NCBI RefSeq assembly: GCF_001426585.1
Contig: NZ_LMEI01000010.1
Coordinates: forward strand, 62,001 to 126,000
Reading direction: 5' to 3'
DNA length: 64,000 nt
Source of the DNA: Streptomyces sp. Root431
GTDB taxonomy: Bacteria; Actinomycetota; Actinomycetes; Streptomycetales; Streptomycetaceae
Part shown: positions 1 to 64,000 of the stretch, one piece after another
How positions within the stretch are numbered: the stretch's first letter is position 1
How the letters are laid out: every line of letters starts with the position of its first letter
Notes under the pieces: generated by a model
Database searches by the model: none
What the model saw: the letters and a program-made list of their open reading frames with translations, nothing else
Told to the model about the DNA's origin: nothing
Made by a program: the position numbers and the translations under genes

Positions 1-110
1 ACCCGCTCGCGGCTCAGGCGGCCGTAGCGCCCGTGGTCGCCGGCGCGCCTGCCGGGCGCGCGGCGCCCCGACGCGGGGGGCCCTGCCGCGGGGTCCTTCT
101 CGATCGCCAT
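1..110 (-). CDS. Partial CDS, probable TetR-type regulator N-terminus
   Basis: An ATG at 108-110 on the minus strand opens a frame that runs off the left edge, giving 36 residues. The start is rich in Arg, Pro and Gly and ends in G-R-Y-G-R-L-S-R-E-R-V. R-L-S-R-E-x-V is how the first helix of many actinobacterial TetR regulators begins; that is inference from about ten residues. The gene is divergent from the polysaccharide genes, so it could control them. A different DNA-binding protein cannot be excluded, because the helix-turn-helix itself lies outside the window. Confidence 0.45.
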   Translation of the reverse strand, partial: MAIEKDPAAGPPASGRRAPGRRAGDHGRYGRLSRER

Positions 111-119
111 GTGCCCGCC

Positions 120-147
120 TTGACCTTGGGACATCCAGGGTTAAAGT
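120..147 (+). promoter_or_regulatory. Putative sigma-70-type promoter of the polysaccharide operon
   Basis: TTGACC at 120-125 and TAAAGT at 142-147 are separated by 16 bp, close to the HrdB consensus. They sit in an A+T-rich island (about 131-170) inside otherwise very GC-rich DNA, between two divergent genes. The first plus-strand gene starts about 180 bp downstream, leaving a long 5' leader. Confidence 0.45.
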
Positions 148-325
148 GTACATATACGACGTAAACGTAGGGTGCTTCGCCACGGTGACAGGGTGGATCC
201 CTCGGACGCCACACCCAGCGCCCGACCGGTCACCACCACACCGGTCACCACACCGAGCACCACACTCCGGCGGACGGCCTCCGCAGCACGACGCGACCGT
301 GCGCCGATTCGATCCCGGAGCCATC

Positions 326-1213
326 ATGACCACGCACCCGACTCTGCCGCAGGGCATCGAGTCCCAGTCCGTCGACCACCCCCTCCGCCGCTCCACCGAC
401 CCGCCTCCGCACCCGCAGCGGCGCGCCGAGGACAAGACGCCGGTCCGGCCCGTGGTGAGCCTGGTGATCCCGGCCCTCAACGAGGCCCGCAACATCCCCT
501 GGGTCTTCGAACAGATCCCGGACTGCGTCGGAGAGGTCCTGCTGATCGACGGCGACTCCCACGACGCCACGGTCAGCGTGGCCACCCGGATCCTGCCCAC
601 CGTCCGCAGCCTGAAGCAGAGCGGAAAGGGCAAGGGGAACGCGCTGCGCACCGGCTTCCTCGCGGCGCGCGGCGACTACGTGGTGATGATGGACGCCGAC
701 GGCAGCATGTCCCCGGCGGAGATCCCGCACTTCGTCCACTTCCTGGAGAACGGCTACGACTTCGTCAAGGGCTCCCGCTTCGTCGAGGGCGGCGGCTCCC
801 TCGACATCACCCGCTTCCGCAAACTCGGCAACCACGCCCTGCTCGCGCTCGTGAACCGGCTCTACGACGCCACGCTGACCGACCTCTGCTACGGCTTCTG
901 CGCCTTCCGGCGCAGCTTCCTCGACCAGCTGGACCTGCACGCCACCGGCTTCGAGATCGAGGCCGAGATGATCGTGCACGCGCTGCGCTCCGGACTCCGG
1001 ATCGCCGAGGTCCCGAGTCTCGAACTGCCCCGCCGCAACGGGCAGTCCAACCTCCACGCCATCTCCGACGGACGCCGGGTACTGCGCACGCTCCTCTCGG
1101 AGCGTCCCGGCGTCCGGCCCGCGTCGGCCGGGCCCGCCACGGCCGAGCCCATGTCCGCCCAGCCGGTGTCGGCCCAGCCGCTGACCGCCTCGCGGGAGCG
1201 GAGCACGTCATGA
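326..1213 (+). CDS. Family 2 glycosyltransferase, DPM1/GtrB-like
   Basis: This 295-residue GT-A fold glycosyltransferase would transfer a sugar from a nucleotide donor, probably to a polyprenyl phosphate at the inner face of the membrane. The nucleotide-binding strand V-S-L-V-I-P-A-L-N-E is at about residues 44-53, and the metal-binding D-A-D is at 123-125, in M-M-D-A-D-G-S. No membrane helices follow the catalytic domain, so it is the soluble dolichyl-phosphate-mannose-synthase type. I chose ATG 326 because the longer frame to 146 reads as low-complexity His/Pro/Arg sequence. The C-terminal tail is a short Ala/Pro/Ser repeat. It is the first gene of a five-gene chain joined by 4-bp overlaps. 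Sugar and acceptor are not evident. Confidence 0.85.
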   Translation: MTTHPTLPQGIESQSVDHPLRRSTDPPPHPQRRAEDKTPVRPVVSLVIPALNEARNIPWVFEQIPDCVGEVLLIDGDSHDATVSVATRILPTVRSLKQSGKGKGNALRTGFLAARGDYVVMMDADGSMSPAEIPHFVHFLENGYDFVKGSRFVEGGGSLDITRFRKLGNHALLALVNRLYDATLTDLCYGFCAFRRSFLDQLDLHATGFEIEAEMIVHALRSGLRIAEVPSLELPRRNGQSNLHAISDGRRVLRTLLSERPGVRPASAGPATAEPMSAQPVSAQPLTASRERSTS

Positions 1214-2586
1214 CGCGCGGCAGCCGCGCCGCACCGAGGCCGTCGCCCCGCGGGGCGCTCCGCCCGGCGGCGCCGGCTTCACCGATGGCGGTCGTGGACA
1301 TCGACCTCGCCGAGCCCGGGGCGTTCCGCCGCCCCGGGGGCGGGGCGCGGACCAGGCCGTCCGGCCGCGCGCTCGGACTCGTACGGTTCCACGGCCGCCC
1401 GCTGGGGATGGCCGAGGCGTCCGGCGGCGAGCCCGAGGAGCTGTGGCGGGCCCTCGCGGCCGCGGCGCTGCGGGACTTCGCGGGCGCCGACGAGGACGTC
1501 GGGCTGGACGAGCCGCACCGGACGTTCGTCGAGGCGACCGCGGTCAGCGTGATCGTGGCCACGAGGAACCGCACCGGGATGCTGCGCGACTGCCTGGACT
1601 CGCTCCTTGAGCTCAAGTACCCGCGGTTCGAGGTGATCGTGGTGGACAACGCCCCGTCGGACACCTCCACGGAGGAACTGGTCCGGCGGGAGTACGGCGG
1701 CACGCGGGACGACGGCGGGCCCCTGCGGAACCACAGCGGCACCCCGGACGACGGCACCCGGGACGACGGCGGGCTCCTGCGGAACGACGGCCCAGCCGTC
1801 CGGTACCTGCGCGAGCCCGTGCCCGGTCTCGCCCGGGCCCACAACCGCGGGCTCGCCGCGGCCCACGGGGAGATCGCCGCCTTCACCGACGACGACACGC
1901 TCGTCGACCCGCTGTGGCTGACCGCGCTCGTCGCGCCCTTCCAGGCGGACCCCCGCACCGGCTGCGTCACCGGACTCATCGTCCCCGCCGAGCTGGAAAC
2001 CGAGGCGCAGGTCGCGCTGGAGCGGCACGGCGCCTTCGGCAAGGGGTACGCCGCGTGCACCTGGTCGCTGCGCGCCCCGTCCGCGGACCCGTTGTTCCCG
2101 TTCACCGCGGGCCGATTCGGCTCCGGCGCGAACATGGCCTTCCGTACGGAGCTGCTGCGCGAACTCGGCGGCTTCGACCCCGCCACCGGCGTCGGCACCC
2201 CCGCGCACGGCGGCGACGACCTGCTCTCCTTCTTCCGCGTCCTGGCCCACGACCGCTCGCTCGCCTACGAGCCCACCGCGATCGTCTGGCACCGGCACCG
2301 GCGCACCCCCGAGGCGCTCGAAGCGCAGGCGTTCGGCTACGGCGCCGGGTTCGGCGCCTATCTGGCCGGCGCGATCGTCCACGAACCCCGCATGCTGCCC
2401 GCACTGCTCCGCCGGCTGCCCGGCGGCGTGCGGTACGCGCTCGCCAGGAACCGCGAACGCGCCGGACCGGCCACCGGCCGCGGCGCCACGGCCTCCCGGC
2501 TCGCCCGACTGGAGCTGCGGGGCATGCTCTACGGGCCGTACGGCTACTGGCGCAGTCGGCACATCGAGCGACGGACAGGCCGATGA
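1210..2586 (+). CDS. Family 2 glycosyltransferase with N-terminal extension
   Basis: The 458-residue product starts at an ATG overlapping the previous stop (ATGA). About 110 residues of Pro/Arg/Gly-rich and helical sequence precede a GT-A domain beginning A-V-S-V-I-V-A-T-R-N-R. The metal-binding acidic cluster is T-D-D-D, just after G-E-I-A-A-F. G-A-N-M-A-F-R and G-G-D-D-L are family features of the acceptor side. Between donor-site strands there is an inserted near-duplicate segment (DNA 1695-1780) containing two copies of D-D-G-G-x-L-R-N. It probably acts at the cytoplasmic face in building the same glycan as its neighbours. Substrate unknown. Confidence 0.85.
   Translation: MTRGSRAAPRPSPRGALRPAAPASPMAVVDIDLAEPGAFRRPGGGARTRPSGRALGLVRFHGRPLGMAEASGGEPEELWRALAAAALRDFAGADEDVGLDEPHRTFVEATAVSVIVATRNRTGMLRDCLDSLLELKYPRFEVIVVDNAPSDTSTEELVRREYGGTRDDGGPLRNHSGTPDDGTRDDGGLLRNDGPAVRYLREPVPGLARAHNRGLAAAHGEIAAFTDDDTLVDPLWLTALVAPFQADPRTGCVTGLIVPAELETEAQVALERHGAFGKGYAACTWSLRAPSADPLFPFTAGRFGSGANMAFRTELLRELGGFDPATGVGTPAHGGDDLLSFFRVLAHDRSLAYEPTAIVWHRHRRTPEALEAQAFGYGAGFGAYLAGAIVHEPRMLPALLRRLPGGVRYALARNRERAGPATGRGATASRLARLELRGMLYGPYGYWRSRHIERRTGR
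1695..1780 (+). repeat. Direct repeat inside the second glycosyltransferase gene
   Basis: Two imperfect copies of a unit of roughly 50 bp, centred on the shared core acgacggcgggc and both ending in cctgcggaac, lie in tandem within the coding sequence. The result is an in-frame duplication of D-D-G-G-x-L-R-N, located in a loop between the substrate-binding strands of the GT-A fold. Confidence 0.6.
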
Positions 2587-4085
2587 CCGGGCCGCGGACC
2601 GCGGGGCACGCGCCCTTGGCGGCCGCTCCCACGGCCGCGGGGCACGCGCCCCTGGTGGCCCCTCCCACAGCCGCCCCCGCGGCCGCTCCCGCGGCCCCTC
2701 CCACAGCCGCTCCCACGGCCGCTCCCACAGACGCGGGGCACCCGCCCCCGGCGGCCGCCCCCACGGCCGCGCGGGACCGGCCCCCCGAGGCGAGGCGCTC
2801 GCTCGGCGCGGTGGTCAAGTCCGGCGCCACCGCGGTCTTCCCCCGTGACCCGCTCCTGCGCAACGGGCACCTCCTCGCGATCAGCTCCCTCGTCAGCGCC
2901 GCGCTGGGATCCGTCTTCTGGGTCCTGGCCACCCACTGGTACGACGACGAGGTGGTGGGCCTCAGCTACTCCGCGCTCTCCATGACCCTGCTCCTCGCCA
3001 GCATCGGCCAGCTCAACCTGTCCGACTTCCTCGTCCGGTTCGTGCCGTCCGCCGGCCACCACACCCGCCGGCTGATCCTCCTCTGCTACGGCGTGAGCGC
3101 CGTCATCAGCGCCCTGGTCGCCATGGGCTTCCTGCTGCTCGTCCCCGTGGTCGCCCCCGGCCTCGGCTTCCTGCTGACCCCGGTGACCGCCGCCTGCTTC
3201 GTCGCCGCCACCGCCGGATACGCCGTCTTCGTGATGCAGGACGGCGCGCTGACCGCGGTGCGACGGCCCGGCTGGGTGGTCGGCGAGAACGTGATCTTCG
3301 CGTGCGTCAAGATCGGGCTGCTCGGCGTGGGCGCGGCACTGGCGCTGTTCTCCGGCATCCTGCTCTCCTGGGTCGGGGCGCTCGCCGTCTCGCTCGTCAT
3401 CGCGAACTTCGTGCTGCTGCGCCGGGCCGTGCCCGAGCACGTACGGGTGTCGACGCAGGCGAAGCGGCCGGACCGGGCGCTGCGGTACGCGGCCGCCGAC
3501 TACTTCGGCTCGCTGTTCCGGATGGCGGCGTACACCGTGGTCCCGCTGATCGTCCTGGACAACCTGGGCGCCGAACAGAGCGCCTACTTCTCGCTCGCCT
3601 GGATCGTCGGCTACGTCCTCTACCTGGTCGCCCGCAACGTGGGCAGCTCCCTCGTGGTGGAGGCCGTGGGCAGCCCGGAGCGGCTGGTCGAGCACGCGGT
3701 GAGGATGCTGCGCCACACGGGTCTGCTGCTCGGCGCCGGCATCGTCCTCGTCGCCGTGCTCGCACCGCAGATCCTCTCCTTCTTCGGCCCCGAGTACGCC
3801 GAGCACGGCACCACCCTGCTGCGGCTCCTCGCCCTGTCCGCCCTGCCGAACATCGTCGTCAGCCTCGCCATCGACGTGTGGCGGGCGCGCCGCCGGCTGC
3901 GGTGGGCGGTCGGCGTGCAGATCGTGATGTGCGTGCTCGTCCTGGGGCTCACCAAGCTGCTGCTGCCGACGCTGGGGATCACCGGCGCGGGCGTCGCCTG
4001 GCTGGTGACCATGTGCCTGCTCGCCACGCCGCTGCTGATCTGGCGGTCGCGCTGGCTCACGACCGGATCCAGGAGGTCCTCGTGA
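2583..4085 (+). CDS. Polysaccharide flippase (Wzx/MATE-like)
   Basis: The protein has 500 residues. A disordered Ala/Pro/Thr tract of about 75 residues, built from repeats such as T-A-A-P and G-H-A-P-L, is followed by roughly twelve hydrophobic segments from about residue 100 to the end. Length and spacing fit the MVF/MOP exporter superfamily that flips lipid-linked glycan units across the membrane. It starts at the ATGA overlap with the upstream glycosyltransferase and is itself overlapped by the next one, so translation is probably coupled. The N-terminal repeat tract is unusual for the family and may have grown by slippage. It could also be an O-antigen-type exporter of another polyprenyl-linked cargo. 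Confidence 0.8.
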   Translation: MTGPRTAGHAPLAAAPTAAGHAPLVAPPTAAPAAAPAAPPTAAPTAAPTDAGHPPPAAAPTAARDRPPEARRSLGAVVKSGATAVFPRDPLLRNGHLLAISSLVSAALGSVFWVLATHWYDDEVVGLSYSALSMTLLLASIGQLNLSDFLVRFVPSAGHHTRRLILLCYGVSAVISALVAMGFLLLVPVVAPGLGFLLTPVTAACFVAATAGYAVFVMQDGALTAVRRPGWVVGENVIFACVKIGLLGVGAALALFSGILLSWVGALAVSLVIANFVLLRRAVPEHVRVSTQAKRPDRALRYAAADYFGSLFRMAAYTVVPLIVLDNLGAEQSAYFSLAWIVGYVLYLVARNVGSSLVVEAVGSPERLVEHAVRMLRHTGLLLGAGIVLVAVLAPQILSFFGPEYAEHGTTLLRLLALSALPNIVVSLAIDVWRARRRLRWAVGVQIVMCVLVLGLTKLLLPTLGITGAGVAWLVTMCLLATPLLIWRSRWLTTGSRRSS

Positions 4086-5134
4086 ACACCGACACGGACA
4101 CCGGCACCGGGACCGGCACCGGTTCCCTCCCCGTGCCGAGCCTGACGGTCGTCGTCTGCGCCTACACCCTCGACCGCTGGGACGACCTGCGGGCGGCGAT
4201 CGGGTCCCTGCGGGCCCAGCGGCACCCCGTCACGGAGACCGTGCTGGTCGTCGACCACTGCCCTGACCTGTACGAGCGCGCCTCCACAGCCTTCCCGGGT
4301 GTGCGGGTGCTCGCCAACGGCGAGCGCAAGGGACTGTCCGGGGCGCGCAACACCGGTGTGGCGGCCGCCCGTTGCGAGGTCGTGGCCTTCCTCGACGACG
4401 ACGCGGCCGCCGATCCGGACTGGTCCGCGCGGCTGCTCGCCCCCTACGCCGACGGCGCCGTCGTGGGCGTCGGCGGTCTGGTCCGGCCGTGGTGGGTCAC
4501 CCGGCGGCCAGTGTGGTTCCCGCGCGAGTTCGACTGGGTGATCGGCTGCTCGTACCACGGGCTTCCCGAACAGCCCTCCCCCGTACGGAACTTCATCGGC
4601 GCCAACATGTCCTTCCGCCGGTCCGAGCTGATCGCCGCCGGAGTGTTCCGTACGGACCTGGGGCGCGTGGGGACCCGCCCGCTCGGCTGCGAGGAGACCG
4701 AACTGTGCCTCCGCATCGCGGCCCGCCGCCCGGACGCCGTCCTGCTCCACGAACCCGCCGCCGCGGTCCGCCACCGCGTGCCCGCGGCACGCGCCACCTG
4801 GGCGTACTTCGTCGCCCGGTGCTACGCCGAGGGCCTGTCCAAGGCGCACGTCGCCCGGCTCGGCGGCAGTCGCGCGGCCCTGTCCAGCGAGCGCGCCTAT
4901 CTGCGGTCGACCGTCCCGCGGGCGTTCGTACGGGCGCTGCGGCCCGGCCGCCCCGGCGGGCCGCGTACGGCATCGGCGCTCGTGGGAGGGGTCGGGGTGA
5001 CCGTCGCGGGCTATGTCGTGGGCCGGGTCCGGCGCCCCGCGCCGGCCTCCGGCGCGGGCGGGCCCGCCGTCGCGGCACCGGCCGCCGTACCCGTCGCGGG
5101 ACCGGCCGGAGAGGCGGGCGGAGGCGGGCCATGA
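4082..5134 (+). CDS. Family 2 glycosyltransferase
   Basis: The 350-residue product starts at GTG 4082, overlapping the flippase stop (GTGA). A T-D-T-G-T-G repeat precedes the catalytic domain, which begins L-T-V-V-V-C-A-Y-T at about residue 20. The donor and metal site is F-L-D-D-D-A-A-A-D, and F-I-G-A-N-M-S-F-R-R marks the acceptor side, followed by G-C-E-E-T-E-L, the usual catalytic-base region. The C-terminus has a weakly hydrophobic Val/Gly segment and then an Ala/Pro/Gly tail, so peripheral membrane attachment is possible. It resembles the 1210-2586 enzyme more than the 326-1213 one. Acceptor and sugar are unknown. Confidence 0.85.
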   Translation: MNTDTDTGTGTGTGSLPVPSLTVVVCAYTLDRWDDLRAAIGSLRAQRHPVTETVLVVDHCPDLYERASTAFPGVRVLANGERKGLSGARNTGVAAARCEVVAFLDDDAAADPDWSARLLAPYADGAVVGVGGLVRPWWVTRRPVWFPREFDWVIGCSYHGLPEQPSPVRNFIGANMSFRRSELIAAGVFRTDLGRVGTRPLGCEETELCLRIAARRPDAVLLHEPAAAVRHRVPAARATWAYFVARCYAEGLSKAHVARLGGSRAALSSERAYLRSTVPRAFVRALRPGRPGGPRTASALVGGVGVTVAGYVVGRVRRPAPASGAGGPAVAAPAAVPVAGPAGEAGGGGP

Positions 5135-5949
5135 CCGCCGTACCCGTCTTCCTGTACCACTCGGTGTCGTCCGACCCGCCGTCCTGGATCGCGCCGTTCA
5201 CGGTCCGCCCGCGCGACTTCGCCGAGCAGCTGGACGTGATCGCCGACAGCGGCCTGCGGATCGTGCCGCTGGCCCGGCTCGTGGAGGCGCAGCGCGGCGG
5301 ACCGCCGCTCCCCGCCCGGTCCGCGGTCCTCACCTTCGACGACGGTTTCGCCGACTTCCACTCGACCGTGCTGCCCCTGCTCACGCGGCGGGGCATGCCC
5401 GCCACCCTGTACGTCACCACGGGCGCCCTGCGCGGCCGGGCCGGCGGGCCCGAGGACGACGTCTTCCCGCCGGAGTCGCGGATGCTGAGCTGGCGTCAGC
5501 TCGTCCCGCTGGAGCTGTACGGCGTCGAGATCGGCGGCCACACGAGGACGCATCCGCAGCTCGACACGCTGCCCGCGCCCCGGGCGTGGGACGAAGTGGC
5601 GGGATGCAGACGCGATTTGGAGGACTTCCTCGGTCATTCGGTCACGGCGTTCGCCTATCCCCACGGGTACTCCAGCCCCTCGGTGCGCGACCAGGTGCGC
5701 GCGGCGGGCTGGACCTCGGCCACGGCCGTGCGCGACGCGTTCAGCTCGGCGGACGACGATCCGCTGCGCATCGCCCGGCTGATGGTGCGCGCCGACACGG
5801 ACCGGGACCGGTTCCGGCAGTGGACCGCGGGGGCCGCGGCGCCGGTCGCGCCCTTCGCCGAAAGCCCCAGGACCAAGGGCTGGCGCGCCTACCGCCGGCT
5901 GAGGGCGCGGCTGAACGTGCCGTACAAGGCGGTGTCGGGGGGCCTGTAG
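5131..5949 (+). CDS. Polysaccharide deacetylase (CE4)
   Basis: The 272-residue NodB-fold enzyme would remove N- or O-acetyl groups from a polysaccharide using a metal ion. The catalytic and metal Asp pair T-F-D-D is at residues 68-71, the zinc motif H-T-R-T-H at 137-141, and F-A-Y-P-H-G at 174-179. There is no signal peptide, so it would act on a lipid-linked intermediate in the cytoplasm or be membrane-associated through partners. It is the last gene of the ATGA-coupled chain with three glycosyltransferases and a flippase. That suggests the glycan contains an amino sugar that is de-N-acetylated. Confidence 0.85.
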   Translation: MTAVPVFLYHSVSSDPPSWIAPFTVRPRDFAEQLDVIADSGLRIVPLARLVEAQRGGPPLPARSAVLTFDDGFADFHSTVLPLLTRRGMPATLYVTTGALRGRAGGPEDDVFPPESRMLSWRQLVPLELYGVEIGGHTRTHPQLDTLPAPRAWDEVAGCRRDLEDFLGHSVTAFAYPHGYSSPSVRDQVRAAGWTSATAVRDAFSSADDDPLRIARLMVRADTDRDRFRQWTAGAAAPVAPFAESPRTKGWRAYRRLRARLNVPYKAVSGGL

Positions 5950-5959
5950 CCCACCCGGC

Positions 5960-6835
5960 TCACGACGGCTGTTGCCACACCCGTACCCAGTCCACGCGCA
6001 TCCGGGCCGTGTCGACCGAGTCCGGCGGCGGCTCCGGCACCCCGACCGCGAGGTTGATCAGCACCTCCATGGGCACGTCCGGGATCCGTTCCGTGTCGGT
6101 CACCCGGAGGCGTTCGACGTTGTCCACGTACCAGACCAGCTTGTCGGGCTCCCACAGCAGACCGAAGACGTGGAACCCGTCGGGGAAGTCGACCGGGCCG
6201 TACGTGCCGCGCTGGCGTTCCTCGTCGCCGTCGGGCCCGCGCCAGTGCACGTACATGCTGACCTGCTCGGTGGTGTCCAGGAACTCCATGATGTCGATCT
6301 CCGGCGGCGTGAACTTCGAGGCGGGCATCATCCAGAACGCGGGGAACATGCCCTCCTCGGACGGGATCCTGATCGCCGCCTCGAAGTAGCCGTACGTGAA
6401 CGTGCGCCGGGGCTCGGCGTACCAGTCGTCCCGCCCGGTGGAGATCATTCCGGAGGTCCACGGGTAGGTCCGGTCGTCGCTGCCTTCCGTCTCGTGCCGC
6501 TCGGCGGTGAGGGTCAGCTCGCCGTCCCGGACGGAGACCTGGTCCGGCATGTACCACTGCAGTTCGTCGTTGCCGCTGTTGGTGCAGCCGCCCTTGTTCC
6601 AGTCGTAGCAGGTGGTCCACGTCCGGTCGTCGAGTTCCGTCCCGTCGAAGTTCTCGTCCAGGACGAGCCGCCACGCGCCGGACGGGGTCGGCATGACGGC
6701 GGTCGGCGGGGTGGCCCCGGCCGCCGCCGTGCCGTCGGCCTGACCGGACACGCAGGCGGTGGCCGTCAGCAGCAGGGCGGACGCCAGGGCCAGCGCCGCC
6801 CGGCGAAGGGGCCGGCGGGCCCCCGGCGCGTTCAC
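5960..6835 (-). CDS. GH16 family glycoside hydrolase, predicted lipoprotein
   Basis: The 291-residue product starts at a GTG that overlaps the upstream FAD gene (GTGA). The N-terminus is a lipoprotein signal: R-R, a hydrophobic stretch, then A-T-A-C with Cys28 as the lipidation site. The GH16 domain follows, beginning L-V-L-D-E-N-F-D. Its catalytic motif E-I-D-I-M-E is at residues 179-184, matching E-[ILV]-D-x-x-E with nucleophile and acid/base Glu. GH16 enzymes cut or transglycosylate beta-1,3/1,4-glucans and galactans. It is convergent with the polysaccharide operon, only 10 bp away, so it may trim, release or cross-link the polymer outside the cell. Confidence 0.85.
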   Translation of the reverse strand: MNAPGARRPLRRAALALASALLLTATACVSGQADGTAAAGATPPTAVMPTPSGAWRLVLDENFDGTELDDRTWTTCYDWNKGGCTNSGNDELQWYMPDQVSVRDGELTLTAERHETEGSDDRTYPWTSGMISTGRDDWYAEPRRTFTYGYFEAAIRIPSEEGMFPAFWMMPASKFTPPEIDIMEFLDTTEQVSMYVHWRGPDGDEERQRGTYGPVDFPDGFHVFGLLWEPDKLVWYVDNVERLRVTDTERIPDVPMEVLINLAVGVPEPPPDSVDTARMRVDWVRVWQQPS

Positions 6836-8091
6836 CGGTCCCCGCCCGCGACCGAGGTGGCGAGCCGGTGCGCGGCGAACGTCGTGCCGTGGACGAACCG
6901 CAGGACCGGGCCGAAGGTGGGGGCCGCGGCCAGGCCGGTGAAGTACAGGCCGGGGACCGAGGACTCGAACCCCGCCGACAGGACGGGCGCGCCGCCGGGC
7001 AGGGCGCGGACCGACGTCCGCAGGGACGGCTCCAGGACGGGGGTCCGACGCACGTCCACCCGGTAGCCCGTGGCCGCCAGGACGTGGTCGGTGTGCAGGA
7101 CGTCCTGCCGTCCCGCAGGGTCCGCCAGCTCCAGGCGTACGGCTCCGTCCGCGCCGTCCTGGTGGCGGGCCGAGACGAGCCGGCGCCCGCACAGCACCGG
7201 GAAGTGGCCGTTCACCCGCTCCCGCAGCCACCACGCGCCGGACGGCCCGAGCACGGTCCGCAGGACGTGCGTGCGCACCGGGACCGGCAGGTGGCGGTAG
7301 GCGGCGGGGCCGCGGCTGACCGCGAACAGCGACCAGCCGGGGCCGAGCGCCGAGCCGGGCTTGCGCAGCCGCTCGGGCCAGGGCCGGGCGGCCGGCCGGT
7401 CCGTCGGCGGCGGGTCGCCGAACAGCAGGGCCCCGGTCCTGGCGATCACGACGGGCCGGGCGCCCGCCTCGTGCAGCAGCGCGGCGCTCTCCAGGGCCGA
7501 CTGGCCCGCGCCGACGACGGCGACGCGCCGGCCGGCGAATCCGGCCAGGTCCGGGTGATCGCACGTGTGGGACGCGAGGCCCGCCGCGGCGAGCGGGTCG
7601 AGGCCGGCCGGCCGGTGGGCGTACGGCACGAGCCCGGTGGCCACGACCACGGCCCGTGCGGTGATCTCCTCGCCGGAGTCCAGCAGGACGCCGAAACCGC
7701 CGTCGGCGGTCCGTACCTCGCGCACGGCCGTACGCTCCACGCCGGGCACCAGGCGTTCCTGGAACCAGTGGCCGTACGCGATGAACTCGTCGACCGGGAT
7801 CGGATAGGTGTCGCCCACCGGCCCCCGGCCCCGCGCCGTGCGGAAGTCCGCGAACCGGTGCCCGGCCTCGGGCGCGGAGATCGAGGACGCGGCAGGGACC
7901 GATTTGAGGAACATGCCGTCGGGCATGTGGGTCCGCCAGGTCTCCATCGGCTCGCCGAACACGCGCACGGACGCGCCGGTCGCGCCCAGCCAGGCGGCGG
8001 TGGCCAGTCCGAACGGACCGGCGCCGACGACCACGACGGGAAGCCGGCGGCGGTCGGCGGTTCCGGAGTACGGGGGCGGATCCTGGGCCAT
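6832..8091 (-). CDS. FAD/NAD(P)-binding oxidoreductase
   Basis: The 419-residue protein has two Rossmann sites: V-V-V-G-A-G-P-F-G-L near the N-terminus for FAD, and V-A-V-V-G-A-G-Q-S-A at about residue 180 for NAD(P)H. A-T-G-Y-R in the C-terminal third is typical of flavin-containing and N-hydroxylating monooxygenases. The start is ATG 8091, because GGAGAGGAGG lies 7-15 bp upstream; a GTG six codons earlier is less likely. It overlaps the GH16 lipoprotein gene and follows two membrane-protein genes. Its substrate is not visible in the sequence. In this setting it could oxidise a glycan or lipid precursor, but that is only context. Confidence 0.75.
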   Translation of the reverse strand: MAQDPPPYSGTADRRRLPVVVVGAGPFGLATAAWLGATGASVRVFGEPMETWRTHMPDGMFLKSVPAASSISAPEAGHRFADFRTARGRGPVGDTYPIPVDEFIAYGHWFQERLVPGVERTAVREVRTADGGFGVLLDSGEEITARAVVVATGLVPYAHRPAGLDPLAAAGLASHTCDHPDLAGFAGRRVAVVGAGQSALESAALLHEAGARPVVIARTGALLFGDPPPTDRPAARPWPERLRKPGSALGPGWSLFAVSRGPAAYRHLPVPVRTHVLRTVLGPSGAWWLRERVNGHFPVLCGRRLVSARHQDGADGAVRLELADPAGRQDVLHTDHVLAATGYRVDVRRTPVLEPSLRTSVRALPGGAPVLSAGFESSVPGLYFTGLAAAPTFGPVLRFVHGTTFAAHRLATSVAGGDR

Positions 8092-8133
8092 CGCGCGCCT
8101 CCTCTCCACGCGGGCGTCTCCCGCAGGGGCTCT

Positions 8134-8511
8134 TCAACCAGCCTGCACCCCGGCGCGCCGGTTCCGCGCGCCGGGACGGAGGGACAGCAGGGCGAGGACG
8201 GAGGTCAGGGTGGCGAGGGCGACGAGGGACCTGGTGGCGGTGAAGACGCCGCCGAGGAAGAGCGCGACGGCCACGAGGGTCGCCAGGGCGAGCCCGAGCA
8301 CGAGGGTGACGAGCGCGCCCTCCAGGACCGCGGCCGGGTGCCCGCCCCGCGGCCGGCCGGCGGGCCGCAGCGCGAGCAGGGCCGCGAGCCCCGGGCAGAC
8401 GAGCAGGAACGCGGTGACGGCGGCCACCCGCACCGGGGCGGCGTCCGGCAGCGCCATGGAGAGGAGCGCGAGCCACCCTGAGGCGGCGAGTCCCAGGCGC
8501 AGGAAGATCAC
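8134..8511 (-). CDS. Small multi-spanning membrane protein
   Basis: The 125-residue protein starts at GTG 8511 behind a GAGGAGG ribosome site. Hydrophobic segments at about residues 4-22, 27-47, 62-85 and 88-110 predict four membrane helices. A short basic linker R-P-A-G-R-P-R-G lies between the second and third, and the tail is basic. I do not recognise the family. It sits 10 bp downstream of the large GT-C-like membrane protein, so the two may form a complex in polymer assembly or export. Confidence 0.65.
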   Translation of the reverse strand: MIFLRLGLAASGWLALLSMALPDAAPVRVAAVTAFLLVCPGLAALLALRPAGRPRGGHPAAVLEGALVTLVLGLALATLVAVALFLGGVFTATRSLVALATLTSVLALLSLRPGARNRRAGVQAG

Positions 8512-8521
8512 GGGTGCCTCC

Positions 8522-10417
8522 TCAGTCCGGTGGCGGTGTCACATAGCGGTAGACGATCGCGTCGCCGTTGTCGTAGACGCGCGTGAAGCCCGGGGCGTTG
8601 GACAGATCGGACTGGAGCCGCTCGGCGACGTCTGCGGGCAGGGCCCCGGTGACGTAGAGGTTCATGTCCTGGGCGCGGGTGAGCACGATGTACGCGGGCT
8701 TCTCCTCGGTGGCGCCGTAGATGAAGCCCTCCACCCCCTCCAGCGGGTCGATCACCATCTGCCGCAGGTCGTCCGGGTCCTGGTAGGCGAGCTGGATCCG
8801 GCGGTGTTTCTCGTAGTCCAGGTCGAGGTCGGGCACGTCGGCGGTGAGCGTGACGATCGTCGAGCCCGGTGGGGCGTGCTCGATCACGTAGCGGGCGGCG
8901 GCGACCTCCTTGAGCGTGTACTGGTTCAGGGCCTCCTTGCCGTAGTAGCCGAAGACCAGCGCGCCGAACATGGCGAGGAGGACGGGGTAGACGGCGAGCG
9001 TCGGCCAGACGCGCCGCCGGTCACCCGGCGGCAGCAGGAGCGCCGCCACCAGGAACGCGGCGGCGGGCAGCGCGAAGAGGTAGGCGCGGAAGAGCATCTC
9101 GCCGCCGTAGGCGTTGACGGCGAGCAGCGGCAGCGGGGCCGCGGCGAGCAGGGGCAGGCCGGTGCGCCGGGTCCACCGGCGGACCAGCATCCCGGCCAGG
9201 GCCAGGACGGCGACCGCCGCCGAGAGGCCGCGGTCGACCCAGGACAGCAGGATCTGCCCCGGGGCGGCGTCGCCCAGGGCGGCGAGCCCGGAGGAGACGT
9301 TCTGGTCGGGCTGGGTGAGGGACTGGATGAGGTTGGTGATGTTGACGGCGATGTACGACCGGGCCACGGTGGCGTCCCAGGCGGCGGTGAGGACGACCGC
9401 GGCGATCAGGACCGGCAGCGCGAGGCGTCGGCTGCGGCGGGGCAGGGACAGCATCGCCATGGCGCTGATCAGCATCAGCGGTGTCAGCGGGTGGGAGACC
9501 ACGATCGCGGCCACCATCACCACGACCGCCGCGAAGAGCCCCGGCGGCCAGCCGTCCCGGCGGCGCGGATCGGGGCGGGGGAGCGCCGACGACGGCAGCC
9601 GCCGGAACAGGAGGGCGACCACGGTCATGAAGAGCAGGAAGGCGAAGGACTGCGGCGCGAAGTAGTCCTGCCCCACCCAGGAGCAGCTGTAGAAGATCCA
9701 GACGGCGCCCCAGACGAGCCGCCGGTCGCGGGTCACGCTCCGGTAGATCAGGAGCAGCGGGGCGAGCAGCAGGGCGTTGGCGACCGGGGGCGTCCAGGAG
9801 GCGTACCCGACGGCCGAGTCCAGGCCGGTGGTCCGCAGGAACATCGCGTGGAGCTCGAAGAAGCCCGGCCAGTCGTTGTAGACGGAGAACTTGTCCGCGT
9901 CCGGCACCTCGCCGCCGTGCCGGATCACCGCGTCGATGACCGCCAGGTGTTTCCAGGCCCAGGAGTACCGCAGGGTCGGGTACAGGAGCGTGGGGGTGGC
10001 GTGGAGCAGGGCGATCAGCGTGAGCACGTAGCCGGTGAGCCAGGCGCTGTGGGTGCGGCGGTCGGTCAGGGCCAGGCAGAAGCCGAGCGTGAGCAGGCCG
10101 GCCGCGACCCAGAAGAGCGGGGGCAGCACCTGGAGCAGCCCGAGGTCGCGCATCTTGTCGAGCGGGACCGAGCGCAGCGACAGCAGCCAGAGGACGACCG
10201 AGAGCGGCAGGACCACGCGCGCCGCCCACACGCGGAGGGCGCCGGAGCGGGTGCGGGGAGCGGTACGGGTGTCGGTACGGGTGTCGGTACGGGTCCCGGT
10301 CCCGGTCCCGGTCCCGGCGGCGGGCTGTTCCGGGGCGGCGGTCGCGGCGCCGTCACCGGTGCAGGCGGCGCCGGGAGAGTCGTCCGAGGCGTGGGCCCGG
10401 CGGTCGTTCCCGCTCAC
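8522..10417 (-). CDS. Large integral membrane protein, GT-C-like
   Basis: This 631-residue protein starts at GTG 10417 with no strong ribosome site. A disordered N-terminus contains a T-x-T-x repeat (DNA about 10255-10320). About twelve hydrophobic segments span residues 70-490, and a soluble C-terminal domain of about 130 residues ends in I-V-Y-R-Y-V. The many helices, the acidic and Tyr-rich first extracellular loop, and the extracytoplasmic C-terminal domain fit GT-C glycosyltransferases, which use polyprenyl-phosphate sugars outside the membrane. No single diagnostic motif is clear, so a polymerase or ligase role for the neighbouring glycan is inference. It is divergent from the ATP-grasp gene. 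Confidence 0.65.
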   Translation of the reverse strand: MSGNDRRAHASDDSPGAACTGDGAATAAPEQPAAGTGTGTGTRTDTRTDTRTAPRTRSGALRVWAARVVLPLSVVLWLLSLRSVPLDKMRDLGLLQVLPPLFWVAAGLLTLGFCLALTDRRTHSAWLTGYVLTLIALLHATPTLLYPTLRYSWAWKHLAVIDAVIRHGGEVPDADKFSVYNDWPGFFELHAMFLRTTGLDSAVGYASWTPPVANALLLAPLLLIYRSVTRDRRLVWGAVWIFYSCSWVGQDYFAPQSFAFLLFMTVVALLFRRLPSSALPRPDPRRRDGWPPGLFAAVVVMVAAIVVSHPLTPLMLISAMAMLSLPRRSRRLALPVLIAAVVLTAAWDATVARSYIAVNITNLIQSLTQPDQNVSSGLAALGDAAPGQILLSWVDRGLSAAVAVLALAGMLVRRWTRRTGLPLLAAAPLPLLAVNAYGGEMLFRAYLFALPAAAFLVAALLLPPGDRRRVWPTLAVYPVLLAMFGALVFGYYGKEALNQYTLKEVAAARYVIEHAPPGSTIVTLTADVPDLDLDYEKHRRIQLAYQDPDDLRQMVIDPLEGVEGFIYGATEEKPAYIVLTRAQDMNLYVTGALPADVAERLQSDLSNAPGFTRVYDNGDAIVYRYVTPPPD

Positions 10418-10558
10418 CGGAACACGTCCATGACCTGTTCGGCGGGATCACGCTGTCCGGTAAGCCGCGAAAGGGACATTATGGTGTGATTCTAGAACGT
10501 CCCCTGCTGTGGGGCCTGATGGGATGTCGGGTCTCGGGAGGCCGTCGAAGGGAGAGCC

Positions 10559-11806
10559 GTGACGCCGCGTGCGCCGGACGACCCACTCCTCGATCCGACG
10601 GTGCCCGCGCTCCTCGCCAAGGTCGGCGGCTACCCCCAGCACCACGGCGGGCTCGGCGTGGTGCGGACCCTCGGCCGGGCCGGCGTCACCGTCCACGCCG
10701 TCGTCGAGGACCGCCTCACCCCCGTCGCGCTCTCCCGCCACCTGTCCCGCGCGTTCGTCCGGCCGACGACCGGCCTGGAGCGGCAGGACGTGCTCGTCGG
10801 GGTCCTGCTCGACATCGGCCGGTCCATCGGCGCTCCTTGCGTCCCCGTGCCCACCGACGACGAGGCCGCGATCCTCTTCGCCGAGCACGCCGAGGCCCTG
10901 TCCGAGTGCTTCCTGCTGCCCCGGGTGGACCCGGGCCTCCCGCGGCTCCTCGCCGGAAAGGCGACCCTGCACGCGCTCTGCGAGGAACTGGGTGTCGCCG
11001 CGCCGCGCACCCGGGTGCCCGGCAACCGCGACGAACTCGTGGACGCGGGCAGGGAGCTGGGCTTCCCCGTCGTCCTGAAGAACCGCGAAGCGTGGACCCG
11101 GCTGCGCGACCCGGCCGTGGGCGGCACCACCGCGGTCCGCGACGAGCGCGGCCTCCTGGACCGGTTCGCGCCCGGCGCCCTGCCCCCGCTCCTGGTGCAG
11201 GAGTACATCCCGAGGGAGTGGGCGGAGGACTGGATCACCCACCTGTACTGCGGAACCGGGGGCGAGCCCCGGGTCGCCTTCACCGGTCTGAAGCTGCGGT
11301 CCTGGCCGCCGTACGCCGGGGTGACGACACGGGCCGTGGCGCTCGCCAACCCCACCCTCGCGAAGCTGGCCGCGGACCTGTGCCGCCGGATCGGCTACAG
11401 CGGCGTCGCGGACCTCGACTGGCGCTACGACCGCCGCGACGAGCTCTACAAGCTGGTGGACTTCAACCCGCGGACCGGCGCCCAGTTCCGGCTGTTCGAG
11501 ACCATCGACGGCGTGGACGTCGTCCGGGCCATGCACCTCGACCTGACGGGCCGTGACGTGCCGCCGGGCCCGCAGGTCGACGGGCGGGTGTTCGTGGCGG
11601 GCCAGCTCGACCTGCCGTCGGTACTGGCCTGGCTGCGCGAGGAGCACCGGCTCCCGCCCGCCCTGCTGCCGGGACCGGACACCGAGCGCGCCTGGCTCAG
11701 CCGCGAGGACCCGCTGCCGGCCGCGGCCGAGGGGGTCCGGTTCCTCGGCGCCGTCGCCCGCCGGATCGGCCGGGAGGTGCGGGCGCGGGGCACGCGGAGC
11801 CCGTGA
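10559..11806 (+). CDS. ATP-grasp ligase-like protein
   Basis: The 415-residue protein starts at GTG 10559 behind GGGAG. The N-terminal half has K-V-G-G-Y-P-Q-H-H-G-G-L-G-V-V-R, resembling a pre-ATP-grasp nucleotide fold. The centre has F-P-V-V-L-K-N-R, the ATP-binding lysine strand, then L-L-V-Q-E-Y-I-P, and later D-L-D-W-R-Y-D and K-L-V-D-F-N-P-R, the metal-binding acidic and Asn residues of ATP-grasp enzymes. Such enzymes join a carboxylate to an amine or thiol through an acyl phosphate. It leads a three-gene set with a phosphotransferase and a FemAB-like acyltransferase, suggesting amino-acid or peptide decoration of the surface glycan. Substrates unknown. Confidence 0.75.
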   Translation: MTPRAPDDPLLDPTVPALLAKVGGYPQHHGGLGVVRTLGRAGVTVHAVVEDRLTPVALSRHLSRAFVRPTTGLERQDVLVGVLLDIGRSIGAPCVPVPTDDEAAILFAEHAEALSECFLLPRVDPGLPRLLAGKATLHALCEELGVAAPRTRVPGNRDELVDAGRELGFPVVLKNREAWTRLRDPAVGGTTAVRDERGLLDRFAPGALPPLLVQEYIPREWAEDWITHLYCGTGGEPRVAFTGLKLRSWPPYAGVTTRAVALANPTLAKLAADLCRRIGYSGVADLDWRYDRRDELYKLVDFNPRTGAQFRLFETIDGVDVVRAMHLDLTGRDVPPGPQVDGRVFVAGQLDLPSVLAWLREEHRLPPALLPGPDTERAWLSREDPLPAAAEGVRFLGAVARRIGREVRARGTRSP

Positions 11807-11866
11807 AGGCGCGAGGACCTCGCCGGGCGGAGCCCGTAAAGCCTCATGGAGCGGAGCCCGTAAAGG
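11794..11866 (+). repeat. Three spaced copies of a GCGGAGCCCGT unit
   Basis: The unit gcggagcccgtraa occurs at about 11794, 11826 and 11850, spaced about 32 and 24 bp. The first copy contains the stop codon of the ATP-grasp gene. The units could be decayed duplications of the gene's 3' end; no hairpin links them. Confidence 0.5.
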
Positions 11867-11889
11867 CCTTGTTAGAGTGAAATATCCGC

Positions 11890-11904
11890 ATTCATTCGAT
11901 GAAT
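11890..11904 (+). promoter_or_regulatory. Perfect ATTCAT-N3-ATGAAT palindrome before the phosphotransferase gene
   Basis: ATTCAT (11890-11895) and ATGAAT (11899-11904) form a perfect inverted repeat in a short A+T-rich stretch, 15 bp before the GTG start. A TTAGAGT element at 11872-11878 could be a -10 box. It looks like an operator, with no evident regulator. Confidence 0.4.
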
Positions 11905-11918
11905 GGCCGGGAGGATCC

Positions 11919-13007
11919 GTGGACACCGCGCTCCCCCGTGCCGTGCCGGGCGAGCGGCCCGGCCCCGCACGGTCGGGATGGACCGGTCTCCTTCCGCTCG
12001 ACCCGAGCCCGCTCCTGACCCGCCCGTCCGACCTCGCGCGGGCCCACCGCCTCGCCGGACTGCTGCGCGGCGGGAACGTCCGCTTCCGCGATCTGCACCG
12101 GCTGGAGCGGACCGTCTCCGACCTGCTGGTCTTCCGGCTCGAGGACCACGCCGCGGAGCCACTCGTGATCAAGCACCCCCGCAGCACCCGCGCGGCCGGA
12201 TCCCTCACCCACGGCTGCGCGGTCCTGCGCGAACTGGCCGGGGACGACCGGATCGGGGAGTGGCGACGGCTGCTGCCGTCGGCCGAGGAGCTGCGGTACG
12301 AGGGCCGGCTCCTGCTCGTCGCGGAGCGCTGCCTGCCGGGCGTCGAGGGAGACGTCCTGCTCCGGCGCGCACCCGACCGGACCTGGCCGCTCGCCGTCTC
12401 GGCACTCGACGCCGTCGCGGCCCTGCACCGGGCGACCGGCCGCCCCGAGCGGGCCGGGGGCCGGACCGACGACTGGGTCGACGCCCGCCTGGCGGTACTG
12501 GCCCAACAGGTCCCCTGGTGCGGCGGGGCCCGCGGCACGGCCGCCGTACGGGCCCTGCGGGAGCGCCTCGCCGGCGGCCTGGCCGGACGCACCCTGACCG
12601 TGGCCCGGACCCACGGCGACTACCACCCCGGGAACATCCTGGTGGACGAGGAGAGCGGAGCGCTGTCCGGGGTGATCGACTGGGCGGACTCGCGCCGCGA
12701 CGGGCCGTGCGCCGTCGACTCCTACCTCTTCGTCCTCACCCTGCGGCAGCAGCGCGAGCGGCGGGAGCTGGGGCAGATCGTGGCCGACGCCGTCCGCCGC
12801 GGCGGCCTGCTGCCCGAGGACCGCGCCCTGCTCGCCCACTCCGACGTCCCGCCCCCGGGCCGGGAGTCCGACGAGGCCCTGCTGCCGCTGCTCACCTGGC
12901 TGTGGCACGTCGCGGGGAACGCGGCCAAGTCCGCCCGCTACGGACGCAGCCGCCGCTGGGTCGCCGGAAACGTGGTGCCGGTCCTCACCGAGGTGGCGCG
13001 GCGGTGA
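11919..13007 (+). CDS. APH-type phosphotransferase family protein
   Basis: The 362-residue product has its start at GTG 11919 with GGGAGG 5-10 bp upstream; an in-frame GTG at 11877 is also possible. The kinase-like catalytic loop T-H-G-D-Y-H-P-G-N-I-L is followed by G-V-I-D-W-A-D, the metal-binding Asp. These are the hallmarks of the aminoglycoside/choline/homoserine phosphotransferase fold. Known members phosphorylate small hydroxyl compounds. Between the ATP-grasp and acyltransferase genes, and overlapping the latter by GTGA, its likeliest role is phosphorylating a sugar or amino-alcohol building block of the glycan. Antibiotic resistance is not indicated by the context. Confidence 0.75.
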   Translation: MDTALPRAVPGERPGPARSGWTGLLPLDPSPLLTRPSDLARAHRLAGLLRGGNVRFRDLHRLERTVSDLLVFRLEDHAAEPLVIKHPRSTRAAGSLTHGCAVLRELAGDDRIGEWRRLLPSAEELRYEGRLLLVAERCLPGVEGDVLLRRAPDRTWPLAVSALDAVAALHRATGRPERAGGRTDDWVDARLAVLAQQVPWCGGARGTAAVRALRERLAGGLAGRTLTVARTHGDYHPGNILVDEESGALSGVIDWADSRRDGPCAVDSYLFVLTLRQQRERRELGQIVADAVRRGGLLPEDRALLAHSDVPPPGRESDEALLPLLTWLWHVAGNAAKSARYGRSRRWVAGNVVPVLTEVARR

Positions 13008-14092
13008 GCACGGTCGAGGTCCTCGCGCAGGCCACCGCGGCGGGCCCGGTCCGGGTGACGTCCCCGGCACCGCGCGAGGTCTGGTGGCGGCTGGCCGAGG
13101 AGGACCGGGCCACGCTGGTCACCCAGACGCCGTACTGGCTCGACGCCCTCTGCGCGACGGCGCCGTTCGAGGACGCCAGCCGGCTGTACGTCTTCGCCGG
13201 CGGCCGACGGCTCGTCGTCCCCCTCGTCCGGCGGCGCGGCCTGCCCGCGCGCCTGACCGCCGAGGAGTCCTGGCCGTCCGGCTGGGGGATCGGCGGACCC
13301 CTGGCGGCCCCGGGCACGCCCGACGAGGAGGAGGCCCTGGTCGTCTTCCGCGACCTGGCCAGGCGCCCGGCGCTGCGGGTCGGCGTGCGGTTCGGGCCGG
13401 ACGCCGACCCGGTGTGGGCGGCCGCCGCACCCCCGGACTTCGCCGCCGAGACCATCACGACGTACGGACTGGACCTGAGCGGGGGCTTCGACACCGTCTG
13501 GGAGCGCCGCTTCCACGCCCGGGTCAGGCGCGACGTCCGCAAGAGCGAACGGTCGGCCGTCGAGGTGGAGGTCGACCGCGAGGGCCGCCTGGTGGACGAC
13601 TTCTACGGTCTGTACGAGACGTCCATGGTGCGCTGGGCCGGGCAGCAGCACGAGCCGAGGGCGCTCGCCCGGCTGCGGCAGTCCAGGGCGTTCCCGCAGC
13701 GGTACCTGGAGGCGGTCGCCGAGCGCTTCGGCACCTCGTGCGCCATCTACCTGGCCAGGGTCGGCGGGGAGCCGGCGGCCGGCGTGGTGGTGCTGTCGCA
13801 CGGGGACCGGGCCAAGTACTGGCGCGGCGCCATGGACCGCGACCTGGCCCATCCGGTGCGGGCGAACTTCCTGCTCCAGAAGCTCGCGATCGAGGACGCG
13901 TGTGCCGAGGGCCGGACGGCCTACGTCATGGGCGACTCCCGCCCGGGGTCCTCGCTCGCGTACTTCAAGGAGGGGTTCGGGTCCGAGGGGCACCCCACAC
14001 TCCGCTACCGCCGCGAACGCCTTCCGCTCACCGAGACGGACCGGCTCATGAGGTCCGCGGCCAAGCGGCTGCTGCGCTTCCGGGACGCCTGA
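13004..14092 (+). CDS. FemAB/BioF2-like GNAT acyltransferase
   Basis: The 362-residue protein starts at a GTG overlapping the phosphotransferase stop. The C-terminal GNAT domain has F-H-A-R-V-R-R-D-V-R-K-S, then G-G-E-P-A-A-G-V-V-V-L-S, the central strand of the fold. K-Y-W-R-G-A-M and Y-F-K-E-G-F-G-S-E are seen in the Acetyltransf_6 and peptidoglycan-interpeptide-transferase group. The N-terminal half is a second degenerate copy, as in FemAB. These enzymes add acetyl or aminoacyl groups to sugars or wall precursors. It ends the ATP-grasp / phosphotransferase / acyltransferase set, 61 bp before ubiX. The acyl donor is unknown. Confidence 0.75.
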   Translation: MSTVEVLAQATAAGPVRVTSPAPREVWWRLAEEDRATLVTQTPYWLDALCATAPFEDASRLYVFAGGRRLVVPLVRRRGLPARLTAEESWPSGWGIGGPLAAPGTPDEEEALVVFRDLARRPALRVGVRFGPDADPVWAAAAPPDFAAETITTYGLDLSGGFDTVWERRFHARVRRDVRKSERSAVEVEVDREGRLVDDFYGLYETSMVRWAGQQHEPRALARLRQSRAFPQRYLEAVAERFGTSCAIYLARVGGEPAAGVVVLSHGDRAKYWRGAMDRDLAHPVRANFLLQKLAIEDACAEGRTAYVMGDSRPGSSLAYFKEGFGSEGHPTLRYRRERLPLTETDRLMRSAAKRLLRFRDA

Positions 14093-14153
14093 CGAAACCC
14101 GGGAGCGTGCCGCGCTCAGGCCTGGCTTTTCCCGGCCGGATAGGCTCACTGTC

Positions 14154-14837
14154 GTGGAGTCGCAGGAGATGAAGAGTCGTCGGCCCTGGGTGGTGGGGGT
14201 TTCCGGCGCGTCGGGTACGCCGTACGCCGCCGCCGTACTGAGGGGGCTGCTCGCCGCGGGGGAGAGCGTCGACCTCGTCGTGTCGCGGGCCTCGCGGCTC
14301 ACGCTCCTCGACGAGACGGGGATCTCCTTCCGGGACGCGCACTGGCGCGAGGACCTCGCGGCCTGGCTGGCGCGGGGCGCCGACGGGAAGCCCGACACCT
14401 TCGACGTCGCGGACGCGCTGGACGACGTGCGGTACTGGGCGGCCGGGGATCTGGCCGCGGGGCCGTCCTCGGGCTCGTACCCGGCGAAGGGGATGCTCGT
14501 GGTGCCGGCCTCGACCGCCGCGGTGGCGGGAGTGGCGCTCGGACTCTCGAAGGACCTGCTGCAGCGGGTCGCGAGCGTGACGCTGAAGGAGCGGCGGCCG
14601 CTGGTGGTCGCCGTGCGGGAGACCCCGCTCAACGGACAGACGCTCAAGCACATGGTGGCGCTGGACGAGGCGGGCGCAGTGGTGCTGCCCGCCTCTCCGG
14701 CGTTCTACGCGGGGGCGACGCACATCCAGGATCTGGTGGACTTCGTCGCCGGGCGGGTGCTGGACGCGGCAGGTGTGCCGCACCGGCTGTACCGCCGCTG
14801 GGAAGGAGAGCTGGGTGCTGCTCTCCAGGCTGATTAG
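14154..14837 (+). CDS. ubiX: UbiX flavin prenyltransferase
   Basis: This 227-residue enzyme makes prenylated FMN, the cofactor of UbiD-type decarboxylases; in Streptomyces this serves the late decarboxylation step of futalosine menaquinone synthesis. V-G-V-S-G-A-S-G-T-P-Y-A near the N-terminus is the FMN/phosphate-binding loop, and the C-terminal half has E-R-R-P-L-V-V-A-V-R-E-T-P-L. The GTG at 14154 follows a TAGGCT box and could be leaderless. ATG 14169, with GGAG 9 bp upstream, is an equally good start. It is close to an Lrp regulator and MqnE, but no UbiD or UbiA gene is beside it here. Confidence 0.9.
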   Translation: MESQEMKSRRPWVVGVSGASGTPYAAAVLRGLLAAGESVDLVVSRASRLTLLDETGISFRDAHWREDLAAWLARGADGKPDTFDVADALDDVRYWAAGDLAAGPSSGSYPAKGMLVVPASTAAVAGVALGLSKDLLQRVASVTLKERRPLVVAVRETPLNGQTLKHMVALDEAGAVVLPASPAFYAGATHIQDLVDFVAGRVLDAAGVPHRLYRRWEGELGAALQAD

Positions 14838-14959
14838 CGCTTCTTGGCGCGCTTCTTCGCGGCGCGCTTCGAGGCGGAGGTCGACCGGTGGGCACGCGAG
14901 CGGTTGGCCAGGTCCTGCAGCTCGCGCATGCGTGCGTAGGCCATCTCGATCGTGTACAC
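14834..14959 (-). CDS. Small basic protein, 41 residues
   Basis: This short minus-strand frame ends 4 bp inside the convergent ubiX stop and starts at GTG 14959, 11 bp from an AGGAG. A GTG three codons further up (14968) is only 2 bp from the AGGAG. The product begins M-Y-T-I-E-M-A-Y-A-R-M-R-E-L-Q and ends in a run of Lys/Arg/Ala (K-R-A-A-K-K-R-A-K-K-R). A short helix plus a highly basic tail suggests nucleic-acid or ribosome binding. GC at third positions is gene-like, and the frame fills the gap between ubiX and the Lrp gene. I do not recognise a named family. Confidence 0.6.
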   Translation of the reverse strand: MYTIEMAYARMRELQDLANRSRAHRSTSASKRAAKKRAKKR

Positions 14960-14973
14960 GGTGAACACCACTC

Positions 14974-15004
14974 CTGAAAGATCGTCTTTGATCTGCTGAA
15001 AGAT
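14974..15004 (+). promoter_or_regulatory. Direct repeats between the divergent small-protein and Lrp genes
   Basis: CTGAAAGAT occurs at 14974-14982 and 14996-15004, exactly 22 bp apart, two helical turns. Between them AGATC and GATCT form an inverted repeat. This same-face spacing fits a regulator such as the adjacent Lrp/AsnC protein, but the assignment is inference. Confidence 0.4.
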
Positions 15005-15084
15005 TCACAGGGCGTCTTCCCTGTGTACCTTAGATTCTATACCTAAACTCGCGGTATCGCTGGACAATGGAAGGCTTCATACCT

Positions 15085-15540
15085 ATGGACGCCGTGGACA
15101 GGCAGCTCATCCAGGCTCTGCGCGAGAACGGTCGTGCCTCGTACGCCGAGCTCGGCCGGCTCGTCGGGCTCTCCGGCCCCTCCGTCACCGACCGGATCAA
15201 CCGCCTTGAGGCCGCCGGTGTCATCACCGGCTACCGCGCCACCGTCGACGCCGCCTCGCTCGGCCTCGGCGTCACCGCCCTCATCGGCATCTCCCTCTCC
15301 GACGCCGCCGACCACGAGGACGTGGCCCGCCGCCTCAAGGACCTGGCCGAGATCGAGGACTGCTGGTTCATCGCCGGCGACGACTCCTTCATGCTCAAGG
15401 TCCGCGTCAGCGACGTCGACGGCCTGGAGAAGACCATCCGCCGCCTCAGCGGCACGAAGGGCGTCTCCCGCACCCGCACGACGATCGTGCTCTCCACCAA
15501 GTGGGAGAACCGGGTCGGGGACCTGCCCGAAGAGGGCTGA
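15085..15540 (+). CDS. Lrp/AsnC-family transcriptional regulator
   Basis: The 151-residue protein has an N-terminal winged helix (M-D-A-V-D-R-Q-L-I-Q-A-L, then L-S-G-P-S-V-T-D-R-I-N-R-L as recognition helix) and a C-terminal RAM ligand-binding domain with V-T-A-L-I-G-I-S-L and F-M-L-K-V-R-V. I chose ATG 15085, with GAAGG 10 bp upstream; an in-frame ATG six codons earlier is possible. It lies between ubiX and mqnE, so it probably controls menaquinone genes or itself. The ligand is likely an amino acid or purine-type metabolite, but nothing in the sequence fixes it. Confidence 0.85.
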   Translation: MDAVDRQLIQALRENGRASYAELGRLVGLSGPSVTDRINRLEAAGVITGYRATVDAASLGLGVTALIGISLSDAADHEDVARRLKDLAEIEDCWFIAGDDSFMLKVRVSDVDGLEKTIRRLSGTKGVSRTRTTIVLSTKWENRVGDLPEEG

Positions 15541-15598
15541 GAGTACGGTGGTGGAGCCTGATTTCGGAGACGTCGGAGACAAAGGGAGGCGGCCGTAC

Positions 15599-16762
15599 AT
15601 GGACGCTGGACTCAAGCGCGAACTTGAGCAGAAGGTCCGGGACGGTGAGCGGCTGAGCCGCGAGGACGGCATCGCCCTGTACGAGTCCGACGACCTCGCA
15701 TGGCTCGGCGGGCTGGCCCACGAGGTCCGGACCCGCAAGAACGGCGACGTGGTCCACTTCAATGTCAACCGGCATCTGAACATGACCAACGTCTGCACCG
15801 CCTCCTGCGCCTACTGCTCCTTCCAGCGCAAGCCGGGCGAGAAGGACGCGTACACCATGCGCATCGAAGAGGCCGTGCGCCTCGCGAAGGCGATGGAGAA
15901 CGAGAACCTCACCGAGCTGCACATCGTCAACGGGCTCCACCCCAACCTGCCCTGGCGGTACTACCCGCGCTCGCTCTCCGAGCTCAAGAAGGCCCTGCCG
16001 AACGTCTCCCTCAAGGCCTTCACGGCCACCGAGATCCACCACTTCGAGACGATCTCCGGGATGTCCGCGTCCGACATCCTCGACGAGCTGATCGAGGCCG
16101 GCCTGGAGTCCCTGACCGGCGGCGGCGCCGAGATCTTCGACTGGGAGGTCCGGCAGCACATCGTGGACCACCGCACCCACTGGGAAGACTGGTCGCGGAT
16201 CCACCGCCTCGCCCACTCCAAGGGCCTCAAGACCCCCTCGACGATGCTCTACGGGCACATCGAGGAGCCGCGCCACCGCGTCGACCACGTGCTGCGGCTC
16301 CGCGAGCTCCAGGACGAGACCGGCGGCTTCCAGGTCTTCATCCCGCTGCGGTACCAGCACGACTTCGTCGACATGCAGGACGGCAAGGTCCGCAACAAGC
16401 TCCAGGCGCGCACGACGATGGCGACCGGCGCCGAGGCCCTGAAGACCTTCGCGGTCTCCCGGCTCCTCTTCGACAACGTGCCGCACGTCAAGGTCTTCTG
16501 GGTCATGCACGGCGTCCAGACCGCGCAGCTCGCGCTCCAGCACGGCGCGGACGACATGGACGGCTCGGTCGTCGAGTACAAGATCACCCACGACGCCGAC
16601 AACTACGGCACGCCGAACAAGCTGGGCCGCGACGACCTGCTCGAACTGATCAGGGACGCGGGCTTCCGGCCGGTCGAGCGGAACACGCGGTACGAGATCA
16701 TCCGCGAGTACCCGGGCCCGGAGGCGGACCGGCGCGAGACGCCGCAGTCGATGCGCTTCTGA
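15599..16762 (+). CDS. mqnE: Aminofutalosine synthase MqnE (radical SAM)
   Basis: The 387-residue radical-SAM enzyme joins the purine ribose of S-adenosylmethionine to the enol-pyruvyl benzoate product of MqnA, the first carbon-skeleton step of futalosine menaquinone synthesis. The iron-sulfur motif C-T-A-S-C-A-Y-C has Cys66, Cys70 and Cys73. L-T-G-G-G-A-E-I-F and S-T-M-L-Y-G-H-I-E are typical of the MqnE/MqnC/CofH group. ATG 15599 has GGGAGG 9 bp upstream. It is separated by 58 bp from the Lrp gene and probably cotranscribed. A strong hairpin follows. Distinction from MqnC rests on the overall N-terminal sequence and the ubiX/Lrp neighbourhood. Confidence 0.92.
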   Translation: MDAGLKRELEQKVRDGERLSREDGIALYESDDLAWLGGLAHEVRTRKNGDVVHFNVNRHLNMTNVCTASCAYCSFQRKPGEKDAYTMRIEEAVRLAKAMENENLTELHIVNGLHPNLPWRYYPRSLSELKKALPNVSLKAFTATEIHHFETISGMSASDILDELIEAGLESLTGGGAEIFDWEVRQHIVDHRTHWEDWSRIHRLAHSKGLKTPSTMLYGHIEEPRHRVDHVLRLRELQDETGGFQVFIPLRYQHDFVDMQDGKVRNKLQARTTMATGAEALKTFAVSRLLFDNVPHVKVFWVMHGVQTAQLALQHGADDMDGSVVEYKITHDADNYGTPNKLGRDDLLELIRDAGFRPVERNTRYEIIREYPGPEADRRETPQSMRF

Positions 16763-16766
16763 CGAC

Positions 16767-16828
16767 GCGTACGGTTCCGGCAACGCGCACGGTTCCGACG
16801 ACACGTACGGTTCCGGCGACACGCACGG
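16767..16828 (+). repeat. Short tandem repeat after mqnE
   Basis: About three and a half copies of a 17-18 bp unit with core acggttccg lie between the mqnE stop and its terminator. The copies differ by single bases. No function is visible. Confidence 0.6.
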
Positions 16829-16830
16829 AG

Positions 16831-16861
16831 GAGGGCCGGCGGGGACACCCCGCCGGCCCTC
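16831..16861 (+). terminator. Terminator between mqnE and a convergent GNAT gene
   Basis: Perfect 14-bp arms GAGGGCCGGCGGGG (16831-16844) and their complement (16848-16861) enclose a 3-base loop. Placed between two convergent genes, it can serve both strands. Confidence 0.8.
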
Positions 16862-16873
16862 TTCCCGTTCCCG

Positions 16874-17407
16874 TCACCTCAGGGGCAGCAACATGACGAT
16901 GTCGTCGCGGTCGTCGCCGGGGGCGACCCGGATCGCGTCGGGGACGCGGCCGACCTCCTTGTAGCCGGACCTGGCGTAGAAGGCGTCGACGCCTGTGCCG
17001 CCCCGGCAGGTCAGGCGGATCGCCTCGACCGCCTCGAAGCCCTCGGCGGTCCGGGCGGTGTGCTCGACGGCCGCCATGAGCTCGGCGCCGTATCCCTTGC
17101 CCTGGTGGCGGGGGTGGACCATCACCGTGTAGAGCCACACCCAGTGGGTCATCAGCGGGTGGGTGTTGAAGGTGAAGAAGGCGGTGGCGGCGACCTCGCC
17201 GTCCTCGTCGCGGCCGACCAGCAGGCGCGTGCCGCCCTCGGCCATGGCGACGAGGTGCCGGAGGAGCGCGGGGCGGATCTCCTCGGGGGTCACGGGGGGT
17301 ACGAAGCCGACGGCGCCGCCAGCGTTGGAGACGTCGGCCCAGAGGGAGAGCACGCCGTCGCGCAGGGTGCGGTCGACCGCCGGGTCCACCTCGAACGTAA
17401 GGGTCAT
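16874..17407 (-). CDS. GNAT family N-acetyltransferase
   Basis: The 177-residue single-domain acetyltransferase has the acetyl-CoA pyrophosphate loop V-H-P-R-H-Q-G-K-G-Y-G at about residues 96-106, preceded by the beta-4 strand W-V-W-L-Y-T-V-M. The C-terminal A-F-Y-A-R-S-G-Y is the usual motif B. The substrate is not predictable. It is convergent with mqnE, sharing the hairpin, and divergent from the 88-residue membrane protein gene. Confidence 0.85.
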   Translation of the reverse strand: MTLTFEVDPAVDRTLRDGVLSLWADVSNAGGAVGFVPPVTPEEIRPALLRHLVAMAEGGTRLLVGRDEDGEVAATAFFTFNTHPLMTHWVWLYTVMVHPRHQGKGYGAELMAAVEHTARTAEGFEAVEAIRLTCRGGTGVDAFYARSGYKEVGRVPDAIRVAPGDDRDDIVMLLPLR

Positions 17408-17552
17408 GTAACCACCTTAACTATTACCTGGCGTAGGGCTCAAGAGGTGTCGGCCTCACCCCGCTCCCGGCGGGCGACCCGCCCCGTGCTTCACTGGTGG
17501 GGCGCTCGTCCCGTATGGGAACTTTTCGGAACGGAAGAGTGGACTGACTGAC

Positions 17553-17819
17553 ATGCTCCGCTACACGCTGATGCGGCTCGGCATCTTCGCCGGGTGCTTC
17601 TTCGCCCTGTGGGGTCTCGTCTACGTCGGCGTGCTGCCGCGCGGACTGGGCGACTCGAACCTGCTCTGGGTCCTCGTCCTCTCCATCGTCGTCTCCGCCC
17701 CGCTCAGCTTCGTCCTCCTGCGCAAGCAGCGCGACGACATGAGCGTCGAGATCGTCGAGAAGGTCGACCGCGCCAAGGGCCGGCTGGCCTCGAACCGGTC
17801 CCAGGAAGACGCGCTCTAA
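17553..17819 (+). CDS. DUF4229-type small membrane protein
   Basis: The 88-residue protein has two hydrophobic helices, at about residues 8-28 and 36-56. Then comes L-R-K-Q-R-D-D-M-S and an amphipathic tail, E-I-V-E-K-V-D-R-A-K-G-R-L. The layout and charged tail match the DUF4229 proteins common beside menaquinone and respiratory genes in actinobacteria. Function unknown. It is followed by a hairpin and then the leader of the symporter gene. Confidence 0.75.
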   Translation: MLRYTLMRLGIFAGCFFALWGLVYVGVLPRGLGDSNLLWVLVLSIVVSAPLSFVLLRKQRDDMSVEIVEKVDRAKGRLASNRSQEDAL

Positions 17820-17903
17820 AGCCTGTCGGCCGGCCCGTCGGTCGGCCCGTCCGGCCGACCGCCGGCCCGCATAAGGGCTGCGTAAGCTTCATCACAGATC
17901 ACC

Positions 17904-17941
17904 CACCCCAGTCGGAGCTTCCCAGGCTCCCGCCTGGGGTG
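17904..17941 (+). terminator. Hairpin terminator after the DUF4229 gene
   Basis: CACCCCAG (17904-17911) pairs with CTGGGGTG (17934-17941) around a 22-base loop. A second small stem, GGGGCG/CGCCCC, follows at 17964-17979. Confidence 0.5.
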
Positions 17942-17988
17942 TTCTGCGTTTCGGAGGCGAATCGGGGCGTACGCGCCCCAAAGAATGG

Positions 17989-18005
17989 CTTTGAGGATCT
18001 CAAAG
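17989..18005 (+). promoter_or_regulatory. Palindrome at the promoter of the cysteine leader
   Basis: CTTTGAG (17989-17995) and CTCAAAG (17999-18005) form a perfect 7-3-7 inverted repeat. A GTTAAC box at 18013-18018 could be the -10 element, putting the palindrome near -35. This is where a repressor or activator would bind. Confidence 0.45.
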
Positions 18006-18027
18006 TTCAAGTGTTAACGTGTTCGAC

Positions 18028-18135
18028 ATGACGACAGCAGTGCGCCCCTCTCATGCCGCGAGCATCCCGCTCGTGGCGCGCCTGCACGTCGATCTGTGCC
18101 GCTGTATGTCCGCGGTCTGTTGCCGCGAGCTCTGA
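18028..18135 (+). CDS. Cysteine-rich leader peptide (35 residues)
   Basis: A short frame starting at ATG 18028 encodes a peptide containing R-L-H-V-D-L-C-R-C-M-S-A-V-C-C-R. Its four Cys codons are residues 24, 26, 31 and 32. The R-L-H-x-D-L-C-R signature is that of short actinobacterial leader peptides found before sulfur and cysteine genes; in mycobacteria such frames act in cysteine-responsive attenuation. It lies 89 bp before a DAACS symporter gene. Ribosome stalling at the Cys codons when charged tRNA-Cys is scarce would alter folding of the hairpins at 18150-18205. It is probably a cis-acting leader, with no role as a free protein. Confidence 0.8.
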   Translation: MTTAVRPSHAASIPLVARLHVDLCRCMSAVCCREL

Positions 18136-18149
18136 CCCGGCATCATGCA

Positions 18150-18205
18150 GCGGCCCGCGTGAAAACGCGTGTGTGCCGCACCCCCGTCCCGTATTTCCCG
18201 ATACG
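18150..18205 (+). promoter_or_regulatory. Leader hairpins between the peptide and the symporter gene
   Basis: An inner stem CGCGT-gaaa-ACGCG (18156-18169) sits inside GCGGC/GCCGC (18150-18154, 18175-18179). A second stem, CGTAT/ATACG (18190-18194, 18201-18205), lies just before the GGAG ribosome site at 18213. They are candidates for attenuator and anti-attenuator or for masking the ribosome site. Confidence 0.5.
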
Positions 18206-18223
18206 CACCTGTGGAGTGTGTCT

Positions 18224-19570
18224 GTGTCCGCGTCCGCGACCACACCCGAGCAGAAGTCCCCGGCTTCCTCACGCATACCGAAGATCCCCTTCTGGGCCCA
18301 GATCATCGCCGGTCTCGTCCTCGGTGCCCTCCTCGGCTGGATAGCCCGCAGCCAGGACGTCGCCTGGCTGAAGGAGACCCTCGGCCAGATCGGCGACATC
18401 TTCGTCCAGCTGCTCAAGCTGGCCGTCGCCCCGCTCGTCTTCTTCGCGATCCTGGTCTCGATCACCAACCTGCGGAAGGTGAACAACGCCGCCAGGCTCG
18501 CCACCCGCACCCTGCTCTGGTTCATGATCACCTCGCTCATCGCGGTCGCCATCGGCCTCGCGATCGGCCTGATCACCAACCCGGGCTCCGGCACCGGCCT
18601 CACCCCGCAGGACGGCAAGCTGCCGAAGCGCGAAGGCTCCTGGATCGACTTCCTGACCGGCATCATCCCGTCGGACGTCATCACGCCCTTCACCGAGCTG
18701 AACGTCCTCCAGATCGTCTTCATGGCCGCCGTCGCCGGCATCGCCGCCCTCAAGCTGGGCGACAAGGCCAAGCCGATCCTCACCCTCTCCGAGTCGATCC
18801 TGGAGCTCCTCCAGAAGGCCCTGTGGTGGGTCATCCGCCTCGCCCCGCTCGGCACCGTCGGCCTCATCGGCTTCGCCATCGCCGACTACGGCTGGGACCT
18901 CATCGGCAAGTACGCGACCTTCACCGCCGACGTCTACATCGGCTGCGCCCTGGTCCTCTTCGGCGTCTACCCGCTGCTGCTCGCCACGGTCGCCAAGGTC
19001 AACCCGATCCAGTTCTTCAAGGGCGCCTGGCCCGCGATCCAGCTGGCCTTCGTCTCCCGCTCCTCGGTCGGCACCATGCCGGTCACCCAGAAGGTCACCG
19101 AGCGCCTCGGCGTCCCGAAGGAGTACGCCTCCTTCGCCGTCCCGTTCGGCGCCACCACCAAGATGGACGGCTGCGCCGCGATCTACCCGGCGCTCGCCGC
19201 GATCTTCATCGCGCAGATCTTCGACGTGCAGCTCGGCATCGGCGACTACCTGCTGATCGCCTTCGTCTCGGTCATCGGCTCCGCGGCCACCGCCGGCCTC
19301 ACCGGCGCCACGGTCATGCTCACCCTGACCCTCTCCACCCTGGGCCTCCCCCTGGAGGGCGTCGGCCTCCTCATGGCGATCGACCCGATCCTGGACATGA
19401 TGAGGACGGCAACGAACGTTGCAGGTCAAGCGCTCGTGCCGGTGATCGTCTCCGCCCGCGAGAAGATCCTCGACCACACCGCGTACGAGAACGCCTCCTC
19501 GTCCCCGATCGACGAGCTGGTCGCGGTCGGCGAGACCGACCAGAAGGTCGCGGTCGGCGCCGCGGCCTGA
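18224..19570 (+). CDS. DAACS-family symporter, predicted cystine/amino-acid uptake
   Basis: The 448-residue dicarboxylate/amino-acid:cation symporter carries the re-entrant serine-rich hairpin S-R-S-S-V-G-T and the substrate loop P-F-G-A-T-T-K-M-D-G, and it has about eight membrane helices. The family imports glutamate, aspartate, C4-dicarboxylates or, in the TcyP branch, cystine. I chose GTG 18224, with GGAG 7 bp upstream; an earlier GTG at 18218 is too close to that site. The cysteine-rich leader upstream makes a sulfur-amino-acid substrate the best guess. That is inference from context, since the binding-site residues alone do not settle it. Confidence 0.85.
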   Translation: MSASATTPEQKSPASSRIPKIPFWAQIIAGLVLGALLGWIARSQDVAWLKETLGQIGDIFVQLLKLAVAPLVFFAILVSITNLRKVNNAARLATRTLLWFMITSLIAVAIGLAIGLITNPGSGTGLTPQDGKLPKREGSWIDFLTGIIPSDVITPFTELNVLQIVFMAAVAGIAALKLGDKAKPILTLSESILELLQKALWWVIRLAPLGTVGLIGFAIADYGWDLIGKYATFTADVYIGCALVLFGVYPLLLATVAKVNPIQFFKGAWPAIQLAFVSRSSVGTMPVTQKVTERLGVPKEYASFAVPFGATTKMDGCAAIYPALAAIFIAQIFDVQLGIGDYLLIAFVSVIGSAATAGLTGATVMLTLTLSTLGLPLEGVGLLMAIDPILDMMRTATNVAGQALVPVIVSAREKILDHTAYENASSSPIDELVAVGETDQKVAVGAAA

Positions 19571-19590
19571 CGCTTCGACGCTCCGCACCG

Positions 19591-19632
19591 CCTACGTGCC
19601 CCCTGCCCCCGTCCGGGCAGGGGGCACGTAGG
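19591..19632 (+). terminator. Strong terminator after the symporter gene
   Basis: Perfect 18-bp arms (19591-19608 and 19615-19632, beginning CCTACGTGCC) surround a 6-base loop. It is among the strongest hairpins in the window. Confidence 0.9.
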
Positions 19633-19677
19633 CTTCTGCGGGGCAGCCGGTTGATCTTGGAAACAGGGGTGGGTGCC

Positions 19678-20313
19678 ATGGGTGGCGGTGCGAAGGCGCG
19701 GCGGTTGCCGCGGGTCGTGCGGGAGCGGCAGATGATGGACGCCGCCGTGCGGTGCTTCGCCCGGCACGGGTACCAGGCGGCGTCGATGGACGAGATCGCC
19801 GAGCTCGCGGGGGTGTCCAAGCCGCTGGTCTATCTCTATCTGGGCTCCAAGGAGGAGCTGTTCACCGCCTGCATCCGGCGGGAGGCGCGGGCGTTGCTCG
19901 GTGCCGTGGCCGCCGGGGTCGAGGACCGGAGCCGGCCCGCCGACGAGCAGCTGTGGGCCGGGCTGCTCGCCTTCTTCACGTACGTGGCGGACCATCCGGA
20001 CGCGTGGGTGGTGCTGAGCCGGCGGGCGTGGACGCAGGGGGAGCCGTTCGCGGACGAGGCCTCGCGGATGCGGGAGGAGATCGCCGCCTTCGTGGCGGGG
20101 CTGATCGGGGAGGCCCACGGGGGCGGCTCCGGGCGGGACGTGCGGGGGCTCGCGCAGGCGCTCGTGGGGGCCGCCGAGTCGCTGGCCGACTGGGCCGCCG
20201 AGTCGCCGGGGGCGCCCGGGACGTCGGCGAAGGAGGCTGCCGCGACGCTGATGAACTTCGCGTGGGTGGGGCTCGGAAACCTCATGAAAAGCGAGCGCTG
20301 GTCTCCCCCTTGA
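19678..20313 (+). CDS. TetR-family transcriptional regulator
   Basis: The 211-residue regulator has an N-terminal helix-turn-helix, with M-D-E-I-A-E-L-A-G-V-S-K-P-L-V-Y-L-Y-L-G-S-K-E-E-L at about residues 38-62, and an all-helical ligand domain. It starts at ATG 19678, with a GTG three codons earlier possible. It lies 122 bp upstream of, and in line with, a long-chain acyl-CoA synthetase gene, and a CTTAC-N6-GTAAG inverted repeat lies between them. An acyl-CoA-responsive role is therefore plausible but unproven. Confidence 0.85.
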   Translation: MGGGAKARRLPRVVRERQMMDAAVRCFARHGYQAASMDEIAELAGVSKPLVYLYLGSKEELFTACIRREARALLGAVAAGVEDRSRPADEQLWAGLLAFFTYVADHPDAWVVLSRRAWTQGEPFADEASRMREEIAAFVAGLIGEAHGGGSGRDVRGLAQALVGAAESLADWAAESPGAPGTSAKEAAATLMNFAWVGLGNLMKSERWSPP

Positions 20314-20315
20314 GG

Positions 20316-20331
20316 CTTACCCCACAGTAAG
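20316..20331 (+). promoter_or_regulatory. Inverted repeat before the acyl-CoA synthetase gene
   Basis: CTTAC (20316-20320) and GTAAG (20327-20331) form a perfect 5-6-5 palindrome just after the TetR stop codon and about 105 bp before the synthetase start. It is a possible operator for that TetR protein. Confidence 0.35.
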
Positions 20332-20435
20332 GTTACCGGCTAGTCATCACCTGGCACGGCCACCGTCACGGGTCCCCAGGAGCGCAACGTACCGACGCAC
20401 GACCTCAGTTCATCGCGAAGACCGAGGAGCCGCAC

Positions 20436-22340
20436 GTGTCCGTCGTCACCGCCGCATCCGAGATCGAGCCGGTCGAGCCGCACAAGGTCCTGGTGGACGG
20501 GCGGGTGCGGGAGGTCTCCGTCCCCGCGCTCGTGCCCCGGGTGGCCCGCGGCTCCCTCGCCGACCTGCCCTACGACAACGCCCGCCAGGACCCCGAGGCC
20601 CCCCTCTTCTCCCGCAAGAACCCGCAGGGCGAGTGGTACGACGTCACCGCGGCCCGCTTCGCCGCCGAGGTGCACGCCGTCGCCAAGGGGCTCATCGCCC
20701 ACGGCCTGCGCCCCGGCGACCGGCTCGCCCTCATGGCCCGCACCACCTACGAGTGGACCCTGATCGACTTCGCGGCCTGGGCCGCCGGGCTCGTCACCGT
20801 CCCCGTCTACCCCACCTCCTCCGCCTTCCAGACCCGCTGGATCCTCCAGGACTCCGGTGCCGCCGCCTGCGTCGTCGAGGACCCCGAGCAGGCCCGGCTC
20901 GTCTCCGCCGAGCGCCGCCAGCTCCCCGGCCTCGCTCACCTCTGGGTCCTCGACACCGGCGCCGTCGACCTGCTCCGCCGGGCCGGGGCCCGGGTCGCCG
21001 ACGAGGCCGTCACCGCCCGCCGCGGCCTCCTCACCCCCGAGACCCTCGCCACCCTCGTCTACACCTCCGGCACGACCGGCCGCCCCAAGGGCTGCGCCCT
21101 CACCCACGCCAACTTCTTCGCCGAGGTCGACAACGCCGTCCGGCTCCTCCACCCCGTCTTCGTCTCGGAGAGCAAGGAGCCCGCCGCCACCCTCCTCTTC
21201 CTGCCGCTGTCCCACGTCTTCGGGCGGATGGTCTCCGTCGGCTGCGTGCGGGCCAGGGTCCGCGTCGGCCACGCCCCCTCCGTCGAGGGCGAGGAGCTCC
21301 TCACCGACCTCGCCGCCTTCCGGCCCACCTTCCTCCTCGCCATCCCGTACGTCCTGGAGAAGGTCTTCCACTCCGCCCGCGCCACCGCCGAACGCGGCGG
21401 CAAGGCCGCGGCCTTCGACCGGGCCGCCCGCATCGCCCGCCGGTACGGGGGGACTTCGACGCCCTCGCTGTCGCTGCGGGCCGCCCGGGCGCTCTACGAC
21501 GCGCTCGTCTACCGGCGGATCCGGGCCGCGCTCGGCGGCCGGGTGAGGTACGTGGTGTGCGGCGGCTCCCCGCTCGGCGCCCGGTTCGCCGAGTTCTTCA
21601 ACGGCGCGGGCGTCGAGGTCTTCGAGGGGTACGGCCTGACGGAGACCACGGCCGCCTCGACGGTCACCCCGCCGCAGCGGCCGCGCACCGGGACCGTCGG
21701 CTGGCCGCTGCCGGGCACGGCCGTCCGGATCGCCGACGACGGGGAGGTGTGGCTCAAGGGCGCCCACGTCTTCGCCGGGTACTGGGACGCCCAGCGCGGG
21801 GCGGCCGTGCCGTACACCGACGACGGCTGGTTCCCGACCGGGGACCTGGGCTCGCTCGACGAGGACGGCTATCTGAAGATCACCGGCCGGAAGAAGGACA
21901 TCCTCATCACCTCGGCCGGGAAGAACGTGGCCCCGGCCCCGCTGGAGGACTGGCTGCGCGCGCACCCGCTGGTCTCCCAGTGCATGGTCGTGGGCGACGA
22001 CCGTCCGTACGTCACGGCCCTGATCACCCTCGACCACGAGGGCCTGGCGCACTGGCGGCGGATGCGGCACAAGGACCATCTGGCGCTCTTCGAGCTGACC
22101 GGGGACGAGGAGCTGCTGGCGGCGGTCCAGCGGGCGGTGGACGATGCCAACCGGCTGGTCTCGCGGGCGGAGTCGATCCGCTCCTTCCGGCTCCTGACGA
22201 CCGAGTTCTCGGAGAGGTCCGGGCATCTGACCCCGTCGCTGAAGCTCAAACGGCGGGCGGTGCTGCGGGACTTCGCGCGGGAGATCGACGAGATGTACGG
22301 GGCGGGGGGCGGCGCGGGGAGTGTGGGGGGCACCCCCTGA
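20436..22340 (+). CDS. Long-chain acyl-CoA synthetase, FadD15-like
   Basis: The 634-residue AMP-forming ligase activates a fatty acid to acyl-CoA through an acyl-adenylate. The P-loop is L-V-Y-T-S-G-T-T-G-R-P-K-G at about residues 207-219. G-Y-G-L-T-E-T-T lies near 400, and the hinge region has T-G-D-L-G followed by I-T-G-R-K-K-D-I-L-I-T. The catalytic lysine region is L-T-P-S-L-K-L-K-R near the end. Length and the I-T-S-A-G-K-N-V-A-P loop fit the long FadD15/Acsl type. The start is GTG 20436. The stop codon is inside a hairpin shared with convergent pdxH. Confidence 0.88.
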   Translation: MSVVTAASEIEPVEPHKVLVDGRVREVSVPALVPRVARGSLADLPYDNARQDPEAPLFSRKNPQGEWYDVTAARFAAEVHAVAKGLIAHGLRPGDRLALMARTTYEWTLIDFAAWAAGLVTVPVYPTSSAFQTRWILQDSGAAACVVEDPEQARLVSAERRQLPGLAHLWVLDTGAVDLLRRAGARVADEAVTARRGLLTPETLATLVYTSGTTGRPKGCALTHANFFAEVDNAVRLLHPVFVSESKEPAATLLFLPLSHVFGRMVSVGCVRARVRVGHAPSVEGEELLTDLAAFRPTFLLAIPYVLEKVFHSARATAERGGKAAAFDRAARIARRYGGTSTPSLSLRAARALYDALVYRRIRAALGGRVRYVVCGGSPLGARFAEFFNGAGVEVFEGYGLTETTAASTVTPPQRPRTGTVGWPLPGTAVRIADDGEVWLKGAHVFAGYWDAQRGAAVPYTDDGWFPTGDLGSLDEDGYLKITGRKKDILITSAGKNVAPAPLEDWLRAHPLVSQCMVVGDDRPYVTALITLDHEGLAHWRRMRHKDHLALFELTGDEELLAAVQRAVDDANRLVSRAESIRSFRLLTTEFSERSGHLTPSLKLKRRAVLRDFAREIDEMYGAGGGAGSVGGTP

Positions 22341-22348
22341 GGGGTGCC
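22329..22348 (+). terminator. Compact hairpin over the synthetase stop codon
   Basis: GGCACCCC (22329-22336) pairs with GGGGTGCC (22341-22348), with the TGA in the loop. It lies between convergent genes and could terminate both. Confidence 0.6.
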
Positions 22349-22366
22349 GTCCGCTGTGTGTCGGCC

Positions 22367-23029
22367 TCAGGGCCAGAGCAGTTCGCGGATCCAGCCGGTG
22401 CTCGTCGCCGGGTCGCGGCGGTAGCGGAGGCGGAGGTGGCGGCGGCGCTCGTCGCCCTGGAAGAACTCGACCTCGGCCGGTTCGACCACATAGAGGGTCC
22501 AGGTGGGGGCGTGGGCGGCCGGTTCGGCCTCGGCCCGGCGCCAGGCGGCCGCGCTCGCCTCGGCGAGGGTCTCGGGGGAGTCCAGGACCTCGCTCTGCCG
22601 GCCGACGAGCGCCGAGGCGAGGGCGCCGGTGGTGCGGGCGTGGAGGTCCTCGTACGCCTCTTCGGGGGTGGCGGTGGTGACGTGGCCCCGGATCCGGACC
22701 TGGCGGCCCCGGGCCGGCCAGTAGAAGCCGAGGGCGGCCTCGGGGCGGGCGGCGAGCTGGCGGCCCTTGGCGCTGGTGGCGTGCGAGGCGAAGTGCCAGC
22801 CGCGCTCGTCGGCGTCGTGGAGCATCACCGTACGGACGTCGGGCCTGCCGTCCTCGTCCACGGTGGCGAGGGAGAGGGTGTGCGGCTCGGTCTGGCCGGC
22901 CGCGACCGCCTCGGTGAACCAGTCGTGGAAGAGGGCGAGGGGTTCGGGCGGGGCGCCCGCCGGGTCGAAGGTGGGGAGCTCGGTGTCCCAGACCCGGAGG
23001 GAGTGGAGGGCGTGCTGGAAGTCGGTCAT
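22367..23029 (-). CDS. pdxH: Pyridoxamine 5'-phosphate oxidase PdxH
   Basis: The 220-residue FMN enzyme oxidises pyridoxine or pyridoxamine phosphate to pyridoxal phosphate in the vitamin B6 salvage route. It shows R-T-V-M-L-H-D-A-D, then Y-W-P-A-R-G-R-Q-V-R-I-R-G-H-V, the FMN/PLP-binding strand, and ends with R-R-H-L-R-L-R-Y-R-R-D, typical of the C-terminal dimerisation domain. Its ATG overlaps the stop of the upstream monooxygenase (ATGA). Length is normal for the family. Some actinobacterial relatives use F420 instead, but the C-terminal domain argues for true PdxH. Confidence 0.9.
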   Translation of the reverse strand: MTDFQHALHSLRVWDTELPTFDPAGAPPEPLALFHDWFTEAVAAGQTEPHTLSLATVDEDGRPDVRTVMLHDADERGWHFASHATSAKGRQLAARPEAALGFYWPARGRQVRIRGHVTTATPEEAYEDLHARTTGALASALVGRQSEVLDSPETLAEASAAAWRRAEAEPAAHAPTWTLYVVEPAEVEFFQGDERRRHLRLRYRRDPATSTGWIRELLWP

Positions 23030-24372
23030 GCGGTCACGGTAGGGCGCGGGGTGCCCTCGTCGGTGGCCGGAGGGGTGGTGGGCGCGGCGTTCGGCGTGGT
23101 GGTCGGGGCGGCGGTCGCGGCGTTCGGCGTCGCGGTCGGGGCTGCGTAGTCCTCGATCGGGACCGCGTTGGCCGCCGACTGGATCCCGTCACGGATCTTC
23201 TTCGCGATGAGGTTCTTCCAGGGGGTCTTCGGCAGGGTCCGCACCATGAGCATGCGCAGGGCGATCTTCCACTTCGAACCGACGGTCATCTCCTTGACGA
23301 AGCCTTCGGCCATCTTCTGGTTCTGCTCCACGCCCGGCCGCATCCGCTCCTCGTAGCGGGCGAAGGCCACGGTGTGGTCGCCGCCGGCGCGGGCCAGTTC
23401 GCCCGCCAGGATGTACGCGCCGGTGAGGGCGAGGCCGGTGCCCTGGCCGGAGGCGGGGGAGGAGCAGTGGGCGGCGTCGCCGAGGAGGACGACGCGCCCC
23501 CGTGACCAGCGGTCCATCTCGACGAGGGACATGGAGTCGAGGTAGAAGTCGTCGGCGTCGGCCGCGTGGCCGAGGAGCCGGGGGACCTCCCAGCCGTCGC
23601 CCGCGAACGTGTCGGCGAGCAGGCGCTTCTGGTCGGTGACGTTCCGGAGGTCGTAGGGGACGTCCTCGGGTGCGGAGAAGATGAAGAGGTTCTTGGCGTC
23701 GGTCTCGCCGGAGGAGCTGTAGACGCAGAGCAGCTTCTTCGGGATGGCGTGGTACGTCTCCCAGCGGTCCAGGCCCAGGTGGTTGGGGGCGGTGAAGATG
23801 GAGATGTACGCGCCGAGGTGGCGCTTGAAGCGCTCCTCCTCGCCGAAGACCAGGCGCCGGGTGTTCGAGTGCAGTCCGTCCGCGCCGACGACGAGGTCGA
23901 AGCGGCGGACTGTGCCGCTGTCGAAGGTGACCGTGACGCCCCCACCGCCCTCGGTGTATTCGTCGAGTTCGGCGATCGAGTCGTCGAAGAGGTACTCGAC
24001 GTCGTCGCGGGTCCGGTCGTAGAGGATGCGGGCGAGGTCGCCGCGCATGATCTCGTCGTCCTCCTCGACGCGTCCGCCGAAGATGTCGGCGGGCAGCTCG
24101 CCGATGGTGCGGCCGGCGTCGTCGACGTACGAACCGCCGCGCATGTCCGTGGACTTGGCGCGGATCTCGTCGAGGATGCCCATCCGCCGGCAGACCTCGA
24201 TCGCGGTGCCGCGGATGTCGACCTTGTAGCCGCCGGTGCGCAGTTCGGGGGCGCGCTCGACGACGGTGGGGGCGAAGCCGTAGCGGTGCAGCCAGAGGGC
24301 GAGGGCGGGGCCGGCGACGGAGGCGCCGGAGATGAGGACGGTGCGGGCGGCGGTGTGCGTGGTGCTGCTCAT
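23026..24372 (-). CDS. FAD-dependent aromatic-type monooxygenase
   Basis: The 448-residue class A flavoprotein hydroxylase has the FAD dinucleotide fold V-L-I-S-G-A-S-V-A-G-P-A-L-A near the N-terminus, D-L-V-V-G-A-D-G-L-H-S at about 155, and G-D-A-A-H-C-S-S-P-A-S-G-Q-G at about 285, which binds FAD phosphate. The nearest recognised relatives are PHBH-type and TetX-like hydroxylases acting on aromatic or polyketide substrates. ATG 24372 has AGGAG upstream. The C-terminus is a 40-residue Ala/Pro/Thr/Asn low-complexity tail not normal for the family. It is translationally coupled to pdxH. Confidence 0.85.
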   Translation of the reverse strand: MSSTTHTAARTVLISGASVAGPALALWLHRYGFAPTVVERAPELRTGGYKVDIRGTAIEVCRRMGILDEIRAKSTDMRGGSYVDDAGRTIGELPADIFGGRVEEDDEIMRGDLARILYDRTRDDVEYLFDDSIAELDEYTEGGGGVTVTFDSGTVRRFDLVVGADGLHSNTRRLVFGEEERFKRHLGAYISIFTAPNHLGLDRWETYHAIPKKLLCVYSSSGETDAKNLFIFSAPEDVPYDLRNVTDQKRLLADTFAGDGWEVPRLLGHAADADDFYLDSMSLVEMDRWSRGRVVLLGDAAHCSSPASGQGTGLALTGAYILAGELARAGGDHTVAFARYEERMRPGVEQNQKMAEGFVKEMTVGSKWKIALRMLMVRTLPKTPWKNLIAKKIRDGIQSAANAVPIEDYAAPTATPNAATAAPTTTPNAAPTTPPATDEGTPRPTVTA

Positions 24373-24490
24373 GGCAGGACTCCTTGTCGGGTGGTGCGGG
24401 CCTCCCCTTGCCCGCACCGATGACTATACGGATGTCCTACACGCTTGTCTATGACGGCTGTATAGATTCTTGGGAGGGGGGCGGCCCGGG

Positions 24491-25654
24491 TCAGTCGCGG
24501 CCCAGGACCACCGTCCCCGAGGAGCAGAACCAGCCCCCCGTCCCCGAGGCCACCGCCACCCGCGGGAGCGAGCCGTCCGGCCGGCGCACCTGAAGTCCCG
24601 GCGCCTCCCCGCGTAGTTGCCGCACCGCCTCCACCAGCAGGAAGAGGCCGCGCATCCCCGGATGGCAGGCCGAGAGGCCGCCGCCGTCCGTGTTCACCGG
24701 GAGGCGGCCCTTGTCCGCGAAGAACGCGCCGCCCTCGCCCTTCGCGCAGAAGCCCAGGTCCTCCAGGGTCACCAGCGTCATGTAGGTGAAGGCGTCGTAG
24801 ACCTCGGCGAGATCGACGTCGGCCGGGGTCACCCCGGCCCGCTCGAAGGCGAGCCGGCCGCTGACCGCCGCCGGGGAGACCGTGAAGTCCTCCCACTCCG
24901 ACATCGTGGTGTGCGAGACGTGTTCGCCCGTGCCGAGGACCCAGACGGGCTCGGTCCGGCAGTCCTGGACGTACTCCTCGGCGACGAGCAGCACCGCGCA
25001 GCCGCCGTCGCTGCGCAGGCAGCAGTGCAGCTTGGTGAAGGGGTCCGCGATCATCGGCCCGTCCAGGACCTCGTCGACGGTGATCGGGTCCCGGAACATC
25101 GCCTCGGGGTTGAGCGCCGCGTTCGCCCGCGCCTGGACGGCGACCTCGGCGAGCTGCTCCAGGGTCGTCCCGTACTCGTGCATGTGACGCCGGGCGGCCA
25201 TCGCGTACTTGGCGATCAGGGTGTGCCCGTAGGGGACTTCGAACTGGAGCGGGCCGCGCGCGCCGAAGGAGAGGTTCGCGGTCCTGCGCCGGGCCCGGAT
25301 GTCGGCGCGGGCGGTCGAGCCGTACACGAGCAGGACGGCGTTAGCGTGGCCGGCGGCGATCGCGTCGGCGGCGTGCGCGGCCATGACCTCCCAGGTGGCG
25401 CCGCCGACGGCGGTCGAGTCCACCCAGCGGGGGCGGAGGCCCAGATACTCGGCGACCTCGACCGGGGCGAGGGTGCCGAGCCCCGCCGAGGCCAGGCCGT
25501 CGATCAGGGAGCGGTCGAGGCCGCTGTCCGCGAGGGCGCGCCGGGCGGCCTGGGCGTGGAGGGCGTACGGAGTGGCCTCGTCGACGCGGCCGCAGTCGGA
25601 GAGGGAGACGCCGACGACGGCGACGCGGCGGGGGCTGCGTGGAGTGGCAGGCAT
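24491..25654 (-). CDS. Thiolase-like lyase (lipid-transfer protein type) lacking the nucleophilic Cys
   Basis: The 387-residue thiolase-fold protein has E-V-Y-D-A-F-T at 284-290, where ordinary SCP2 thiolases have H-D-A-F, and C-H-P-G at 330-333. At the usual nucleophile position it reads V-G-G-A-T-W-E-V-M with no Cys, so classical thiolysis is unlikely; a retro-aldol or decarboxylative cleavage of an acyl-CoA is more plausible. The start ATG 25654 lies 3 bp from the shared CTGAC-N5-GTCAG operator with no room for a ribosome site, suggesting a leaderless message. It is divergent from an acyl-CoA dehydrogenase gene. No DUF35 partner is adjacent. Confidence 0.8.
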   Translation of the reverse strand: MPATPRSPRRVAVVGVSLSDCGRVDEATPYALHAQAARRALADSGLDRSLIDGLASAGLGTLAPVEVAEYLGLRPRWVDSTAVGGATWEVMAAHAADAIAAGHANAVLLVYGSTARADIRARRRTANLSFGARGPLQFEVPYGHTLIAKYAMAARRHMHEYGTTLEQLAEVAVQARANAALNPEAMFRDPITVDEVLDGPMIADPFTKLHCCLRSDGGCAVLLVAEEYVQDCRTEPVWVLGTGEHVSHTTMSEWEDFTVSPAAVSGRLAFERAGVTPADVDLAEVYDAFTYMTLVTLEDLGFCAKGEGGAFFADKGRLPVNTDGGGLSACHPGMRGLFLLVEAVRQLRGEAPGLQVRRPDGSLPRVAVASGTGGWFCSSGTVVLGRD

Positions 25655-25656
25655 AA

Positions 25657-25675
25657 ATCTGACGGTACATCAGAT
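25657..25675 (+). promoter_or_regulatory. Regulon operator, site 1 (thiolase-like gene)
   Basis: ATCTGA-N7-TCAGAT is a perfect inverted repeat. Its core CTGAC-GGTAC-ATCAG (25659-25673) matches the shared palindrome with one mismatch. It abuts the divergent thiolase-like start codon. Confidence 0.7.
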
Positions 25676-25729
25676 TCAGTCAATCGGGACCGGCGCTTCT
25701 CTGGGCAACCGGCACTGTACAGCCCTAGC

Positions 25730-25744
25730 ATGACGCACCGTCAG
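25730..25744 (+). promoter_or_regulatory. Regulon operator, site 2 (acyl-CoA dehydrogenase gene)
   Basis: ATGAC-GCACC-GTCAG matches the palindrome with one mismatch and lies 16 bp before the dehydrogenase start, just ahead of its GGAGGG ribosome site. Confidence 0.65.
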
Positions 25745-25760
25745 ATACGGAGGGAGCTCC

Positions 25761-27011
25761 ATGGACGCCGCCGACACCGCAGCGCTCGCCGCCGCGCTCA
25801 CCGAGGAGCAGCAGGAGATCCAGCAGGAGATCCGCCACACCCTGCGGGACCTGCTCACCGAACGGGCAGGGCCACGGGAGAACCGCGAGGCCACCGCCAC
25901 ACCCGAGGGGTACGACACCGAGCTCTGGGCCCGACTGTCCGGCACGCTCGGCCTCGCCGGACTCGCCCTCCCCGAGCAGTACGGAGGCGCCGGCCACGGG
26001 CCCGCCGCACTCGCCCTCGCCTGCGAGGAGACCGGCCGCGCCCTCGCCCCCTCCCCGCTCCTCGCCACCGCCGTGCTCGCCGCCCCGCTCATCGCGGCAC
26101 TCGGCACCCCCGACCAGCGCGCCGAACTCCTCCCGCGCATCGCCGACGGGAGCCTGACCTGCGCCCTCGCCGTCCCGGGCGGCTCCCTCACGCTCGCCCT
26201 CGGTCTGACGGGCGACAACACGGCGGAGGACTGGTCGGGCGGCGGCCGGGCGGGCGGGATCCAGGCGCGCGCCACGGATGAAGCCGGGGCCGGGGACGGG
26301 GGCGCGGGCTGGCGGCTGTACGGAGAGGCCACCCAGGTCCTCGACGGCCACAGCGCGGACCTGCTGCTCGTCGCCGCCCACACCGGCGGCTTCGCCCGCA
26401 GCCGCACGCTCCTCTTCCTCGTACGGGGACGGGGACGGGGCGACGGGGCCCCCGGGCTCGTACGGACCCGGCGGAGCGTCCTCGACCCCACCCGCCCGCA
26501 GGCCGTCGTCGAACTCCGGGACGCCGAGGCCGAACTCCTCGGCGAGGAACCGGCCGACGTCCTTGGCGCGCTCGCCACCACCGGCCGCACCGCCGCCGTA
26601 CTGCTCGCCGCCGAGGCGGTCGGCGCGGCCGGATCCGTACTCGACCGGACCATCGCCCATCTGGGTGCGCGCGAGCGCTCCGGCCGGTCCGAGGGCGCCC
26701 TCCTGGCGGTCAAGGGCACGCTCGCCGCCCTCTACGTCCAGGTCGAGGCCGCCCGCTCCCTCACGTACTCCGCCGCCCGCGAGCCCGGGTCGGAGTGCGG
26801 GCCGCTCGCACTCGCCCAGGCCCTGGAGGCGCTGCGCGCCACGGCGGGCGAGTGCGTCCGGCTCGACGGCGACGCCGGCACCTTCTCCGGCGGCGAGGCG
26901 CAGCTCTACTTCCAGCGGGCCGCCTCCGACGAACTGCTCTTCGGGCCCGCCCGGCGCCTGCGCGCCCGGGCGGCGGAACGGACCGGACTCTTCGGAGAGG
27001 TGGCGGCGTAG
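25761..27011 (+). CDS. Acyl-CoA dehydrogenase-family protein without the usual catalytic Glu
   Basis: The 416-residue protein has the acyl-CoA dehydrogenase layout: an N-terminal helical domain with L-P-E-Q-Y-G-G-A-G, a central beta domain, and C-terminal helices. In the region where relatives read G-F-T-W-E-H-D-A-H-L-Y, this protein has G-T-F-S-G-G-E-A-Q-L-Y, so Gly377 replaces the catalytic Glu. That is typical of the non-catalytic half of heteromeric steroid-type dehydrogenases. An Ala/Gly/Arg-rich insertion is near residues 165-185. No partner subunit is seen nearby. The gene follows operator site 2 and is directly abutted by an FDOR gene. Confidence 0.75.
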   Translation: MDAADTAALAAALTEEQQEIQQEIRHTLRDLLTERAGPRENREATATPEGYDTELWARLSGTLGLAGLALPEQYGGAGHGPAALALACEETGRALAPSPLLATAVLAAPLIAALGTPDQRAELLPRIADGSLTCALAVPGGSLTLALGLTGDNTAEDWSGGGRAGGIQARATDEAGAGDGGAGWRLYGEATQVLDGHSADLLLVAAHTGGFARSRTLLFLVRGRGRGDGAPGLVRTRRSVLDPTRPQAVVELRDAEAELLGEEPADVLGALATTGRTAAVLLAAEAVGAAGSVLDRTIAHLGARERSGRSEGALLAVKGTLAALYVQVEAARSLTYSAAREPGSECGPLALAQALEALRATAGECVRLDGDAGTFSGGEAQLYFQRAASDELLFGPARRLRARAAERTGLFGEVAA

Positions 27012-27482
27012 ATGCCCGTCGGCGTGAGACTGATGCAGAAGGTGTCCTCGACGAGGACTTTCGCCCGGATCGCCCCGCACGTCATCCCGGTGATGGACAA
27101 GACCGTGCACCGGCTGACGCGGGGAAAGGTCCTGCTCAGCGCCCGGATGCTGCCGGGGGTGATCCTCACCGCCCGAGGTGCGAAGAGCGGGCAGCCCCGG
27201 GTGACGCCGCTCGCCTGCATGCCGGAGCCGGACGGCGGCTGGCTGCTCATCGGCTCCAACTTCGGCCGTCCGGGCCACCCGGCCTGGACGGCGAACCTGC
27301 TCGCCCATCCGGACGCCGAGGTCAACTGGCGGGGCCAGGACATCCCCGTACGGGCGGAGCTCCTCGCGGGGGAGGCGCGGGCGGCGGCCTGGAAGGCGGC
27401 GCTCGAGTTCTGGCCGCCGTACGCCACGTACCAGCAGCGGATCGAGCGGGAGATCAGGCTCTTCCGCCTGACCCGCCGCTGA
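27012..27482 (+). CDS. F420-dependent oxidoreductase, FDOR-A/Ddn-like
   Basis: The 156-residue protein belongs to the deazaflavin-dependent nitroreductase family (split beta-barrel). T-A-R-G-A-K-S-G-Q-P-R-V-T-P-L and S-N-F-G-R-P-G-H-P-A-W are the F420-binding signature, followed by N-L-x-A-H-P and the C-terminal W-P-P-Y-A-T-Y-Q. Known members reduce quinones or enones with F420H2. Its ATG follows the dehydrogenase TAG with no gap, so the two are cotranscribed. The product probably reduces an intermediate of the same pathway. FO synthase for the cofactor is encoded at 59.7 kb. Confidence 0.85.
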   Translation: MPVGVRLMQKVSSTRTFARIAPHVIPVMDKTVHRLTRGKVLLSARMLPGVILTARGAKSGQPRVTPLACMPEPDGGWLLIGSNFGRPGHPAWTANLLAHPDAEVNWRGQDIPVRAELLAGEARAAAWKAALEFWPPYATYQQRIEREIRLFRLTRR

Positions 27483-27557
27483 CCCGCACCCGCCGCTGAC
27501 CCGCCGCTGAACGCCGGGGGCGCAGGAGAGCGAGGGGCCGGGGGCAGGGGGAAACGG

Positions 27558-27613
27558 CGACGCCGACGGCGGTTGCGCTCCGTGGGGGCGGAGCGGGACC
27601 GCCGTCGGCGTCG
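27558..27613 (+). terminator. Large two-tier hairpin between FDOR and TetR genes
   Basis: Sixteen-base arms beginning CGACGCCGAC (27558-27573, 27598-27613) enclose a second stem CGCTCCG/CGGAGCG (27576-27582, 27589-27595). The genes converge here, so it acts on both. Confidence 0.85.
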
Positions 27614-27647
27614 ACGACAGGACGGGGAAGGAGGGGCGGGGGAGGGG

Positions 27648-28295
27648 CTATCTGGTCGGCTTCTTGCCGGTGATGCCCAGGTGGACCAAGAGGGCGAGGT
27701 TCGGCTTGAGTTCGGCCTGCTTGACACCCCAGGTCTGGAAGCCCTTCTGGTGGCCGGCGACCGAGGCCAGCATCGCCACCAGGGAGCCCGCCATGGCGGC
27801 CGGGTTGACTTCCTTGTCGACCTTGCCCTTGGACTGGAGCTCCTTCACCGCGTCCGTGAGGGAGTTGGTGACCGAGTTCAGGATCTTCATGCGGATCTTG
27901 TAGAACCGCTTGTCGCCCTCGGCGGCGCCGAGGTCGACGACCCTGAGGATCGCGTCGTGTTTGCGCCAGAAGTCCAGGAAGCCTTCGACGAGTTCCTCGG
28001 AGGTCTGCCAGCCGGCCTTGCCGACCCAGGAGCGGCCGGAGACCAGCTCGGTCAACCCGGCGCCCTCCTTGGCCATTTCCTCCGCGATCTCGAGAACCGC
28101 ACCCTCGACGTCCGGGAAGTACTGATAGAACGTCGCGGGTGAAGTACCCGCCTTCCGGGCCACATCGATGACCTTGACGTCCCGGTAGGGCGAGGAGCTG
28201 AGCATCTCACCGAGGCAGTCGAGCAGCTTCTGCCGCGTCGCCTGACCGCGTCGTCCGGCCACGCGGCCGTCGACGGTGCGTACTTGTCCTGTCAT
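27648..28295 (-). CDS. TetR-family regulator, candidate regulon repressor
   Basis: The 215-residue protein has a basic N-terminus, then a helix-turn-helix with V-I-D-V-A-R-K-A-G-T-S-P-A-T-F-Y-Q-Y-F at about residues 41-59 and a helical ligand domain. It is the only regulator gene inside the catabolic block, next to the FDOR and dehydrogenase genes. A one-mismatch copy of the shared palindrome overlaps its own start codon (28289-28303), as expected for autoregulation. Together these make it the best candidate to bind CTGAC-N5-GTCAG, probably released by an acyl-CoA. In S. coelicolor a TetR gene is also found near afsK, so part of this placement may be ancestral. Confidence 0.8.
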   Translation of the reverse strand: MTGQVRTVDGRVAGRRGQATRQKLLDCLGEMLSSSPYRDVKVIDVARKAGTSPATFYQYFPDVEGAVLEIAEEMAKEGAGLTELVSGRSWVGKAGWQTSEELVEGFLDFWRKHDAILRVVDLGAAEGDKRFYKIRMKILNSVTNSLTDAVKELQSKGKVDKEVNPAAMAGSLVAMLASVAGHQKGFQTWGVKQAELKPNLALLVHLGITGKKPTR

Positions 28296-28303
28296 GCCGT
28301 CAG
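28289..28303 (-). promoter_or_regulatory. Possible weak operator over the TetR start codon
   Basis: CTGTC-ATGCC-GTCAG differs from the shared palindrome at one base and covers the TetR ATG. Alone it could be chance; it gains weight from the other sites. Confidence 0.35.
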
Positions 28304-28615
28304 CTTACCGAGGGGTGATCGGCGCGCGATTCGGCCGACTGCAAATGGGGTGCGGCCCTGTTCCGGGAGGTCGGGACGGGTGTGCGGCTCGGGGGGCGGG
28401 GTCGGGTTCAAGCCAGGGTGACGGAGCCGCCGTGATGCCGTCGGGCCGGCCGGGGGCCCGCCGGGGGGAGCCCCGCACCCGAATAGGCTTATGAACAGCC
28501 TGTGGACAACTTCGGTGGACAACTCAAGCGCCGCAAGGGTTCCAGCCCCATATATCGCCTTTATGTTCGCATGTCAGGGCGTGCGGGAGCTCCTCCGCCG
28601 ACCTAGCGTGGAACC
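28296..28615. other. Intergenic region between TetR and the VOC gene
   Basis: No coding frame is convincing in these 320 bp. The left part is GC-rich. The right part holds two DnaA-box-like sequences (28501-28522) and an A+T-rich patch around 28550-28570 that may be the promoter of the VOC gene. Confidence 0.5.
28501..28522 (-). promoter_or_regulatory. Pair of DnaA-box-like sequences
   Basis: TGTGGACAA (28501-28509) is the complement of TTGTCCACA, the preferred DnaA box of Streptomyces. GGTGGACAA (28514-28522) matches 8 of 9. The two are in the same orientation, 13 bp apart, well away from any replication-origin gene. Confidence 0.55.
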
Positions 28616-29401
28616 ATGGCCGTACGCACTGAGGGCACCCCCTGCTGGGTGGACGCGCAGCTCCCCGATCTCGAGGCGGGCAAGCGCTTCTACGGCGAGC
28701 TCTTCGGCTGGACCTTCGACCCCGACCGCGACGAAGCCCTCCTCGACGGGCGCCGGGTCGCCGGGCTCCTCCCCAAGCGGGACGGCCGCATGCCCACCAC
28801 CTGGACCCTCTACCTCGCCACCGAGAACGCCGGCACCCTCGCCGAGCGGATCAAGGCCGCCGGCGGGCAGATGGTCATGGAGCCGTACCCCGTCGGCCCG
28901 TTCGGCGTCCTCGCGCTCGCCGCCGACCCCGGCGGCGCCGTCTTCGGACTCCGCCAGTCCGGCGACGACGACGGCTTCGAGAAGACGAACGAGCCCGGCG
29001 CCTTCTGCTGGATGGAGGTGTACACACGCCGGCCGGACGCCGTCGACACCTTCTACGCCACCGTCTTCGGCTACCTCGGCCGCCAGGCCGACGCCGACGA
29101 GGAGGGCAGGAAGGCCGGCTTCGACTACCGCGTCTGGTCGCCCCCCGGCTCCCGCCCCGGCGACGACACCGCCTTCGGCGGCCGGGCCGTCATCACCGAC
29201 GACTTCCCCGCCGAGATGCCCGGCCACGTCCTCGTCTACTTCGTCGTCGAGGACTGCGACGAGGCCTGCGCGACCACCATCCGGCTCGGCGGCCGGGTCG
29301 CCACCCCGCCCTTCGACACCCCGCACGGCCGCATCGCCGTCCTCCACGACAACCAGGGCGCCCGCTTCGCCGTCCTCGCCGAACCCGCCGATACGCCCTG
29401 A
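28616..29401 (+). CDS. Two-domain VOC (glyoxalase-like) protein
   Basis: The 261-residue protein has two vicinal-oxygen-chelate repeats, each beginning with a W-x-(D/E)-x-x strand and an F-Y-x-x-x-F-G helix: K-R-F-Y-G-E-L-F-G-W near residue 24 and D-T-F-Y-A-T-V-F-G-Y near 144. The metal ligands of true glyoxalases are not clearly conserved. Size and position directly upstream of afsK fit KbpA, the AfsK-inhibiting protein of S. coelicolor. I infer this from location and length and do not recognise the sequence itself. An alternative is a simple small-molecule-binding protein. Confidence 0.7.
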   Translation: MAVRTEGTPCWVDAQLPDLEAGKRFYGELFGWTFDPDRDEALLDGRRVAGLLPKRDGRMPTTWTLYLATENAGTLAERIKAAGGQMVMEPYPVGPFGVLALAADPGGAVFGLRQSGDDDGFEKTNEPGAFCWMEVYTRRPDAVDTFYATVFGYLGRQADADEEGRKAGFDYRVWSPPGSRPGDDTAFGGRAVITDDFPAEMPGHVLVYFVVEDCDEACATTIRLGGRVATPPFDTPHGRIAVLHDNQGARFAVLAEPADTP

Positions 29402-30009
29402 TCCACCCCGATCCGCACGGACCGGGGGCCCCGGCGCACCCCGCATCGGGCCGGACTGCCGGACCGATATGACCTGTGACACCGTCCCTAGGGACCGAGC
29501 GGGAGCTGTTCCTGTTGCCAGGGCTCGTGCTCAGTCGCGTGCCCCGAACGGTGTGGGGGACGCTGGTCGCCCGTTGCGCCCACGAGCTCAAGCATCCGTT
29601 CGTCCTCGGGCGTAAGGCCTTTGAGTCGAGTGCGGATCGTCACACCTGACGACCCCGGGGGCACGTAGGACGGCTCGATCGCCCGTAGAGCGGAGTCAGG
29701 CATGCAGACCCGCCTCGGGTGTCCCGTGGTCGGAGACCCCAGCCGTCACCGTCCGTAGACGCGCCGGGCGCTGTCGTCTCCGCACCGTGAGCTTCACGCC
29801 GCCCACCGTGCCACCAGCATCCGTACAAACGCGCCGCTACCGCACATGTACACCACAACAAGCGACATCTCGAACACTCACTCGCATTCATGGAAACCGA
29901 ACGGGCGACACCCCGATCCGCCCCCGGGTTCGCAACCGGGCCCTCGGACAGGAAGAATCAGGGCCACGGGGCCGTACCCTCATGGCCCGTACGGGGAGGT
30001 GGCAGGCAA
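29402..30009. other. Long intergenic region before afsK
   Basis: These 608 bp have lower GC than the neighbouring genes. They contain a decayed transposase fragment on the minus strand (29488-29703) and probably the afsK promoter in the right half. Nothing else is recognisable. Confidence 0.5.
29488..29703 (-). pseudogene. Remnant of an IS1341/TnpB-type transposase N-terminus
   Basis: A 71-codon frame includes V-T-I-R-T-R-L-K-G-L-T-P-E-D-E-R-M-L-E-L-V-G, which resembles the opening of TnpB-like (IS605 OrfB / IS1341) transposases of Streptomyces. After that point the frame turns into unrelated Pro/His/Gln-rich sequence and stops. The RuvC-like catalytic domain and the zinc ribbon are absent. 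Lower GC than the flanks supports a foreign origin. It is most likely a dead fragment left by a past insertion. Confidence 0.5.
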
Positions 30010-32469
30010 GTGGAACAGCTGACGCAGCACGACCCGAGACGTATCGGGCCCTTCGAGGTGCTGGGCCGGCTCGGCGCGGGCGGAATGGGCCTGGTCTATC
30101 TCGCGCGCTCGGCCTCGGGCCGGCGCGTGGCGATCAAGACCGTGCGCACGGAGCTCGCCGAGGACCAGCTGTTCCGGGTTCGCTTCACGCGGGAGGTGGA
30201 GGCCGCCCGGGCGGTCTCGGGCTTCTACACCGCCGCCGTGGTGGACGCCGACCCGCGCGCCGCCGTGCCCTGGCTGGCCACCGCCTACGTCCCGGCGCCC
30301 TCCCTCGAAGAGATAGTGAACGAGTGCGGGCCGCTCCCGGCCCAGGCCGTCCGCTGGCTCGCGGCCGGTGTCGCCGAGGCCCTCCAGTCCATCCACGGAG
30401 CGGGCCTGGTCCACCGCGACCTCAAGCCGTCCAACGTCCTCGTCGTCGAGGACGGCCCCCGGGTGATCGACTTCGGCATCGCGTCGGGCGTCTCCAACAC
30501 GCGCCTGACCATGACCAATGTCGCCGTCGGCACCCCCGCCTACATGTCGCCCGAGCAGGCCCGCGACTCGCGCAGCGTCACCGGCGCGAGCGACGTCTTC
30601 TCGCTGGGCTCGATGCTGGTCTTCGCCGCCACCGGCCACGCGCCCTTCCACGGCGCCAACCCGGTCGAGACCGTCTTCATGCTGCTCCGCGAGGGCCCCG
30701 ACCTGGAGGGCCTGCCCGAGGAGCTGCGGCCCCTCATCGACTCCTGCATGCAGATGGACGTCACCCGCCGGCCCAGCCCGGCCGACCTCCAGGCCCAGCT
30801 CGCCCCGCACCTCTTCGGTCCCGGCAGCGACGACAGCGGCACGGCCTCGGCCTGGCTGCCCCGCAGCGCCACCGAGATGATCGAGATCCGCCGCAACGGC
30901 GGCCGCTCCGCCCCCGGGCCGACCGCGCCGCCGATGCCGCCGCGCCCGCCCCGCGAGCCCGCCGACTGGTCCGGCGACCCGCGCTCCCCGGAGCCCGGCC
31001 CCGCCGGCCGGCAGCCCGAGCCCTCGCACGTCGGCGGCGGCCGGCAGCCCGAGCCCGCGCACCTCGGCGGACGGCACGCCGGTCCCGCCGAGAGCGCCGG
31101 CGGCCCCGTCCGGCTCGGCGGCGCCACCGTGCCGATCGGACCCGGCCCGCGGGTCTCCGACACCCGGGCCGCGCTCGCCGTCGGCCGGAGCGCCGACGCG
31201 GGCCCGGCGACCGGCTGGATCCGGCCGCCCGCGGGCGGCGCGCACGGCGCCGAGCCCGGCCCGCTGCCCGGCTCCCGCCCGGTCCCCGTCCCCTCCCAGG
31301 GCGCCGAGCCGGCCCCGCCGGCGGAGCCGGGCCCCTGGCGGCCCTGGCGCTTCCGGATGTCGAACGACGTGTGGGGCACCCCGGTCGTCGACGGCGACCT
31401 GCTTTACGTGACCTCCTTCGAGGTGCACGCCCTGGACACCGGGAGCGGCCGGCGCCAGTTCAAGACCCGGGACGTGGCCTGGTCGATGGCCGTCGCCGCG
31501 GGCCGTATCCACGCCTCCGACGGACCCACGCTCTACGCGCTCGACGCGACCGACGGCAGCGAGCGCTGGCGGCTGCACACGGACGCCTGGGTGTACTCCC
31601 TCCGGGTCGACCGGGGCACGGTCGTCACCGGGACGCGCGGCGGCGGGGTCCAGGGCTGGGAGGCCTCCAACGGCGCCAAGCTGTGGGAGATCACCGGCGC
31701 CCAGACCGACTTCGAGACCCCGGAGGCGGGGCCCGCCGTGCACGGCGACACCGTGTACGTCTGGCGGGACGCCCGGCTCCAGGCCCTCGACGCCCGTACG
31801 GGGGTGGAGCGCTGGTCGTACCCGGTCGGCGACGCCGCCTCCTGCGCCAACGTGCCAGTCCGGGTCGCCCCGGCCGAGGACGGCTGCGTCTACGTCTCCG
31901 CCGGCACCCGCGTCCTGTCGATCGACATCGCCGCCGGGCACGTCCGCTGGCACTTCGAGGCGCCCGCCGTCTTCCTCTCCCCGCCCGCGTTCGCGCCGGG
32001 ACCGGCCGTCACGGGCGGCGGGGTGTACCTCTCCGACCACCTCGGCACGGTGTACGCGCTCGACGCCACGACCGGCCAGGACCGGTGGCGGATCGCGACC
32101 GAGCCGCGCCAGTCGGCCGAGCCGGTGCTGGTCGCGGACGGCAACGTCCACGTCGGCAGCGGCAGCGCGCTCTACACGCTCGACGCGGTCACCGGCACCC
32201 CGAGGTGGCGGTTCGCGGCGGGCGGCGAGCTCGTCGGCTCCCCGGTCGTCGCCGACGGACGGGTCCACTTCGGCTCCGCCGACCACGTCCTGTACACCCT
32301 GGACGCGACCGGCGGGCAGCTGCGCTGGAAGCTCGCGACGGGCGGCGAGATCACCGGCTCGCCGGTGGTGAAGGGCGGAGTCGTGTACGCGTGCAGCAAG
32401 GACCGCTGCGTGTACGCGCTCGACGCGGTGAAGGGCACGGCCACGGGACGGGGGTCCGCTCCCCGCTAA
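30010..32469 (+). CDS. afsK: Serine/threonine kinase AfsK
   Basis: The 819-residue kinase begins [16 protein letters not shown], as in AfsK. The Gly-rich loop is G-A-G-G-M-G-L-V, the ATP lysine A-I-K is at 43, H-R-D-L-K-P-S-N is at 135-142, D-F-G is at 154-156, and the activation loop reads [10 protein letters not shown]. Thr167 corresponds to the autophosphorylated Thr168 of S. coelicolor AfsK. A Pro/Gly-rich linker (about 290-450) leads to a C-terminal PQQ-type beta-propeller with repeats of Y-A-L-D-A-x-x-G. No transmembrane helix is evident. AfsK phosphorylates AfsR, which then activates afsS. GTG 30010 is the chosen start, with GGAGG about 10 bp upstream. Confidence 0.9.
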
Positions 32470-33077
32470 CGCGGCGGGGGGCCGTCCCGGTCCGGATCCC
32501 AGGTCGGCACGTCGTAGGACTGGGTCGGAGCGGCGTACGGGGGCGAGTCCTGCGGATGCCGCTGCGGCTCGTCGCCGATGTCGCCGACCGGCGGCCCGTC
32601 CAGCGTGGGGTGGGTGGGCCGCGGCTCGTGGTCCGTACGGTCCACCCGGTCCACCCGGTGCATCCGGGTCCGGCCCGACATGACGAGCGCGCCGAGCAGC
32701 AGCAGGACCCCGCCGCCGAAGGCGTTCGCGACGCCGTCGCCCAGGCCGCGGCCGTCGCCGGAGACCACGAGGCTGCCCTCGGCCTGGCCGACCCGCACCA
32801 TCCAGAAGACGGTGAAGCCGAGGACGACGAGTCCCGCGAGGGCGACGAGCAGCCGGGAGCGCAGGACGACGCCGACCAAGGTGAGCAGGGCGGCGAAGGC
32901 GAAGGGCAGCAGGATCGAGCCGATGACCTCGGCCTTCGCGTCCGTGATGCCCGTGAACAGCTCGTCGATGGCGTAATCGCGTCCGTGACGGCCGTCGTAC
33001 CAGGCACGGAAGGGGCTCCAGACGGCGGCCGTCGCTCCGGCGAGGGCCAGGACCGAGCCGACGACATTACGGATCAT
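32466..33077 (-). CDS. Membrane protein with disordered tail
   Basis: The 203-residue protein is convergent with afsK and shares 4 bp with its end. Hydrophobic segments lie at about residues 3-20, 54-72, 78-96 and 118-134, and the first extracytoplasmic loop contains Y-D-G-R-H-G-R-D-Y. The last 65 residues are hydrophilic and rich in Pro, Asp and Arg. I do not recognise the family. Its place between afsK and afsS invites comparison with the membrane protein encoded between those genes in S. coelicolor, but no link to kinase signalling is visible. Confidence 0.7.
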
Positions 33078-33145
33078 CGATCGGCCTCCTTGACGGTCCG
33101 GCTCTCGCTCCCGACGCTACGCCCGGTGCGCAGGGGCCGCCATGC

Positions 33146-33178
33146 GGCACGGATCCGGATCGGATCCGGATCCGTGCC
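33146..33178. repeat. 33-bp near-perfect palindrome in a divergent promoter region
   Basis: The 16-base arms GGCACGGATCCGGATC (33146-33161) and GATCCGGATCCGTGCC (33163-33178) flank one base. Each arm is itself built from GGATCC units. It lies between divergent genes, about 55 bp before the plus-strand start, where an operator would be. Confidence 0.6.
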
Positions 33179-33232
33179 GGTCCGGGACGCCCCCTAGGAT
33201 GTGGCGCGGACACGACAGCACAGGGAGGACCG

Positions 33233-33832
33233 ATGGTGCGCACGCGCCTGAAGATGGCGGCGACGCTCACGGTGGTGGTGCTCGCGCTGACCGGCTTCCA
33301 CACCGGCCACGGCAGCAGTAGCGGCGGCGGCAGCGGGAAGAGCAAGAGCGGCAAGAGCCGGAGCCACTCGGGCTCCGACGACGACTCGGGCGGCGGCTGC
33401 TCCAGCGACGAGAAGAGCAACGACGACTACAGCGGCTCGGGCGGCTCCACGGCCACGGCCTCGCCCAGCCCCACCTCGGCGACGTCGCGGATCGAGGTCG
33501 TCGTGGTCGACTGCGTGAAGCCCGCCCGGAAGAAGCGGAAGGGCAAGCCCGCCCGCAAGGCGGACACCACGGCGACCCTGAAGATCACCTCGCACGACGC
33601 GCTCGCCGGCACGTACACGATCACCCTGGAGTTCAAGGGCGCCTCGGGCACGGCGGTGGACTCGGCGGAGACCGTCGTCACCGTCGGGAGCTACGAGACG
33701 AAGACCTTCGAGGTCGCGATGAAGACCCCGAAGGCCGTCGGCCAGGTGAAGAACTGCTGGATCTACGACGTGCGCAAGCAGGAGACCACCGCGACGCCTA
33801 CCGCGTCCGGTACCCCTTCCCCCGCCCCGTGA
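33233..33832 (+). CDS. Predicted secreted Ser/Gly-rich protein
   Basis: The 199-residue protein has an N-terminal hydrophobic signal (M-A-A-T-L-T-V-V-V-L-A-L-T-G-F). A 60-residue low-complexity region of Ser, Gly, Lys and Asp follows, with one Cys, then a beta-rich domain of about 110 residues beginning I-E-V-V-V-V-D-C-V-K and containing one more Cys, N-C-W-I-Y. The two Cys of the folded part could pair outside the cell. Pro/Thr/Ser repeats close the chain. Family not recognised. Its last 35 bp overlap the convergent crotonase gene. Confidence 0.65.
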   Translation: MVRTRLKMAATLTVVVLALTGFHTGHGSSSGGGSGKSKSGKSRSHSGSDDDSGGGCSSDEKSNDDYSGSGGSTATASPSPTSATSRIEVVVVDCVKPARKKRKGKPARKADTTATLKITSHDALAGTYTITLEFKGASGTAVDSAETVVTVGSYETKTFEVAMKTPKAVGQVKNCWIYDVRKQETTATPTASGTPSPAP

Positions 33833-34655
33833 ACAGCCCCGCCTGACGCTCCGGCGGCAGGTTTCCCAGGGTCACCAGGTGCGGCGCGTGGGCCAGGGCC
33901 GGGGTGCGGGACGCCTCGGTGACCGACCAGAGCGCCCGGACCGTGCCCTGGACGGCCTCGGTCGGGTGCGCGGCGATGACGGCGGCGGCCTGACGGGCGG
34001 CCTCCAGGGCCCCGCCGGCCGGGGTCAGCTCGGAGACGAGGCCCGTCTCGTACGCGCGCCGGGCCGAGGTCCGTTCCGCGCTGCCCATCAGGGCCATCCG
34101 GGCGATCTCCCCGTACGGCATCCGCTGCGCCATGTGGATGGTCTCGAAGGCGCTGACCATCCCGTAGGTGGTGTGCGGGTCGAAGAAGGTGGCGCCCTCG
34201 CCGGCGATCAGGAACTCGGCCTCGCCGAGCAGGTAGAAGGCCCCGCCGCAGGCCATGCCCTCGACGGCGGCGATCACCGGCTTCCACAGGTCGTTCGCCT
34301 TGGGGCCGATCGTGAGGAGGGGGTCGTCGATCGTGTACGGGGAGGAGGGCTGCGGGATGTTCCCGACGGCGTCCCGGTCGATCCCGGTGCAGAAGGCCCG
34401 CCCGCCGGCCCCGGTGACGACGATCGCCCGGATCTCGTCCTCGTAGCGGAAGCCCCGCCAGACGGCGGCGAGCTCGCGGGCCATGTCGAGGGTGAGGGAG
34501 TTGTGCTTCTCGGGCCGGTCGAGGGTGACGACGGCGACCCCGGTCTCCTTGTCGCGCTCGACCGTGATGCCCGGGGTGCCAGTGGTGCCGGTGGTGCCCG
34601 GGGTGCCCGGGGTGCCGGGAGTACCCGTGATGCTCGGGGTGCCGGGGGTGCTCAT
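33798..34655 (-). CDS. Crotonase-fold protein with altered catalytic residues
   Basis: The 285-residue protein follows the enoyl-CoA hydratase/isomerase pattern: V-A-V-V-T-L-D-R-P-E-K-H-N-S-L at 40-54, oxyanion-hole G-A-G-G-R-A-F-C-T-G at 82-91, and A-C-G-G-A-F-Y at 135-141. The two catalytic Glu positions of hydratases read Tyr141 and His161 by eye alignment, so it may be an isomerase, hydrolase or lyase. The first 29 residues are a G-T-P/G-T-T repeat with repetitive DNA. Its ATG overlaps the DUF35 stop, placing it in an operon with the DUF35 and Ltp2-type lyase genes. Confidence 0.8.
   Translation of the reverse strand: MSTPGTPSITGTPGTPGTPGTTGTTGTPGITVERDKETGVAVVTLDRPEKHNSLTLDMARELAAVWRGFRYEDEIRAIVVTGAGGRAFCTGIDRDAVGNIPQPSSPYTIDDPLLTIGPKANDLWKPVIAAVEGMACGGAFYLLGEAEFLIAGEGATFFDPHTTYGMVSAFETIHMAQRMPYGEIARMALMGSAERTSARRAYETGLVSELTPAGGALEAARQAAAVIAAHPTEAVQGTVRALWSVTEASRTPALAHAPHLVTLGNLPPERQAGLFTGRGKGYRTR
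34566..34655 (-). repeat. Short tandem repeats at the crotonase start
   Basis: About nine degenerate copies of a 9-bp unit (ggtgcccgg-like) encode the G-T-P repeats at the N-terminus. Such tracts can change length by slippage without breaking the frame. Confidence 0.6.
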
Positions 34656-35089
34656 CCGCGCTCCAGGAGCCAGCGGGGGACGGTGACGCCGTCGACCTCG
34701 GCGAAGGCGACCTTCACCGGGGCGCCGATGCGCAGCCGACCCGCGTCGACCGAGTTCAGGGGGGCGTCGGGGGCGGCGACAACATTGCCGACGAGGCGGA
34801 TGCGGGGGGCCTCGGCCAGTTCGACGAGGACCGCGTTGTACCCGGGCTGGGCGGCGTAGTCGGGCAGGAGCGGCGGGTGGGGCAGGACGTACGACCAGAT
34901 CCGGCCGCGTCCGGACATGAGCCGCCACTCGCTGTCGAAGGAGCGGCAGTGCGGGCAGCAGGGCCGGGGCGGGAAGCGGAGCTCGCCGCAGCCGGCGGCC
35001 GCGCAGGCCTGGACGCGGAGCTCGCCCCGGGCGGCGTACTCCCAGAAGGGAGCGCCGTCCTCGTCGGCGACGGGTGTCAGCATCGGCAT
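34652..35089 (-). CDS. DUF35 OB-fold zinc-ribbon protein, Ltp2 partner
   Basis: The 145-residue protein has an N-terminal rubredoxin-like zinc ribbon (Cys29, Cys34, Cys45, Cys48, in C-x4-C and C-x2-C pairs) and a C-terminal OB-fold with G-R-I-W-S-Y-V and P-V-K-V-A-F. DUF35 proteins bind acyl-CoA and form obligate complexes with thiolase-like lyases. It is 13 bp downstream of the Ltp2-type gene and overlaps the crotonase gene by ATGA, so the three subunits should be made together. GAGGAG lies 9 bp before ATG 35089. Confidence 0.88.
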   Translation of the reverse strand: MPMLTPVADEDGAPFWEYAARGELRVQACAAAGCGELRFPPRPCCPHCRSFDSEWRLMSGRGRIWSYVLPHPPLLPDYAAQPGYNAVLVELAEAPRIRLVGNVVAAPDAPLNSVDAGRLRIGAPVKVAFAEVDGVTVPRWLLERG

Positions 35090-35102
35090 CGGTCTCGGCT
35101 CC

Positions 35103-36245
35103 TCAGGCTCGAAGGAGGATCGCGGAGGTGGGGACGCCCTCGCCGGCCGTGACCAGGCAGGTGGCGGCGTCGGGTACTTGGGCGGTGGAGGTGCCGCGGA
35201 GCTGCTTCACGCCCTCGTTGATGAGGTTGAAGCCGTGGACGTACGCCTCGGAGAGGCCGCCGCCGCCGGTGTTGAGGGGCAGCCGGCCGCCGATCTCCAG
35301 GGCGCCGCCCTCGGTGAACGCGGCGCCCTCGCCGCGCCCGCAGAAGCCGTAGCCCTCCAGGGAGAGCGGGACGAGCGGGGTGAAGGCGTCGTAGATCTGG
35401 GCGACGTCGACGTCCTGGGGGCCGAAGTCGGCCTGTTTCCAGAGGTGTCGGGCGGCGGTCCAGGCGGGTCCGGAGAGCGGGTCGTCGTTCCAGTAGTTGA
35501 CCATGCCGTGGTGCTGGGCGGGCAGGCCCTGGGCTGCGGAGTGCACGTACACCGGCTTGCGCCGGCAGTCGCGGGCCCGCTCGGCGGAGACGATGACGCA
35601 GGCCAGTGCCCCGTCGGTCTCCAGACAGTTGTCGAAGAGGCAGAGGGGTTCGCTGATCCAGCGGGAGGTCATGTACATCTCGCGGGTCAGCGGGCGCTCG
35701 TACATGATCGCGGCGGGGTTCTGGTTGGCGCGGTTGCGGCAGGCGAGCGCGACGTTGAAGAGGTGGTCGCGGGTGGCGCCGTACTCGTGCATGTAGCGGC
35801 GGGCGAGCATGCCGATCTCGTCGGCGGGGCGGAGCAGCCCGAAGGGGCGGGTCCACTGGCCGGGGGTGGCGAGCTGGGCGGCGGTGTTGGTCCAGGGCCG
35901 CGGGCCGCTGCCGCGCTTCCGGGAGCGCCAGGCGACGCCGACGCCGGCCTGGCCGGTGGCGACGGCGGCGGCGAGGTGGCCGACGGTGGCGCAGGAGCCG
36001 CCGCCGCCGTAGCCGACCTTGGAGAAGAAGGTGACGTCGCCGGCGCCGATGGCCTTGGCGACCTCGACCTCGTCGGTCTCCTCCATCGTGTAGGAGGCGA
36101 AGCCGTCGACCTCGGAGGGGTCGATCCCGGCGTCGTCGAGGGCGGCGAGGATCGCCCGGCAGGCGAGGGTCTTCTCGCTCTCGGGGAGCTGTTTGGCGAA
36201 GTCGGTCTGTCCGATCCCGACGATGGCCGTGGCGTCCTTGAGCAA
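35103..36245 (-). CDS. Ltp2-type thiolase-fold aldolase/lyase
   Basis: The 380-residue thiolase-superfamily protein has I-Y-D-A-F-T (Tyr285) and S-E-A-Y-V-H-G (Tyr335) where thiolases carry catalytic His. Paired Tyr residues at these sites are the mark of Ltp2, the retro-aldolase that shortens branched side chains of steroid-type acyl-CoAs with a DUF35 partner. That partner is the next gene. I chose TTG 36245, 5 bp after GGGAGG; an upstream TTG at 36266 has no ribosome site. An operator palindrome (36272-36286) lies 26 bp upstream. The substrate is unknown, and no steroid-ring genes are present. Confidence 0.85.
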   Translation of the reverse strand: MLKDATAIVGIGQTDFAKQLPESEKTLACRAILAALDDAGIDPSEVDGFASYTMEETDEVEVAKAIGAGDVTFFSKVGYGGGGSCATVGHLAAAVATGQAGVGVAWRSRKRGSGPRPWTNTAAQLATPGQWTRPFGLLRPADEIGMLARRYMHEYGATRDHLFNVALACRNRANQNPAAIMYERPLTREMYMTSRWISEPLCLFDNCLETDGALACVIVSAERARDCRRKPVYVHSAAQGLPAQHHGMVNYWNDDPLSGPAWTAARHLWKQADFGPQDVDVAQIYDAFTPLVPLSLEGYGFCGRGEGAAFTEGGALEIGGRLPLNTGGGGLSEAYVHGFNLINEGVKQLRGTSTAQVPDAATCLVTAGEGVPTSAILLRA

Positions 36246-36271
36246 GACAACCTCCCGGAGTGGCAACGCTA

Positions 36272-36286
36272 CTGACAGCGCGTCAG
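36272..36286 (-). promoter_or_regulatory. Regulon operator, site 3 (Ltp2 operon)
   Basis: CTGAC-AGCGC-GTCAG is a perfect copy of the shared palindrome, 26 bp before the lyase start and 12 bp from site 4. Confidence 0.75.
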
Positions 36287-36298
36287 GTTACAACTAAT

Positions 36299-36313
36299 CT
36301 GACGGATAGTCAG
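36299..36313 (+). promoter_or_regulatory. Regulon operator, site 4 (CoA ligase gene)
   Basis: CTGAC-GGATA-GTCAG is a perfect copy, 38 bp before the CoA ligase start. With site 3 it forms a double operator in a divergent promoter. Confidence 0.75.
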
Positions 36314-36351
36314 CTCACGGGAGCGGGCGGAGTGGAGCGCCGGAGGTGGAG

Positions 36352-37923
36352 ATGTACGGTGACATGCGCGGCGACCTCGAATGGGGCACGATCCCCGGGC
36401 TCGTACGGGCGGCAGCCGGGCGGTACGGGGAGCGGGAGGCCGTCGTCGACGGACGCGTCCGCATCACGTACGCGGAGCTCGGCGAGCGCGTCGAGCGGGC
36501 CGCCGCGGCCTGTCTCGCCACCGGGATACGGGCGGGGGACCGGGTCGCGGTCTGGGCCCCCAACACCCTCGACTGGATCGTCTCCGCGCTCGGCGCCGTC
36601 ACCGCCGGAGCCGTCCTCGTCCCCCTGAACACCCGCTTCAAGGGCACCGAGGCCGCCTACGTCCTCCGCAGCTCCCGGGCCCGCCTGCTCTTCGTCACCG
36701 GCACCTTCCTCGGCACCTCGTACGTCGCCTCCCTGCGCCGCTCGGGCGTCGAACTCCCCGACCTGGAGAAGGTCGTCGTCCTCGGCGACACCGCGCCCGA
36801 CGAGGCGGGATGGACGACCTGGAAGGCCTTCCTCGCCGAGGGCGACCGGATCCCGCAGGCCCGCGTCCGCGCGCGGGCCGACGCGATCGACCCCTCCGAC
36901 CCCTCCGACATCATCTACACCTCGGGCACCACCGGCCGGCCGAAGGGCGCCGTCATCGGCCACGCCCAGACCCTGCGCTGCTACGCCGTCTGGTCCGAGC
37001 TCGCCGGACTCCGCGAAGGCGACCGCTACCTCGTCGTCAACCCCTTCTTCCACACCTTCGGCTACAAGGCCGGGATCCTCGCCTGCCTCATGCGCGGCGC
37101 GGTGATCGTCCCGCAGCCCGTCTTCACCGTGGACACCGTCCTCGCCAACATCGCCGCCGAGCGCGTCACGGTCCTGCCCGGCCCGCCCACCCTCCACCAG
37201 TCGCTCCTGGACCACCCCGCCCGCGCGGCCCACGACCTCTCCACGCTCCGGCTCGTCGTCACGGGCGCGGCCGTGGTCCCGCTCCGGCTCGTCGAGCGGC
37301 TCCGCACGGAGCTTGGCGTCGGCACGGTCCTCACGGCGTACGGACTCTCCGAGGCGAGCGGCATCGTCACGATGTGCCGCCGCGACGACCCGGACGAGAC
37401 CGTCGCCACCACCTCCGGCCGCCCGATCCCGGACACCGAGGTCCGCCTCTCGCCCACCGGCGAGGTCCTCGTCCGGGGCCACCACGTCATGCGCGGCTAC
37501 TTCGAGGACGAGGAGGCGACGGCGGCGGCGATCGACGGGGACGGCTGGCTCCACACCGGCGACATCGGCGTCCTCGACGAGGCCGGCAACCTCCGCATCA
37601 CGGACCGACTGAAGGACATGTTCATCGTCGGCGGCTTCAACGCCTACCCGGCGGAGATCGAGCAACTCCTGGGCCTCCACCCCGACATCGCGGACGTCGC
37701 CGTCGTCGGCATCCCCGACCCGAGGCTCGGCGAGGTCGGCAAGGCCTTCGCGGTGCGGAGGGCGGGGGCGCGGGTGACGGCGGACGACCTGATCGCGTGG
37801 TCGCGGCGGGAGATGGCGAACTACAAGGTGCCGAGGGAGATCGAGTTCGTGGCGGAGCTGCCGAGGAACGCGAGCGGGAAGGTGGTGAAGGGGGAGCTGA
37901 GGGCGAGGGCGTCGACGGGGTGA
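36352..37923 (+). CDS. Acyl-CoA ligase (AMP-forming), FadD3-like class
   Basis: The 523-residue ligase has P-loop I-I-Y-T-S-G-T-T-G-R-P-K-G near residue 187, A-Y-G-L-S-E-A-S near 330, W-L-H-T-G-D-I-G near 402, D-R-L-K-D-M-F-I-V-G-G-F-N near 418, and the terminal acylation lysine in N-A-S-G-K-V-V-K-G-E-L. The N-terminal M-Y-G-D-M-R-G-D-L-E-W and overall length resemble actinobacterial ligases for cyclic or branched acids. It would charge the pathway substrate with CoA. ATG 36352 has GGAGG 5 bp upstream. It is divergent from the Ltp2 operon under a double operator. Confidence 0.88.
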   Translation: MYGDMRGDLEWGTIPGLVRAAAGRYGEREAVVDGRVRITYAELGERVERAAAACLATGIRAGDRVAVWAPNTLDWIVSALGAVTAGAVLVPLNTRFKGTEAAYVLRSSRARLLFVTGTFLGTSYVASLRRSGVELPDLEKVVVLGDTAPDEAGWTTWKAFLAEGDRIPQARVRARADAIDPSDPSDIIYTSGTTGRPKGAVIGHAQTLRCYAVWSELAGLREGDRYLVVNPFFHTFGYKAGILACLMRGAVIVPQPVFTVDTVLANIAAERVTVLPGPPTLHQSLLDHPARAAHDLSTLRLVVTGAAVVPLRLVERLRTELGVGTVLTAYGLSEASGIVTMCRRDDPDETVATTSGRPIPDTEVRLSPTGEVLVRGHHVMRGYFEDEEATAAAIDGDGWLHTGDIGVLDEAGNLRITDRLKDMFIVGGFNAYPAEIEQLLGLHPDIADVAVVGIPDPRLGEVGKAFAVRRAGARVTADDLIAWSRREMANYKVPREIEFVAELPRNASGKVVKGELRARASTG

Positions 37924-38079
37924 GGGGAACGCGGGGAGGTCAGGTCGCTGCGGCCGACTCCCCACGCCCACAGGCAAGGAGACCGATCGGGCGATGCAAC
38001 CAACCCCCTACGTGTACACGTCATACGGGCAGTCGTACGCTCCCCCTACCCCGCCCGCCCCCTCCTCCAGGAGCAGCCG

Positions 38080-38730
38080 GTGTCGACGCAAGAGATCCGC
38101 CTCACCCTCACCCCGCAGCAGGCCGCCACCGGCGTCGTCATCCCGGTCAACCTGCCGACGGGCCCCATGCAGCTCACCGTCCCGCCCTGCCGGAACGGCG
38201 ACCTCGTCCCGGCGCGGCTCGGCAACGACACGGTGTACGTGCGGATCACCGTCACCGGCGGAAAGAAGTCCGGAGTCCTGGGCTGCCTGGTCCCGCTGAT
38301 CGTGATCGGCGCGCTGGTCGGCGGCTCGTTCCTCCTGAACGACGACGACAAGGACGCGGCCGGCTCCAGGGGCCCGGGCCCGATCCCGACGTTCTCGGTC
38401 TCGCCGTTCCCGAGCCTCGACCTCGACCCCACCGCGACCGCCGCGCCCACGGAGGAGGAGCCCGACCCGTTCGAGAAGGGCACCTGCCTCAACGGCCGAC
38501 TGCCCGACTCCGAGACGGCGCAGAGCGTCGAGGACGTCGAGGAGGTCTCCTGCTCGGCCTCCGACGCCCACTACAAGGTCATCCAGACCTTCCCCTTCAC
38601 CTCCGACATGAACAAGTGCAACGCCAACCCCAAGACGCAGTACGCCTTCTCGCACCGGTACACGATGAACGGCGCCGTCATGAGCGAGTACGTGTACTGC
38701 CTGGTCGGCCTCGGCTCCTACGCCCGCTGA
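38080..38730 (+). CDS. Single-pass membrane protein with extracellular domain
   Basis: The 216-residue protein starts at GTG 38080, 6 bp after AGGAG. An N-terminal beta-rich cytoplasmic part of about 60 residues (V-S-T-Q-E-I-R-L-T-L-T-P-Q) is followed by one helix (G-C-L-V-P-L-I-V-I-G-A-L-V-G-G) and a Pro/Thr-rich linker. The extracytoplasmic domain has four Cys (G-T-C-L-N, V-S-C-S-A, N-K-C-N-A, V-Y-C-L-V), which could form two disulfides. Family not recognised. The 86 bp upstream read in another frame as a Tyr/Pro-rich start typical of such proteins, which may point to a frameshift. Confidence 0.7.
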   Translation: MSTQEIRLTLTPQQAATGVVIPVNLPTGPMQLTVPPCRNGDLVPARLGNDTVYVRITVTGGKKSGVLGCLVPLIVIGALVGGSFLLNDDDKDAAGSRGPGPIPTFSVSPFPSLDLDPTATAAPTEEEPDPFEKGTCLNGRLPDSETAQSVEDVEEVSCSASDAHYKVIQTFPFTSDMNKCNANPKTQYAFSHRYTMNGAVMSEYVYCLVGLGSYAR

Positions 38731-38917
38731 CGCACGAGCACGACGACCCCGGCCTCCTCCCGCACGACCCGCCACCCGGACCCCGACTCCCCGGCGGCCG
38801 CCCGCTTCCCGGTGGGCGCTCGCCCGGCCGGGTGACCTCGGGCGAATCCCGCACCTCGGGCCCTGGACCTGCGGTTACGCTCCGAAGCCCGGTCCGCGAA
38901 CGCGCGAGGAGCACCCC

Positions 38918-39457
38918 ATGAAGGCAGCCGGTTCCCTCACGGCGGCCGTGGTCCTGGCGTCGGGCCTCCTGCTCAGCCCGCACGGCGCTGCGGCCGCCGT
39001 CGACCCGGCGCCGTGCGTACGCGGCGAGTCGGAGACGCGGGGGGACTCCAGCGTGGACGGCAAGGAGCTGCGCTGGGAGGACGACACCAAGTACAACGAC
39101 CCGCTGAAGTGGGCCAACCGGGTCTGGTCCCTCGGCCTGGTGACGATCGCCCCGGACGGCGCGGGCAGCGTCAACGACCTGGAGTGGCGGGACTACTCCA
39201 AGGCCGACGGCCACGCGGGGTATTGGCAGGGCAAGGCAGGCGTCGACTACATCTACCTGAACGCCTACTACCTGGACGGCAGTTACAAGGACCGGGACTC
39301 CCGCCGACACGTCGCCGTCCACGAGCTCGGCCACGCCCTGGGCATGTGCCACAAGCCGGACACCTGGGCCTCCGTGATGTGGACGAAGGTCGTCGAGCAC
39401 CCGCCGACGGAACCCACCCACCGCGACGAGGCGAACTACAAGAAGCTGTGGAAGTGA
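38918..39457 (+). CDS. Secreted matrixin-like zinc metalloprotease
   Basis: The 179-residue protein has a Sec signal peptide (cleavage near A-A-A-A-V-D, about residue 27). The metzincin zinc motif H-E-L-G-H-A-L-G-M-C-H fits H-E-x-x-H-x-x-G-x-x-H, and S-V-M-W downstream is the likely Met-turn. Upstream Trp-rich strands (L-K-W-A-N-R-V-W-S) match matrixin-type folds. There is no propeptide Cys switch. It would hydrolyse proteins outside the cell. The next gene starts 2 bp after its stop, so the two are cotranscribed. Confidence 0.82.
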   Translation: MKAAGSLTAAVVLASGLLLSPHGAAAAVDPAPCVRGESETRGDSSVDGKELRWEDDTKYNDPLKWANRVWSLGLVTIAPDGAGSVNDLEWRDYSKADGHAGYWQGKAGVDYIYLNAYYLDGSYKDRDSRRHVAVHELGHALGMCHKPDTWASVMWTKVVEHPPTEPTHRDEANYKKLWK

Positions 39458-39459
39458 CC

Positions 39460-39990
39460 ATGCAACGGATGCGGATCGCCGGTCTCGCCCTCGCCGGGAC
39501 GCTCGTCCTCGGCGCCACCGCATGGGCCGCGGCGGAGGCCTTCACCGTCCGCGCGGCCCCCGTGCACGCCCTCTGCCTCCCCGACCTCTCCCGCGACGAG
39601 TACGTACCGGCCGCCATGAGCCACCTCGCCTACGCCACCGTCGAGGAGACCACCGGCTACGAGCCGGACACCGACGGCGGCCCCGGCGGCATCCAGCGCG
39701 TCCGCCTCCGCGTCCTCCACGCGCTGAAGGGCGAAGTCCCCGCCACCCTCACCCTCGGTCAGGGTGTCGGCCGCGACCCCCTGGGCCGCTACACGAGCCA
39801 CGACCCCCTGTACCCCGTCCTCCGCCCCGGCCGCACCTACGTCGTCGGCTACGTCACGGACCCCGCCTACGGCGACGGCTACACCCGCTACGCCAAGCAG
39901 GAACCCGACACGGCCCTGGCCCGCTGGACGACGCACGTGGCCCGCGGAGTCGTGGCCCCGGTGGGGGAGGGGTGTGAGGAGGGGGCGTGA
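39460..39990 (+). CDS. Predicted secreted protein cotranscribed with the protease
   Basis: The 176-residue protein begins with a hydrophobic signal (I-A-G-L-A-L-A-G-T-L-V-L-G-A-T-A-W-A). A beta-rich domain then has A-Y-A-T-V-E-E-T-T-G-Y and R-V-R-L-R-V-L-H-A-L-K-G, and near the end R-P-G-R-T-Y-V-V-G-Y-V-T. The pattern K-G-x-x-P-x-x-L followed by R-P-G-x-x-Y resembles secreted OB- or NTR-like domains found with metalloproteases. By position it could be an inhibitor, chaperone or binding partner of the protease; this is inference. GTG 39454 is an alternative start that overlaps the protease stop. Confidence 0.65.
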   Translation: MQRMRIAGLALAGTLVLGATAWAAAEAFTVRAAPVHALCLPDLSRDEYVPAAMSHLAYATVEETTGYEPDTDGGPGGIQRVRLRVLHALKGEVPATLTLGQGVGRDPLGRYTSHDPLYPVLRPGRTYVVGYVTDPAYGDGYTRYAKQEPDTALARWTTHVARGVVAPVGEGCEEGA

Positions 39991-40024
39991 GTGCCGGTCG
40001 TGTGTCGTCCGGGCGCAGACGCAA

Positions 40025-40053
40025 GGGCCTGGACCACGGCATGGTCCAGGCCC
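40025..40053 (+). terminator. Bidirectional terminator between two secreted-protein genes
   Basis: GGGCCTGGACCA (40025-40036) pairs perfectly with TGGTCCAGGCCC (40042-40053) around a 5-base loop, between the convergent genes ending at 39990 and 40072. Confidence 0.8.
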
Positions 40054-40071
40054 CTGCGGGTGCGGCGACGG

Positions 40072-40224
40072 TCAGGTCGCGTGCGGGCTGTTCGTGTCGA
40101 TGCCGACCTTCTCCGTCGCCGGGTGGCTGGTGGCGTGTATGTCCGCCAGAGCAGGCGTGGTCGTGCCGACGGCGACGGAGGCGGCGAGGAAGGCTGCCGC
40201 CAGGAACCGCTTCGTGCGGGTCAT
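40072..40224 (-). CDS. Small secreted peptide with AfsS-like D-I-H-A-T motif
   Basis: This 50-codon frame starts at ATG 40224, 6 bp after GGGAG. The first 27 residues are a clear Sec signal: T-R-T-K-R, a hydrophobic core A-A-A-F-L-A-A-S-V-A-V-G, and cleavage after T-P-A-L-A. The predicted mature peptide is 23 residues, opening D-I-H-A-T-S-H-P-A-T and ending T-N-S-P-H-A-T. D-I-H-A-T-S-x-P-A copies the D-L-H-A-T-S-E-P-A repeat of AfsS, encoded 315 bp upstream on the same strand. It has no Cys and no other known domain. I know of no described family; a secreted AfsS-related peptide is the plain reading. Confidence 0.65.
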   Translation of the reverse strand: MTRTKRFLAAAFLAASVAVGTTTPALADIHATSHPATEKVGIDTNSPHAT

Positions 40225-40538
40225 GTTCAACTCCCAAAGACCGGATTGCGGTGCAGTGCGACCTCAGCCTGCCGAAGCGGGCAGGAGGGCCGCGCCGTGG
40301 CGGAAGAATCTGTCAGGTCGCTCCGACATCCGGTCCGCGCACACCGGAGGGGCCGGGCAGCTGCCCGGCCCCTCCTCACGGTGGTCCGATCGCGTTGCGC
40401 ACGGTCCCTGCCCGAACGGATCCCCCCTGGGTCCGTCGGGTGTCCCCCGAGTCCGTGTGCTCCCCCGTCGACCGGACCTCCTGGGCCCCGGCAGCTCCCC
40501 CGAAGTCGCCGCCGCGGCCTTTCCCCGTCGGGAATGGT
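40225..40538. other. Intergenic region between afsS and the small secreted peptide
   Basis: No coding frame is convincing in these 314 bp. A 30-bp palindromic terminator at 40346-40375 lies near the middle. The stretch between it and the peptide gene (40225-40345) would hold that gene's promoter. Confidence 0.5.
40346..40375 (-). terminator. 30-bp perfect palindrome, likely afsS terminator
   Basis: GGAGGGGCCGGGCAG (40346-40360) is followed directly by its exact complement (40361-40375). It lies about 165 bp downstream of the afsS stop. Confidence 0.75.
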
Positions 40539-40742
40539 CTACTTGGCCGGCTCCGACGTCGCGTGCAGGTCGTCGGTGGTGGCGACGGGAGGCTTCTCCC
40601 GGGTCAGGACCTTGTCCGCGATCGCGTTCGCGGGCTCGGACGTGGCGTGCAGGTCCTTGGTGACGATCTGCTCGCTTCCCGTGCCGGTGGCGTGCAGGTC
40701 CTGCGGCGTGACGATCGGGTCCGTGGCGTCGATGTCGCCCAT
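40539..40742 (-). CDS. afsS: AfsS (AfsR2) pleiotropic regulator of secondary metabolism
   Basis: The 67-residue protein has three repeats of T-x-D-L-H-A-T: T-P-Q-D-L-H-A-T at 12-19, T-K-D-L-H-A-T at 28-34 and T-D-D-L-H-A-T at 56-62. In S. coelicolor the 63-residue AfsS has three such T-x-D-N-H-A-T repeats, raises antibiotic production in high copy, and is the target of AfsR. ATG 40742 follows GGAAGGG; a longer reading frame upstream is non-coding leader. It is immediately downstream of afsR on the same strand, with an AfsR-type repeat between them. The biochemical mode of action is not known. Confidence 0.93.
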   Translation of the reverse strand: MGDIDATDPIVTPQDLHATGTGSEQIVTKDLHATSEPANAIADKVLTREKPPVATTDDLHATSEPAK

Positions 40743-40786
40743 GGTGGTCCCTTCCTGATGGATGGCTTCGCGTGCTGGTGTGTGGA

Positions 40787-40835
40787 GCCCGTCCGGCTGT
40801 TCCCCCGTGGACGGTCGGACGGGCCCCTTGGGGCC
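40787..40835 (-). promoter_or_regulatory. Hairpins in the afsS 5' leader
   Basis: GCCCGTCCG/CGGACGGGC (40787-40795, 40816-40824) and GGCCCC/GGGGCC (40822-40827, 40830-40835) can form alternative stems between the AfsR site and the afsS start. They may terminate, protect or gate the leader RNA. Confidence 0.4.
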
Positions 40836-40928
40836 GTTCACCCTAGTGCTTCGGGGAGACCGGCTTCACCGGCGACCCGTCTGCCCCCCGACGCGGCGGA
40901 TCGTTGAGGACAACTCTGCCGGGGGGCG

Positions 40929-40946
40929 ATAAACGAATGATGAACG
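40929..40946 (-). promoter_or_regulatory. AfsR-type direct repeat at the afsS promoter
   Basis: Read on the minus strand, CGTTCAT and CGTTTAT start exactly 11 bp apart. SARP regulators bind heptamer direct repeats with this spacing overlapping the -35 region. The site is between the afsR stop (40967) and afsS, as in S. coelicolor. Confidence 0.75.
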
Positions 40947-40966
40947 CCTGCCGGAGAGGCCTGGGG

Positions 40967-43900
40967 TCAGGCGGCCACTCGCGCCGCCAGAAGTGCCCTG
41001 ACCTCGGAGGCTTCCGGGACCGACAACTCCTCGTAGATGTCGAGGGCTTCCTGCCAGCAGACCTGGGCCCGTCCTGACTGTCCGATGCCGTGGAGCGCCC
41101 GGCCGAGGACGGTGAGGACGTTGCCGCGCCGCCAGTCGCCGCCGATGCCGCGGAGTACGGTCAGGGCCTTCTCCGCGCTCGCCGCAGCCGCCCCGTACCG
41201 GCGGGCGGCGATGTCGACTTCGGCGATGCGGAAGAGCGCCATGCCCTCCCACAGCCTCTGCCGGCTGTCCATGAAGACGTCGAGTGCCTCGCGGAGCCGC
41301 TGCCCGGCGGCCGGGAGCTGGCCGCTCTCGGTGAGCGCGAGGCCGAGGGCGTATCGGCCGTTCGCACCCCTGAGGGCGTGGCCCATCTCGTCGTACATGT
41401 CCACCCCTTGCTGGGCCATGCGGACGGCGTCCTCCTGTCGGCCCGTCGCGAGGTGGATACGGGAGAGGTTGCACAGGGCCGCGGCCTCGCCTGCGCGGTC
41501 CCCGGCGGCACGGAACTCGGCGATGGCCAGGGTGAGGTGCCTGTCCCCGTCCTCGTACCGCGTCTGGTAGAGGGCGATGGCCCCCCTGGCGTTCGATGCC
41601 CAGCACGTGGGGAGCGGATCCTGGACGGACCGGGCCATGCGGACGACCTCCTCCGCCTCCTGCTCGGCGCGGTCAAAGCGCCCCTGGTGGTGGTGCACGT
41701 ACGCCAGGGTCAGGGCCGCCCGGCCCTCGGTCCGTACGTCGTCGGTGCGCCCCGCCGCCTTCCTCAGCACCGTCGCCACCGCCTCGTACTCCTTGGAGTT
41801 CGCGCCCGACTCCGCGAGGTCCAGCGACGCCCACAGCAGGTCCACCGCCCGCCGGAGCGTGGCCGGGGAGGCGGCGGACTGGCGGACCGTGGCCAGAAGG
41901 CAGTTGGCTTCGGCATAGAGCCAGTCCTGGGCCTCGTGGCGGTCCGTGAAGGTCAGACCCTCGTAGGAGGTCGGTTCCAGGTGGTCGACGAGGCGGTCGC
42001 CGGGGCGTTCGATGGCGTAGACGCGGGCCGCCGTCGAGAGGTAGAAGTCCAGGAGGCGGGACAGGGCCGCTTCCTTCTCCGACGGGGGCTGTTCGTCGCG
42101 GTCCGCGCACGCACGCGCGTAGAGGCGGACCAGGTCGTGGTAGCGGTAGCGGCCCGGGGCCGCCGATTCGAGGAGGGACGTGTCGACGAGGGCCTCCAGG
42201 AGGTCCTCCGTGTCCCAGAGGGGGAGGTCGAGGACCGCCGCTGCCGCCGCGAGGGAGATGTCGGGGCCGTCCGCGAGGCCCAGGAGGCGGAAGGCGCGGG
42301 CCTGGGCCGGTTCGAGCTGGCCGTAGCCGAGTTCGAAGGTGGCCTTGACCGCGAGGTCGCCCGCCTGGAGTTCGTCGAGGCGGCGGCGTTCGTCGGCGAG
42401 CTTCGCCGCGAGGACCGAGACCGTCCAGGTGCGGCGGGCCGCCAGGCGGGACGCCGCGATGCGGATCGCGAGGGGGAGGAAGCCGCAGGCCGCGACCACG
42501 TCGAGGGCCGCTTCGCGTTCCGACTGGACCCGTTCCTCGCCGACGATCCTCGTGAACAGCTGGAGCGCCTCCTCCGGGGACATCACGTCCAGGTCCACCA
42601 GGTGCGCGCCCGCCAGGTCGACCATGCGGATGCGGCTCGTGACCAGGGCCGCGCAGCCTGCCGTTCCGGGGAGGAGGGGGCGGATCTGGGCCGCGTCCCT
42701 CGCGTTGTCCAGGAGGACCAGGACCCGGCGGCCGTCCAGTGTCGAGCGGTAGAGCGCGGCGCGGTCGTCGAGGGAGTCGGGAATGGCCGAGTCCGGGGTG
42801 CCGAGCGCGCGGAGGAACGAGCCGAGGACGGTCTCCGGGGCGGCGGCGCGGTGGCCGGCGCCCTGGAGGTCCACGTACAGCTGCCCGTCCGGGAAGTGCG
42901 GCCTGGCCTCGTGGGCCACGTGCACCGCGAGCGTGGTCTTCCCGACGCCGCCGATGCCCGCCAGCGCCGAGACCGCCATCACGTGGCCCTCGGCCGTCGC
43001 GAGCCTGGCGCCGAGTTCCCGTACGAAGGAGGATCGTCCCGTGAAGTCGGGGACGGTGGCCGGGAGTTGGGCCGGGCGTGCGATGGGTGCGGCCGCCGGG
43101 GCCGCCTCCTCGACCGGGCGGGCCAGCTCGGTGTCGCCCTGGAGGATGCGCTGTTGGAGCCGGGAGAGTTCGGGGGTCGGGTCGACGCCGAGCTCGTCGG
43201 CGAGGAGCCGGCGCGTGTCGGCGTACACGGCGAGCGCCTCCGCCTGCCGTCCGCCCCGGTAGAGCGCCAGCATCAGCAGCTCGCGGAGCCGCTCGCGCAG
43301 CGGGTGGGCGGCGGTCAGCGCGGTCAGCTCGGAGACGGCCTCGGCGTGTGCGCCGACCTCCAGGTCGATGTCCAGGCGCGTTTCGAGGAGCGTCAGCCGC
43401 CATTCCTCCAGGCGGGTCCGCTGCGTCTCGGCGTACGGGCCGGGTACGGAGGCGAGCACCTCGCCGTCCCACAGCGCGAGTGCCTCGGCGAGCCGGGCCC
43501 GCGCGCCCGCCCGGTCCCCGGCGGCCCGCAGCTTCTCGGCCTCGGTGGCCAGTTCCTGCGCGGTGAGGAGGTCCAGGGCCTTGGTCCGCAGGGCGTAGCC
43601 GCCGGACTCGCTGACGAGGACCTTCGGGTCGAGGGCCTTGCGGAGGCGGGAGGCGTACGTCCGTACCGCCGCGAGGGCCTGCGAGGGCGGTTCCTCGCCC
43701 CAGAGCGCGTCGATCAGCTCGGAGGCGGTGGCGGTGCGTCCGCCGCGCAGGAGCAGGGCGGCGAGCAGGGCGCGCTGCTGGGGCGAGCCGGTGGGCAGGG
43801 CCTCGCCGTCCCGCCAGGCGCGTACGGGGCCGAGCACGCCGAAGCGCAGCTCACCGGGCCCTTCGCCGGCGGGCAGCTCGGGGCCTTCCCCGGTGCTCGC

Positions 43901-44029
43901 GCCCGCACTGACGCCGCTGGTGGCCTCGTCGGTGTGCGCACTCGTGGAGGCATCTTCGCCCGCCGGGGCCGGCGTGCCCACCTTCCGAGCCCGCTGCACC
44001 GGAACTCGCGGCCCGTTCACACGGTCCAT
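40967..44029 (-). CDS. afsR: AfsR global regulator (SARP + NB-ARC + TPR)
   Basis: The 1020-residue protein has four parts. After a disordered N-terminus there is an OmpR-type winged helix at about residues 60-150 (L-R-F-G-V-L-G-P-V-R-A-W) and the BTAD domain at 155-300. An NB-ARC ATPase follows from about 325 to 600, with P-loop G-I-G-G-V-G-K-T-T at 358-366 and Walker B R-V-L-V-L-L-D-N. The C-terminus (about 700-1010) is TPR-like. AfsR is phosphorylated by AfsK and related kinases and activates afsS by recruiting RNA polymerase. GGGGGAG lies only 2 bp before ATG 44029, so GTG 44020 is an alternative start. Length is close to the 993 residues of S. coelicolor AfsR. Confidence 0.93.
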   Translation of the reverse strand: MDRVNGPRVPVQRARKVGTPAPAGEDASTSAHTDEATSGVSAGASTGEGPELPAGEGPGELRFGVLGPVRAWRDGEALPTGSPQQRALLAALLLRGGRTATASELIDALWGEEPPSQALAAVRTYASRLRKALDPKVLVSESGGYALRTKALDLLTAQELATEAEKLRAAGDRAGARARLAEALALWDGEVLASVPGPYAETQRTRLEEWRLTLLETRLDIDLEVGAHAEAVSELTALTAAHPLRERLRELLMLALYRGGRQAEALAVYADTRRLLADELGVDPTPELSRLQQRILQGDTELARPVEEAAPAAAPIARPAQLPATVPDFTGRSSFVRELGARLATAEGHVMAVSALAGIGGVGKTTLAVHVAHEARPHFPDGQLYVDLQGAGHRAAAPETVLGSFLRALGTPDSAIPDSLDDRAALYRSTLDGRRVLVLLDNARDAAQIRPLLPGTAGCAALVTSRIRMVDLAGAHLVDLDVMSPEEALQLFTRIVGEERVQSEREAALDVVAACGFLPLAIRIAASRLAARRTWTVSVLAAKLADERRRLDELQAGDLAVKATFELGYGQLEPAQARAFRLLGLADGPDISLAAAAAVLDLPLWDTEDLLEALVDTSLLESAAPGRYRYHDLVRLYARACADRDEQPPSEKEAALSRLLDFYLSTAARVYAIERPGDRLVDHLEPTSYEGLTFTDRHEAQDWLYAEANCLLATVRQSAASPATLRRAVDLLWASLDLAESGANSKEYEAVATVLRKAAGRTDDVRTEGRAALTLAYVHHHQGRFDRAEQEAEEVVRMARSVQDPLPTCWASNARGAIALYQTRYEDGDRHLTLAIAEFRAAGDRAGEAAALCNLSRIHLATGRQEDAVRMAQQGVDMYDEMGHALRGANGRYALGLALTESGQLPAAGQRLREALDVFMDSRQRLWEGMALFRIAEVDIAARRYGAAAASAEKALTVLRGIGGDWRRGNVLTVLGRALHGIGQSGRAQVCWQEALDIYEELSVPEASEVRALLAARVAA

Positions 44030-44172
44030 CGCTCCCCCTGCCCGTACCGCTGGTTTCGCCCAGGACAGTCTGCCTTGTCCGGAGGGAGTCCGTCAGCATC
44101 GGGTCGGCCGGGAGCCGGGGTCGGAGCAGGGCCGGTACCGGGTCGTTGCGCGACCGTTGTACGGCACGATAG

Positions 44173-44187
44173 CTGACGGGCCGTCAG
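44173..44187 (+). promoter_or_regulatory. Regulon operator, site 5 (amidohydrolase gene)
   Basis: CTGAC-GGGCC-GTCAG is a perfect copy of the palindrome, 12 bp before the GTG start of the amidohydrolase. It sits in the divergent region with afsR. Confidence 0.75.
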
Positions 44188-44199
44188 ATCGGCGCTACC

Positions 44200-45447
44200 G
44201 TGAAGGCCATGGAGAGTATGGAGACAGCCCCCGAGGCCTTCCCGAAGATCATCTCGGTGGACGACCACACCGTGGAGCCCCCGCACGTCTGGCGGGACCG
44301 GCTCCCGTCCCGCTTCCACGACACCGGCCCCCGGATCGTCCGCGCCCCCCTCAAGGAAATGACCTTCCTCGGCGGCAAGTTCGCCCCGGTCATGGGCGCC
44401 AAGGGCGACGACGGGCCCATCGGCGACTGGTGGGTCTACGAGGACCTGCACCGGCCCCTCACCCGGCTCGACACCGCCGTCGGCTACGACCGTGACGAGA
44501 TCAAGCTCGAGGTCATCACCTTCGAGCAGATGCGGCCGGGCTCCCACTCGGTCCCCGACCGTCTCGCCGACATGGACGTCAACCACGTCCAGTCCGCCCT
44601 CTGCTTCCCCACCTTCCCGCGCTTCTGCGGGCAGACCTTCACCGAGGCGAGCGACCGCGAGCTCGGTCTGCTCTGCGTCCGCGCCTACAACGACTGGATG
44701 GTCGAGGAGTGGTGCGGCCCCGAGGCCCACGGGCGGCTCATCCCGCTCACCCTCATCCCGCTCTGGGATCCCGAGCTCGCCGCCGCCGAGGTCCGCCGCA
44801 ACGCCGCGCGCGGGGTCCGGGCCGTCGCCTTCTCCGAGATACCGCCCCACCTCGGGCTCCCCTCGGTCCACACGGACCACTGGGACCCCTTCTTCCGCGC
44901 CTGCGACGAGACCGGCACGGTCATCGCCATGCACATCGGCTCCTCCAGCCGGATGCCGTCCACCTCCGCCGACGCCCCGCCGGCGGTCGGCTCCACCATC
45001 ACCTTCGCGAACTGCTGCTTCTCGATGGTCGACTGGCTGATGAGCGGCAAGTTCGAGCGCTTCCCGAACCTGAAGATCATGTACGCGGAGGGCCAGATCG
45101 GCTGGATCCCGTACATCCTGGAGCGCGCCGACGTCGTCTGGGAGGAGAACCGGGGCTGGGGCGGGGTCGCGGACAAGGTCCTGCGCCCGCCGTCGGAGCT
45201 CTTCGCCGGCCACGTCTTCGGCTGCTTCTTCGACGACGCCTTCGGTCTGAAGAACCTCGACTCGATCGGCGTCGGGAACGTCCTCTACGAGACGGACTAC
45301 CCGCACTCCGACTCGACCTGGCCCAAGTCGCGGGAGGTCGGCGAGGCCCAGATGGGCCACCTCGCGCCGGACGTCGTCGAGCGGATCGTGCGCGGCAACG
45401 CGATCGACCTGCTGGGGCTGAGTCCGGAGGGGCTCTGGCGGGCGTGA
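44200..45447 (+). CDS. Amidohydrolase-2 family metal-dependent hydrolase
   Basis: The 415-residue TIM-barrel hydrolase of the ACMSD-like group has an N-terminal I-S-V-D-D-H-T-V-E-P for the usual D-x-H metal site, M-H-I-G-S-S-S-R in the middle, and Y-E-T-D-Y-P-H-S-D-S-T-W near the C-terminus carrying the catalytic Asp. Relatives decarboxylate or hydrolyse ring-cleavage acids, and many occur in actinobacterial acyl-CoA clusters. Starts at GTG 44200, ATG 44209 and ATG 44218 are all possible; none has a strong ribosome site, and the operator is only 12 bp away, so the message may be leaderless. Confidence 0.82.
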   Translation: MKAMESMETAPEAFPKIISVDDHTVEPPHVWRDRLPSRFHDTGPRIVRAPLKEMTFLGGKFAPVMGAKGDDGPIGDWWVYEDLHRPLTRLDTAVGYDRDEIKLEVITFEQMRPGSHSVPDRLADMDVNHVQSALCFPTFPRFCGQTFTEASDRELGLLCVRAYNDWMVEEWCGPEAHGRLIPLTLIPLWDPELAAAEVRRNAARGVRAVAFSEIPPHLGLPSVHTDHWDPFFRACDETGTVIAMHIGSSSRMPSTSADAPPAVGSTITFANCCFSMVDWLMSGKFERFPNLKIMYAEGQIGWIPYILERADVVWEENRGWGGVADKVLRPPSELFAGHVFGCFFDDAFGLKNLDSIGVGNVLYETDYPHSDSTWPKSREVGEAQMGHLAPDVVERIVRGNAIDLLGLSPEGLWRA

Positions 45448-45461
45448 GTGGGGGGCGTGGC

Positions 45462-45493
45462 GCGCGGCGGGGCATGGGGGCGCACCGCCGCGC
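45462..45493 (+). terminator. Bidirectional terminator between amidohydrolase and PIN toxin genes
   Basis: GCGCGGCGG (45462-45470) pairs with CCGCCGCGC (45485-45493). It lies between converging genes. Confidence 0.65.
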
Positions 45494-45497
45494 GGCC

Positions 45498-45908
45498 CTA
45501 TCGGACGTCGCGGACGCTGTGTTCGCTCAGGTCGGCCGCGTGCCGGGCGATGGTCCTGTAGTCGACGTCGTCATGGAGGACGGTCAGCCCGTGATGGGCC
45601 GCGGTGGCCGCGATCATCAGGTCGACGGCCGAGGCGCTCCTGTGCTCCCCGGCCCTCGCCATCCGGTGCTGTACGGAGCCGATCCAGCGTCCCGCGTTCT
45701 TGGGTACCGCGACGTCGGGGTAGAGGTCGGCGAACATCTCGGCGATCTCGTCGTACTCGCGACTGTTCCGGGCGCTGTAGAGGAACTCGGCGCGCTGGGG
45801 GTAGCAGGAGGCGATCGCCTCGGCGTCGATGGCGTCGTACCAGGCCGACTGGAGCGCCGGGTCGCTGAGCAGCCGGACGAGGCCGGAGGTGTCGAGGAGG
45901 TAGATCAC
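45498..45908 (-). CDS. VapC-type PIN-domain toxin
   Basis: The 136-residue ribonuclease has PIN acidic residues in order: Asp6 (Y-L-L-D-T-S-G), Glu40 (Q-R-A-E-F), Asp94 (S-A-V-D-L-M-I-A) and Asp112 region (H-D-D-V-D-Y). VapC proteins cut tRNA or rRNA when not bound by antitoxin. GTG 45908 overlaps the antitoxin stop (GTGA), the classic TA arrangement. The pair sits between two regulon genes, on the opposite strand to both. Confidence 0.88.
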   Translation of the reverse strand: MIYLLDTSGLVRLLSDPALQSAWYDAIDAEAIASCYPQRAEFLYSARNSREYDEIAEMFADLYPDVAVPKNAGRWIGSVQHRMARAGEHRSASAVDLMIAATAAHHGLTVLHDDVDYRTIARHAADLSEHSVRDVR

Positions 45909-46126
45909 CGACCGTCCTTCTCGGCTCGGTGCAGCTGCTCGGCGTCCTCGACCGCCCCCCACGTGCGTGCGCGCTCGAAGTGGTGGCCGATGCGTGCGGC
46001 GCGCTCCTGCCGGTCGGCGTAGAACCGGAGGGCCAGGTTGACGGCCTCCTTCTTGGTCCTGGCCTTGGACAGGGTCATCGCGCGCTGCAGTGCGTCATCG
46101 TCTATGTCGATCTGGGTCACGGCCAT
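45905..46126 (-). CDS. VapB-type antitoxin
   Basis: The 73-residue protein opens V-T-Q-I-D-I-D-D-D-A-L, a ribbon-helix-helix strand, then T-K-K-E-A-V-N-L-A-L-R, the helix that begins the toxin-binding part. It ends with a basic and acidic tail that would wrap VapC. ATG 46126 follows GGGAGG. Just upstream is an inverted repeat plus GGTGTCCC tandem units, the probable autoregulatory operator of the VapBC complex. Confidence 0.85.
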   Translation of the reverse strand: MAVTQIDIDDDALQRAMTLSKARTKKEAVNLALRFYADRQERAARIGHHFERARTWGAVEDAEQLHRAEKDGR

Positions 46127-46149
46127 GTCGAGCCTCCCTGTGCTGCCCC

Positions 46150-46187
46150 GGGACACCGGTGTCCCGGTGTCCCGGTGTCCCGGTGTC
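46150..46187 (-). promoter_or_regulatory. Inverted plus tandem repeats before vapBC
   Basis: GGGACACC (46150-46157) faces GGTGTCCC, which is then repeated about 3.75 times with 8-bp period (46158-46187). It lies 24 bp upstream of the antitoxin start and fits a multi-copy VapBC operator. Confidence 0.6.
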
Positions 46188-46295
46188 GCGATGCTGGCGA
46201 TGTTGGCGATGTACAAAAAATCGTACGTCATCAACATCGCCTGCGCGACCCTTGCCCGGTGGCGCTCCGGCGGCGACGATGGGGCCCTTCAGAAT

Positions 46296-46310
46296 CTGAC
46301 TGAGCGTCAG
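46296..46310 (+). promoter_or_regulatory. Regulon operator, site 6 (LLM-SDR genes)
   Basis: CTGAC-TGAGC-GTCAG is a perfect copy, 13 bp before the LLM start and just ahead of its AAGGGG ribosome site. Confidence 0.75.
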
Positions 46311-46323
46311 TTAAGGGGTTCCC

Positions 46324-47244
46324 ATGGTCGTCTACGGGATGCAGCTGCCCGTCCAGTCGCAGTCCACCCTCTACGCCGAGCCCTGGGAGGCCGGCGCAGG
46401 CCCCGGCGATCTGCTCGCCGTCGCCCGCGCCGCCGAGGAGCACGGCTTCGACTACCTCGCGAGCTGCGACCACGTCGCCATCCCGCGCCGGCTCGCCGGG
46501 GCGATGAGCACCGTCTGGTACGACCCGGTCGCCACGCTCTCCTTCCTCGCCGCCGCCACCGAACGCGTCCGGCTCCTCTCGCACGTCGCCGTCGTCGGGC
46601 TGCGCCATCCGCTCGTCACCGCCAAGGCGTACGCGACCCTCGACCACCTCTCCGGGGGCCGCCTGGTCCTCGGGGTCGGCGCCGGGCACGTCCAGGAGGA
46701 GTTCGAGGCGCTCGGCGTGGACTTCGCGCGCCGGGGCGCCGTCCTCGACGAGACCGTCGACGCGCTCCGGGCGGCCCTCGGCCCCGAGGAGTACCCCGAG
46801 CACCTGGGGGAGCTCTTCGCCTTCAAGGACCTCGGGCAGCTGCCCCGGCCCGCCCAGGAGCGGGTCCCGGTCTGGGTGGGCGGCTCCTCGCCGGCCGCCG
46901 TGCGCCGCGCCGCGCTCCGGGGTGACGGCTGGCTGCCGCAGGGCGACCCGCGCGACAAGCTCGCCCAGCAGATCCAGCGGCTGCTCCGGCTCCGCGCCGA
47001 GGCCGGGATCGCCGAGCCGATCACGGTCGGCGCGATCACCGAGGCGCTGTACGTCGGCGAGCCCGGCTGGGAGGTCGGCCGCCGCACCCTCAGCGGCGCC
47101 CCCGAGGAGCTCGCCGCCTCCCTGCGCGCGTACGGGGAGATGGGCGTCCACCAGATCCAGGTCCGGTTCCGTTCCCGGAGCCGTACCGAACTCATCGACC
47201 AGATGGCGGCCTTCGGCACGGAGGTCGCACCCCACCTGAACTGA
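46324..47244 (+). CDS. LLM-class oxidoreductase, probably F420-dependent
   Basis: The 306-residue luciferase-like TIM-barrel protein shows D-H-V-A-I-P-R, then D-P-V-A-T-L-S-F-L-A-A-A-T-E-R-V-R-L, L-D-H-L-S-G-G-R-L-V-L-G-V-G-A-G and V-P-V-W-V-G-G-S-S. These are typical of the F420-using branch, though some members use FMN. It would oxidise or reduce a pathway alcohol or enone with F420. ATG 46324 has AAGGGG 5 bp upstream. The SDR gene follows with only 14 bp between, so one message is likely. Confidence 0.85.
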   Translation: MVVYGMQLPVQSQSTLYAEPWEAGAGPGDLLAVARAAEEHGFDYLASCDHVAIPRRLAGAMSTVWYDPVATLSFLAAATERVRLLSHVAVVGLRHPLVTAKAYATLDHLSGGRLVLGVGAGHVQEEFEALGVDFARRGAVLDETVDALRAALGPEEYPEHLGELFAFKDLGQLPRPAQERVPVWVGGSSPAAVRRAALRGDGWLPQGDPRDKLAQQIQRLLRLRAEAGIAEPITVGAITEALYVGEPGWEVGRRTLSGAPEELAASLRAYGEMGVHQIQVRFRSRSRTELIDQMAAFGTEVAPHLN

Positions 47245-47258
47245 GGAGCGTGGCAGGC

Positions 47259-48020
47259 ATGGGCAAGCTGGACGGACGGGTCGTCCTCGTCACGGGCGCG
47301 GCGCGCGGGCAGGGCGAGCAGGAGGCGCGGCTCTTCGCCGCCGAGGGGGCGAAGGTCGTCCTCGCGGACGTGCTCGACGACGCCGGCGAGGCGCTCGCCA
47401 AGGAGCTGGGGGAGGGGCGGGCCGTCTACGTCCACCTCGACGTCACGAAGGAGGAGGAGTGGGCGGCGGCCGTGGACGCCGCCAAGGAGCGGTTCGGGAA
47501 GATCGACGGGCTCGTCAACAACGCCGGGATCCTCCGCTTCAACGAGCTGCTCTCCACTCCCCTGGAGGAGTTCCAGGCGATCGTCTCGGTCAATCAGACC
47601 GGCTGCTTCCTGGGCATCCGGACGGTCGCGCCCGAGATCGCCGCGGCCGGCGGCGGGACGATCGTCAACACCGCCTCGTACACGGGGCTCACGGGCATGG
47701 CCGGGGTCGGCGCCTACGCGGCGAGCAAGCACGCCGTCCTCGGGCTCACCAAGGTCGCGGCGCTCGAACTGGCCGCGCGGAACATCCGGGTGAACGCGGT
47801 CTGCCCCGGGGCGATCGACACCCCGATGAGCAACCCGGAGGGCGTGGACCCGGCCTCCACGGCCGAGCTGTACCGCAAGCTCGTGCCGCTCGGCCGGATC
47901 GGGCGGCCGGCGGAGGTGGCGGCGCTCGCGCTCTTCCTGACGGGGGAGGACTCGGCGTACATCACGGGCCAGCCGTTCGTGATCGACGGCGGCTGGCTGG
48001 CGGGCGTCAGCCTTTTCTGA
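47259..48020 (+). CDS. Short-chain dehydrogenase/reductase
   Basis: The 253-residue SDR has cofactor loop T-G-A-A-R-G-Q-G at about residues 12-19 and V-N-N-A-G-I at about 86-91. The catalytic pair is Y-A-A-S-K with the preceding Ser in N-T-A-S-Y. A-D-V-L-D suggests NAD over NADP. G-A-A-R-G-Q-G-x-x-x-A is frequent in actinobacterial steroid and terpene alcohol dehydrogenases. Start ATG 47259 has GAGGAG about 10 bp upstream. Its stop codon lies inside operator site 7. Confidence 0.87.
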   Translation: MGKLDGRVVLVTGAARGQGEQEARLFAAEGAKVVLADVLDDAGEALAKELGEGRAVYVHLDVTKEEEWAAAVDAAKERFGKIDGLVNNAGILRFNELLSTPLEEFQAIVSVNQTGCFLGIRTVAPEIAAAGGGTIVNTASYTGLTGMAGVGAYAASKHAVLGLTKVAALELAARNIRVNAVCPGAIDTPMSNPEGVDPASTAELYRKLVPLGRIGRPAEVAALALFLTGEDSAYITGQPFVIDGGWLAGVSLF

Positions 48021-48031
48021 CGAGTCATCAG
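48017..48031 (+). promoter_or_regulatory. Regulon operator, site 7
   Basis: CTGAC-GAGTC-ATCAG matches the palindrome with one mismatch. It overlaps the SDR stop codon and lies 63 bp upstream of site 8, so the following LLM gene may have two operators. Confidence 0.5.
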
Positions 48032-48079
48032 GTATTGACCGCGGTCGCTCGCGGTGCCACAGTCGGGCACATCAGAGAT

Positions 48080-48094
48080 CTGACGGTTCGTCAG
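48080..48094 (+). promoter_or_regulatory. Regulon operator, site 8 (second LLM gene)
   Basis: CTGAC-GGTTC-GTCAG is a perfect copy, 5 bp before the ATG of the LLM gene. At this distance the transcript is likely leaderless or starts inside the site. Confidence 0.75.
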
Positions 48095-48099
48095 AAATA

Positions 48100-49242
48100 A
48101 TGAGGACGGTGAACCCCTTGGAATTCGGGATCTTCGTACAGGGATACGTCGGCAAGCGGGCCGAGACCGATCCCGAAGCCGAGCACAAGGCCCTCATGGA
48201 GGAGACCGAGTACGTCATCCAGGCGGACAAGTCCGGGTTCAAGTACGCCTGGGCCTCCGAGCACCACTTCCTGGACGAGTACTCGCACATCTCGGCCAAC
48301 GACGTCTACCTGGGCTACCTCGCCCACGCCACCGAGCGGATCCACCTCGGCTCCGGCATCTTCAACCCCCTCGCCCCCGTCAACCACCCGGTGAAGGTGG
48401 CCGAGAAGGTCGCCATGCTCGACCACCTCTCCGGCGGCCGCTTCGAGTTCGGCTCCGGCCGGGGCGCGGGCTCCCACGAGATCCTCGGGTTCATGCCGGG
48501 CATCACCGACATGAACCACACGAAGGAGATCTGGGAGGAGACGATCGCCGAGTTCCCCAAGATGTGGCTCCAGGACGAGTACGTCGGCTTCCAGGGCAAG
48601 CACTGGTCGCTGCCGCCCCGCAAGATCCTGCCCAAGCCGTACGGGGCCTCCCACCCCGCCATGTGGTACGCGGCCGGGTCCCCCTCCTCGTACGCCATGG
48701 CCGCCAAGAAGGGCCTCGGCGTCCTCGGCTTCAGCGTGCAGAAGGTCTCCGACATGGAGTGGGTCGTCGAGTCGTACAAGACGGCGATCAAGGAGGCCAA
48801 GGCGGTCGGCGACTTCGTCAACGACAACGTCATGGTCACCTCCACCGCGATCTGCGCTGAGACCCACGACAAGGCCGTCGAGATCGCCGTCTCCGGCGGC
48901 CTCAACTACCTCCAGTCGCTGCTCTTCCGCTACCACGACACCTTCCCCCGCCCCGAGGGCATCCCCGAGTGGCCCGAGCTGCTCCCCGAGTACTCCGCCG
49001 AGATCATCGAACTCCTCATCCAGGAGGAGCTGATGATCTGCGGCGACCCCTCGGAGGTCCTCGCCCAGTGCAAGCGCTGGGAGCAGGCCGGGGCCGACCA
49101 GCTCTCCTTCGGCATCCCGATCGGGATCTCGTACGAGGACACGATGAACTCGATCAAGCTGATCGGCGAGCACGTGATCCCCAAGATCGACACGGACCCG
49201 GTCCACCGCACGACCCGCTTCCGCCAGGCCGCGGGCCAGTAG
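48100..49242 (+). CDS. LLM-class flavin oxidoreductase, bacterial-luciferase-like
   Basis: The 380-residue TIM-barrel oxidoreductase has E-F-G-I-F-V-Q-G, then A-S-E-H-H-F-L-D-E-Y, L-G-S-G-I-F-N-P-L-A-P-V-N-H-P and L-D-H-L-S-G-G-R-F-E-F-G-S-G-R-G. The E-H-H-F motif fits the flavin monooxygenase branch, which needs a reductase, more than the F420 branch. ATG 48100 is the first start; a GTG (48109) or a TTG (48118, 11 bp after GAGGA) are alternatives. It would oxygenate a pathway intermediate. The deacylase gene follows after a 145-bp gap with a hairpin. Confidence 0.83.
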   Translation: MRTVNPLEFGIFVQGYVGKRAETDPEAEHKALMEETEYVIQADKSGFKYAWASEHHFLDEYSHISANDVYLGYLAHATERIHLGSGIFNPLAPVNHPVKVAEKVAMLDHLSGGRFEFGSGRGAGSHEILGFMPGITDMNHTKEIWEETIAEFPKMWLQDEYVGFQGKHWSLPPRKILPKPYGASHPAMWYAAGSPSSYAMAAKKGLGVLGFSVQKVSDMEWVVESYKTAIKEAKAVGDFVNDNVMVTSTAICAETHDKAVEIAVSGGLNYLQSLLFRYHDTFPRPEGIPEWPELLPEYSAEIIELLIQEELMICGDPSEVLAQCKRWEQAGADQLSFGIPIGISYEDTMNSIKLIGEHVIPKIDTDPVHRTTRFRQAAGQ

Positions 49243-49277
49243 GCCGGACAGGCCCTGGGCCGTGTCCGGAAAGTAGC

Positions 49278-49310
49278 GCGGGGCGGTGTCTTCCCGGACC
49301 GCCGCCCCGC
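49278..49310 (+). terminator. Hairpin between the LLM and deacylase genes
   Basis: GCGGGGCGG (49278-49286) pairs with CCGCCCCGC (49302-49310); an alternative inner stem GGCGGT/ACCGCC exists. It may end or attenuate the upstream message. Confidence 0.5.
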
Positions 49311-49387
49311 ACCGGCCCCGGCCGGAGGCCCCCGCGGCGGCCTCCGGTCCGGGGCACACCCGCGTCCACGGACAGAGAGGGACCGTC

Positions 49388-51127
49388 ATGCTCGACCACC
49401 TGATCACGGGCGCCACCGTCGTGGACGGCACCGGAGCCCCCGGCTACCTCGCCGACGTCGGCATACGCGACGGGCGCATCGCCGTCGTCGCCGAACCCGG
49501 CACCGTCCGCGAGGAGGCCCGGACCACCGAGGACGCCACCGGCCTCGTCCTCACCCCCGGCTTCGTCGACCCGCACACCCACTACGACGCCCAGCTCTTC
49601 TGGGACCCGTACGCCACCCCCTCCATGAACCACGGCGTCACCACCGTCGCCGGCGGCAACTGCGGCTTTACCCTCGCCCCGCTCCACCCGGACCGGCCCG
49701 AGGACGCCGACTACACGCGCCGCATGATGTCCAAGGTCGAGGGCATGGCCCTGGCCGCCCTGGAGGAGGGCGTCGACTGGAGCTGGTCCTCCTTCGCCGA
49801 GTACCTCGACGCCCTCGAAGGCCGGATCGCCGTCAACGCCGGCTTCATGGTCGGCCACTGCGCCCTGCGCCGGTACGTGATGGGCACCGACGCCGTCGGC
49901 GGACAGCCCACCCCCGAGCAGCTGGAGCGGATGGTCTCCCTCCTCAAGGAGGCCATGGAGGCCGGGGCCTGGGGGCTCTCCACCACCCAGTCCTCCACCC
50001 ACTCCGACGGCGACGGCGCCCCCGTCGCCTCCCGGCACGCCACGCCCGCCGAGCTGATCGCCCTGTCGAAGGCCGTCGGCGAGCACGAGGGCACCCAGCT
50101 GGAGGCGATCCTCGCGGGCTGCCTCGACCAGTTCTCCGACGCCGAGATCGACCTCTTCGTCGAGATGACGGCCGCGGCCGGCCGCCCGCTCAACTGGAAC
50201 GTCCTCACCATCGACGCCGCCGTCCCCGAGCGCGTCCCGCGCCAGCTCACCGCCTCCGAGCGCGCCCGCAAGTCCGGCGGCCGGATCGTCGCCCTCACCA
50301 TGCCGATCCTCACCCCCATGAACATGTCGCTCGGCACGTTCTGCGCGCTCAACCTCATCCCCGGCTGGGGCGAGATCCTCGCCCTCCCCGTCCCCGAGCG
50401 GATCGCGAAGCTCCGCGACCCCGACGTGCGGGCGGAGATGCTGCGGCGCGCCGACTCCAAGGAGGCCGGGGTCTTCCGGCGGCTCGCCCACTTCGGCCGG
50501 TACGTCATCGGCGACACGTACAGCAAGGAGAACGAGGGCCTGAGCGGCCGGGTCGTGAAGGACATCGCCGCCGAACGCGGCCAGGACCCCTTCCAGTGCC
50601 TCGTCGAGATCTGCGCCAACGACGACCTGCGGACCGTCCTGTGGCCGATGCCCAGCGACAACGACCCGGCCTCCTGGGCGCTGCGCCGCGAGACCTGGGA
50701 CCACGAGGACGTCCTGCTCGGCGGCTCGGACGCGGGCGCGCACCTGGACCGGATGTGCGGGGCGCCGTACACGACCCGGTTCCTCGGCGACTGCCTGCGC
50801 GGCCGGAAGCTGGTCCCGCTGGAGCGGGCGGTGCGGATGCTGACCGACGAGCCGGCCCGGCTCTTCGGGCTGCGCGAGCGGGGCCGTATAGAGGAGGGCT
50901 TCCACGCCGACCTCGTCCTCTTCGACCCGGAGCGGATCGAGGCGGGCCCGGCGACGCTCGTGCACGACCTGCCGGGGGACAGCCCGCGGCTCGACTCGCG
51001 CGCGATCGGGATCGTCTCGGTCCGGGTCAACGGCGTGGAGACCGTACGGGACGACGAGGTGACCGGCGCGATCCCCGGCAGGGTGCTGCGCTCCGGCCGC
51101 GACACGAGGACGGTGAGCACCAGGTGA
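49388..51127 (+). CDS. N-acyl-D-amino-acid deacylase-like amidohydrolase
   Basis: The 579-residue amidohydrolase has metal motif F-V-D-P-H-T-H-Y-D with His63 and His65, G-G-N-C-G-F-T with the family Cys near residue 97, and G-G-S-D-A-G-A-H-L-D-R-M near 446 with the catalytic Asp. The C-terminal F-H-A-D-L-V-L-F-D-P-E is the usual small beta domain. Relatives remove acyl groups from D-amino acids, but many actinobacterial homologues in catabolic clusters act on unknown amides or lactams. ATG 49388 follows GAGAGGGA. It overlaps the aldehyde dehydrogenase gene by GTGA. Confidence 0.83.
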   Translation: MLDHLITGATVVDGTGAPGYLADVGIRDGRIAVVAEPGTVREEARTTEDATGLVLTPGFVDPHTHYDAQLFWDPYATPSMNHGVTTVAGGNCGFTLAPLHPDRPEDADYTRRMMSKVEGMALAALEEGVDWSWSSFAEYLDALEGRIAVNAGFMVGHCALRRYVMGTDAVGGQPTPEQLERMVSLLKEAMEAGAWGLSTTQSSTHSDGDGAPVASRHATPAELIALSKAVGEHEGTQLEAILAGCLDQFSDAEIDLFVEMTAAAGRPLNWNVLTIDAAVPERVPRQLTASERARKSGGRIVALTMPILTPMNMSLGTFCALNLIPGWGEILALPVPERIAKLRDPDVRAEMLRRADSKEAGVFRRLAHFGRYVIGDTYSKENEGLSGRVVKDIAAERGQDPFQCLVEICANDDLRTVLWPMPSDNDPASWALRRETWDHEDVLLGGSDAGAHLDRMCGAPYTTRFLGDCLRGRKLVPLERAVRMLTDEPARLFGLRERGRIEEGFHADLVLFDPERIEAGPATLVHDLPGDSPRLDSRAIGIVSVRVNGVETVRDDEVTGAIPGRVLRSGRDTRTVSTR

Positions 51128-51168
51128 GGACCGAGAGCGTGAGGACCGAGGGCGTGAGGACCGAGCGG
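51124..51168 (+). repeat. Three 15-bp units at the aldehyde dehydrogenase start
   Basis: Units starting at 51124, 51139 and 51154 share gtgaggaccgag and encode V-R-T-E-S, V-R-T-E-G and V-R-T-E-R. Each brings its own GTG and an AGGA box, so starts can shift by five codons. Confidence 0.7.
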
Positions 51169-52608
51169 CTTTTCATCGGCGGCGAGTGGGTCGAGCCCGA
51201 GGGCGGCCACTACGAGGTGATCGACCCGGCCACGGAGGAGGTCGTCGGCCTCGCGCCGGAGGCCTCGCGCGCCCAGGTGTACGAGGCGGCCGCCGCGGCC
51301 CGGGAGGCCTTCGACTCCTGGTCGCGGACGAAGCCGGAGGAGCGGGCGGCGATCCTCGACCGGGCCGCGGACCTCATGGCCCGGGACGCCGAGGAGAACG
51401 TCCTGCTGGCGCGGGCCGAGACCGGCGCCACCACCGGCACCGCGCGCGGCATGCAGGTCGCGGTCGGCTCCTCCCGCTTCCGGCGGTACGCCCGGGGCGC
51501 GATGGAGCCGGTCGAGCAGGCGCTGCCGCCGCAGATCAACGAGGCCGGGCCGATGGGCAAGGCCGGGGTGTTCGGCGCGGTGGCGGTGCGGCGCCCGGTC
51601 GGCGTGGTCACCTGCATCACCTCGTACAACAACCCCTGGGCCAACCCGGCGGGGAAGATCGCGCCCGCGCTCGCGATGGGCAACACCGTCCTCGTGAAGC
51701 CCGCCCCGCAGGACCCGCTCTCCGTCTACGCGATGACCCGGGCCCTCGCGGAGGCCGGCGTCCCGGCGGGGGTCGTGAACGTGGTCACCGGTTCCTCGGT
51801 GGAGGCCGGGCAGGCGGCCGTGGACTCCCCGGACGTCGACATGGTCTCCTTCACCGGCTCGACGGCCGTCGGGCAGGCGATCGGCGAGGTCTGCGGGCGC
51901 TCGCTCAAGCGGCAGCTGATGGAGCTGGGCGGGAAGGGGGCCGCGCTCGTCTTCGACGACGCGGACCTGGACTCGGCCGTGATGGGCATCGGGACGACCT
52001 TCGCCTTCTACAGCGGCCAGATCTGCACGGCGCCGACCCGGGTGCTCGCGCAGCGCGGGATCTACGAGCAGCTCGTCGAGAAGCTGACCGGCTTCATGGC
52101 CTTCATGACGGTGGGGGACCCGGCGGAGCGGGGCACGGTGGTCGGTCCGGTGATCTCGGCGGCCCACCGCGACCGGGTGGAGTCGTACGTCGAGCTGGGC
52201 CGGAAGGAAGGGGCGCGGGTGGTCGCGGGCGGCGAGCGCCCGGACTTCGCCAAGGGCTTCTACGTGGCGCCGACGCTGCTCGTCGACTGCACCAACGAGA
52301 TGCGGGTGGTCCGGGAGGAGATCTTCGGTCCGGTCGTCGTGGTCGTCCCCTTCGACGGGGAGGAGGAGGGCATCGCGCTCGCCAACGACAGCGACTACGG
52401 CCTCATCGACTACGTGTGGTCCGGCGACGTGGCCCGCGCCTTCCGCGTCGCGGCCCGGCTGCGGGCCGGCGGGGTCGGCGTGAACACGATCGGGCGGAAC
52501 ATGGAGGCGCCGTTCGGCGGATTCAAGAAGAGCGGGGTCGGGCGGGACGTCGGCTCGTACGCGCTGCACGCGTACAGCGAGCTCCAGTCGGTCGTCTGGC
52601 CGGGCTGA
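51124..52608 (+). CDS. Aldehyde dehydrogenase (NAD(P)-dependent)
   Basis: The 494-residue enzyme oxidises an aldehyde to an acid. It shows N-P-W-A-N-P-A at the cofactor site, S-F-T-G-S-T-A-V-G, the general-base Glu267 in M-E-L-G-G-K-G, and the nucleophile Cys301 in G-Q-I-C-T-A-P-T. Its start lies in three tandem 15-bp units, each opening with GTG; GTG 51124 overlaps the upstream stop, while 51139 and 51154 are also possible. It would handle the aldehyde released by a lyase or by oxidation of an alcohol in this pathway. Confidence 0.9.
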   Translation: MRTESVRTEGVRTERLFIGGEWVEPEGGHYEVIDPATEEVVGLAPEASRAQVYEAAAAAREAFDSWSRTKPEERAAILDRAADLMARDAEENVLLARAETGATTGTARGMQVAVGSSRFRRYARGAMEPVEQALPPQINEAGPMGKAGVFGAVAVRRPVGVVTCITSYNNPWANPAGKIAPALAMGNTVLVKPAPQDPLSVYAMTRALAEAGVPAGVVNVVTGSSVEAGQAAVDSPDVDMVSFTGSTAVGQAIGEVCGRSLKRQLMELGGKGAALVFDDADLDSAVMGIGTTFAFYSGQICTAPTRVLAQRGIYEQLVEKLTGFMAFMTVGDPAERGTVVGPVISAAHRDRVESYVELGRKEGARVVAGGERPDFAKGFYVAPTLLVDCTNEMRVVREEIFGPVVVVVPFDGEEEGIALANDSDYGLIDYVWSGDVARAFRVAARLRAGGVGVNTIGRNMEAPFGGFKKSGVGRDVGSYALHAYSELQSVVWPG

Positions 52609-52869
52609 GCCCGGGTCGACGACACACCGGGGAACCGTGCCGAAAATTCCTCGGGAAATTTTGAAAACGGACATTTGGGGTATGGCTGCGGTTCCCGCAT
52701 ATCGGACACGAGCTGACCGACCTACCAGTTGGTCGGCCCGTTCCGGTCGTCGATCTTTCAATCATTGGCGAGTGCCCGCTTCGACCCGCCCAATGTAAGG
52801 CGATGATCGATCAAGTGAGCGGACTTCGATCTTCCGGATATGGAAACCGCAGCATTTAACGTCCTGTTC

Positions 52870-54435
52870 ATGACTCAGGTGGAAGCACGGCCCCAGGCCG
52901 GAGACACGGTAAGGCCAGTCGAGGACCCGGGCGGCACCCAAGCCGTCCGCACCAAGGGCCTCGGAGGCAACTCCGTCGGCCTGCTCGGCAGCGCCGTCAT
53001 CGGCATCTCGACGGTCGCCCCCGTCTACTGCCTGACCTCGACGCTCGGCTCCACGGCCGGCGAGGTCGGCCTGCAGATGCCCGCGATCTTCCTCGCCGGC
53101 TTCCTCCCGATGCTCCTCGTCGCCTTCGCGTACCGGGAGCTCAACAAGGTCATGCCCGACTGCGGCACCTCCTTCACGTGGACCGTGAAGGCCTTCGGCC
53201 CCAAGATCGGCTGGATGTGCGGCTGGGGCCTCGTCATCGCGACGATCATCGTGCTGTCCAACCTCGCCGGCGTCGCGACCTCCTACTTCTGGCTCCTCGC
53301 GGGCGAGCTCAGCGGCAGCGAATCCATCGCCGCCCTGGACGACAACAAAGCCGTCCACATCCTCACCTGCCTCACCCTCATCGCCGTCGCCACCGCCATC
53401 AGCTACCGCGGCATGACCGCCACCAAGGGCATCCAGTACGCCCTCGTCGGCCTCCAGCTCGTCGTCCTCGTCGTCTTCGTGGCGATGGCGCTGTCGAAGG
53501 CCGGCGACTTCGAGACCTCGGTCTCCTTCTCCTGGTCCTGGATGAACCCCTTCGCGGTCCAGTCCTTCGCCGCCTTCACCGCCGGCCTCTCGCTCTCGAT
53601 CTTCATGTACTGGGGCTGGGACGCCTGCATGGCGACCAACGAGGAGACCACCGGCAGCGCGAAGACCCCCGGCCGCGCCGCGCTCATCGCGATGGTCGTG
53701 CTCGTCGGCTCGTACCTCGCCACCGGCATCGCCGCGCAGATGGCCGTCGGCTCCGGCGAGGAGGGCCTCGGCCTCGCCAACCCGGAGACCTCCGACAACG
53801 TCTTCGCCGCCCTCGCCGGCCCCGTCATGGGCCCGACGCTCGGCATCCTGCTCTTCGTCGCGGTCCTCGCCTCGGCGGCCGCGAGCCTCCAGACGACCTT
53901 CATCCCGGTCGCCCGCACGGTGCTCGCCATGTCCACGTACGAGGCGCTGCCGAAGTCCTTCACCAAGGTCCACCCGGTGTTCAAGACCCCCGGCAAGGCC
54001 ACCGTCGTGGCCGGCGTCGCCACCGGCGTCTTCTACACCGTGATGACCCTCGTCAGCGAGAACGTCCTGGTCGACACGATCTACGCGCTCGGCCTGATGA
54101 TCTGCTTCTACTACGCCCTGACGGCCTTCGCCTGCGTCTGGTACTTCCGCGGCGAGCTCTTCCGCTCCGGCCGGGACTTCGCCTACAAGGGCCTCATGCC
54201 GCTGCTCGGCGGACTGATGCTCACGGCCGTCTTCGGCAAGACCCTGTACGACATGTGGGACCCGGCCTACGGCTCCGGCTCCGCCGTCCTCGGCGTCGGC
54301 TCGGTCTTCGTGATCGGCGTGGGGCTGCTGCTCCTCGGCGTGGTGATCATGCTGGTCATGCAGCGCAAGAGCCCGGCGTTCTTCCGCGGCGAGATCCTGA
54401 CGAAGGAGACCCCGTCGCTGGTGGTCGCCGACTGA
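52870..54435 (+). CDS. APC-family amino-acid permease
   Basis: The 521-residue transporter has about twelve hydrophobic segments. Helix 1 has G-L-L-G-S-A-V-I-G-I-S-T-V-A-P-V-Y for substrate binding, and Y-W-G-W-D-A-C-M-A-T-N-E-E-T lies in helix 6, typical of the APC superfamily with an E-E-T after the kink. The substrate is probably an amino acid or amine. I chose ATG 52870: a TTTAAC box lies about 17 bp upstream and no ribosome site is visible, so a short or leaderless message is possible. The in-frame ATG at 52840 would add ten atypical residues. Confidence 0.83.
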   Translation: MTQVEARPQAGDTVRPVEDPGGTQAVRTKGLGGNSVGLLGSAVIGISTVAPVYCLTSTLGSTAGEVGLQMPAIFLAGFLPMLLVAFAYRELNKVMPDCGTSFTWTVKAFGPKIGWMCGWGLVIATIIVLSNLAGVATSYFWLLAGELSGSESIAALDDNKAVHILTCLTLIAVATAISYRGMTATKGIQYALVGLQLVVLVVFVAMALSKAGDFETSVSFSWSWMNPFAVQSFAAFTAGLSLSIFMYWGWDACMATNEETTGSAKTPGRAALIAMVVLVGSYLATGIAAQMAVGSGEEGLGLANPETSDNVFAALAGPVMGPTLGILLFVAVLASAAASLQTTFIPVARTVLAMSTYEALPKSFTKVHPVFKTPGKATVVAGVATGVFYTVMTLVSENVLVDTIYALGLMICFYYALTAFACVWYFRGELFRSGRDFAYKGLMPLLGGLMLTAVFGKTLYDMWDPAYGSGSAVLGVGSVFVIGVGLLLLGVVIMLVMQRKSPAFFRGEILTKETPSLVVAD

Positions 54436-54473
54436 CCGGTGGCAGTAGCTGAATCCTGAGTCATACGAAACGC

Positions 54474-54507
54474 GAAGGTGGCGGCCCGTGGGGGGTCCGC
54501 CACCTTC
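54474..54507 (+). terminator. Terminator after the permease gene
   Basis: GAAGGTGGCGG (54474-54484) pairs perfectly with CCGCCACCTTC (54497-54507) over a 12-base loop, between convergent genes. Confidence 0.8.
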
Positions 54508-54568
54508 GTCATTGCGTCGTACCGGGCTCGTACGGGGCCGTACGGGGCTTGTACCGGGTTGTACGGGG

Positions 54569-54784
54569 TCAGTGCCCGGGGAGCAGGCGCTCCACGGCGG
54601 CGTTGGCCGGCGGCAGGTCGGGGGTGCCGGCCGGCTTCGCCTTGGGGGTCAGGACGCCGCTGAGCGGGACGACCGAGGGCAGGTTCATGCCGCCGGTGTC
54701 GGCGGCGGCGGTTCCGGCGGTGGCGCCCGCGAGACCCGCGGCGGCGAAGGCGGTCAGGGCGGCTGCGGTGAGGATCCTCTTCAT
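54569..54784 (-). CDS. Small secreted protein
   Basis: The 71-residue product has a Sec signal (M-K-R-I-L-T-A-A-A-L-T-A-F-A-A-A-G-L-A) with likely cleavage after A-A-A-D. The mature part of about 43 residues is rich in Pro, Leu and Ala, for example L-P-S-V-V-P-L-S-G-V-L, with no Cys. It resembles the many short exported proteins of Streptomyces, some of them surface-active, but I cannot name the family. It is 37 bp downstream of a CMD-type gene on the same strand. Confidence 0.7.
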   Translation of the reverse strand: MKRILTAAALTAFAAAGLAGATAGTAAADTGGMNLPSVVPLSGVLTPKAKPAGTPDLPPANAAVERLLPGH

Positions 54785-54821
54785 GTCCGCTCCAACGCGG
54801 ACGGGACGGATCCGGTTACGA

Positions 54822-55283
54822 CTACCAGGTCCCGCCGGCCGGCTGCCGGGTCGTCGCGTTGAGCCGGTTGAAGAGGTTGGAGACCCCGATGCACAGCACG
54901 ATCTGGGCCAGCTGCTTCTCGTCGTAGTGGCGCGCGGCCTCCTCCCACACGTCGTCCGGCACGGCGTCCGCGCGGTCCGCGAGCCGGGTGGCGCACTCGG
55001 CGAGGGCCAGCGCCGCCCGCTCGGCCTCGGTGAAGTACGGGGTCTCCCGCCAGGCGGCCACCGCGTGCAGCCGCTCGTCCGTCTCGCCCTCCTTCTGCGA
55101 CTTCAGCGCCCCGCCGACCACGCAGTAGCCGCAGCCGTTGATCTGGCTCGCGCGCAGGTGGACCAGGTCGAGGGTGGAGGCCGGCACGTCGCCGCCGGAC
55201 TGGACGGCCTTGATCAGCTGGAAGATCGCGGGCGTGGCCTCGGGGAGGACGGAGGCGGGGTTGGACATGCGTGCGGCGCTCAC
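54822..55283 (-). CDS. Carboxymuconolactone decarboxylase/AhpD-like protein
   Basis: The 153-residue helical protein of the AhpD-like CMD family has redox pair C-G-Y-C in H-L-R-A-S-Q-I-N-G-C-G-Y-C-V, followed by A-A-W-R-E-T-P-Y-F. Such proteins act as alkylhydroperoxidase-type reductases or have unknown roles. GTG 55283 is 6 bp after AAGGAG. It is divergent from a GNAT gene, 23 bp apart, and closely similar to the protein encoded at 55764-56231; both share N-L-F-N-R and R-Q-P-A-G at the C-terminus, pointing to duplication. Confidence 0.88.
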   Translation of the reverse strand: MSAARMSNPASVLPEATPAIFQLIKAVQSGGDVPASTLDLVHLRASQINGCGYCVVGGALKSQKEGETDERLHAVAAWRETPYFTEAERAALALAECATRLADRADAVPDDVWEEAARHYDEKQLAQIVLCIGVSNLFNRLNATTRQPAGGTW

Positions 55284-55306
55284 GGCGGGCTCCTTAGGAT
55301 GCTGAC

Positions 55307-55798
55307 GTGGAATACGTGTACGGGGAAGCGAACTGGTCGCTGCGGCCCGGCAGGGCGGAGGACGTCGAGCCGGTCGCCGAGCTGCGGGCGGTCGTCATGC
55401 GCGACGACCTGGTGCGGCTCGGCCGCTACGACGAGCACCGGGTGCGGCAGCGGCTGCGGGACGGGTTCTCGCCCGCGTACACCTCGGTGATCGAGGTCGG
55501 CGGCGCGTTCGCGGGCTGCGTGACGCTCCGGCCGTACGAGGAGGGCGAGGGCTTCTGGCTCGAGCACTTCTATCTGGCCCCCGAGGCGCAGGGGCGGGGG
55601 CTCGGGACGGCGGTGCTGCGCGAACTGCTCGACCGGACCGACGGGCACGGGGTGCCCGTCAGGCTGGTCGTCCTCCAGGGGAGCGCGGCCCGCCGTCTCT
55701 ACGAGCGGGAAGGGTTCCGGTACGAGACCGAGGACCCGGTCGACGTCCTGATGGTCCGGCCCCCTACAGCCCGACCCCGGCCGGCTGCCGGACGGTGA
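55307..55798 (+). CDS. GNAT family N-acetyltransferase
   Basis: The 163-residue acetyltransferase has the acetyl-CoA loop L-A-P-E-A-Q-G-R-G-L-G-T-A at about residues 90-102, preceded by L-E-H-F-Y. A-A-R-R-L-Y-E-R-E-G-F is the C-terminal motif. It lies between two CMD genes, divergent from one and overlapping the end of the other by 35 bp. Substrate unknown. Such GNATs often act on the small molecule sensed or detoxified by neighbours, but nothing here proves that. Confidence 0.85.
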   Translation: MEYVYGEANWSLRPGRAEDVEPVAELRAVVMRDDLVRLGRYDEHRVRQRLRDGFSPAYTSVIEVGGAFAGCVTLRPYEEGEGFWLEHFYLAPEAQGRGLGTAVLRELLDRTDGHGVPVRLVVLQGSAARRLYEREGFRYETEDPVDVLMVRPPTARPRPAAGR

Positions 55799-56231
55799 CG
55801 TTGATCCGGTTGAAGAGGTTGGTGATCGCGACCATCAGGACGATCGACGCGAGCTGCTTCTCGTCGAAGTGATCGGCGGCGGCGTCCCAGACCTCGTCCG
55901 GCACGGCGTCCGAGACGTCGGCGAGCCGCGTCGCGGCCTCGGCGAGCGCGAGGGCCGCCCGCTCCTCGTCGGAGAAGTACGGCGCCTCGCGCCAGGCGGC
56001 GACGGCGAACAGCTTCTCGTCGCTCACCCCGGCCTTCTTGGCGTTCTTCGCGCCGATGTCGACGCAGAAGCCGCAGCTGTTGATCTGGCTGGCCCGCAGG
56101 TGCACGAGCTCCAGGGTCGACTCGGGGACCCCGCCCTGGCGGGCGGCCTTCACCAGGTCCATGATCGCCGGGCCGGCGCCGGGCAGGACGTAGGCGGGGT
56201 TGGTCATGCGGGGCTTGGGCTCGTGCAGCAT
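55764..56231 (-). CDS. Carboxymuconolactone decarboxylase/AhpD-like protein, paralogue
   Basis: The 155-residue CMD-family protein has C-G-F-C in H-L-R-A-S-Q-I-N-S-C-G-F-C-V, then A-A-W-R-E-A-P-Y-F-S-D-E-E-R, nearly the same as the 54822-55283 protein. The ATG at 56231 follows GAGGAG. The last 35 bp overlap the convergent GNAT gene. Expected role: reduction of peroxides or a related redox function using its Cys pair. The two copies probably arose by local duplication around the GNAT gene. Confidence 0.87.
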   Translation of the reverse strand: MLHEPKPRMTNPAYVLPGAGPAIMDLVKAARQGGVPESTLELVHLRASQINSCGFCVDIGAKNAKKAGVSDEKLFAVAAWREAPYFSDEERAALALAEAATRLADVSDAVPDEVWDAAADHFDEKQLASIVLMVAITNLFNRINVTVRQPAGVGL

Positions 56232-56359
56232 GGCGATCGCTCCTCGGTGTCTCTCGCGGGTCGTTCGTTCGTCGCTTTCACAGCACTGACGGATGGGGCG
56301 ACGCGGATGTGACACGACCCGAGAACTTTTTTCGAAGAACTTTCTGAGGAGCTCTACGC

Positions 56360-57130
56360 CTACGCCTGTGGCTCCGGAACGGGTTCGGGCTCGGGCTCCG
56401 CGATCAGGGCGGTCGCGATCGTCCGGAAGCCGAGCCGACCGTAGAGCCGGGCCACGTCCGCGTCCGAGGCCGTCAGGAACACCAGCTCCGCGCCCCGGGC
56501 GCGGGCGTCCGCGACGAGCGCGGCCGTCACCGCGAGCCCGAGGCCGCGGCGGCGGGCCGCCGGGACGGTGCCGACGCCGACGACCTCGGAGACCGGCCCC
56601 ACCGGCTGGTGCTGCCCGGACGCGAGGGCCTCGCCCGCGCCGTCGAAGGCCGCCGCGAGCCGGGTCAGCCCGGCGCCGATCCGCTCGCCGACCCGCTCGG
56701 CGGTGCCGGGCTGCGGCTCCATGCCGAAAGCCGCGTACGGGGCGGCGACGGCGGTCTCCAGAGCGGTGTCGTGCGCGTCGACCAGCCGGACGGTGACCCC
56801 CTCGGGGTCGGGCACGGCGAGCCCGTCGCCCTCCAGGACCATCAGCGGGTGCTCGTGCACGGTCAGCCCGCTCGCCTCCACGGCCGCCCGCAGCCCGGGC
56901 GTCGTCTCCGCGACCCACTCGAAGGCCTCCGGCACCCCGAGCTCCCGCTGCCGGGCCCGCACCGCCTCCACGGCCTCGACCGGGACGTCGCCGGTGTGGC
57001 CGAGCGTGGGGCGGGCGTAGTACGGCCAGCCCTTCCCCTCCTGTACGAACAGGGTCAGGGGCCCGTGCGCCTCGGCGCGGGCGGAGGAGCGGGGGACGGC
57101 GTCGTAGTACGACTCGATTCGGTTCAGCAC
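56360..57130 (-). CDS. GNAT family N-acetyltransferase with N-terminal domain
   Basis: The 256-residue protein starts at GTG 57130. The first 100 residues form a degenerate acetyltransferase-like domain (Y-Y-D-A-V-P-R-S-S-A, then W-P-Y-Y-A-R-P). The C-terminal GNAT domain has G-V-G-T-V-P-A-A-R-R-R-G-L-G-L-A, the acetyl-CoA loop, and A-R-L-Y-G-R-L-G-F. The chain ends in an E-P repeat. It resembles two-domain GNATs of unknown substrate. It is divergent from the zinc-ribbon membrane protein gene. Confidence 0.8.
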   Translation of the reverse strand: MLNRIESYYDAVPRSSARAEAHGPLTLFVQEGKGWPYYARPTLGHTGDVPVEAVEAVRARQRELGVPEAFEWVAETTPGLRAAVEASGLTVHEHPLMVLEGDGLAVPDPEGVTVRLVDAHDTALETAVAAPYAAFGMEPQPGTAERVGERIGAGLTRLAAAFDGAGEALASGQHQPVGPVSEVVGVGTVPAARRRGLGLAVTAALVADARARGAELVFLTASDADVARLYGRLGFRTIATALIAEPEPEPVPEPQA

Positions 57131-57284
57131 CGGGCCACGGTAGGGGGGAGGGGCGGAAAGGCGCAGGCGGTTTTCCGCGCGGGCAGGAACCATCTCTGGC
57201 ATGAGCCCGTCACCCTGGTCAGTGCATGACGCAGTGCATGACGTAGGACATGCGCAGGACGACGGGGACAGCGGAGGGGGAGCC

Positions 57285-57926
57285 ATGAGCCGGACACACA
57301 CCTGCCCGGGATGCGGCAAGGACGACCGGGTGCAGGCCGTTCCGGCCGTGTACCTCGCCGGCCGGGACGCGGTCACCAGCCGCGAGCGGAACCGGGACGG
57401 CGACCTGCGGACCGTGACGAGGACGGTGACCACCGGGCTCTCCGACGCGCTCGCGCCGGTGCCCGAATCGCCCTCCCACCCCATCAGCTGTGTCGGCTTC
57501 CTCGCCGGGTTCGTGTGCGTCGCCTCGGCCATGGGCTGGGTCTTCGTCGGGGGCGCCCTGGAGGACGAGCCGGCATCCGAGGCGGACTTCGGGATGATCG
57601 GGACGCCGCACGAGCTGGGCCCGGACCTGTCGTTCCTGGGCTGGGTCTCCGCCGTCGCCCTGGGCGTCGTCGTCTTGGTCCTCTTTGAGCTCCGGCGGCG
57701 CCGGACCGCCTTCGCCCACCTGACGCGCGGCCGCCACCGCGCCGAGGAACTGTGGTCGCAGGGCTGGTACTGCCACCGCTGCGGCACGGTCCACTTCGTG
57801 GACGTCCCCGGCGAGGACCGCGCCCCGCTCACCCTCCAGCGCTTCCGCGAACGGGTGTGGGAGAGGGGCGGCTACGGCGACCTGGCGGCGGAGCAGCGGG
57901 CGGCGGACCCGGTACGGCGACCCTGA
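57285..57926 (+). CDS. Zinc-ribbon membrane protein
   Basis: The 213-residue protein has an N-terminal C-P-G-C pair (H-T-C-P-G-C-G-K-D) and a second pair, C-H-R-C, at about residue 163, which together could bind one zinc. Two hydrophobic helices at about residues 69-88 and 119-138 place a short acidic loop outside. GGGGGAG lies just before ATG 57285; a longer in-frame start at 57201 would add Asp/His-rich sequence. Family not recognised. It is followed by a tandem repeat array. Confidence 0.7.
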   Translation: MSRTHTCPGCGKDDRVQAVPAVYLAGRDAVTSRERNRDGDLRTVTRTVTTGLSDALAPVPESPSHPISCVGFLAGFVCVASAMGWVFVGGALEDEPASEADFGMIGTPHELGPDLSFLGWVSAVALGVVVLVLFELRRRRTAFAHLTRGRHRAEELWSQGWYCHRCGTVHFVDVPGEDRAPLTLQRFRERVWERGGYGDLAAEQRAADPVRRP

Positions 57927-57956
57927 GCGGAGACGCGGGCGCCGTGTCGGACCGTT

Positions 57957-58110
57957 CGGATTCGCGCGGCGCACCCTGAGCCGTACCCGTCGGATTCGCG
58001 CGGCGCGCCCTGAGCCGTACCCCTCGGAATCGCACGGCGCGCCCTGAGCCGTACCCCTCGGAATCGCGCGCCCGCGCCGTGTCGTACCCCTCGGAATCGC
58101 GCGCCGCACC
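57957..58110 (+). repeat. Five copies of a 34-bp tandem repeat
   Basis: Units starting CGGAWTCGCR occur at 57957, 57991, 58025, 58059 and 58092, with period 34 (last 33). They share a core with ctgagccgtaccc. They lie between the zinc-ribbon gene and the LLM gene start, so the promoter of the latter must be inside or beside them. Units are contiguous, with no unique spacers. Confidence 0.8.
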
Positions 58111-58125
58111 CCCTACCGTGCCGCT

Positions 58126-58962
58126 ATGCGGATCTCGACCACGATTTTCCTGACCGACGAGACCATCACCCCCGTGCGGCTCGCGCGCGAGCTGGAGGAG
58201 CGCGGCTTCGCCGGGCTGTACCTCCCCGAGCACACCCACATCCCCGTCGAGCGGACGACGCCCTACCCGGCGGGCGGCGAACTGCCCCGGGAGTACGGCC
58301 GCATCCTCGACCCCTTCGTGGCGCTCGGCCAGGCCGCCGCCGTCACCGAGCGGCTCGGGCTCGGCACCGGCGTCACGCTGATCGCCGAGCACGACGCGAT
58401 CGCCCTCGCCAAACAGATCGCGACCCTCGACCACCTCTCCGGTGGCCGCTTCACCCTCGGCGTCGGCTACGGCTGGAACCGCGAGGAGGCCGCCGACCAC
58501 GGCGTCGACTGGTCCACGCGCCGGGACCTCACCCACGACCGGCTGGCCCTGATGCGGGCCCTGTGGGCGCCGGAACCCACGGCGTACGAGGGGGAGTTCG
58601 GCCGCTCCGTCCGCGCGTCGGAGGCCTGGCCGAAGCCGGCCCGCGGCGCCGCGCCCCGCATCCTCCTCGGCGGCGCGGCGGGCCCGAAGCTCTTCGCGCG
58701 GATCGCCGCGGAGGCCGACGGATGGATGCCGATCGGCGGCCGGGGCCTGACGGAGTCGCTCCCGGTCCTCCGCGAGGCCTGGGAGACCGCGGGCCGCGAC
58801 CCGAAGACCCTCCAGGTCGTTCCCTACGCGATCCTCCCGAACCCCGGAAAGCTCGCGCACTACGCGGATCTGGGCTGCGAGGAGGTGGTTCTCCAGCTGC
58901 CGCCGGGGGGCGAGGGGGAGGTCCTGGGCGTTCTGGATGAATTCGCCCGGTACTTGCCGTGA
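58126..58962 (+). CDS. LLM-class F420-dependent oxidoreductase
   Basis: The 278-residue protein is of the MSMEG_2906/Rv-type F420 family. It has R-L-A-R-E-L-E-E-R-G-F-A-G-L-Y-L-P-E-H-T-H-I, then R-I-L-D-P-F-V-A-L-G-Q-A-A-A-V-T, L-D-H-L-S-G-G-R-F-T-L-G-V-G-Y-G-W-N and A-D-G-W-M-P-I-G-G-R-G-L. H-T-H-I-P and G-Y-G-W-N are typical of the F420 branch. It is a few hundred base pairs upstream of the FO synthase gene, and the substrate is unknown. It lacks the regulon palindrome. Confidence 0.88.
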   Translation: MRISTTIFLTDETITPVRLARELEERGFAGLYLPEHTHIPVERTTPYPAGGELPREYGRILDPFVALGQAAAVTERLGLGTGVTLIAEHDAIALAKQIATLDHLSGGRFTLGVGYGWNREEAADHGVDWSTRRDLTHDRLALMRALWAPEPTAYEGEFGRSVRASEAWPKPARGAAPRILLGGAAGPKLFARIAAEADGWMPIGGRGLTESLPVLREAWETAGRDPKTLQVVPYAILPNPGKLAHYADLGCEEVVLQLPPGGEGEVLGVLDEFARYLP

Positions 58963-58980
58963 GCTCGCTATAGTTCACCT

Positions 58981-59265
58981 ATGGCGACGACGACGATTCA
59001 GGTCTCCAAGGAGACCCGCGACCACCTGGCCACCCTCGCCGCCGAGCGCGGCCTCACCCTGGGCCAGCTGGTCCAGCAGCTCGCGGAGAAGGAGCCCACC
59101 CGAGAGCAGATCGCCGAGCGGCTGAAGGCGGACCGCGACGTGGCCCGCCGGAACATGGGCGTGGACATGAGCGACGAGGAGTTCGACCAGGCGCCTGACG
59201 TCCTCGGCAACATCTACAAGATCGCGGCGGAGAAGGTCCGGGTCGCCCGGGGCGCAGCCGCGTGA
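58981..59265 (+). CDS. Ribbon-helix-helix-type antitoxin
   Basis: The 94-residue protein opens T-T-T-I-Q-V-S-K-E-T-R-D-H-L-A-T-L-A, a ribbon-helix-helix strand and helix, with L-T-L-G-Q-L-V-Q-Q-L as the second helix. A charged C-terminal half would contact the toxin. Its stop overlaps the PIN toxin start (GTGA). It lies 18 bp after the LLM gene, and whether it has its own promoter is not clear. Confidence 0.8.
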   Translation: MATTTIQVSKETRDHLATLAAERGLTLGQLVQQLAEKEPTREQIAERLKADRDVARRNMGVDMSDEEFDQAPDVLGNIYKIAAEKVRVARGAAA

Positions 59266-59660
59266 TCATCCTCGACACCAGCGCGGCGCTCGCCATCGCC
59301 GAGGGCCACAAGGCCCTCAACCAGCTCGCCGCCAACATGGCGAACACCCCGGGTGACGTCATGTGGGTCCCAGCCCTCTGCCTGGCGGAGGCGGTGGCGG
59401 CGAGCGAGGAGGTCGGCCGCGCCGTCCTGAGCCTGTCCTCCGTCGCCGTCGACAACCTCGACACCGTCGCGGCCGTGACCGTCGGCACCCTCGTCCGCGA
59501 CGGCTTCGGCGGCCTGGACACCTGTCATGCGCTCTACTGCGCCTCCCCCCGGCCGCAGTTCACCGGCATGTCGATCCTGCTCACGGCTCACGAGGACCGA
59601 TACCCGCCCGGCATCGTGACGGTGGACATCGACTCGCCCGGGATGCTGGGCCACCACTGA
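59262..59660 (+). CDS. PIN-domain toxin
   Basis: The 132-residue PIN-domain protein has Asp4 in I-I-L-D-T-S-A-A-L, Glu43 in C-L-A-E-A-V-A-A and Asp86 in G-L-D-T-C-H-A-L, with a fourth acidic residue near D-I-D-S-P, consistent with the metal-dependent nuclease site. GTG 59262 overlaps the antitoxin stop. It is the second PIN module in the window and is unrelated in sequence detail to the one at 45.5 kb. Confidence 0.82.
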
Positions 59661-59719
59661 CCGCCCCCTACTACGGGGACCCGAACCCGCCCCGTGGCGC
59701 CCGCTCGTATGCTCGGTTC

Positions 59720-62302
59720 ATGACGGATCACCAGGCAGCACGTCCCACCGAGAACGCCATGCGTCGCGCACTCAAGCGGGCCAGGGACGGGGTCGCGCTC
59801 GATGTCGCCGAGGCCGCCGTGCTGTTGCGGGCGCGCGGGGAGGACCTGGCGGATCTCGTCGCGTCCGCCGGGCGCGTGCGGGACGCCGGACTCGAGGCCG
59901 CCGGGCGGCCCGGGGTCATCACGTACTCGAAGAGCGTGTTCATACCGCTCACCCGGCTCTGCCGGGACAAGTGCCACTACTGCACCTTCGTCACCGTGCC
60001 CGGCAAGCTGCGCCGCGACGGGCACGGAATGTTCATGTCGCCGGACGAGGTCCTCGACATCGCCCGCCGCGGCGCCGAGATGGGCTGCAAGGAGGCCCTG
60101 ATCACCCTCGGTGACAAGCCCGAGGACCGCTGGCCCGAGGCGCGGGAGTGGCTCGACGCGCACGGCTACGACGACACCCTCGCGTACGTACGGGCCATGG
60201 CGATCCGGATCCTGGAGGAGACGGGTCTCCTTCCGCACCTCAACCCCGGCGTCCTGTCCTGGACCGACTTCCAGCGCCTCAAGCCCGTCGCGCCCTCCAT
60301 GGGCATGATGCTGGAGACGACCGCGACCCGGCTGTGGTCCGAGCCCGGCGGCCCCCACTACGGCTCCCCCGACAAGGACCCCGCCGTGCGGCTGCGCGTC
60401 CTGGAGGACGCCGGACGGTCCTCCGTACCGTTCACCAGCGGACTGCTGCTCGGCATCGGCGAGACCCTGGAGGAGCGCGCCGAGTCCCTGTTCGCGCTGC
60501 GCCGCGTGGCCCGCGCGTACCACTCGATCCAGGAACTGATCATCCAGAACTTCCGCGCCAAGCCCGACACGGCCATGCGCGGAATGCCCGACGCCGAGCT
60601 GGACGACCTCGTCGCCACCGTCGCCGTCGCCCGGCTCATCATGGGCCCCTCCGCCTGCCTCCAGGCCCCGCCCAACCTGGTCGACTCCGAGTACGAGCGG
60701 CTCATCGCGGCCGGCATCGACGACTGGGGCGGCGTCTCCCCGCTCACCATCGACCACGTCAACCCCGAGCGCCCCTGGCCCCGGATCGAGGAGCTCGCCG
60801 AGCGGTCCGCCGCCGCCGGCTTCGAGCTGCGCGAACGCCTCTGCGTCTACCCGGAGTTCGTGACCCGCGGCGAGCCCTGGCTCGACCCCCGGCTCCTCCC
60901 GCACGTCCGCGCCCTCGCCGACCCCGAGACCGGCCTCGCCGACCCCGACGCGCCCGTCCGCGGCCTGCCCTGGCAGGAGCCCGACGAGGCCTTCACCGCC
61001 GCCGGCCGCACCGACCTGCACCGCACCATCGACACCACGGGCCGCACGCACGACCGGCGCGACGACTTCGACGAGGTGTACGGCGACTGGGAGGCGCTCC
61101 GCGAGGCCGCCGCCCCCGGCATGGTGCCCGAGCGCATCGACACCGACGTCCGCGAGGCCCTCGCCGCCGCCGCCGACGACCCGACGAAGCTCACCGACGC
61201 CCAGGCGCTGGCCCTGCTCCACGCCGACGGGCCCGCGCTCGACGCGCTCACCCGCATCGCCGACGACGTCCGCAAGGCCGCCGTCGGCGACGACGTCACG
61301 TACATCGTCACGCGGAACATCAACTTCACCAACGTCTGCTACACCGGCTGCCGCTTCTGCGCCTTCGCCCAGCGGCGCACCGACGCCGACGCGTACACCC
61401 TCTCCCTCGACCAGGTCGCGGACCGCGCCCAGCAGGCCTGGGAGGCCGGCGCCGTCGAGGTCTGCATGCAGGGCGGCATCCACCCCGACCTGCCCGGCAC
61501 CGCCTACTTCGACATCGCGCGCGCGGTGAAGGAGCGCGTCCCCGGCATGCACGTGCACGCTTTCTCGCCGATGGAGGTCGTCAACGGCGCGACCCGCACC
61601 GGCCTGTCGATCCGGGAGTGGCTGACGGCCGCGAAGGAGGCCGGACTCGACTCGATCCCCGGCACCGCCGCCGAGATCCTCGACGACGAGGTCCGCTGGG
61701 TCCTCACCAAGGGCAAGCTGCCCACCGCCACCTGGATCGAGGTCATCACCACCGCCCACGAGCTGGGCATCCGGTCGAGCTCGACGATGATGTACGGACA
61801 CGTGGACCAGCCCCGCCACTGGCTCGGCCACTTCCGGACGCTCTCCCGCATCCAGCAGGAGACCGGGGGCTTCACCGAGTTCGTGACGCTCCCCTTCATC
61901 CACACCAACGCGCCCGTCTACCTCGCGGGCATCGCCCGCCCCGGCCCGACCGCCCGCGACAACCGCGCGGTCATCGCCATGGCCCGTCTCCTCCTCCACC
62001 CGCACATCCCCAACATCCAGACCAGCTGGGTGAAGCTGGGCACCGAGGGCGCCGCCGAGATGCTCCGCTCGGGCGCCAACGACCTGGGCGGCACCCTGAT
62101 GGAGGAGACCATCTCCCGCATGGCCGGGTCGAGTTACGGCTCGTACCGCTCGATCCGCGACCTGGTCGCCATCGCGGACGAGGCGGGCCGCCCGGCGAAG
62201 CCCCGCACGACCCTCTACGGGGAGGTGCCGGAGGAGCGTCAGCGCACCGCGACCGCCTCCGACGGCCATCTTCCGGAACTCCTGCCGCTCGTCCAGGAGT
62301 GA
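59720..62302 (+). CDS. fbiC: FO synthase FbiC (CofG-CofH fusion)
   Basis: The 860-residue enzyme makes the deazaflavin core FO of coenzyme F420 from tyrosine and a pyrimidine. It has two radical-SAM halves. The CofG-like half has C-R-D-K-C-H-Y-C (Cys81, 85, 88) and the CofH-like half has C-Y-T-G-C-R-F-C (Cys540, 544, 547). M-Q-G-G-I-H-P and S-T-M-M-Y-G-H are CofH marks. Fusion and length match actinobacterial FbiC (856 residues in M. tuberculosis). ATG 59720 is used. It would feed the LLM and FDOR enzymes in this window. Confidence 0.95.
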
Positions 62303-62318
62303 GCGGGATGATGCGTCC

Positions 62319-63713
62319 ATGACGCAGATCATCAAGGGGGAAAACCTTCCGCTCAGCGGCGAGCCGATGCGGGTCGCCGTCGTGCGCCGGTCCGACGGGC
62401 CGGGAGCACCGGAGGTGGACGCGGCGGCGCTGCTCGTCGGCGCGGACGGCAAGGTCAGGGGCGGGGAGGACCTGGTCTTCTACAACCAGTCCGCGCACGC
62501 CGGCAGCGGCGTGCGGCTGACGGGGAACGTCCGGGGCGAGGGCGAGGTGGTCGCGGACTGGCTGGAGATCGACCCCGGCCGCGTGGAGCCGGCCGTGGAG
62601 CGGATCGTGGTCGCGGCGTCCTGCGACGACGCGACGTTCGGTGAGGTCGAGGACCTGTACCTGCGGGCGGTGAGCGCGACCACCGGGGAGCAGCTGGCGC
62701 TGTACGCGGTCGAGGACGCGACGACGGAGACGGCGATCCTGCTCGGTGAGTTCTACCGCAGGGCCGGCGGGTGGAAGTTCCGCGCGGTGGGGCAGGGGTA
62801 CGACTCCGGACTGCCGGGCCTGGCGGAGGACTTCGGGTTCGCGGTGCCGGAGGAGGCTGTCGAGGCTCCGATGGAGAGGGTGCCGGAGGAGACGGTGGTG
62901 CCGTCGGCGGGAGCGGCAGCGGAGGAAGCGGCGGTGGTGCCGCCGGAGGAAGCGGTGGTGGTGCCGGTGCAGGCGCCCGCCCCCGTCCAGGCCCCCGCCC
63001 CTGCCCCCGCCCCCGTGCCCCTCGCAGTCGGGGTCGTCGGCAAGGTGGGCGGTGCCGCGCCGCTCTCCGCGCCGGCCCTCGGCGTGCCACTGGCGCGTTG
63101 CAACGACCTTCCCGGCGAGATGGGTCCCGAGTTCGAGCCCGTCGAGTTCTCGGGTCGTGGGAAGGAGGACGTCGATCCCGGCCTCACCCTCCCCAAGGGC
63201 TTCGTGGTCGTCGACGTGCTCAGGAAGGGCGACGGGTACATCGAGGTCGTCACGCTGACCGTGCGCGGGCGCCGATGGCGGGAGGTCCTGGGCAGCGGCC
63301 TCCCGGACCTGCACGGGGTGGGCGTCTTCCACCACGACGGCCGGTCGCCGCTGCGGCTGAGGGTCGACGCGCCGGGTATGGCCGCGTGGACGATCAGGCT
63401 TCGGCCGGTGTCGACCCTGCGTCCGTTCGACGGTCCCGTGGAGGGTTGTGGGCCGGACGTCCTGGCCCACACCGGCGAGGAGACCGACGTCAGGTTCCGG
63501 TTCAAGGGCGACGAGGACAAGGAGGGGTACTTCGGTGTGAACGTCCACCGTCGCGGCGGACACGCGCAGGACACGTACAGCAGACGGGACCGGGGGCGCG
63601 GCAGCGGTTCGATCCCCCGGGGTCCTCGCCTGCTGGTGATCGAGGCCGACGGCGGCTGGTCCGTGGAGCCCGGCGCGTCGAGGATCACGAGCTTCTGGAC
63701 CCGCCGCCGCTAG
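62319..63713 (+). CDS. TerD-domain protein with C-terminal extension
   Basis: The 464-residue protein has an N-terminal TerD-type domain of about 190 residues (K-G-E-N-L-P-L, then A-L-L-V-G-A-D-G-K-V and D-L-V-F-Y-N-Q, the calcium-binding part). A Pro/Ala/Val/Glu repeat linker of about 60 residues follows, then a second domain of about 200 residues with L-P-K-G-F-V-V-V-D-V and I-T-S-F-W at the end. TerD proteins occur in tellurite/stress modules. The C-terminal domain is not recognised. A hairpin covers the stop codon. Confidence 0.82.
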   Translation: MTQIIKGENLPLSGEPMRVAVVRRSDGPGAPEVDAAALLVGADGKVRGGEDLVFYNQSAHAGSGVRLTGNVRGEGEVVADWLEIDPGRVEPAVERIVVAASCDDATFGEVEDLYLRAVSATTGEQLALYAVEDATTETAILLGEFYRRAGGWKFRAVGQGYDSGLPGLAEDFGFAVPEEAVEAPMERVPEETVVPSAGAAAEEAAVVPPEEAVVVPVQAPAPVQAPAPAPAPVPLAVGVVGKVGGAAPLSAPALGVPLARCNDLPGEMGPEFEPVEFSGRGKEDVDPGLTLPKGFVVVDVLRKGDGYIEVVTLTVRGRRWREVLGSGLPDLHGVGVFHHDGRSPLRLRVDAPGMAAWTIRLRPVSTLRPFDGPVEGCGPDVLAHTGEETDVRFRFKGDEDKEGYFGVNVHRRGGHAQDTYSRRDRGRGSGSIPRGPRLLVIEADGGWSVEPGASRITSFWTRRR

Positions 63714-63748
63714 GGCCTGTCCGGCGGATCAGGGCCGGATAGGCCCTA
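63711..63748 (+). terminator. Terminator overlapping the TerD-gene stop codon
   Basis: TAGGGCCTGTCCGG (63711-63724) pairs with CCGGATAGGCCCTA (63735-63748) with one wobble. The TAG stop codon is the first triplet of the left arm. Confidence 0.8.
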
Positions 63749-63929
63749 GCGGGATGCGCGTACCTCCGGCGCCCTTTCGGCCCGTGGTCGAACCTCGGGT
63801 GAACTGCGGTCAAAAGCGGCCGGAAGGGCGTCGGATCACATAACGTTCCGGTCCCCGATCGGGCGTACCCGGTCGATTACAGTGCGGCGAGGAACCGTCA
63901 GCGAACCGCCGACCGGGGGAGGGCACGTC

Positions 63930-64000
63930 GTGGCCACGACAGCCGCAGCCGTGTGGGGCCGCGCCGAACAGCAGGACTTCCGGGCCCGCGTACGGGGCTG
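63930..64000 (+). CDS. Partial CDS, probable ADP-ribosylglycohydrolase N-terminus
   Basis: GTG 63930 follows GGGGGAGGG and opens a frame running off the right edge. The 23 visible residues end D-F-R-A-R-V-R-G, which resembles the start of ADP-ribosylglycohydrolase-family proteins (R-x-R-G-x-L-x-G-x-x-x-G-D-A). That is inference from eight residues, since the metal-binding Asp motif lies outside. The upstream 180 bp contain A+T-rich stretches for a promoter. Confidence 0.45.
   Translation, partial: MATTAAAVWGRAEQQDFRARVRG

Follow-up and report, generated by a model that had tools for sequence, protein, structure and literature searches.

Twelve genes in a 64,000-nucleotide window of Streptomyces sp. 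Root431 (the whole stretch of DNA analysed) form a real gene island at 326-14092 that behaves as one system, and its products probably assemble a surface sugar polymer and exchange an acetyl group of that polymer for an amino acid. The initial annotation, which had named ten of the genes, read them as a surface-glycan cluster, and the present analysis supports that reading. It is somewhat probable, in our judgement, that the glycan is made in lipid-linked form with the help of the flippase, and that a GT-C enzyme takes the place of a Wzy protein in linking or transferring the units on the outer side of the membrane. A literature search that covered few subscription papers found no description of the gene set as a unit.

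Layout and recurrence of the island

The island lies between ubiA and ubiX, which stand side by side in close relatives. The ten genes of the initial annotation were located where it had placed them (Table 1), and its chain of overlapping stop and start codons is also real, with ATGA at 1210, 2583 and 5131 and GTGA at 4082 on the plus strand, a GTGA at 13004 joining APH to FEM, and a minus-strand GTGA at 6835-6832 joining FMO to GH16. Absent from that annotation were FMO, the 125-aa MEM and the divergent TetR gene. The TetR gene is called from a start codon at window position 134, with a later Met possible, and this start is overlapped by the promoter-like site and the conserved AAGTGTACATATACGACGTAAA element (together 120..165). 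In 6-7 of the 23 stretches upstream of TetR genes, the window included, 12-mers from this element recur, and the element is a candidate TetR operator.

Table 1. Features of the island and its upstream region (window coordinates).
Feature	Position	Strand	Description
TetR	1..134	-	TetR-family regulator gene, 5' part; whole gene L009:17373-18134-; divergent
Promoter-like site	120-147	+	TTGACC-16-TAAAGT; 1 found vs 0.1 expected
AAGTGTACATATACGACGTAAA element	144-165	+	conserved; adjoins promoter-like site
GT2a	326..1213	+	GT2 glycosyltransferase
GT2b	1210..2586	+	GT2 glycosyltransferase; closest curated model MftF, score below cut-off
FLP	2583..4085	+	putative MOP-type flippase; N-terminus Ala/Pro-rich, repeated
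GT2c	4082..5134	+	GT2 glycosyltransferase
CE4	5131..5949	+	polysaccharide deacetylase
GH16	5960..6835	-	putative lipoprotein, endo-beta-1,3-glucanase-like
FMO	6832..8109	-	FAD/NAD(P)H flavoenzyme, monooxygenase type
MEM	8134..8511	-	membrane protein, 125 aa
GTC	8522..10417	-	GT-C-fold glycosyltransferase, oligosaccharyltransferase-like
ATPG	10559..11806	+	ATP-grasp-like protein, weak matches
APH	about 11877..13007	+	APH-fold kinase; start codon uncertain
FEM	13004..14092	+	FemX-fold aminoacyltransferase-like protein

GTC was the search anchor and is therefore present in all loci counted. The best 80 of 311 relatives were used, and after exclusion of the 15 shorter than 18 kb the per-gene counts refer to 65 long loci, two of which (L138 and L139) are near copies. 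All 12 genes were found in 8 of these 65 and at least nine in 40; MEM accompanied GTC in 45, TetR relatives were present in 20, and GTC stood without other island genes at a single locus (L145). The island recurs as a group in Streptomycetaceae, and most of the set lies on a single strand in Mycolicibacterium and Rhodococcus; in Chloroflexota a part of it does. With FEM as anchor, and an alignment built from the GT-C-anchored loci, the search led to L224 in another actinobacterial family, where nine genes follow one another on one strand as GT2a-GT2c-GT2b-CE4-FEM-GH16-FLP-APH-GTC (the APH match being weak, 44 bits). In 20 random 20-kb Streptomyces stretches none of the 12 genes was found, whether the score was kept or relaxed. 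Sister clusters carry the same core with another glycosidase, GH26-like or GH39-like instead of GH16, which hints at a single machine adapted to different polymers.

Fusions, defined as one stop-free frame, were scored in 114 loci that include six duplicate pairs (108 without duplicates). GT2c and GTC share a frame in 25/114 loci (24/108 without duplicates), FLP and APH in 7, and FLP and GTC in 5, all type-B clusters; in Mycolicibacterium elephantis and Rhodococcus sp. CH91 all four parts share a frame, FLP-APH-GT2c-GTC, which was counted under both GT2c-GTC and FLP-APH. The stop-free rule also yields MEM-GH16 (7), FLP-GT2c (4) and some combinations met once each; draft errors are thus possible, and weight was given to the fusions that recur across families.

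The ATP-grasp, APH and FemAB-like proteins had been taken for a single decoration module, and this triad was rejected, since co-occurrence in the 65 long loci from the best 80 of 311 relatives splits it into two independent pairs, APH with FEM and ATPG with FMO. No more than 24 of the loci carry FEM, which would make aminoacylation an optional step; APH accompanies it in every one of the 24 by the loose score and in 20 by the strict one. ATPG and FMO occur together in 29 loci and just one of them in 3. The occurrence of ATPG is independent of that of FEM (Fisher p 0.30), a descriptive value because the genomes are related and not independent samples.

The proteins and their proposed roles

The model of GTC (pLDDT 91) gave 22 Foldseek matches at E<=1e-3, every one a GT-C enzyme, including three named just by the translocon complex, which we take to be its STT3 chain. 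The best structural match was the yeast oligosaccharyltransferase (Z 21.5), with STT3, AglB and PglB among the top matches, and the single-sugar transferases ArnT and AftA, also GT-C enzymes, scored Z 15-18. By sequence nothing meaningful was found in the PDB (best E 0.73), and Pfam gave no match. Oligosaccharyltransferases bear a WWD motif; there is no WW in the window GTC or in the A2 consensus, and GTC was rejected as an oligosaccharyltransferase proper on the absence of this motif. As modelled, GTC is a GT-C enzyme nearest the oligosaccharyltransferases, without their WWD motif; it is the proposed polymerase and could instead add single sugars.

The model of FEM (pLDDT 90) has the tandem-GNAT FemX fold, aligning with 6snr at Z 27.0 (306 residues, rmsd 3.6) and with 1ne9 at Z 26.2; FemX/FemA structures as a group score Z 26-27, whereas acetyl-CoA GNATs reach 13-16. 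Its profile found Sba18, a tRNA-dependent synthase solved with streptothrisamine, which is an amino-sugar antibiotic precursor (E 2e-5). A Phe-Lys pair is conserved among the FEM relatives (F321 in 21/23, K322 in 23/23), and the available text of PMC12945691 gives Phe328-Lys329 in DhpH-C and Lys305 in FemX as catalytic residues; K322 is matched to Lys305/Lys329 by motif position and the Sba18 alignment, not by a residue-level structure alignment. FEM is accordingly modelled as a FemX-type transferase, a fold and a lysine that do not in themselves prove tRNA use. Aminoacyl groups on a de-N-acetylated glycan, as the initial annotation had proposed, are the best-supported chemistry, given the FemX-like model of FEM and the match of its profile to the tRNA-dependent synthase Sba18. 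One FEM relative lies on a short contig (L223) without other island genes, and another in a natural-product-like cluster (L213).

The closest curated models of GT2a and GT2c are archaeal, AglJ (TIGR04182, 142 bits, below the cut-off of 325) and AglG (NF041394, 204 bits, below 440). Across the genome the AglJ model scores high only for one paralogue (144 bits) and GT2a (142 bits, next 71), and the AglG model only for one paralogue (224 bits) and GT2c (204 bits, next 47); the two paralogues form one pair. FLP and MEM have no match in Pfam, and a type-B homologue of FLP resembles PelG weakly (24.2 bits, cut-off 29); the flippase call was made from relatives and the hydrophobic sequence as judged by eye. 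CE4 matches PF01522 with 76.6 bits and has the CE4 metal motifs TFDD and HxxxH (TFDDG at 68, HTRTH at 137); no signal peptide was seen by eye in its sequence, and a cytoplasmic location is proposed on the same footing. GH16 carries the motif EIDIME and has 2vy0 as closest solved chain. FMO matches Pyr_redox_2 (60 bits) and has the motifs GAGPFG and GAGQSA. ATPG is weakly identified, with 22.6 bits for CPSase_L_D2 and an E of 0.002 for pyruvate carboxylase, and APH has the motif HGDYHPGN and a single PDB match (E 0.004) that does not narrow its substrate.

From the computed recurrence of the set, the modelled folds, motifs, one-frame fusions and pairings we infer the following reactions, together with their order and their substrates, sugar and amino acid included. 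The AglJ-like GT2a would place the first sugar onto polyprenyl phosphate and GT2b and GT2c would lengthen the chain, after which the cytoplasmic CE4 would remove an N-acetyl group and the Fem-type enzyme, acting in connection with the APH kinase, would move an amino acid from aminoacyl-tRNA to the freed amine. The flippase would turn the unit outward, the GT-C enzyme would polymerise it or attach it to an acceptor, and the GH16 lipoprotein may trim or release the polymer. The ATP-grasp/flavoenzyme pair may perform a separate, optional decoration step. Against this scheme stand the missing WWD motif of GTC, the limited occurrence of FEM, the FEM relatives at L223 and L213, the lone GTC at L145 and the wps-3 deletion described below.

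Alternative readings and known systems

That the two strands carry unrelated neighbouring gene sets is highly improbable. The four-gene core of GT2a, FLP, GT2c and CE4 was found at 51 loci at the strict and 57 at the loose score, and the 7/51 (12/57) that have none of ATPG, APH and FEM would fit such a view, but at least one of the three is present in 44/51 (45/57) and GH16 in 42/51 (46/57). The one-strand clusters L135, L142 and L224 contradict it, and on these, the recurrence and the zero background, independence of the strands was rejected; the two belong together, as first supposed. An ordinary flippase-type exopolysaccharide cluster, with the GT-C enzyme adding a side-chain sugar from a polyprenyl-P-sugar made by GT2a and FEM acting as an acyl-CoA N-acyltransferase, is possible and would be consistent with the ArnT and AftA scores and with the name acetyltransferase borne by PF13480, which FEM matches; we hold it unlikely. 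The island is without a Wzy_C match, the genome's only one (a single Pfam model, in an assembly 79% complete, for proteins that are diverse) being in a separate cluster at C7:61282; FLP and GTC are fused in the five type-B clusters, and FEM models much nearer FemX than the CoA-dependent GNATs. In its favour, the accessible part of PMC13390465 mentions a known GT-A/flippase/GT-C system for adding sugars on the outside.

Glycosylation of cell-surface proteins or wall polymers, with the GT-C enzyme as an oligosaccharyltransferase moving a finished glycan en bloc to its acceptor, is less likely still and would agree with the structural matches to STT3, AglB and PglB and the resemblance of GT2a to AglJ and GT2c to AglG. 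The missing WWD motif argues against it, no candidate acceptor was seen within the island, and the GH16 lipoprotein fits a polysaccharide. Haloferax Agl N-glycosylation (AglJ, AglG, AglB), which has an oligosaccharyltransferase-like GT-C enzyme, differs in that the island's GT2a and GT2c fall under the curated cut-offs, GTC lacks WWD, and CE4, FEM, APH and GH16 are extra.

The Caulobacter holdfast pathway, like the island, combines a deacetylase (HfsH, CE4) with a tandem-GNAT Fem-like protein (HfsK, FemX-like) in one polysaccharide pathway; we know of no GT-C polymerase, kinase-flippase fusion, ATP-grasp protein or flavoenzyme in it, and the island CE4 scores 22.6 bits of 400 with the HfsH model. 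HfsK was suggested to acylate the amines freed by HfsH (PMC5362036, as far as its available text goes), and deletion of hfsK in Hirschia baltica left biofilm unaffected (PMC8449245, likewise). FEM also matches, in fold and profile, the streptothricin-type Sba18/Sbb17, and Orf11 of the BD-12 pathway, a Fem-like enzyme, depends on Gly-tRNA and has streptothrisamine as its substrate (PMC12945691, same portion); these enzymes act on a small antibiotic, unlike the glycan proposed for FEM. An FAD enzyme, Orf1, likewise belongs to the BD-12 pathway (PMC10156733, in the accessible text) and may or may not be kin to the island flavoenzyme.

In Actinoplanes missouriensis, the accessible part of PMC13390465 describes the surface-polysaccharide cluster wps-1, with GT2, Wzx-like, GH26 and kinase-like proteins and sulfotransferases, and wps-3, with a polysaccharide deacetylase, a BioF2-like acetyltransferase and an FAD monooxygenase. 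O-antigen-ligase-like (Wzy) and Wzz proteins occur in the two clusters, and in contrast to the island no ATP-grasp and no GT-C protein is named there in either; deletion of wps-1 distorted the sporangia and that of wps-3 had no visible phenotype. The likeness to exosortase-associated exopolysaccharide clusters drawn by the initial annotation is weak. A FemAB-like protein (in XrtA/exosortase-associated clusters, going by the name of TIGR03019) and deacetylases (PMC1569441, available portion) are common to both, but FEM reached 39.4 bits with TIGR03019 against a cut-off of 260.35. That no exosortase is present was borne out by PF09721, with 0 matches in the 79% complete assembly.

Implications for surface-glycan assembly

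As far as we are aware, many surface-glycan clusters in Streptomyces still lack an identified product. For this one, three claims can be tested: that a GT-C enzyme takes the role of a Wzy polymerase, that in some lineages the flippase is physically joined to both kinase and polymerase, and that an aminoacyl group is transferred in a tRNA-dependent manner onto an amino sugar of a polysaccharide. A bolder reading, which we regard as doubtful, is that of a distinct class of glycan-assembly machine in Actinomycetota and Chloroflexota. AglJ/AglG-type enzymes would load sugars on polyprenyl monophosphate and the unit would then be de-N-acetylated, phosphorylated by a kinase that is at times part of the flippase, and aminoacylated from tRNA, before the flippase handed it to an oligosaccharyltransferase-fold polymerase, at times the same polypeptide. 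If this were true, such a machine would make a zwitterionic polysaccharide carrying aminoacyl groups, and charged tRNA, and with it translation, would be tied to surface-polymer synthesis.

Gene content and genomic site of the island

Every gene named in the initial annotation was found in the window (C10:62001-126000 of a Streptomyces-like assembly of 6.5 Mb, 79% complete), and the set also includes two that it had left unnamed, FMO and MEM. TetR relatives occur in 20 of the 65 long related loci (see below). In the gap between the TetR gene and the glycosyltransferase gene GT2a, AAGTGTACATATACGACGTAAA, partially conserved in 6-7 of 23 stretches upstream of TetR genes (the window included), is a candidate operator. 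The two repeat regions, which encode an Ala/Pro-rich N-terminus of the putative flippase (FLP) and an RDDGG-like insert in the glycosyltransferase GT2b, are likely low-complexity expansions.

Features of the island and its upstream gap (window positions)
Feature	Position	Strand
TetR gene, divergent	start at 134	
AAGTGTACATATACGACGTAAA, candidate operator	144-165	
Repeats, GT2b insert	1694-1791	
Repeats, flippase N-terminus	2599-2766	
FMO, flavoenzyme	6832-8109	-
MEM, 125-aa membrane protein	8134-8511	-

The island is flanked by ubiD- and ubiA-like genes upstream and a ubiX-like gene downstream (covered by window 1-14300 and L009:14970-17326), which presumably have a role in menaquinone synthesis. 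The comparison of ubiA neighbourhoods kept 30 genus loci, 29 others and the own one; ubiX lay within ~1.5 kb of ubiA, without island genes, in 26 of the 29, three of the 29 stop short of where ubiX would show, and the gap was <50 bases in the two closest loci (ubiA identity 98% and 96%). Since ubiA and ubiX are neighbours without island genes in these relatives, the island is probably an insertion in this lineage. The empty site is thus known from close relatives, with the ubiA- and ubiX-like genes adjacent. The island lies between the same ubi genes in five named relatives (L076, L080, L081, L096, L131) and a single ubi flank is visible in two further ones (L074, L099); the remaining named island loci gave no match to either ubi gene within the DNA stretch examined per locus.

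Recurrence of the gene set and pairing of its members

Relatives of GTC, the GT-C-fold glycosyltransferase, are present in 77 of the 150 genomes of the genus, counting the own genome; apart from its own, six of them are close (48-63% identity). The same genes recur around these relatives in varying order and strand. The scan of named genomes took the best 80 of 311 relatives, and the per-gene counts use the 65 loci with at least 18 kb: GT2a was found in 57, GT2b in 51, FLP in 56, the glycosyltransferase GT2c in 63, the deacetylase CE4 in 59, the putative lipoprotein GH16 in 45, FMO in 30, MEM in 45, the ATP-grasp-like ATPG in 31, the APH-fold kinase (APH) in 24 and FEM, a FemX-fold, aminoacyltransferase-like protein, in 24. 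All twelve genes occurred in eight loci and GTC alone in one, and every counted gene scored 0 in a control of 20 random stretches of 20 kb, drawn from ten genomes of the genus.

A one-strand run of GT2a, GT2b, FLP, APH, GT2c, GTC, CE4 and FEM, also including a weakly GH16-like gene, was seen in Mycolicibacterium elephantis (L135) and Rhodococcus sp. CH91 (L142). Two Chloroflexota contigs (L150, L152) carry a row of FEM, GH16, FLP, APH and GTC, and in a third (L153) the row is longer and takes in GT2s and CE4. The reverse search from FEM found relatives in 6 of 150 genus genomes, four of them beside GTC; by labels assigned by eye, one FEM relative (L212) lies in a glycan cluster unlike this one, which has a PIG-L-like and another GT-C-like gene, and a Fem-like relative (44%; L213, C3:188000-207999) in a natural-product-like cluster with an NRPS-like gene. 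Phylum-wide, FEM was found in 4 of 396 genomes, two of these additional to the earlier scans: one with the full nine-gene row (L224), the other without the other genes on a contig of 8.6 kb (L223). In some of the Streptomyces islands, a gene for a phosphoesterase-family protein recurs close to FEM (L040:8295-9167-, L054:11560-12360+).

The initial annotation was confirmed in that the genes are present and recur as a set, and its interpretation was right in part: the single ATP-grasp, APH and FemAB-like module that it proposed separates into two pairs. In the 65 long loci, APH and FEM were both present in 24, APH only in 5, FEM only in none and neither in 36 at the loose score (20, 4, 4 and 37 at the strict score); ATPG and FMO were both present in 29, one only in 2 and 1, and neither in 33. 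Between ATPG and FEM there is no association (p 0.30, descriptive as the genomes are related). ATPG often occurs without the rest of the island (91 of 150 genus genomes), and in the five such loci that were read (L214-L218) an FMO relative adjoins it or lies one gene off, so that the pair recurs beyond the island in various contexts.

The genus also carries two related types of cluster. Type A has GT2b, CE4, GTC, MEM, a flippase, an Acetyltransf_6 GNAT, a GH26-like enzyme and a DegT-type protein; type B has GT2a, GT2c, CE4, an FLP-GTC frame, a GH39-like enzyme and, in some, a GNAT. The own genome holds two such paralogous clusters, a type-A cluster with GH26-like and GNAT genes (L058, C10:377000-396999) and a partial type B with AglJ/AglG-like GT2s and CE4 (L059, C11:423000-442999).

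Folds, fusions and relation to known enzymes

The predicted GTC structure (mean pLDDT 91) matched yeast OST best (8agc, Z 21.5, 459 residues, rmsd 5.0), followed by AglB (3waj, 20.8), AftA (8if8, 17.6), PglB (3rce, 16.9) and ArnT (5f15, 15.4); the WWD motif was not found in the window's GTC sequence. The FEM model (mean pLDDT 90) gave Z 26-27 to FemX and FemA, ~25 to Sbb17/Sba18, 17-19 to MprF-type and 13-16 to acetyl-CoA enzymes, and its sequence profile matched Sba18 (E 2e-5). A review describes the Fem-like enzyme Orf11 as Gly-tRNA-dependent with streptothrisamine as substrate, and a role for Lys329 and Phe328 in DhpH-C (PMC12945691). GT2a resembles archaeal AglJ and GT2c AglG, far above the genome's other GT2 proteins bar one paralogue pair, with scores below the curated AglJ/AglG cut-offs.

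Fusions, defined as stop-free frames, were sought in 114 loci (108 after removing duplicates). GT2c and GTC share a frame in 25 of these (24 of 108 without duplicates), FLP and APH in seven and FLP and GTC in five of the 114, and a four-part frame is found in L135 and L142; the kinase motif is intact in all four fused APH copies examined. Through such frames the kinase is linked with the flippase, and the GT-C enzyme both with the GT2 and with the flippase.

A possible pathway and its product

We rate the island as a variant form among flippase-dependent surface-glycan clusters. In wps-3 of Actinoplanes missouriensis, a published neighbour in kind, a deacetylase is accompanied by an FAD monooxygenase and a BioF2-like acetyltransferase. 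This cluster differs in its Wzy and Wzz proteins, and its deletion was without phenotype (PMC13390465). The literature search found no account of the island's gene set as a unit.

No signal peptide was seen by eye in the CE4 or FEM sequences, so both would act inside the cell on a lipid-linked unit, as is proposed for HfsH and HfsK (PMC5362036). The flippase would then pass the flipped unit to the GT-C enzyme, as the single flippase-GT-C frame of type B suggests. The only Wzy_C match in the genome (79% complete) lies in another cluster, which makes the GT-C enzyme the candidate polymerase of the island. As a pair, ATPG and FMO may attach a further group or oxidise one; a parallel to the BD-12 pathway, where the same amino sugar is the target of an FAD enzyme as well as a Fem-type one (PMC12945691, PMC10156733), is a lead only. 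In the least understood step, the kinase may put a phosphate on the unit, and a phosphate beside an amino group would give a zwitterionic polymer.
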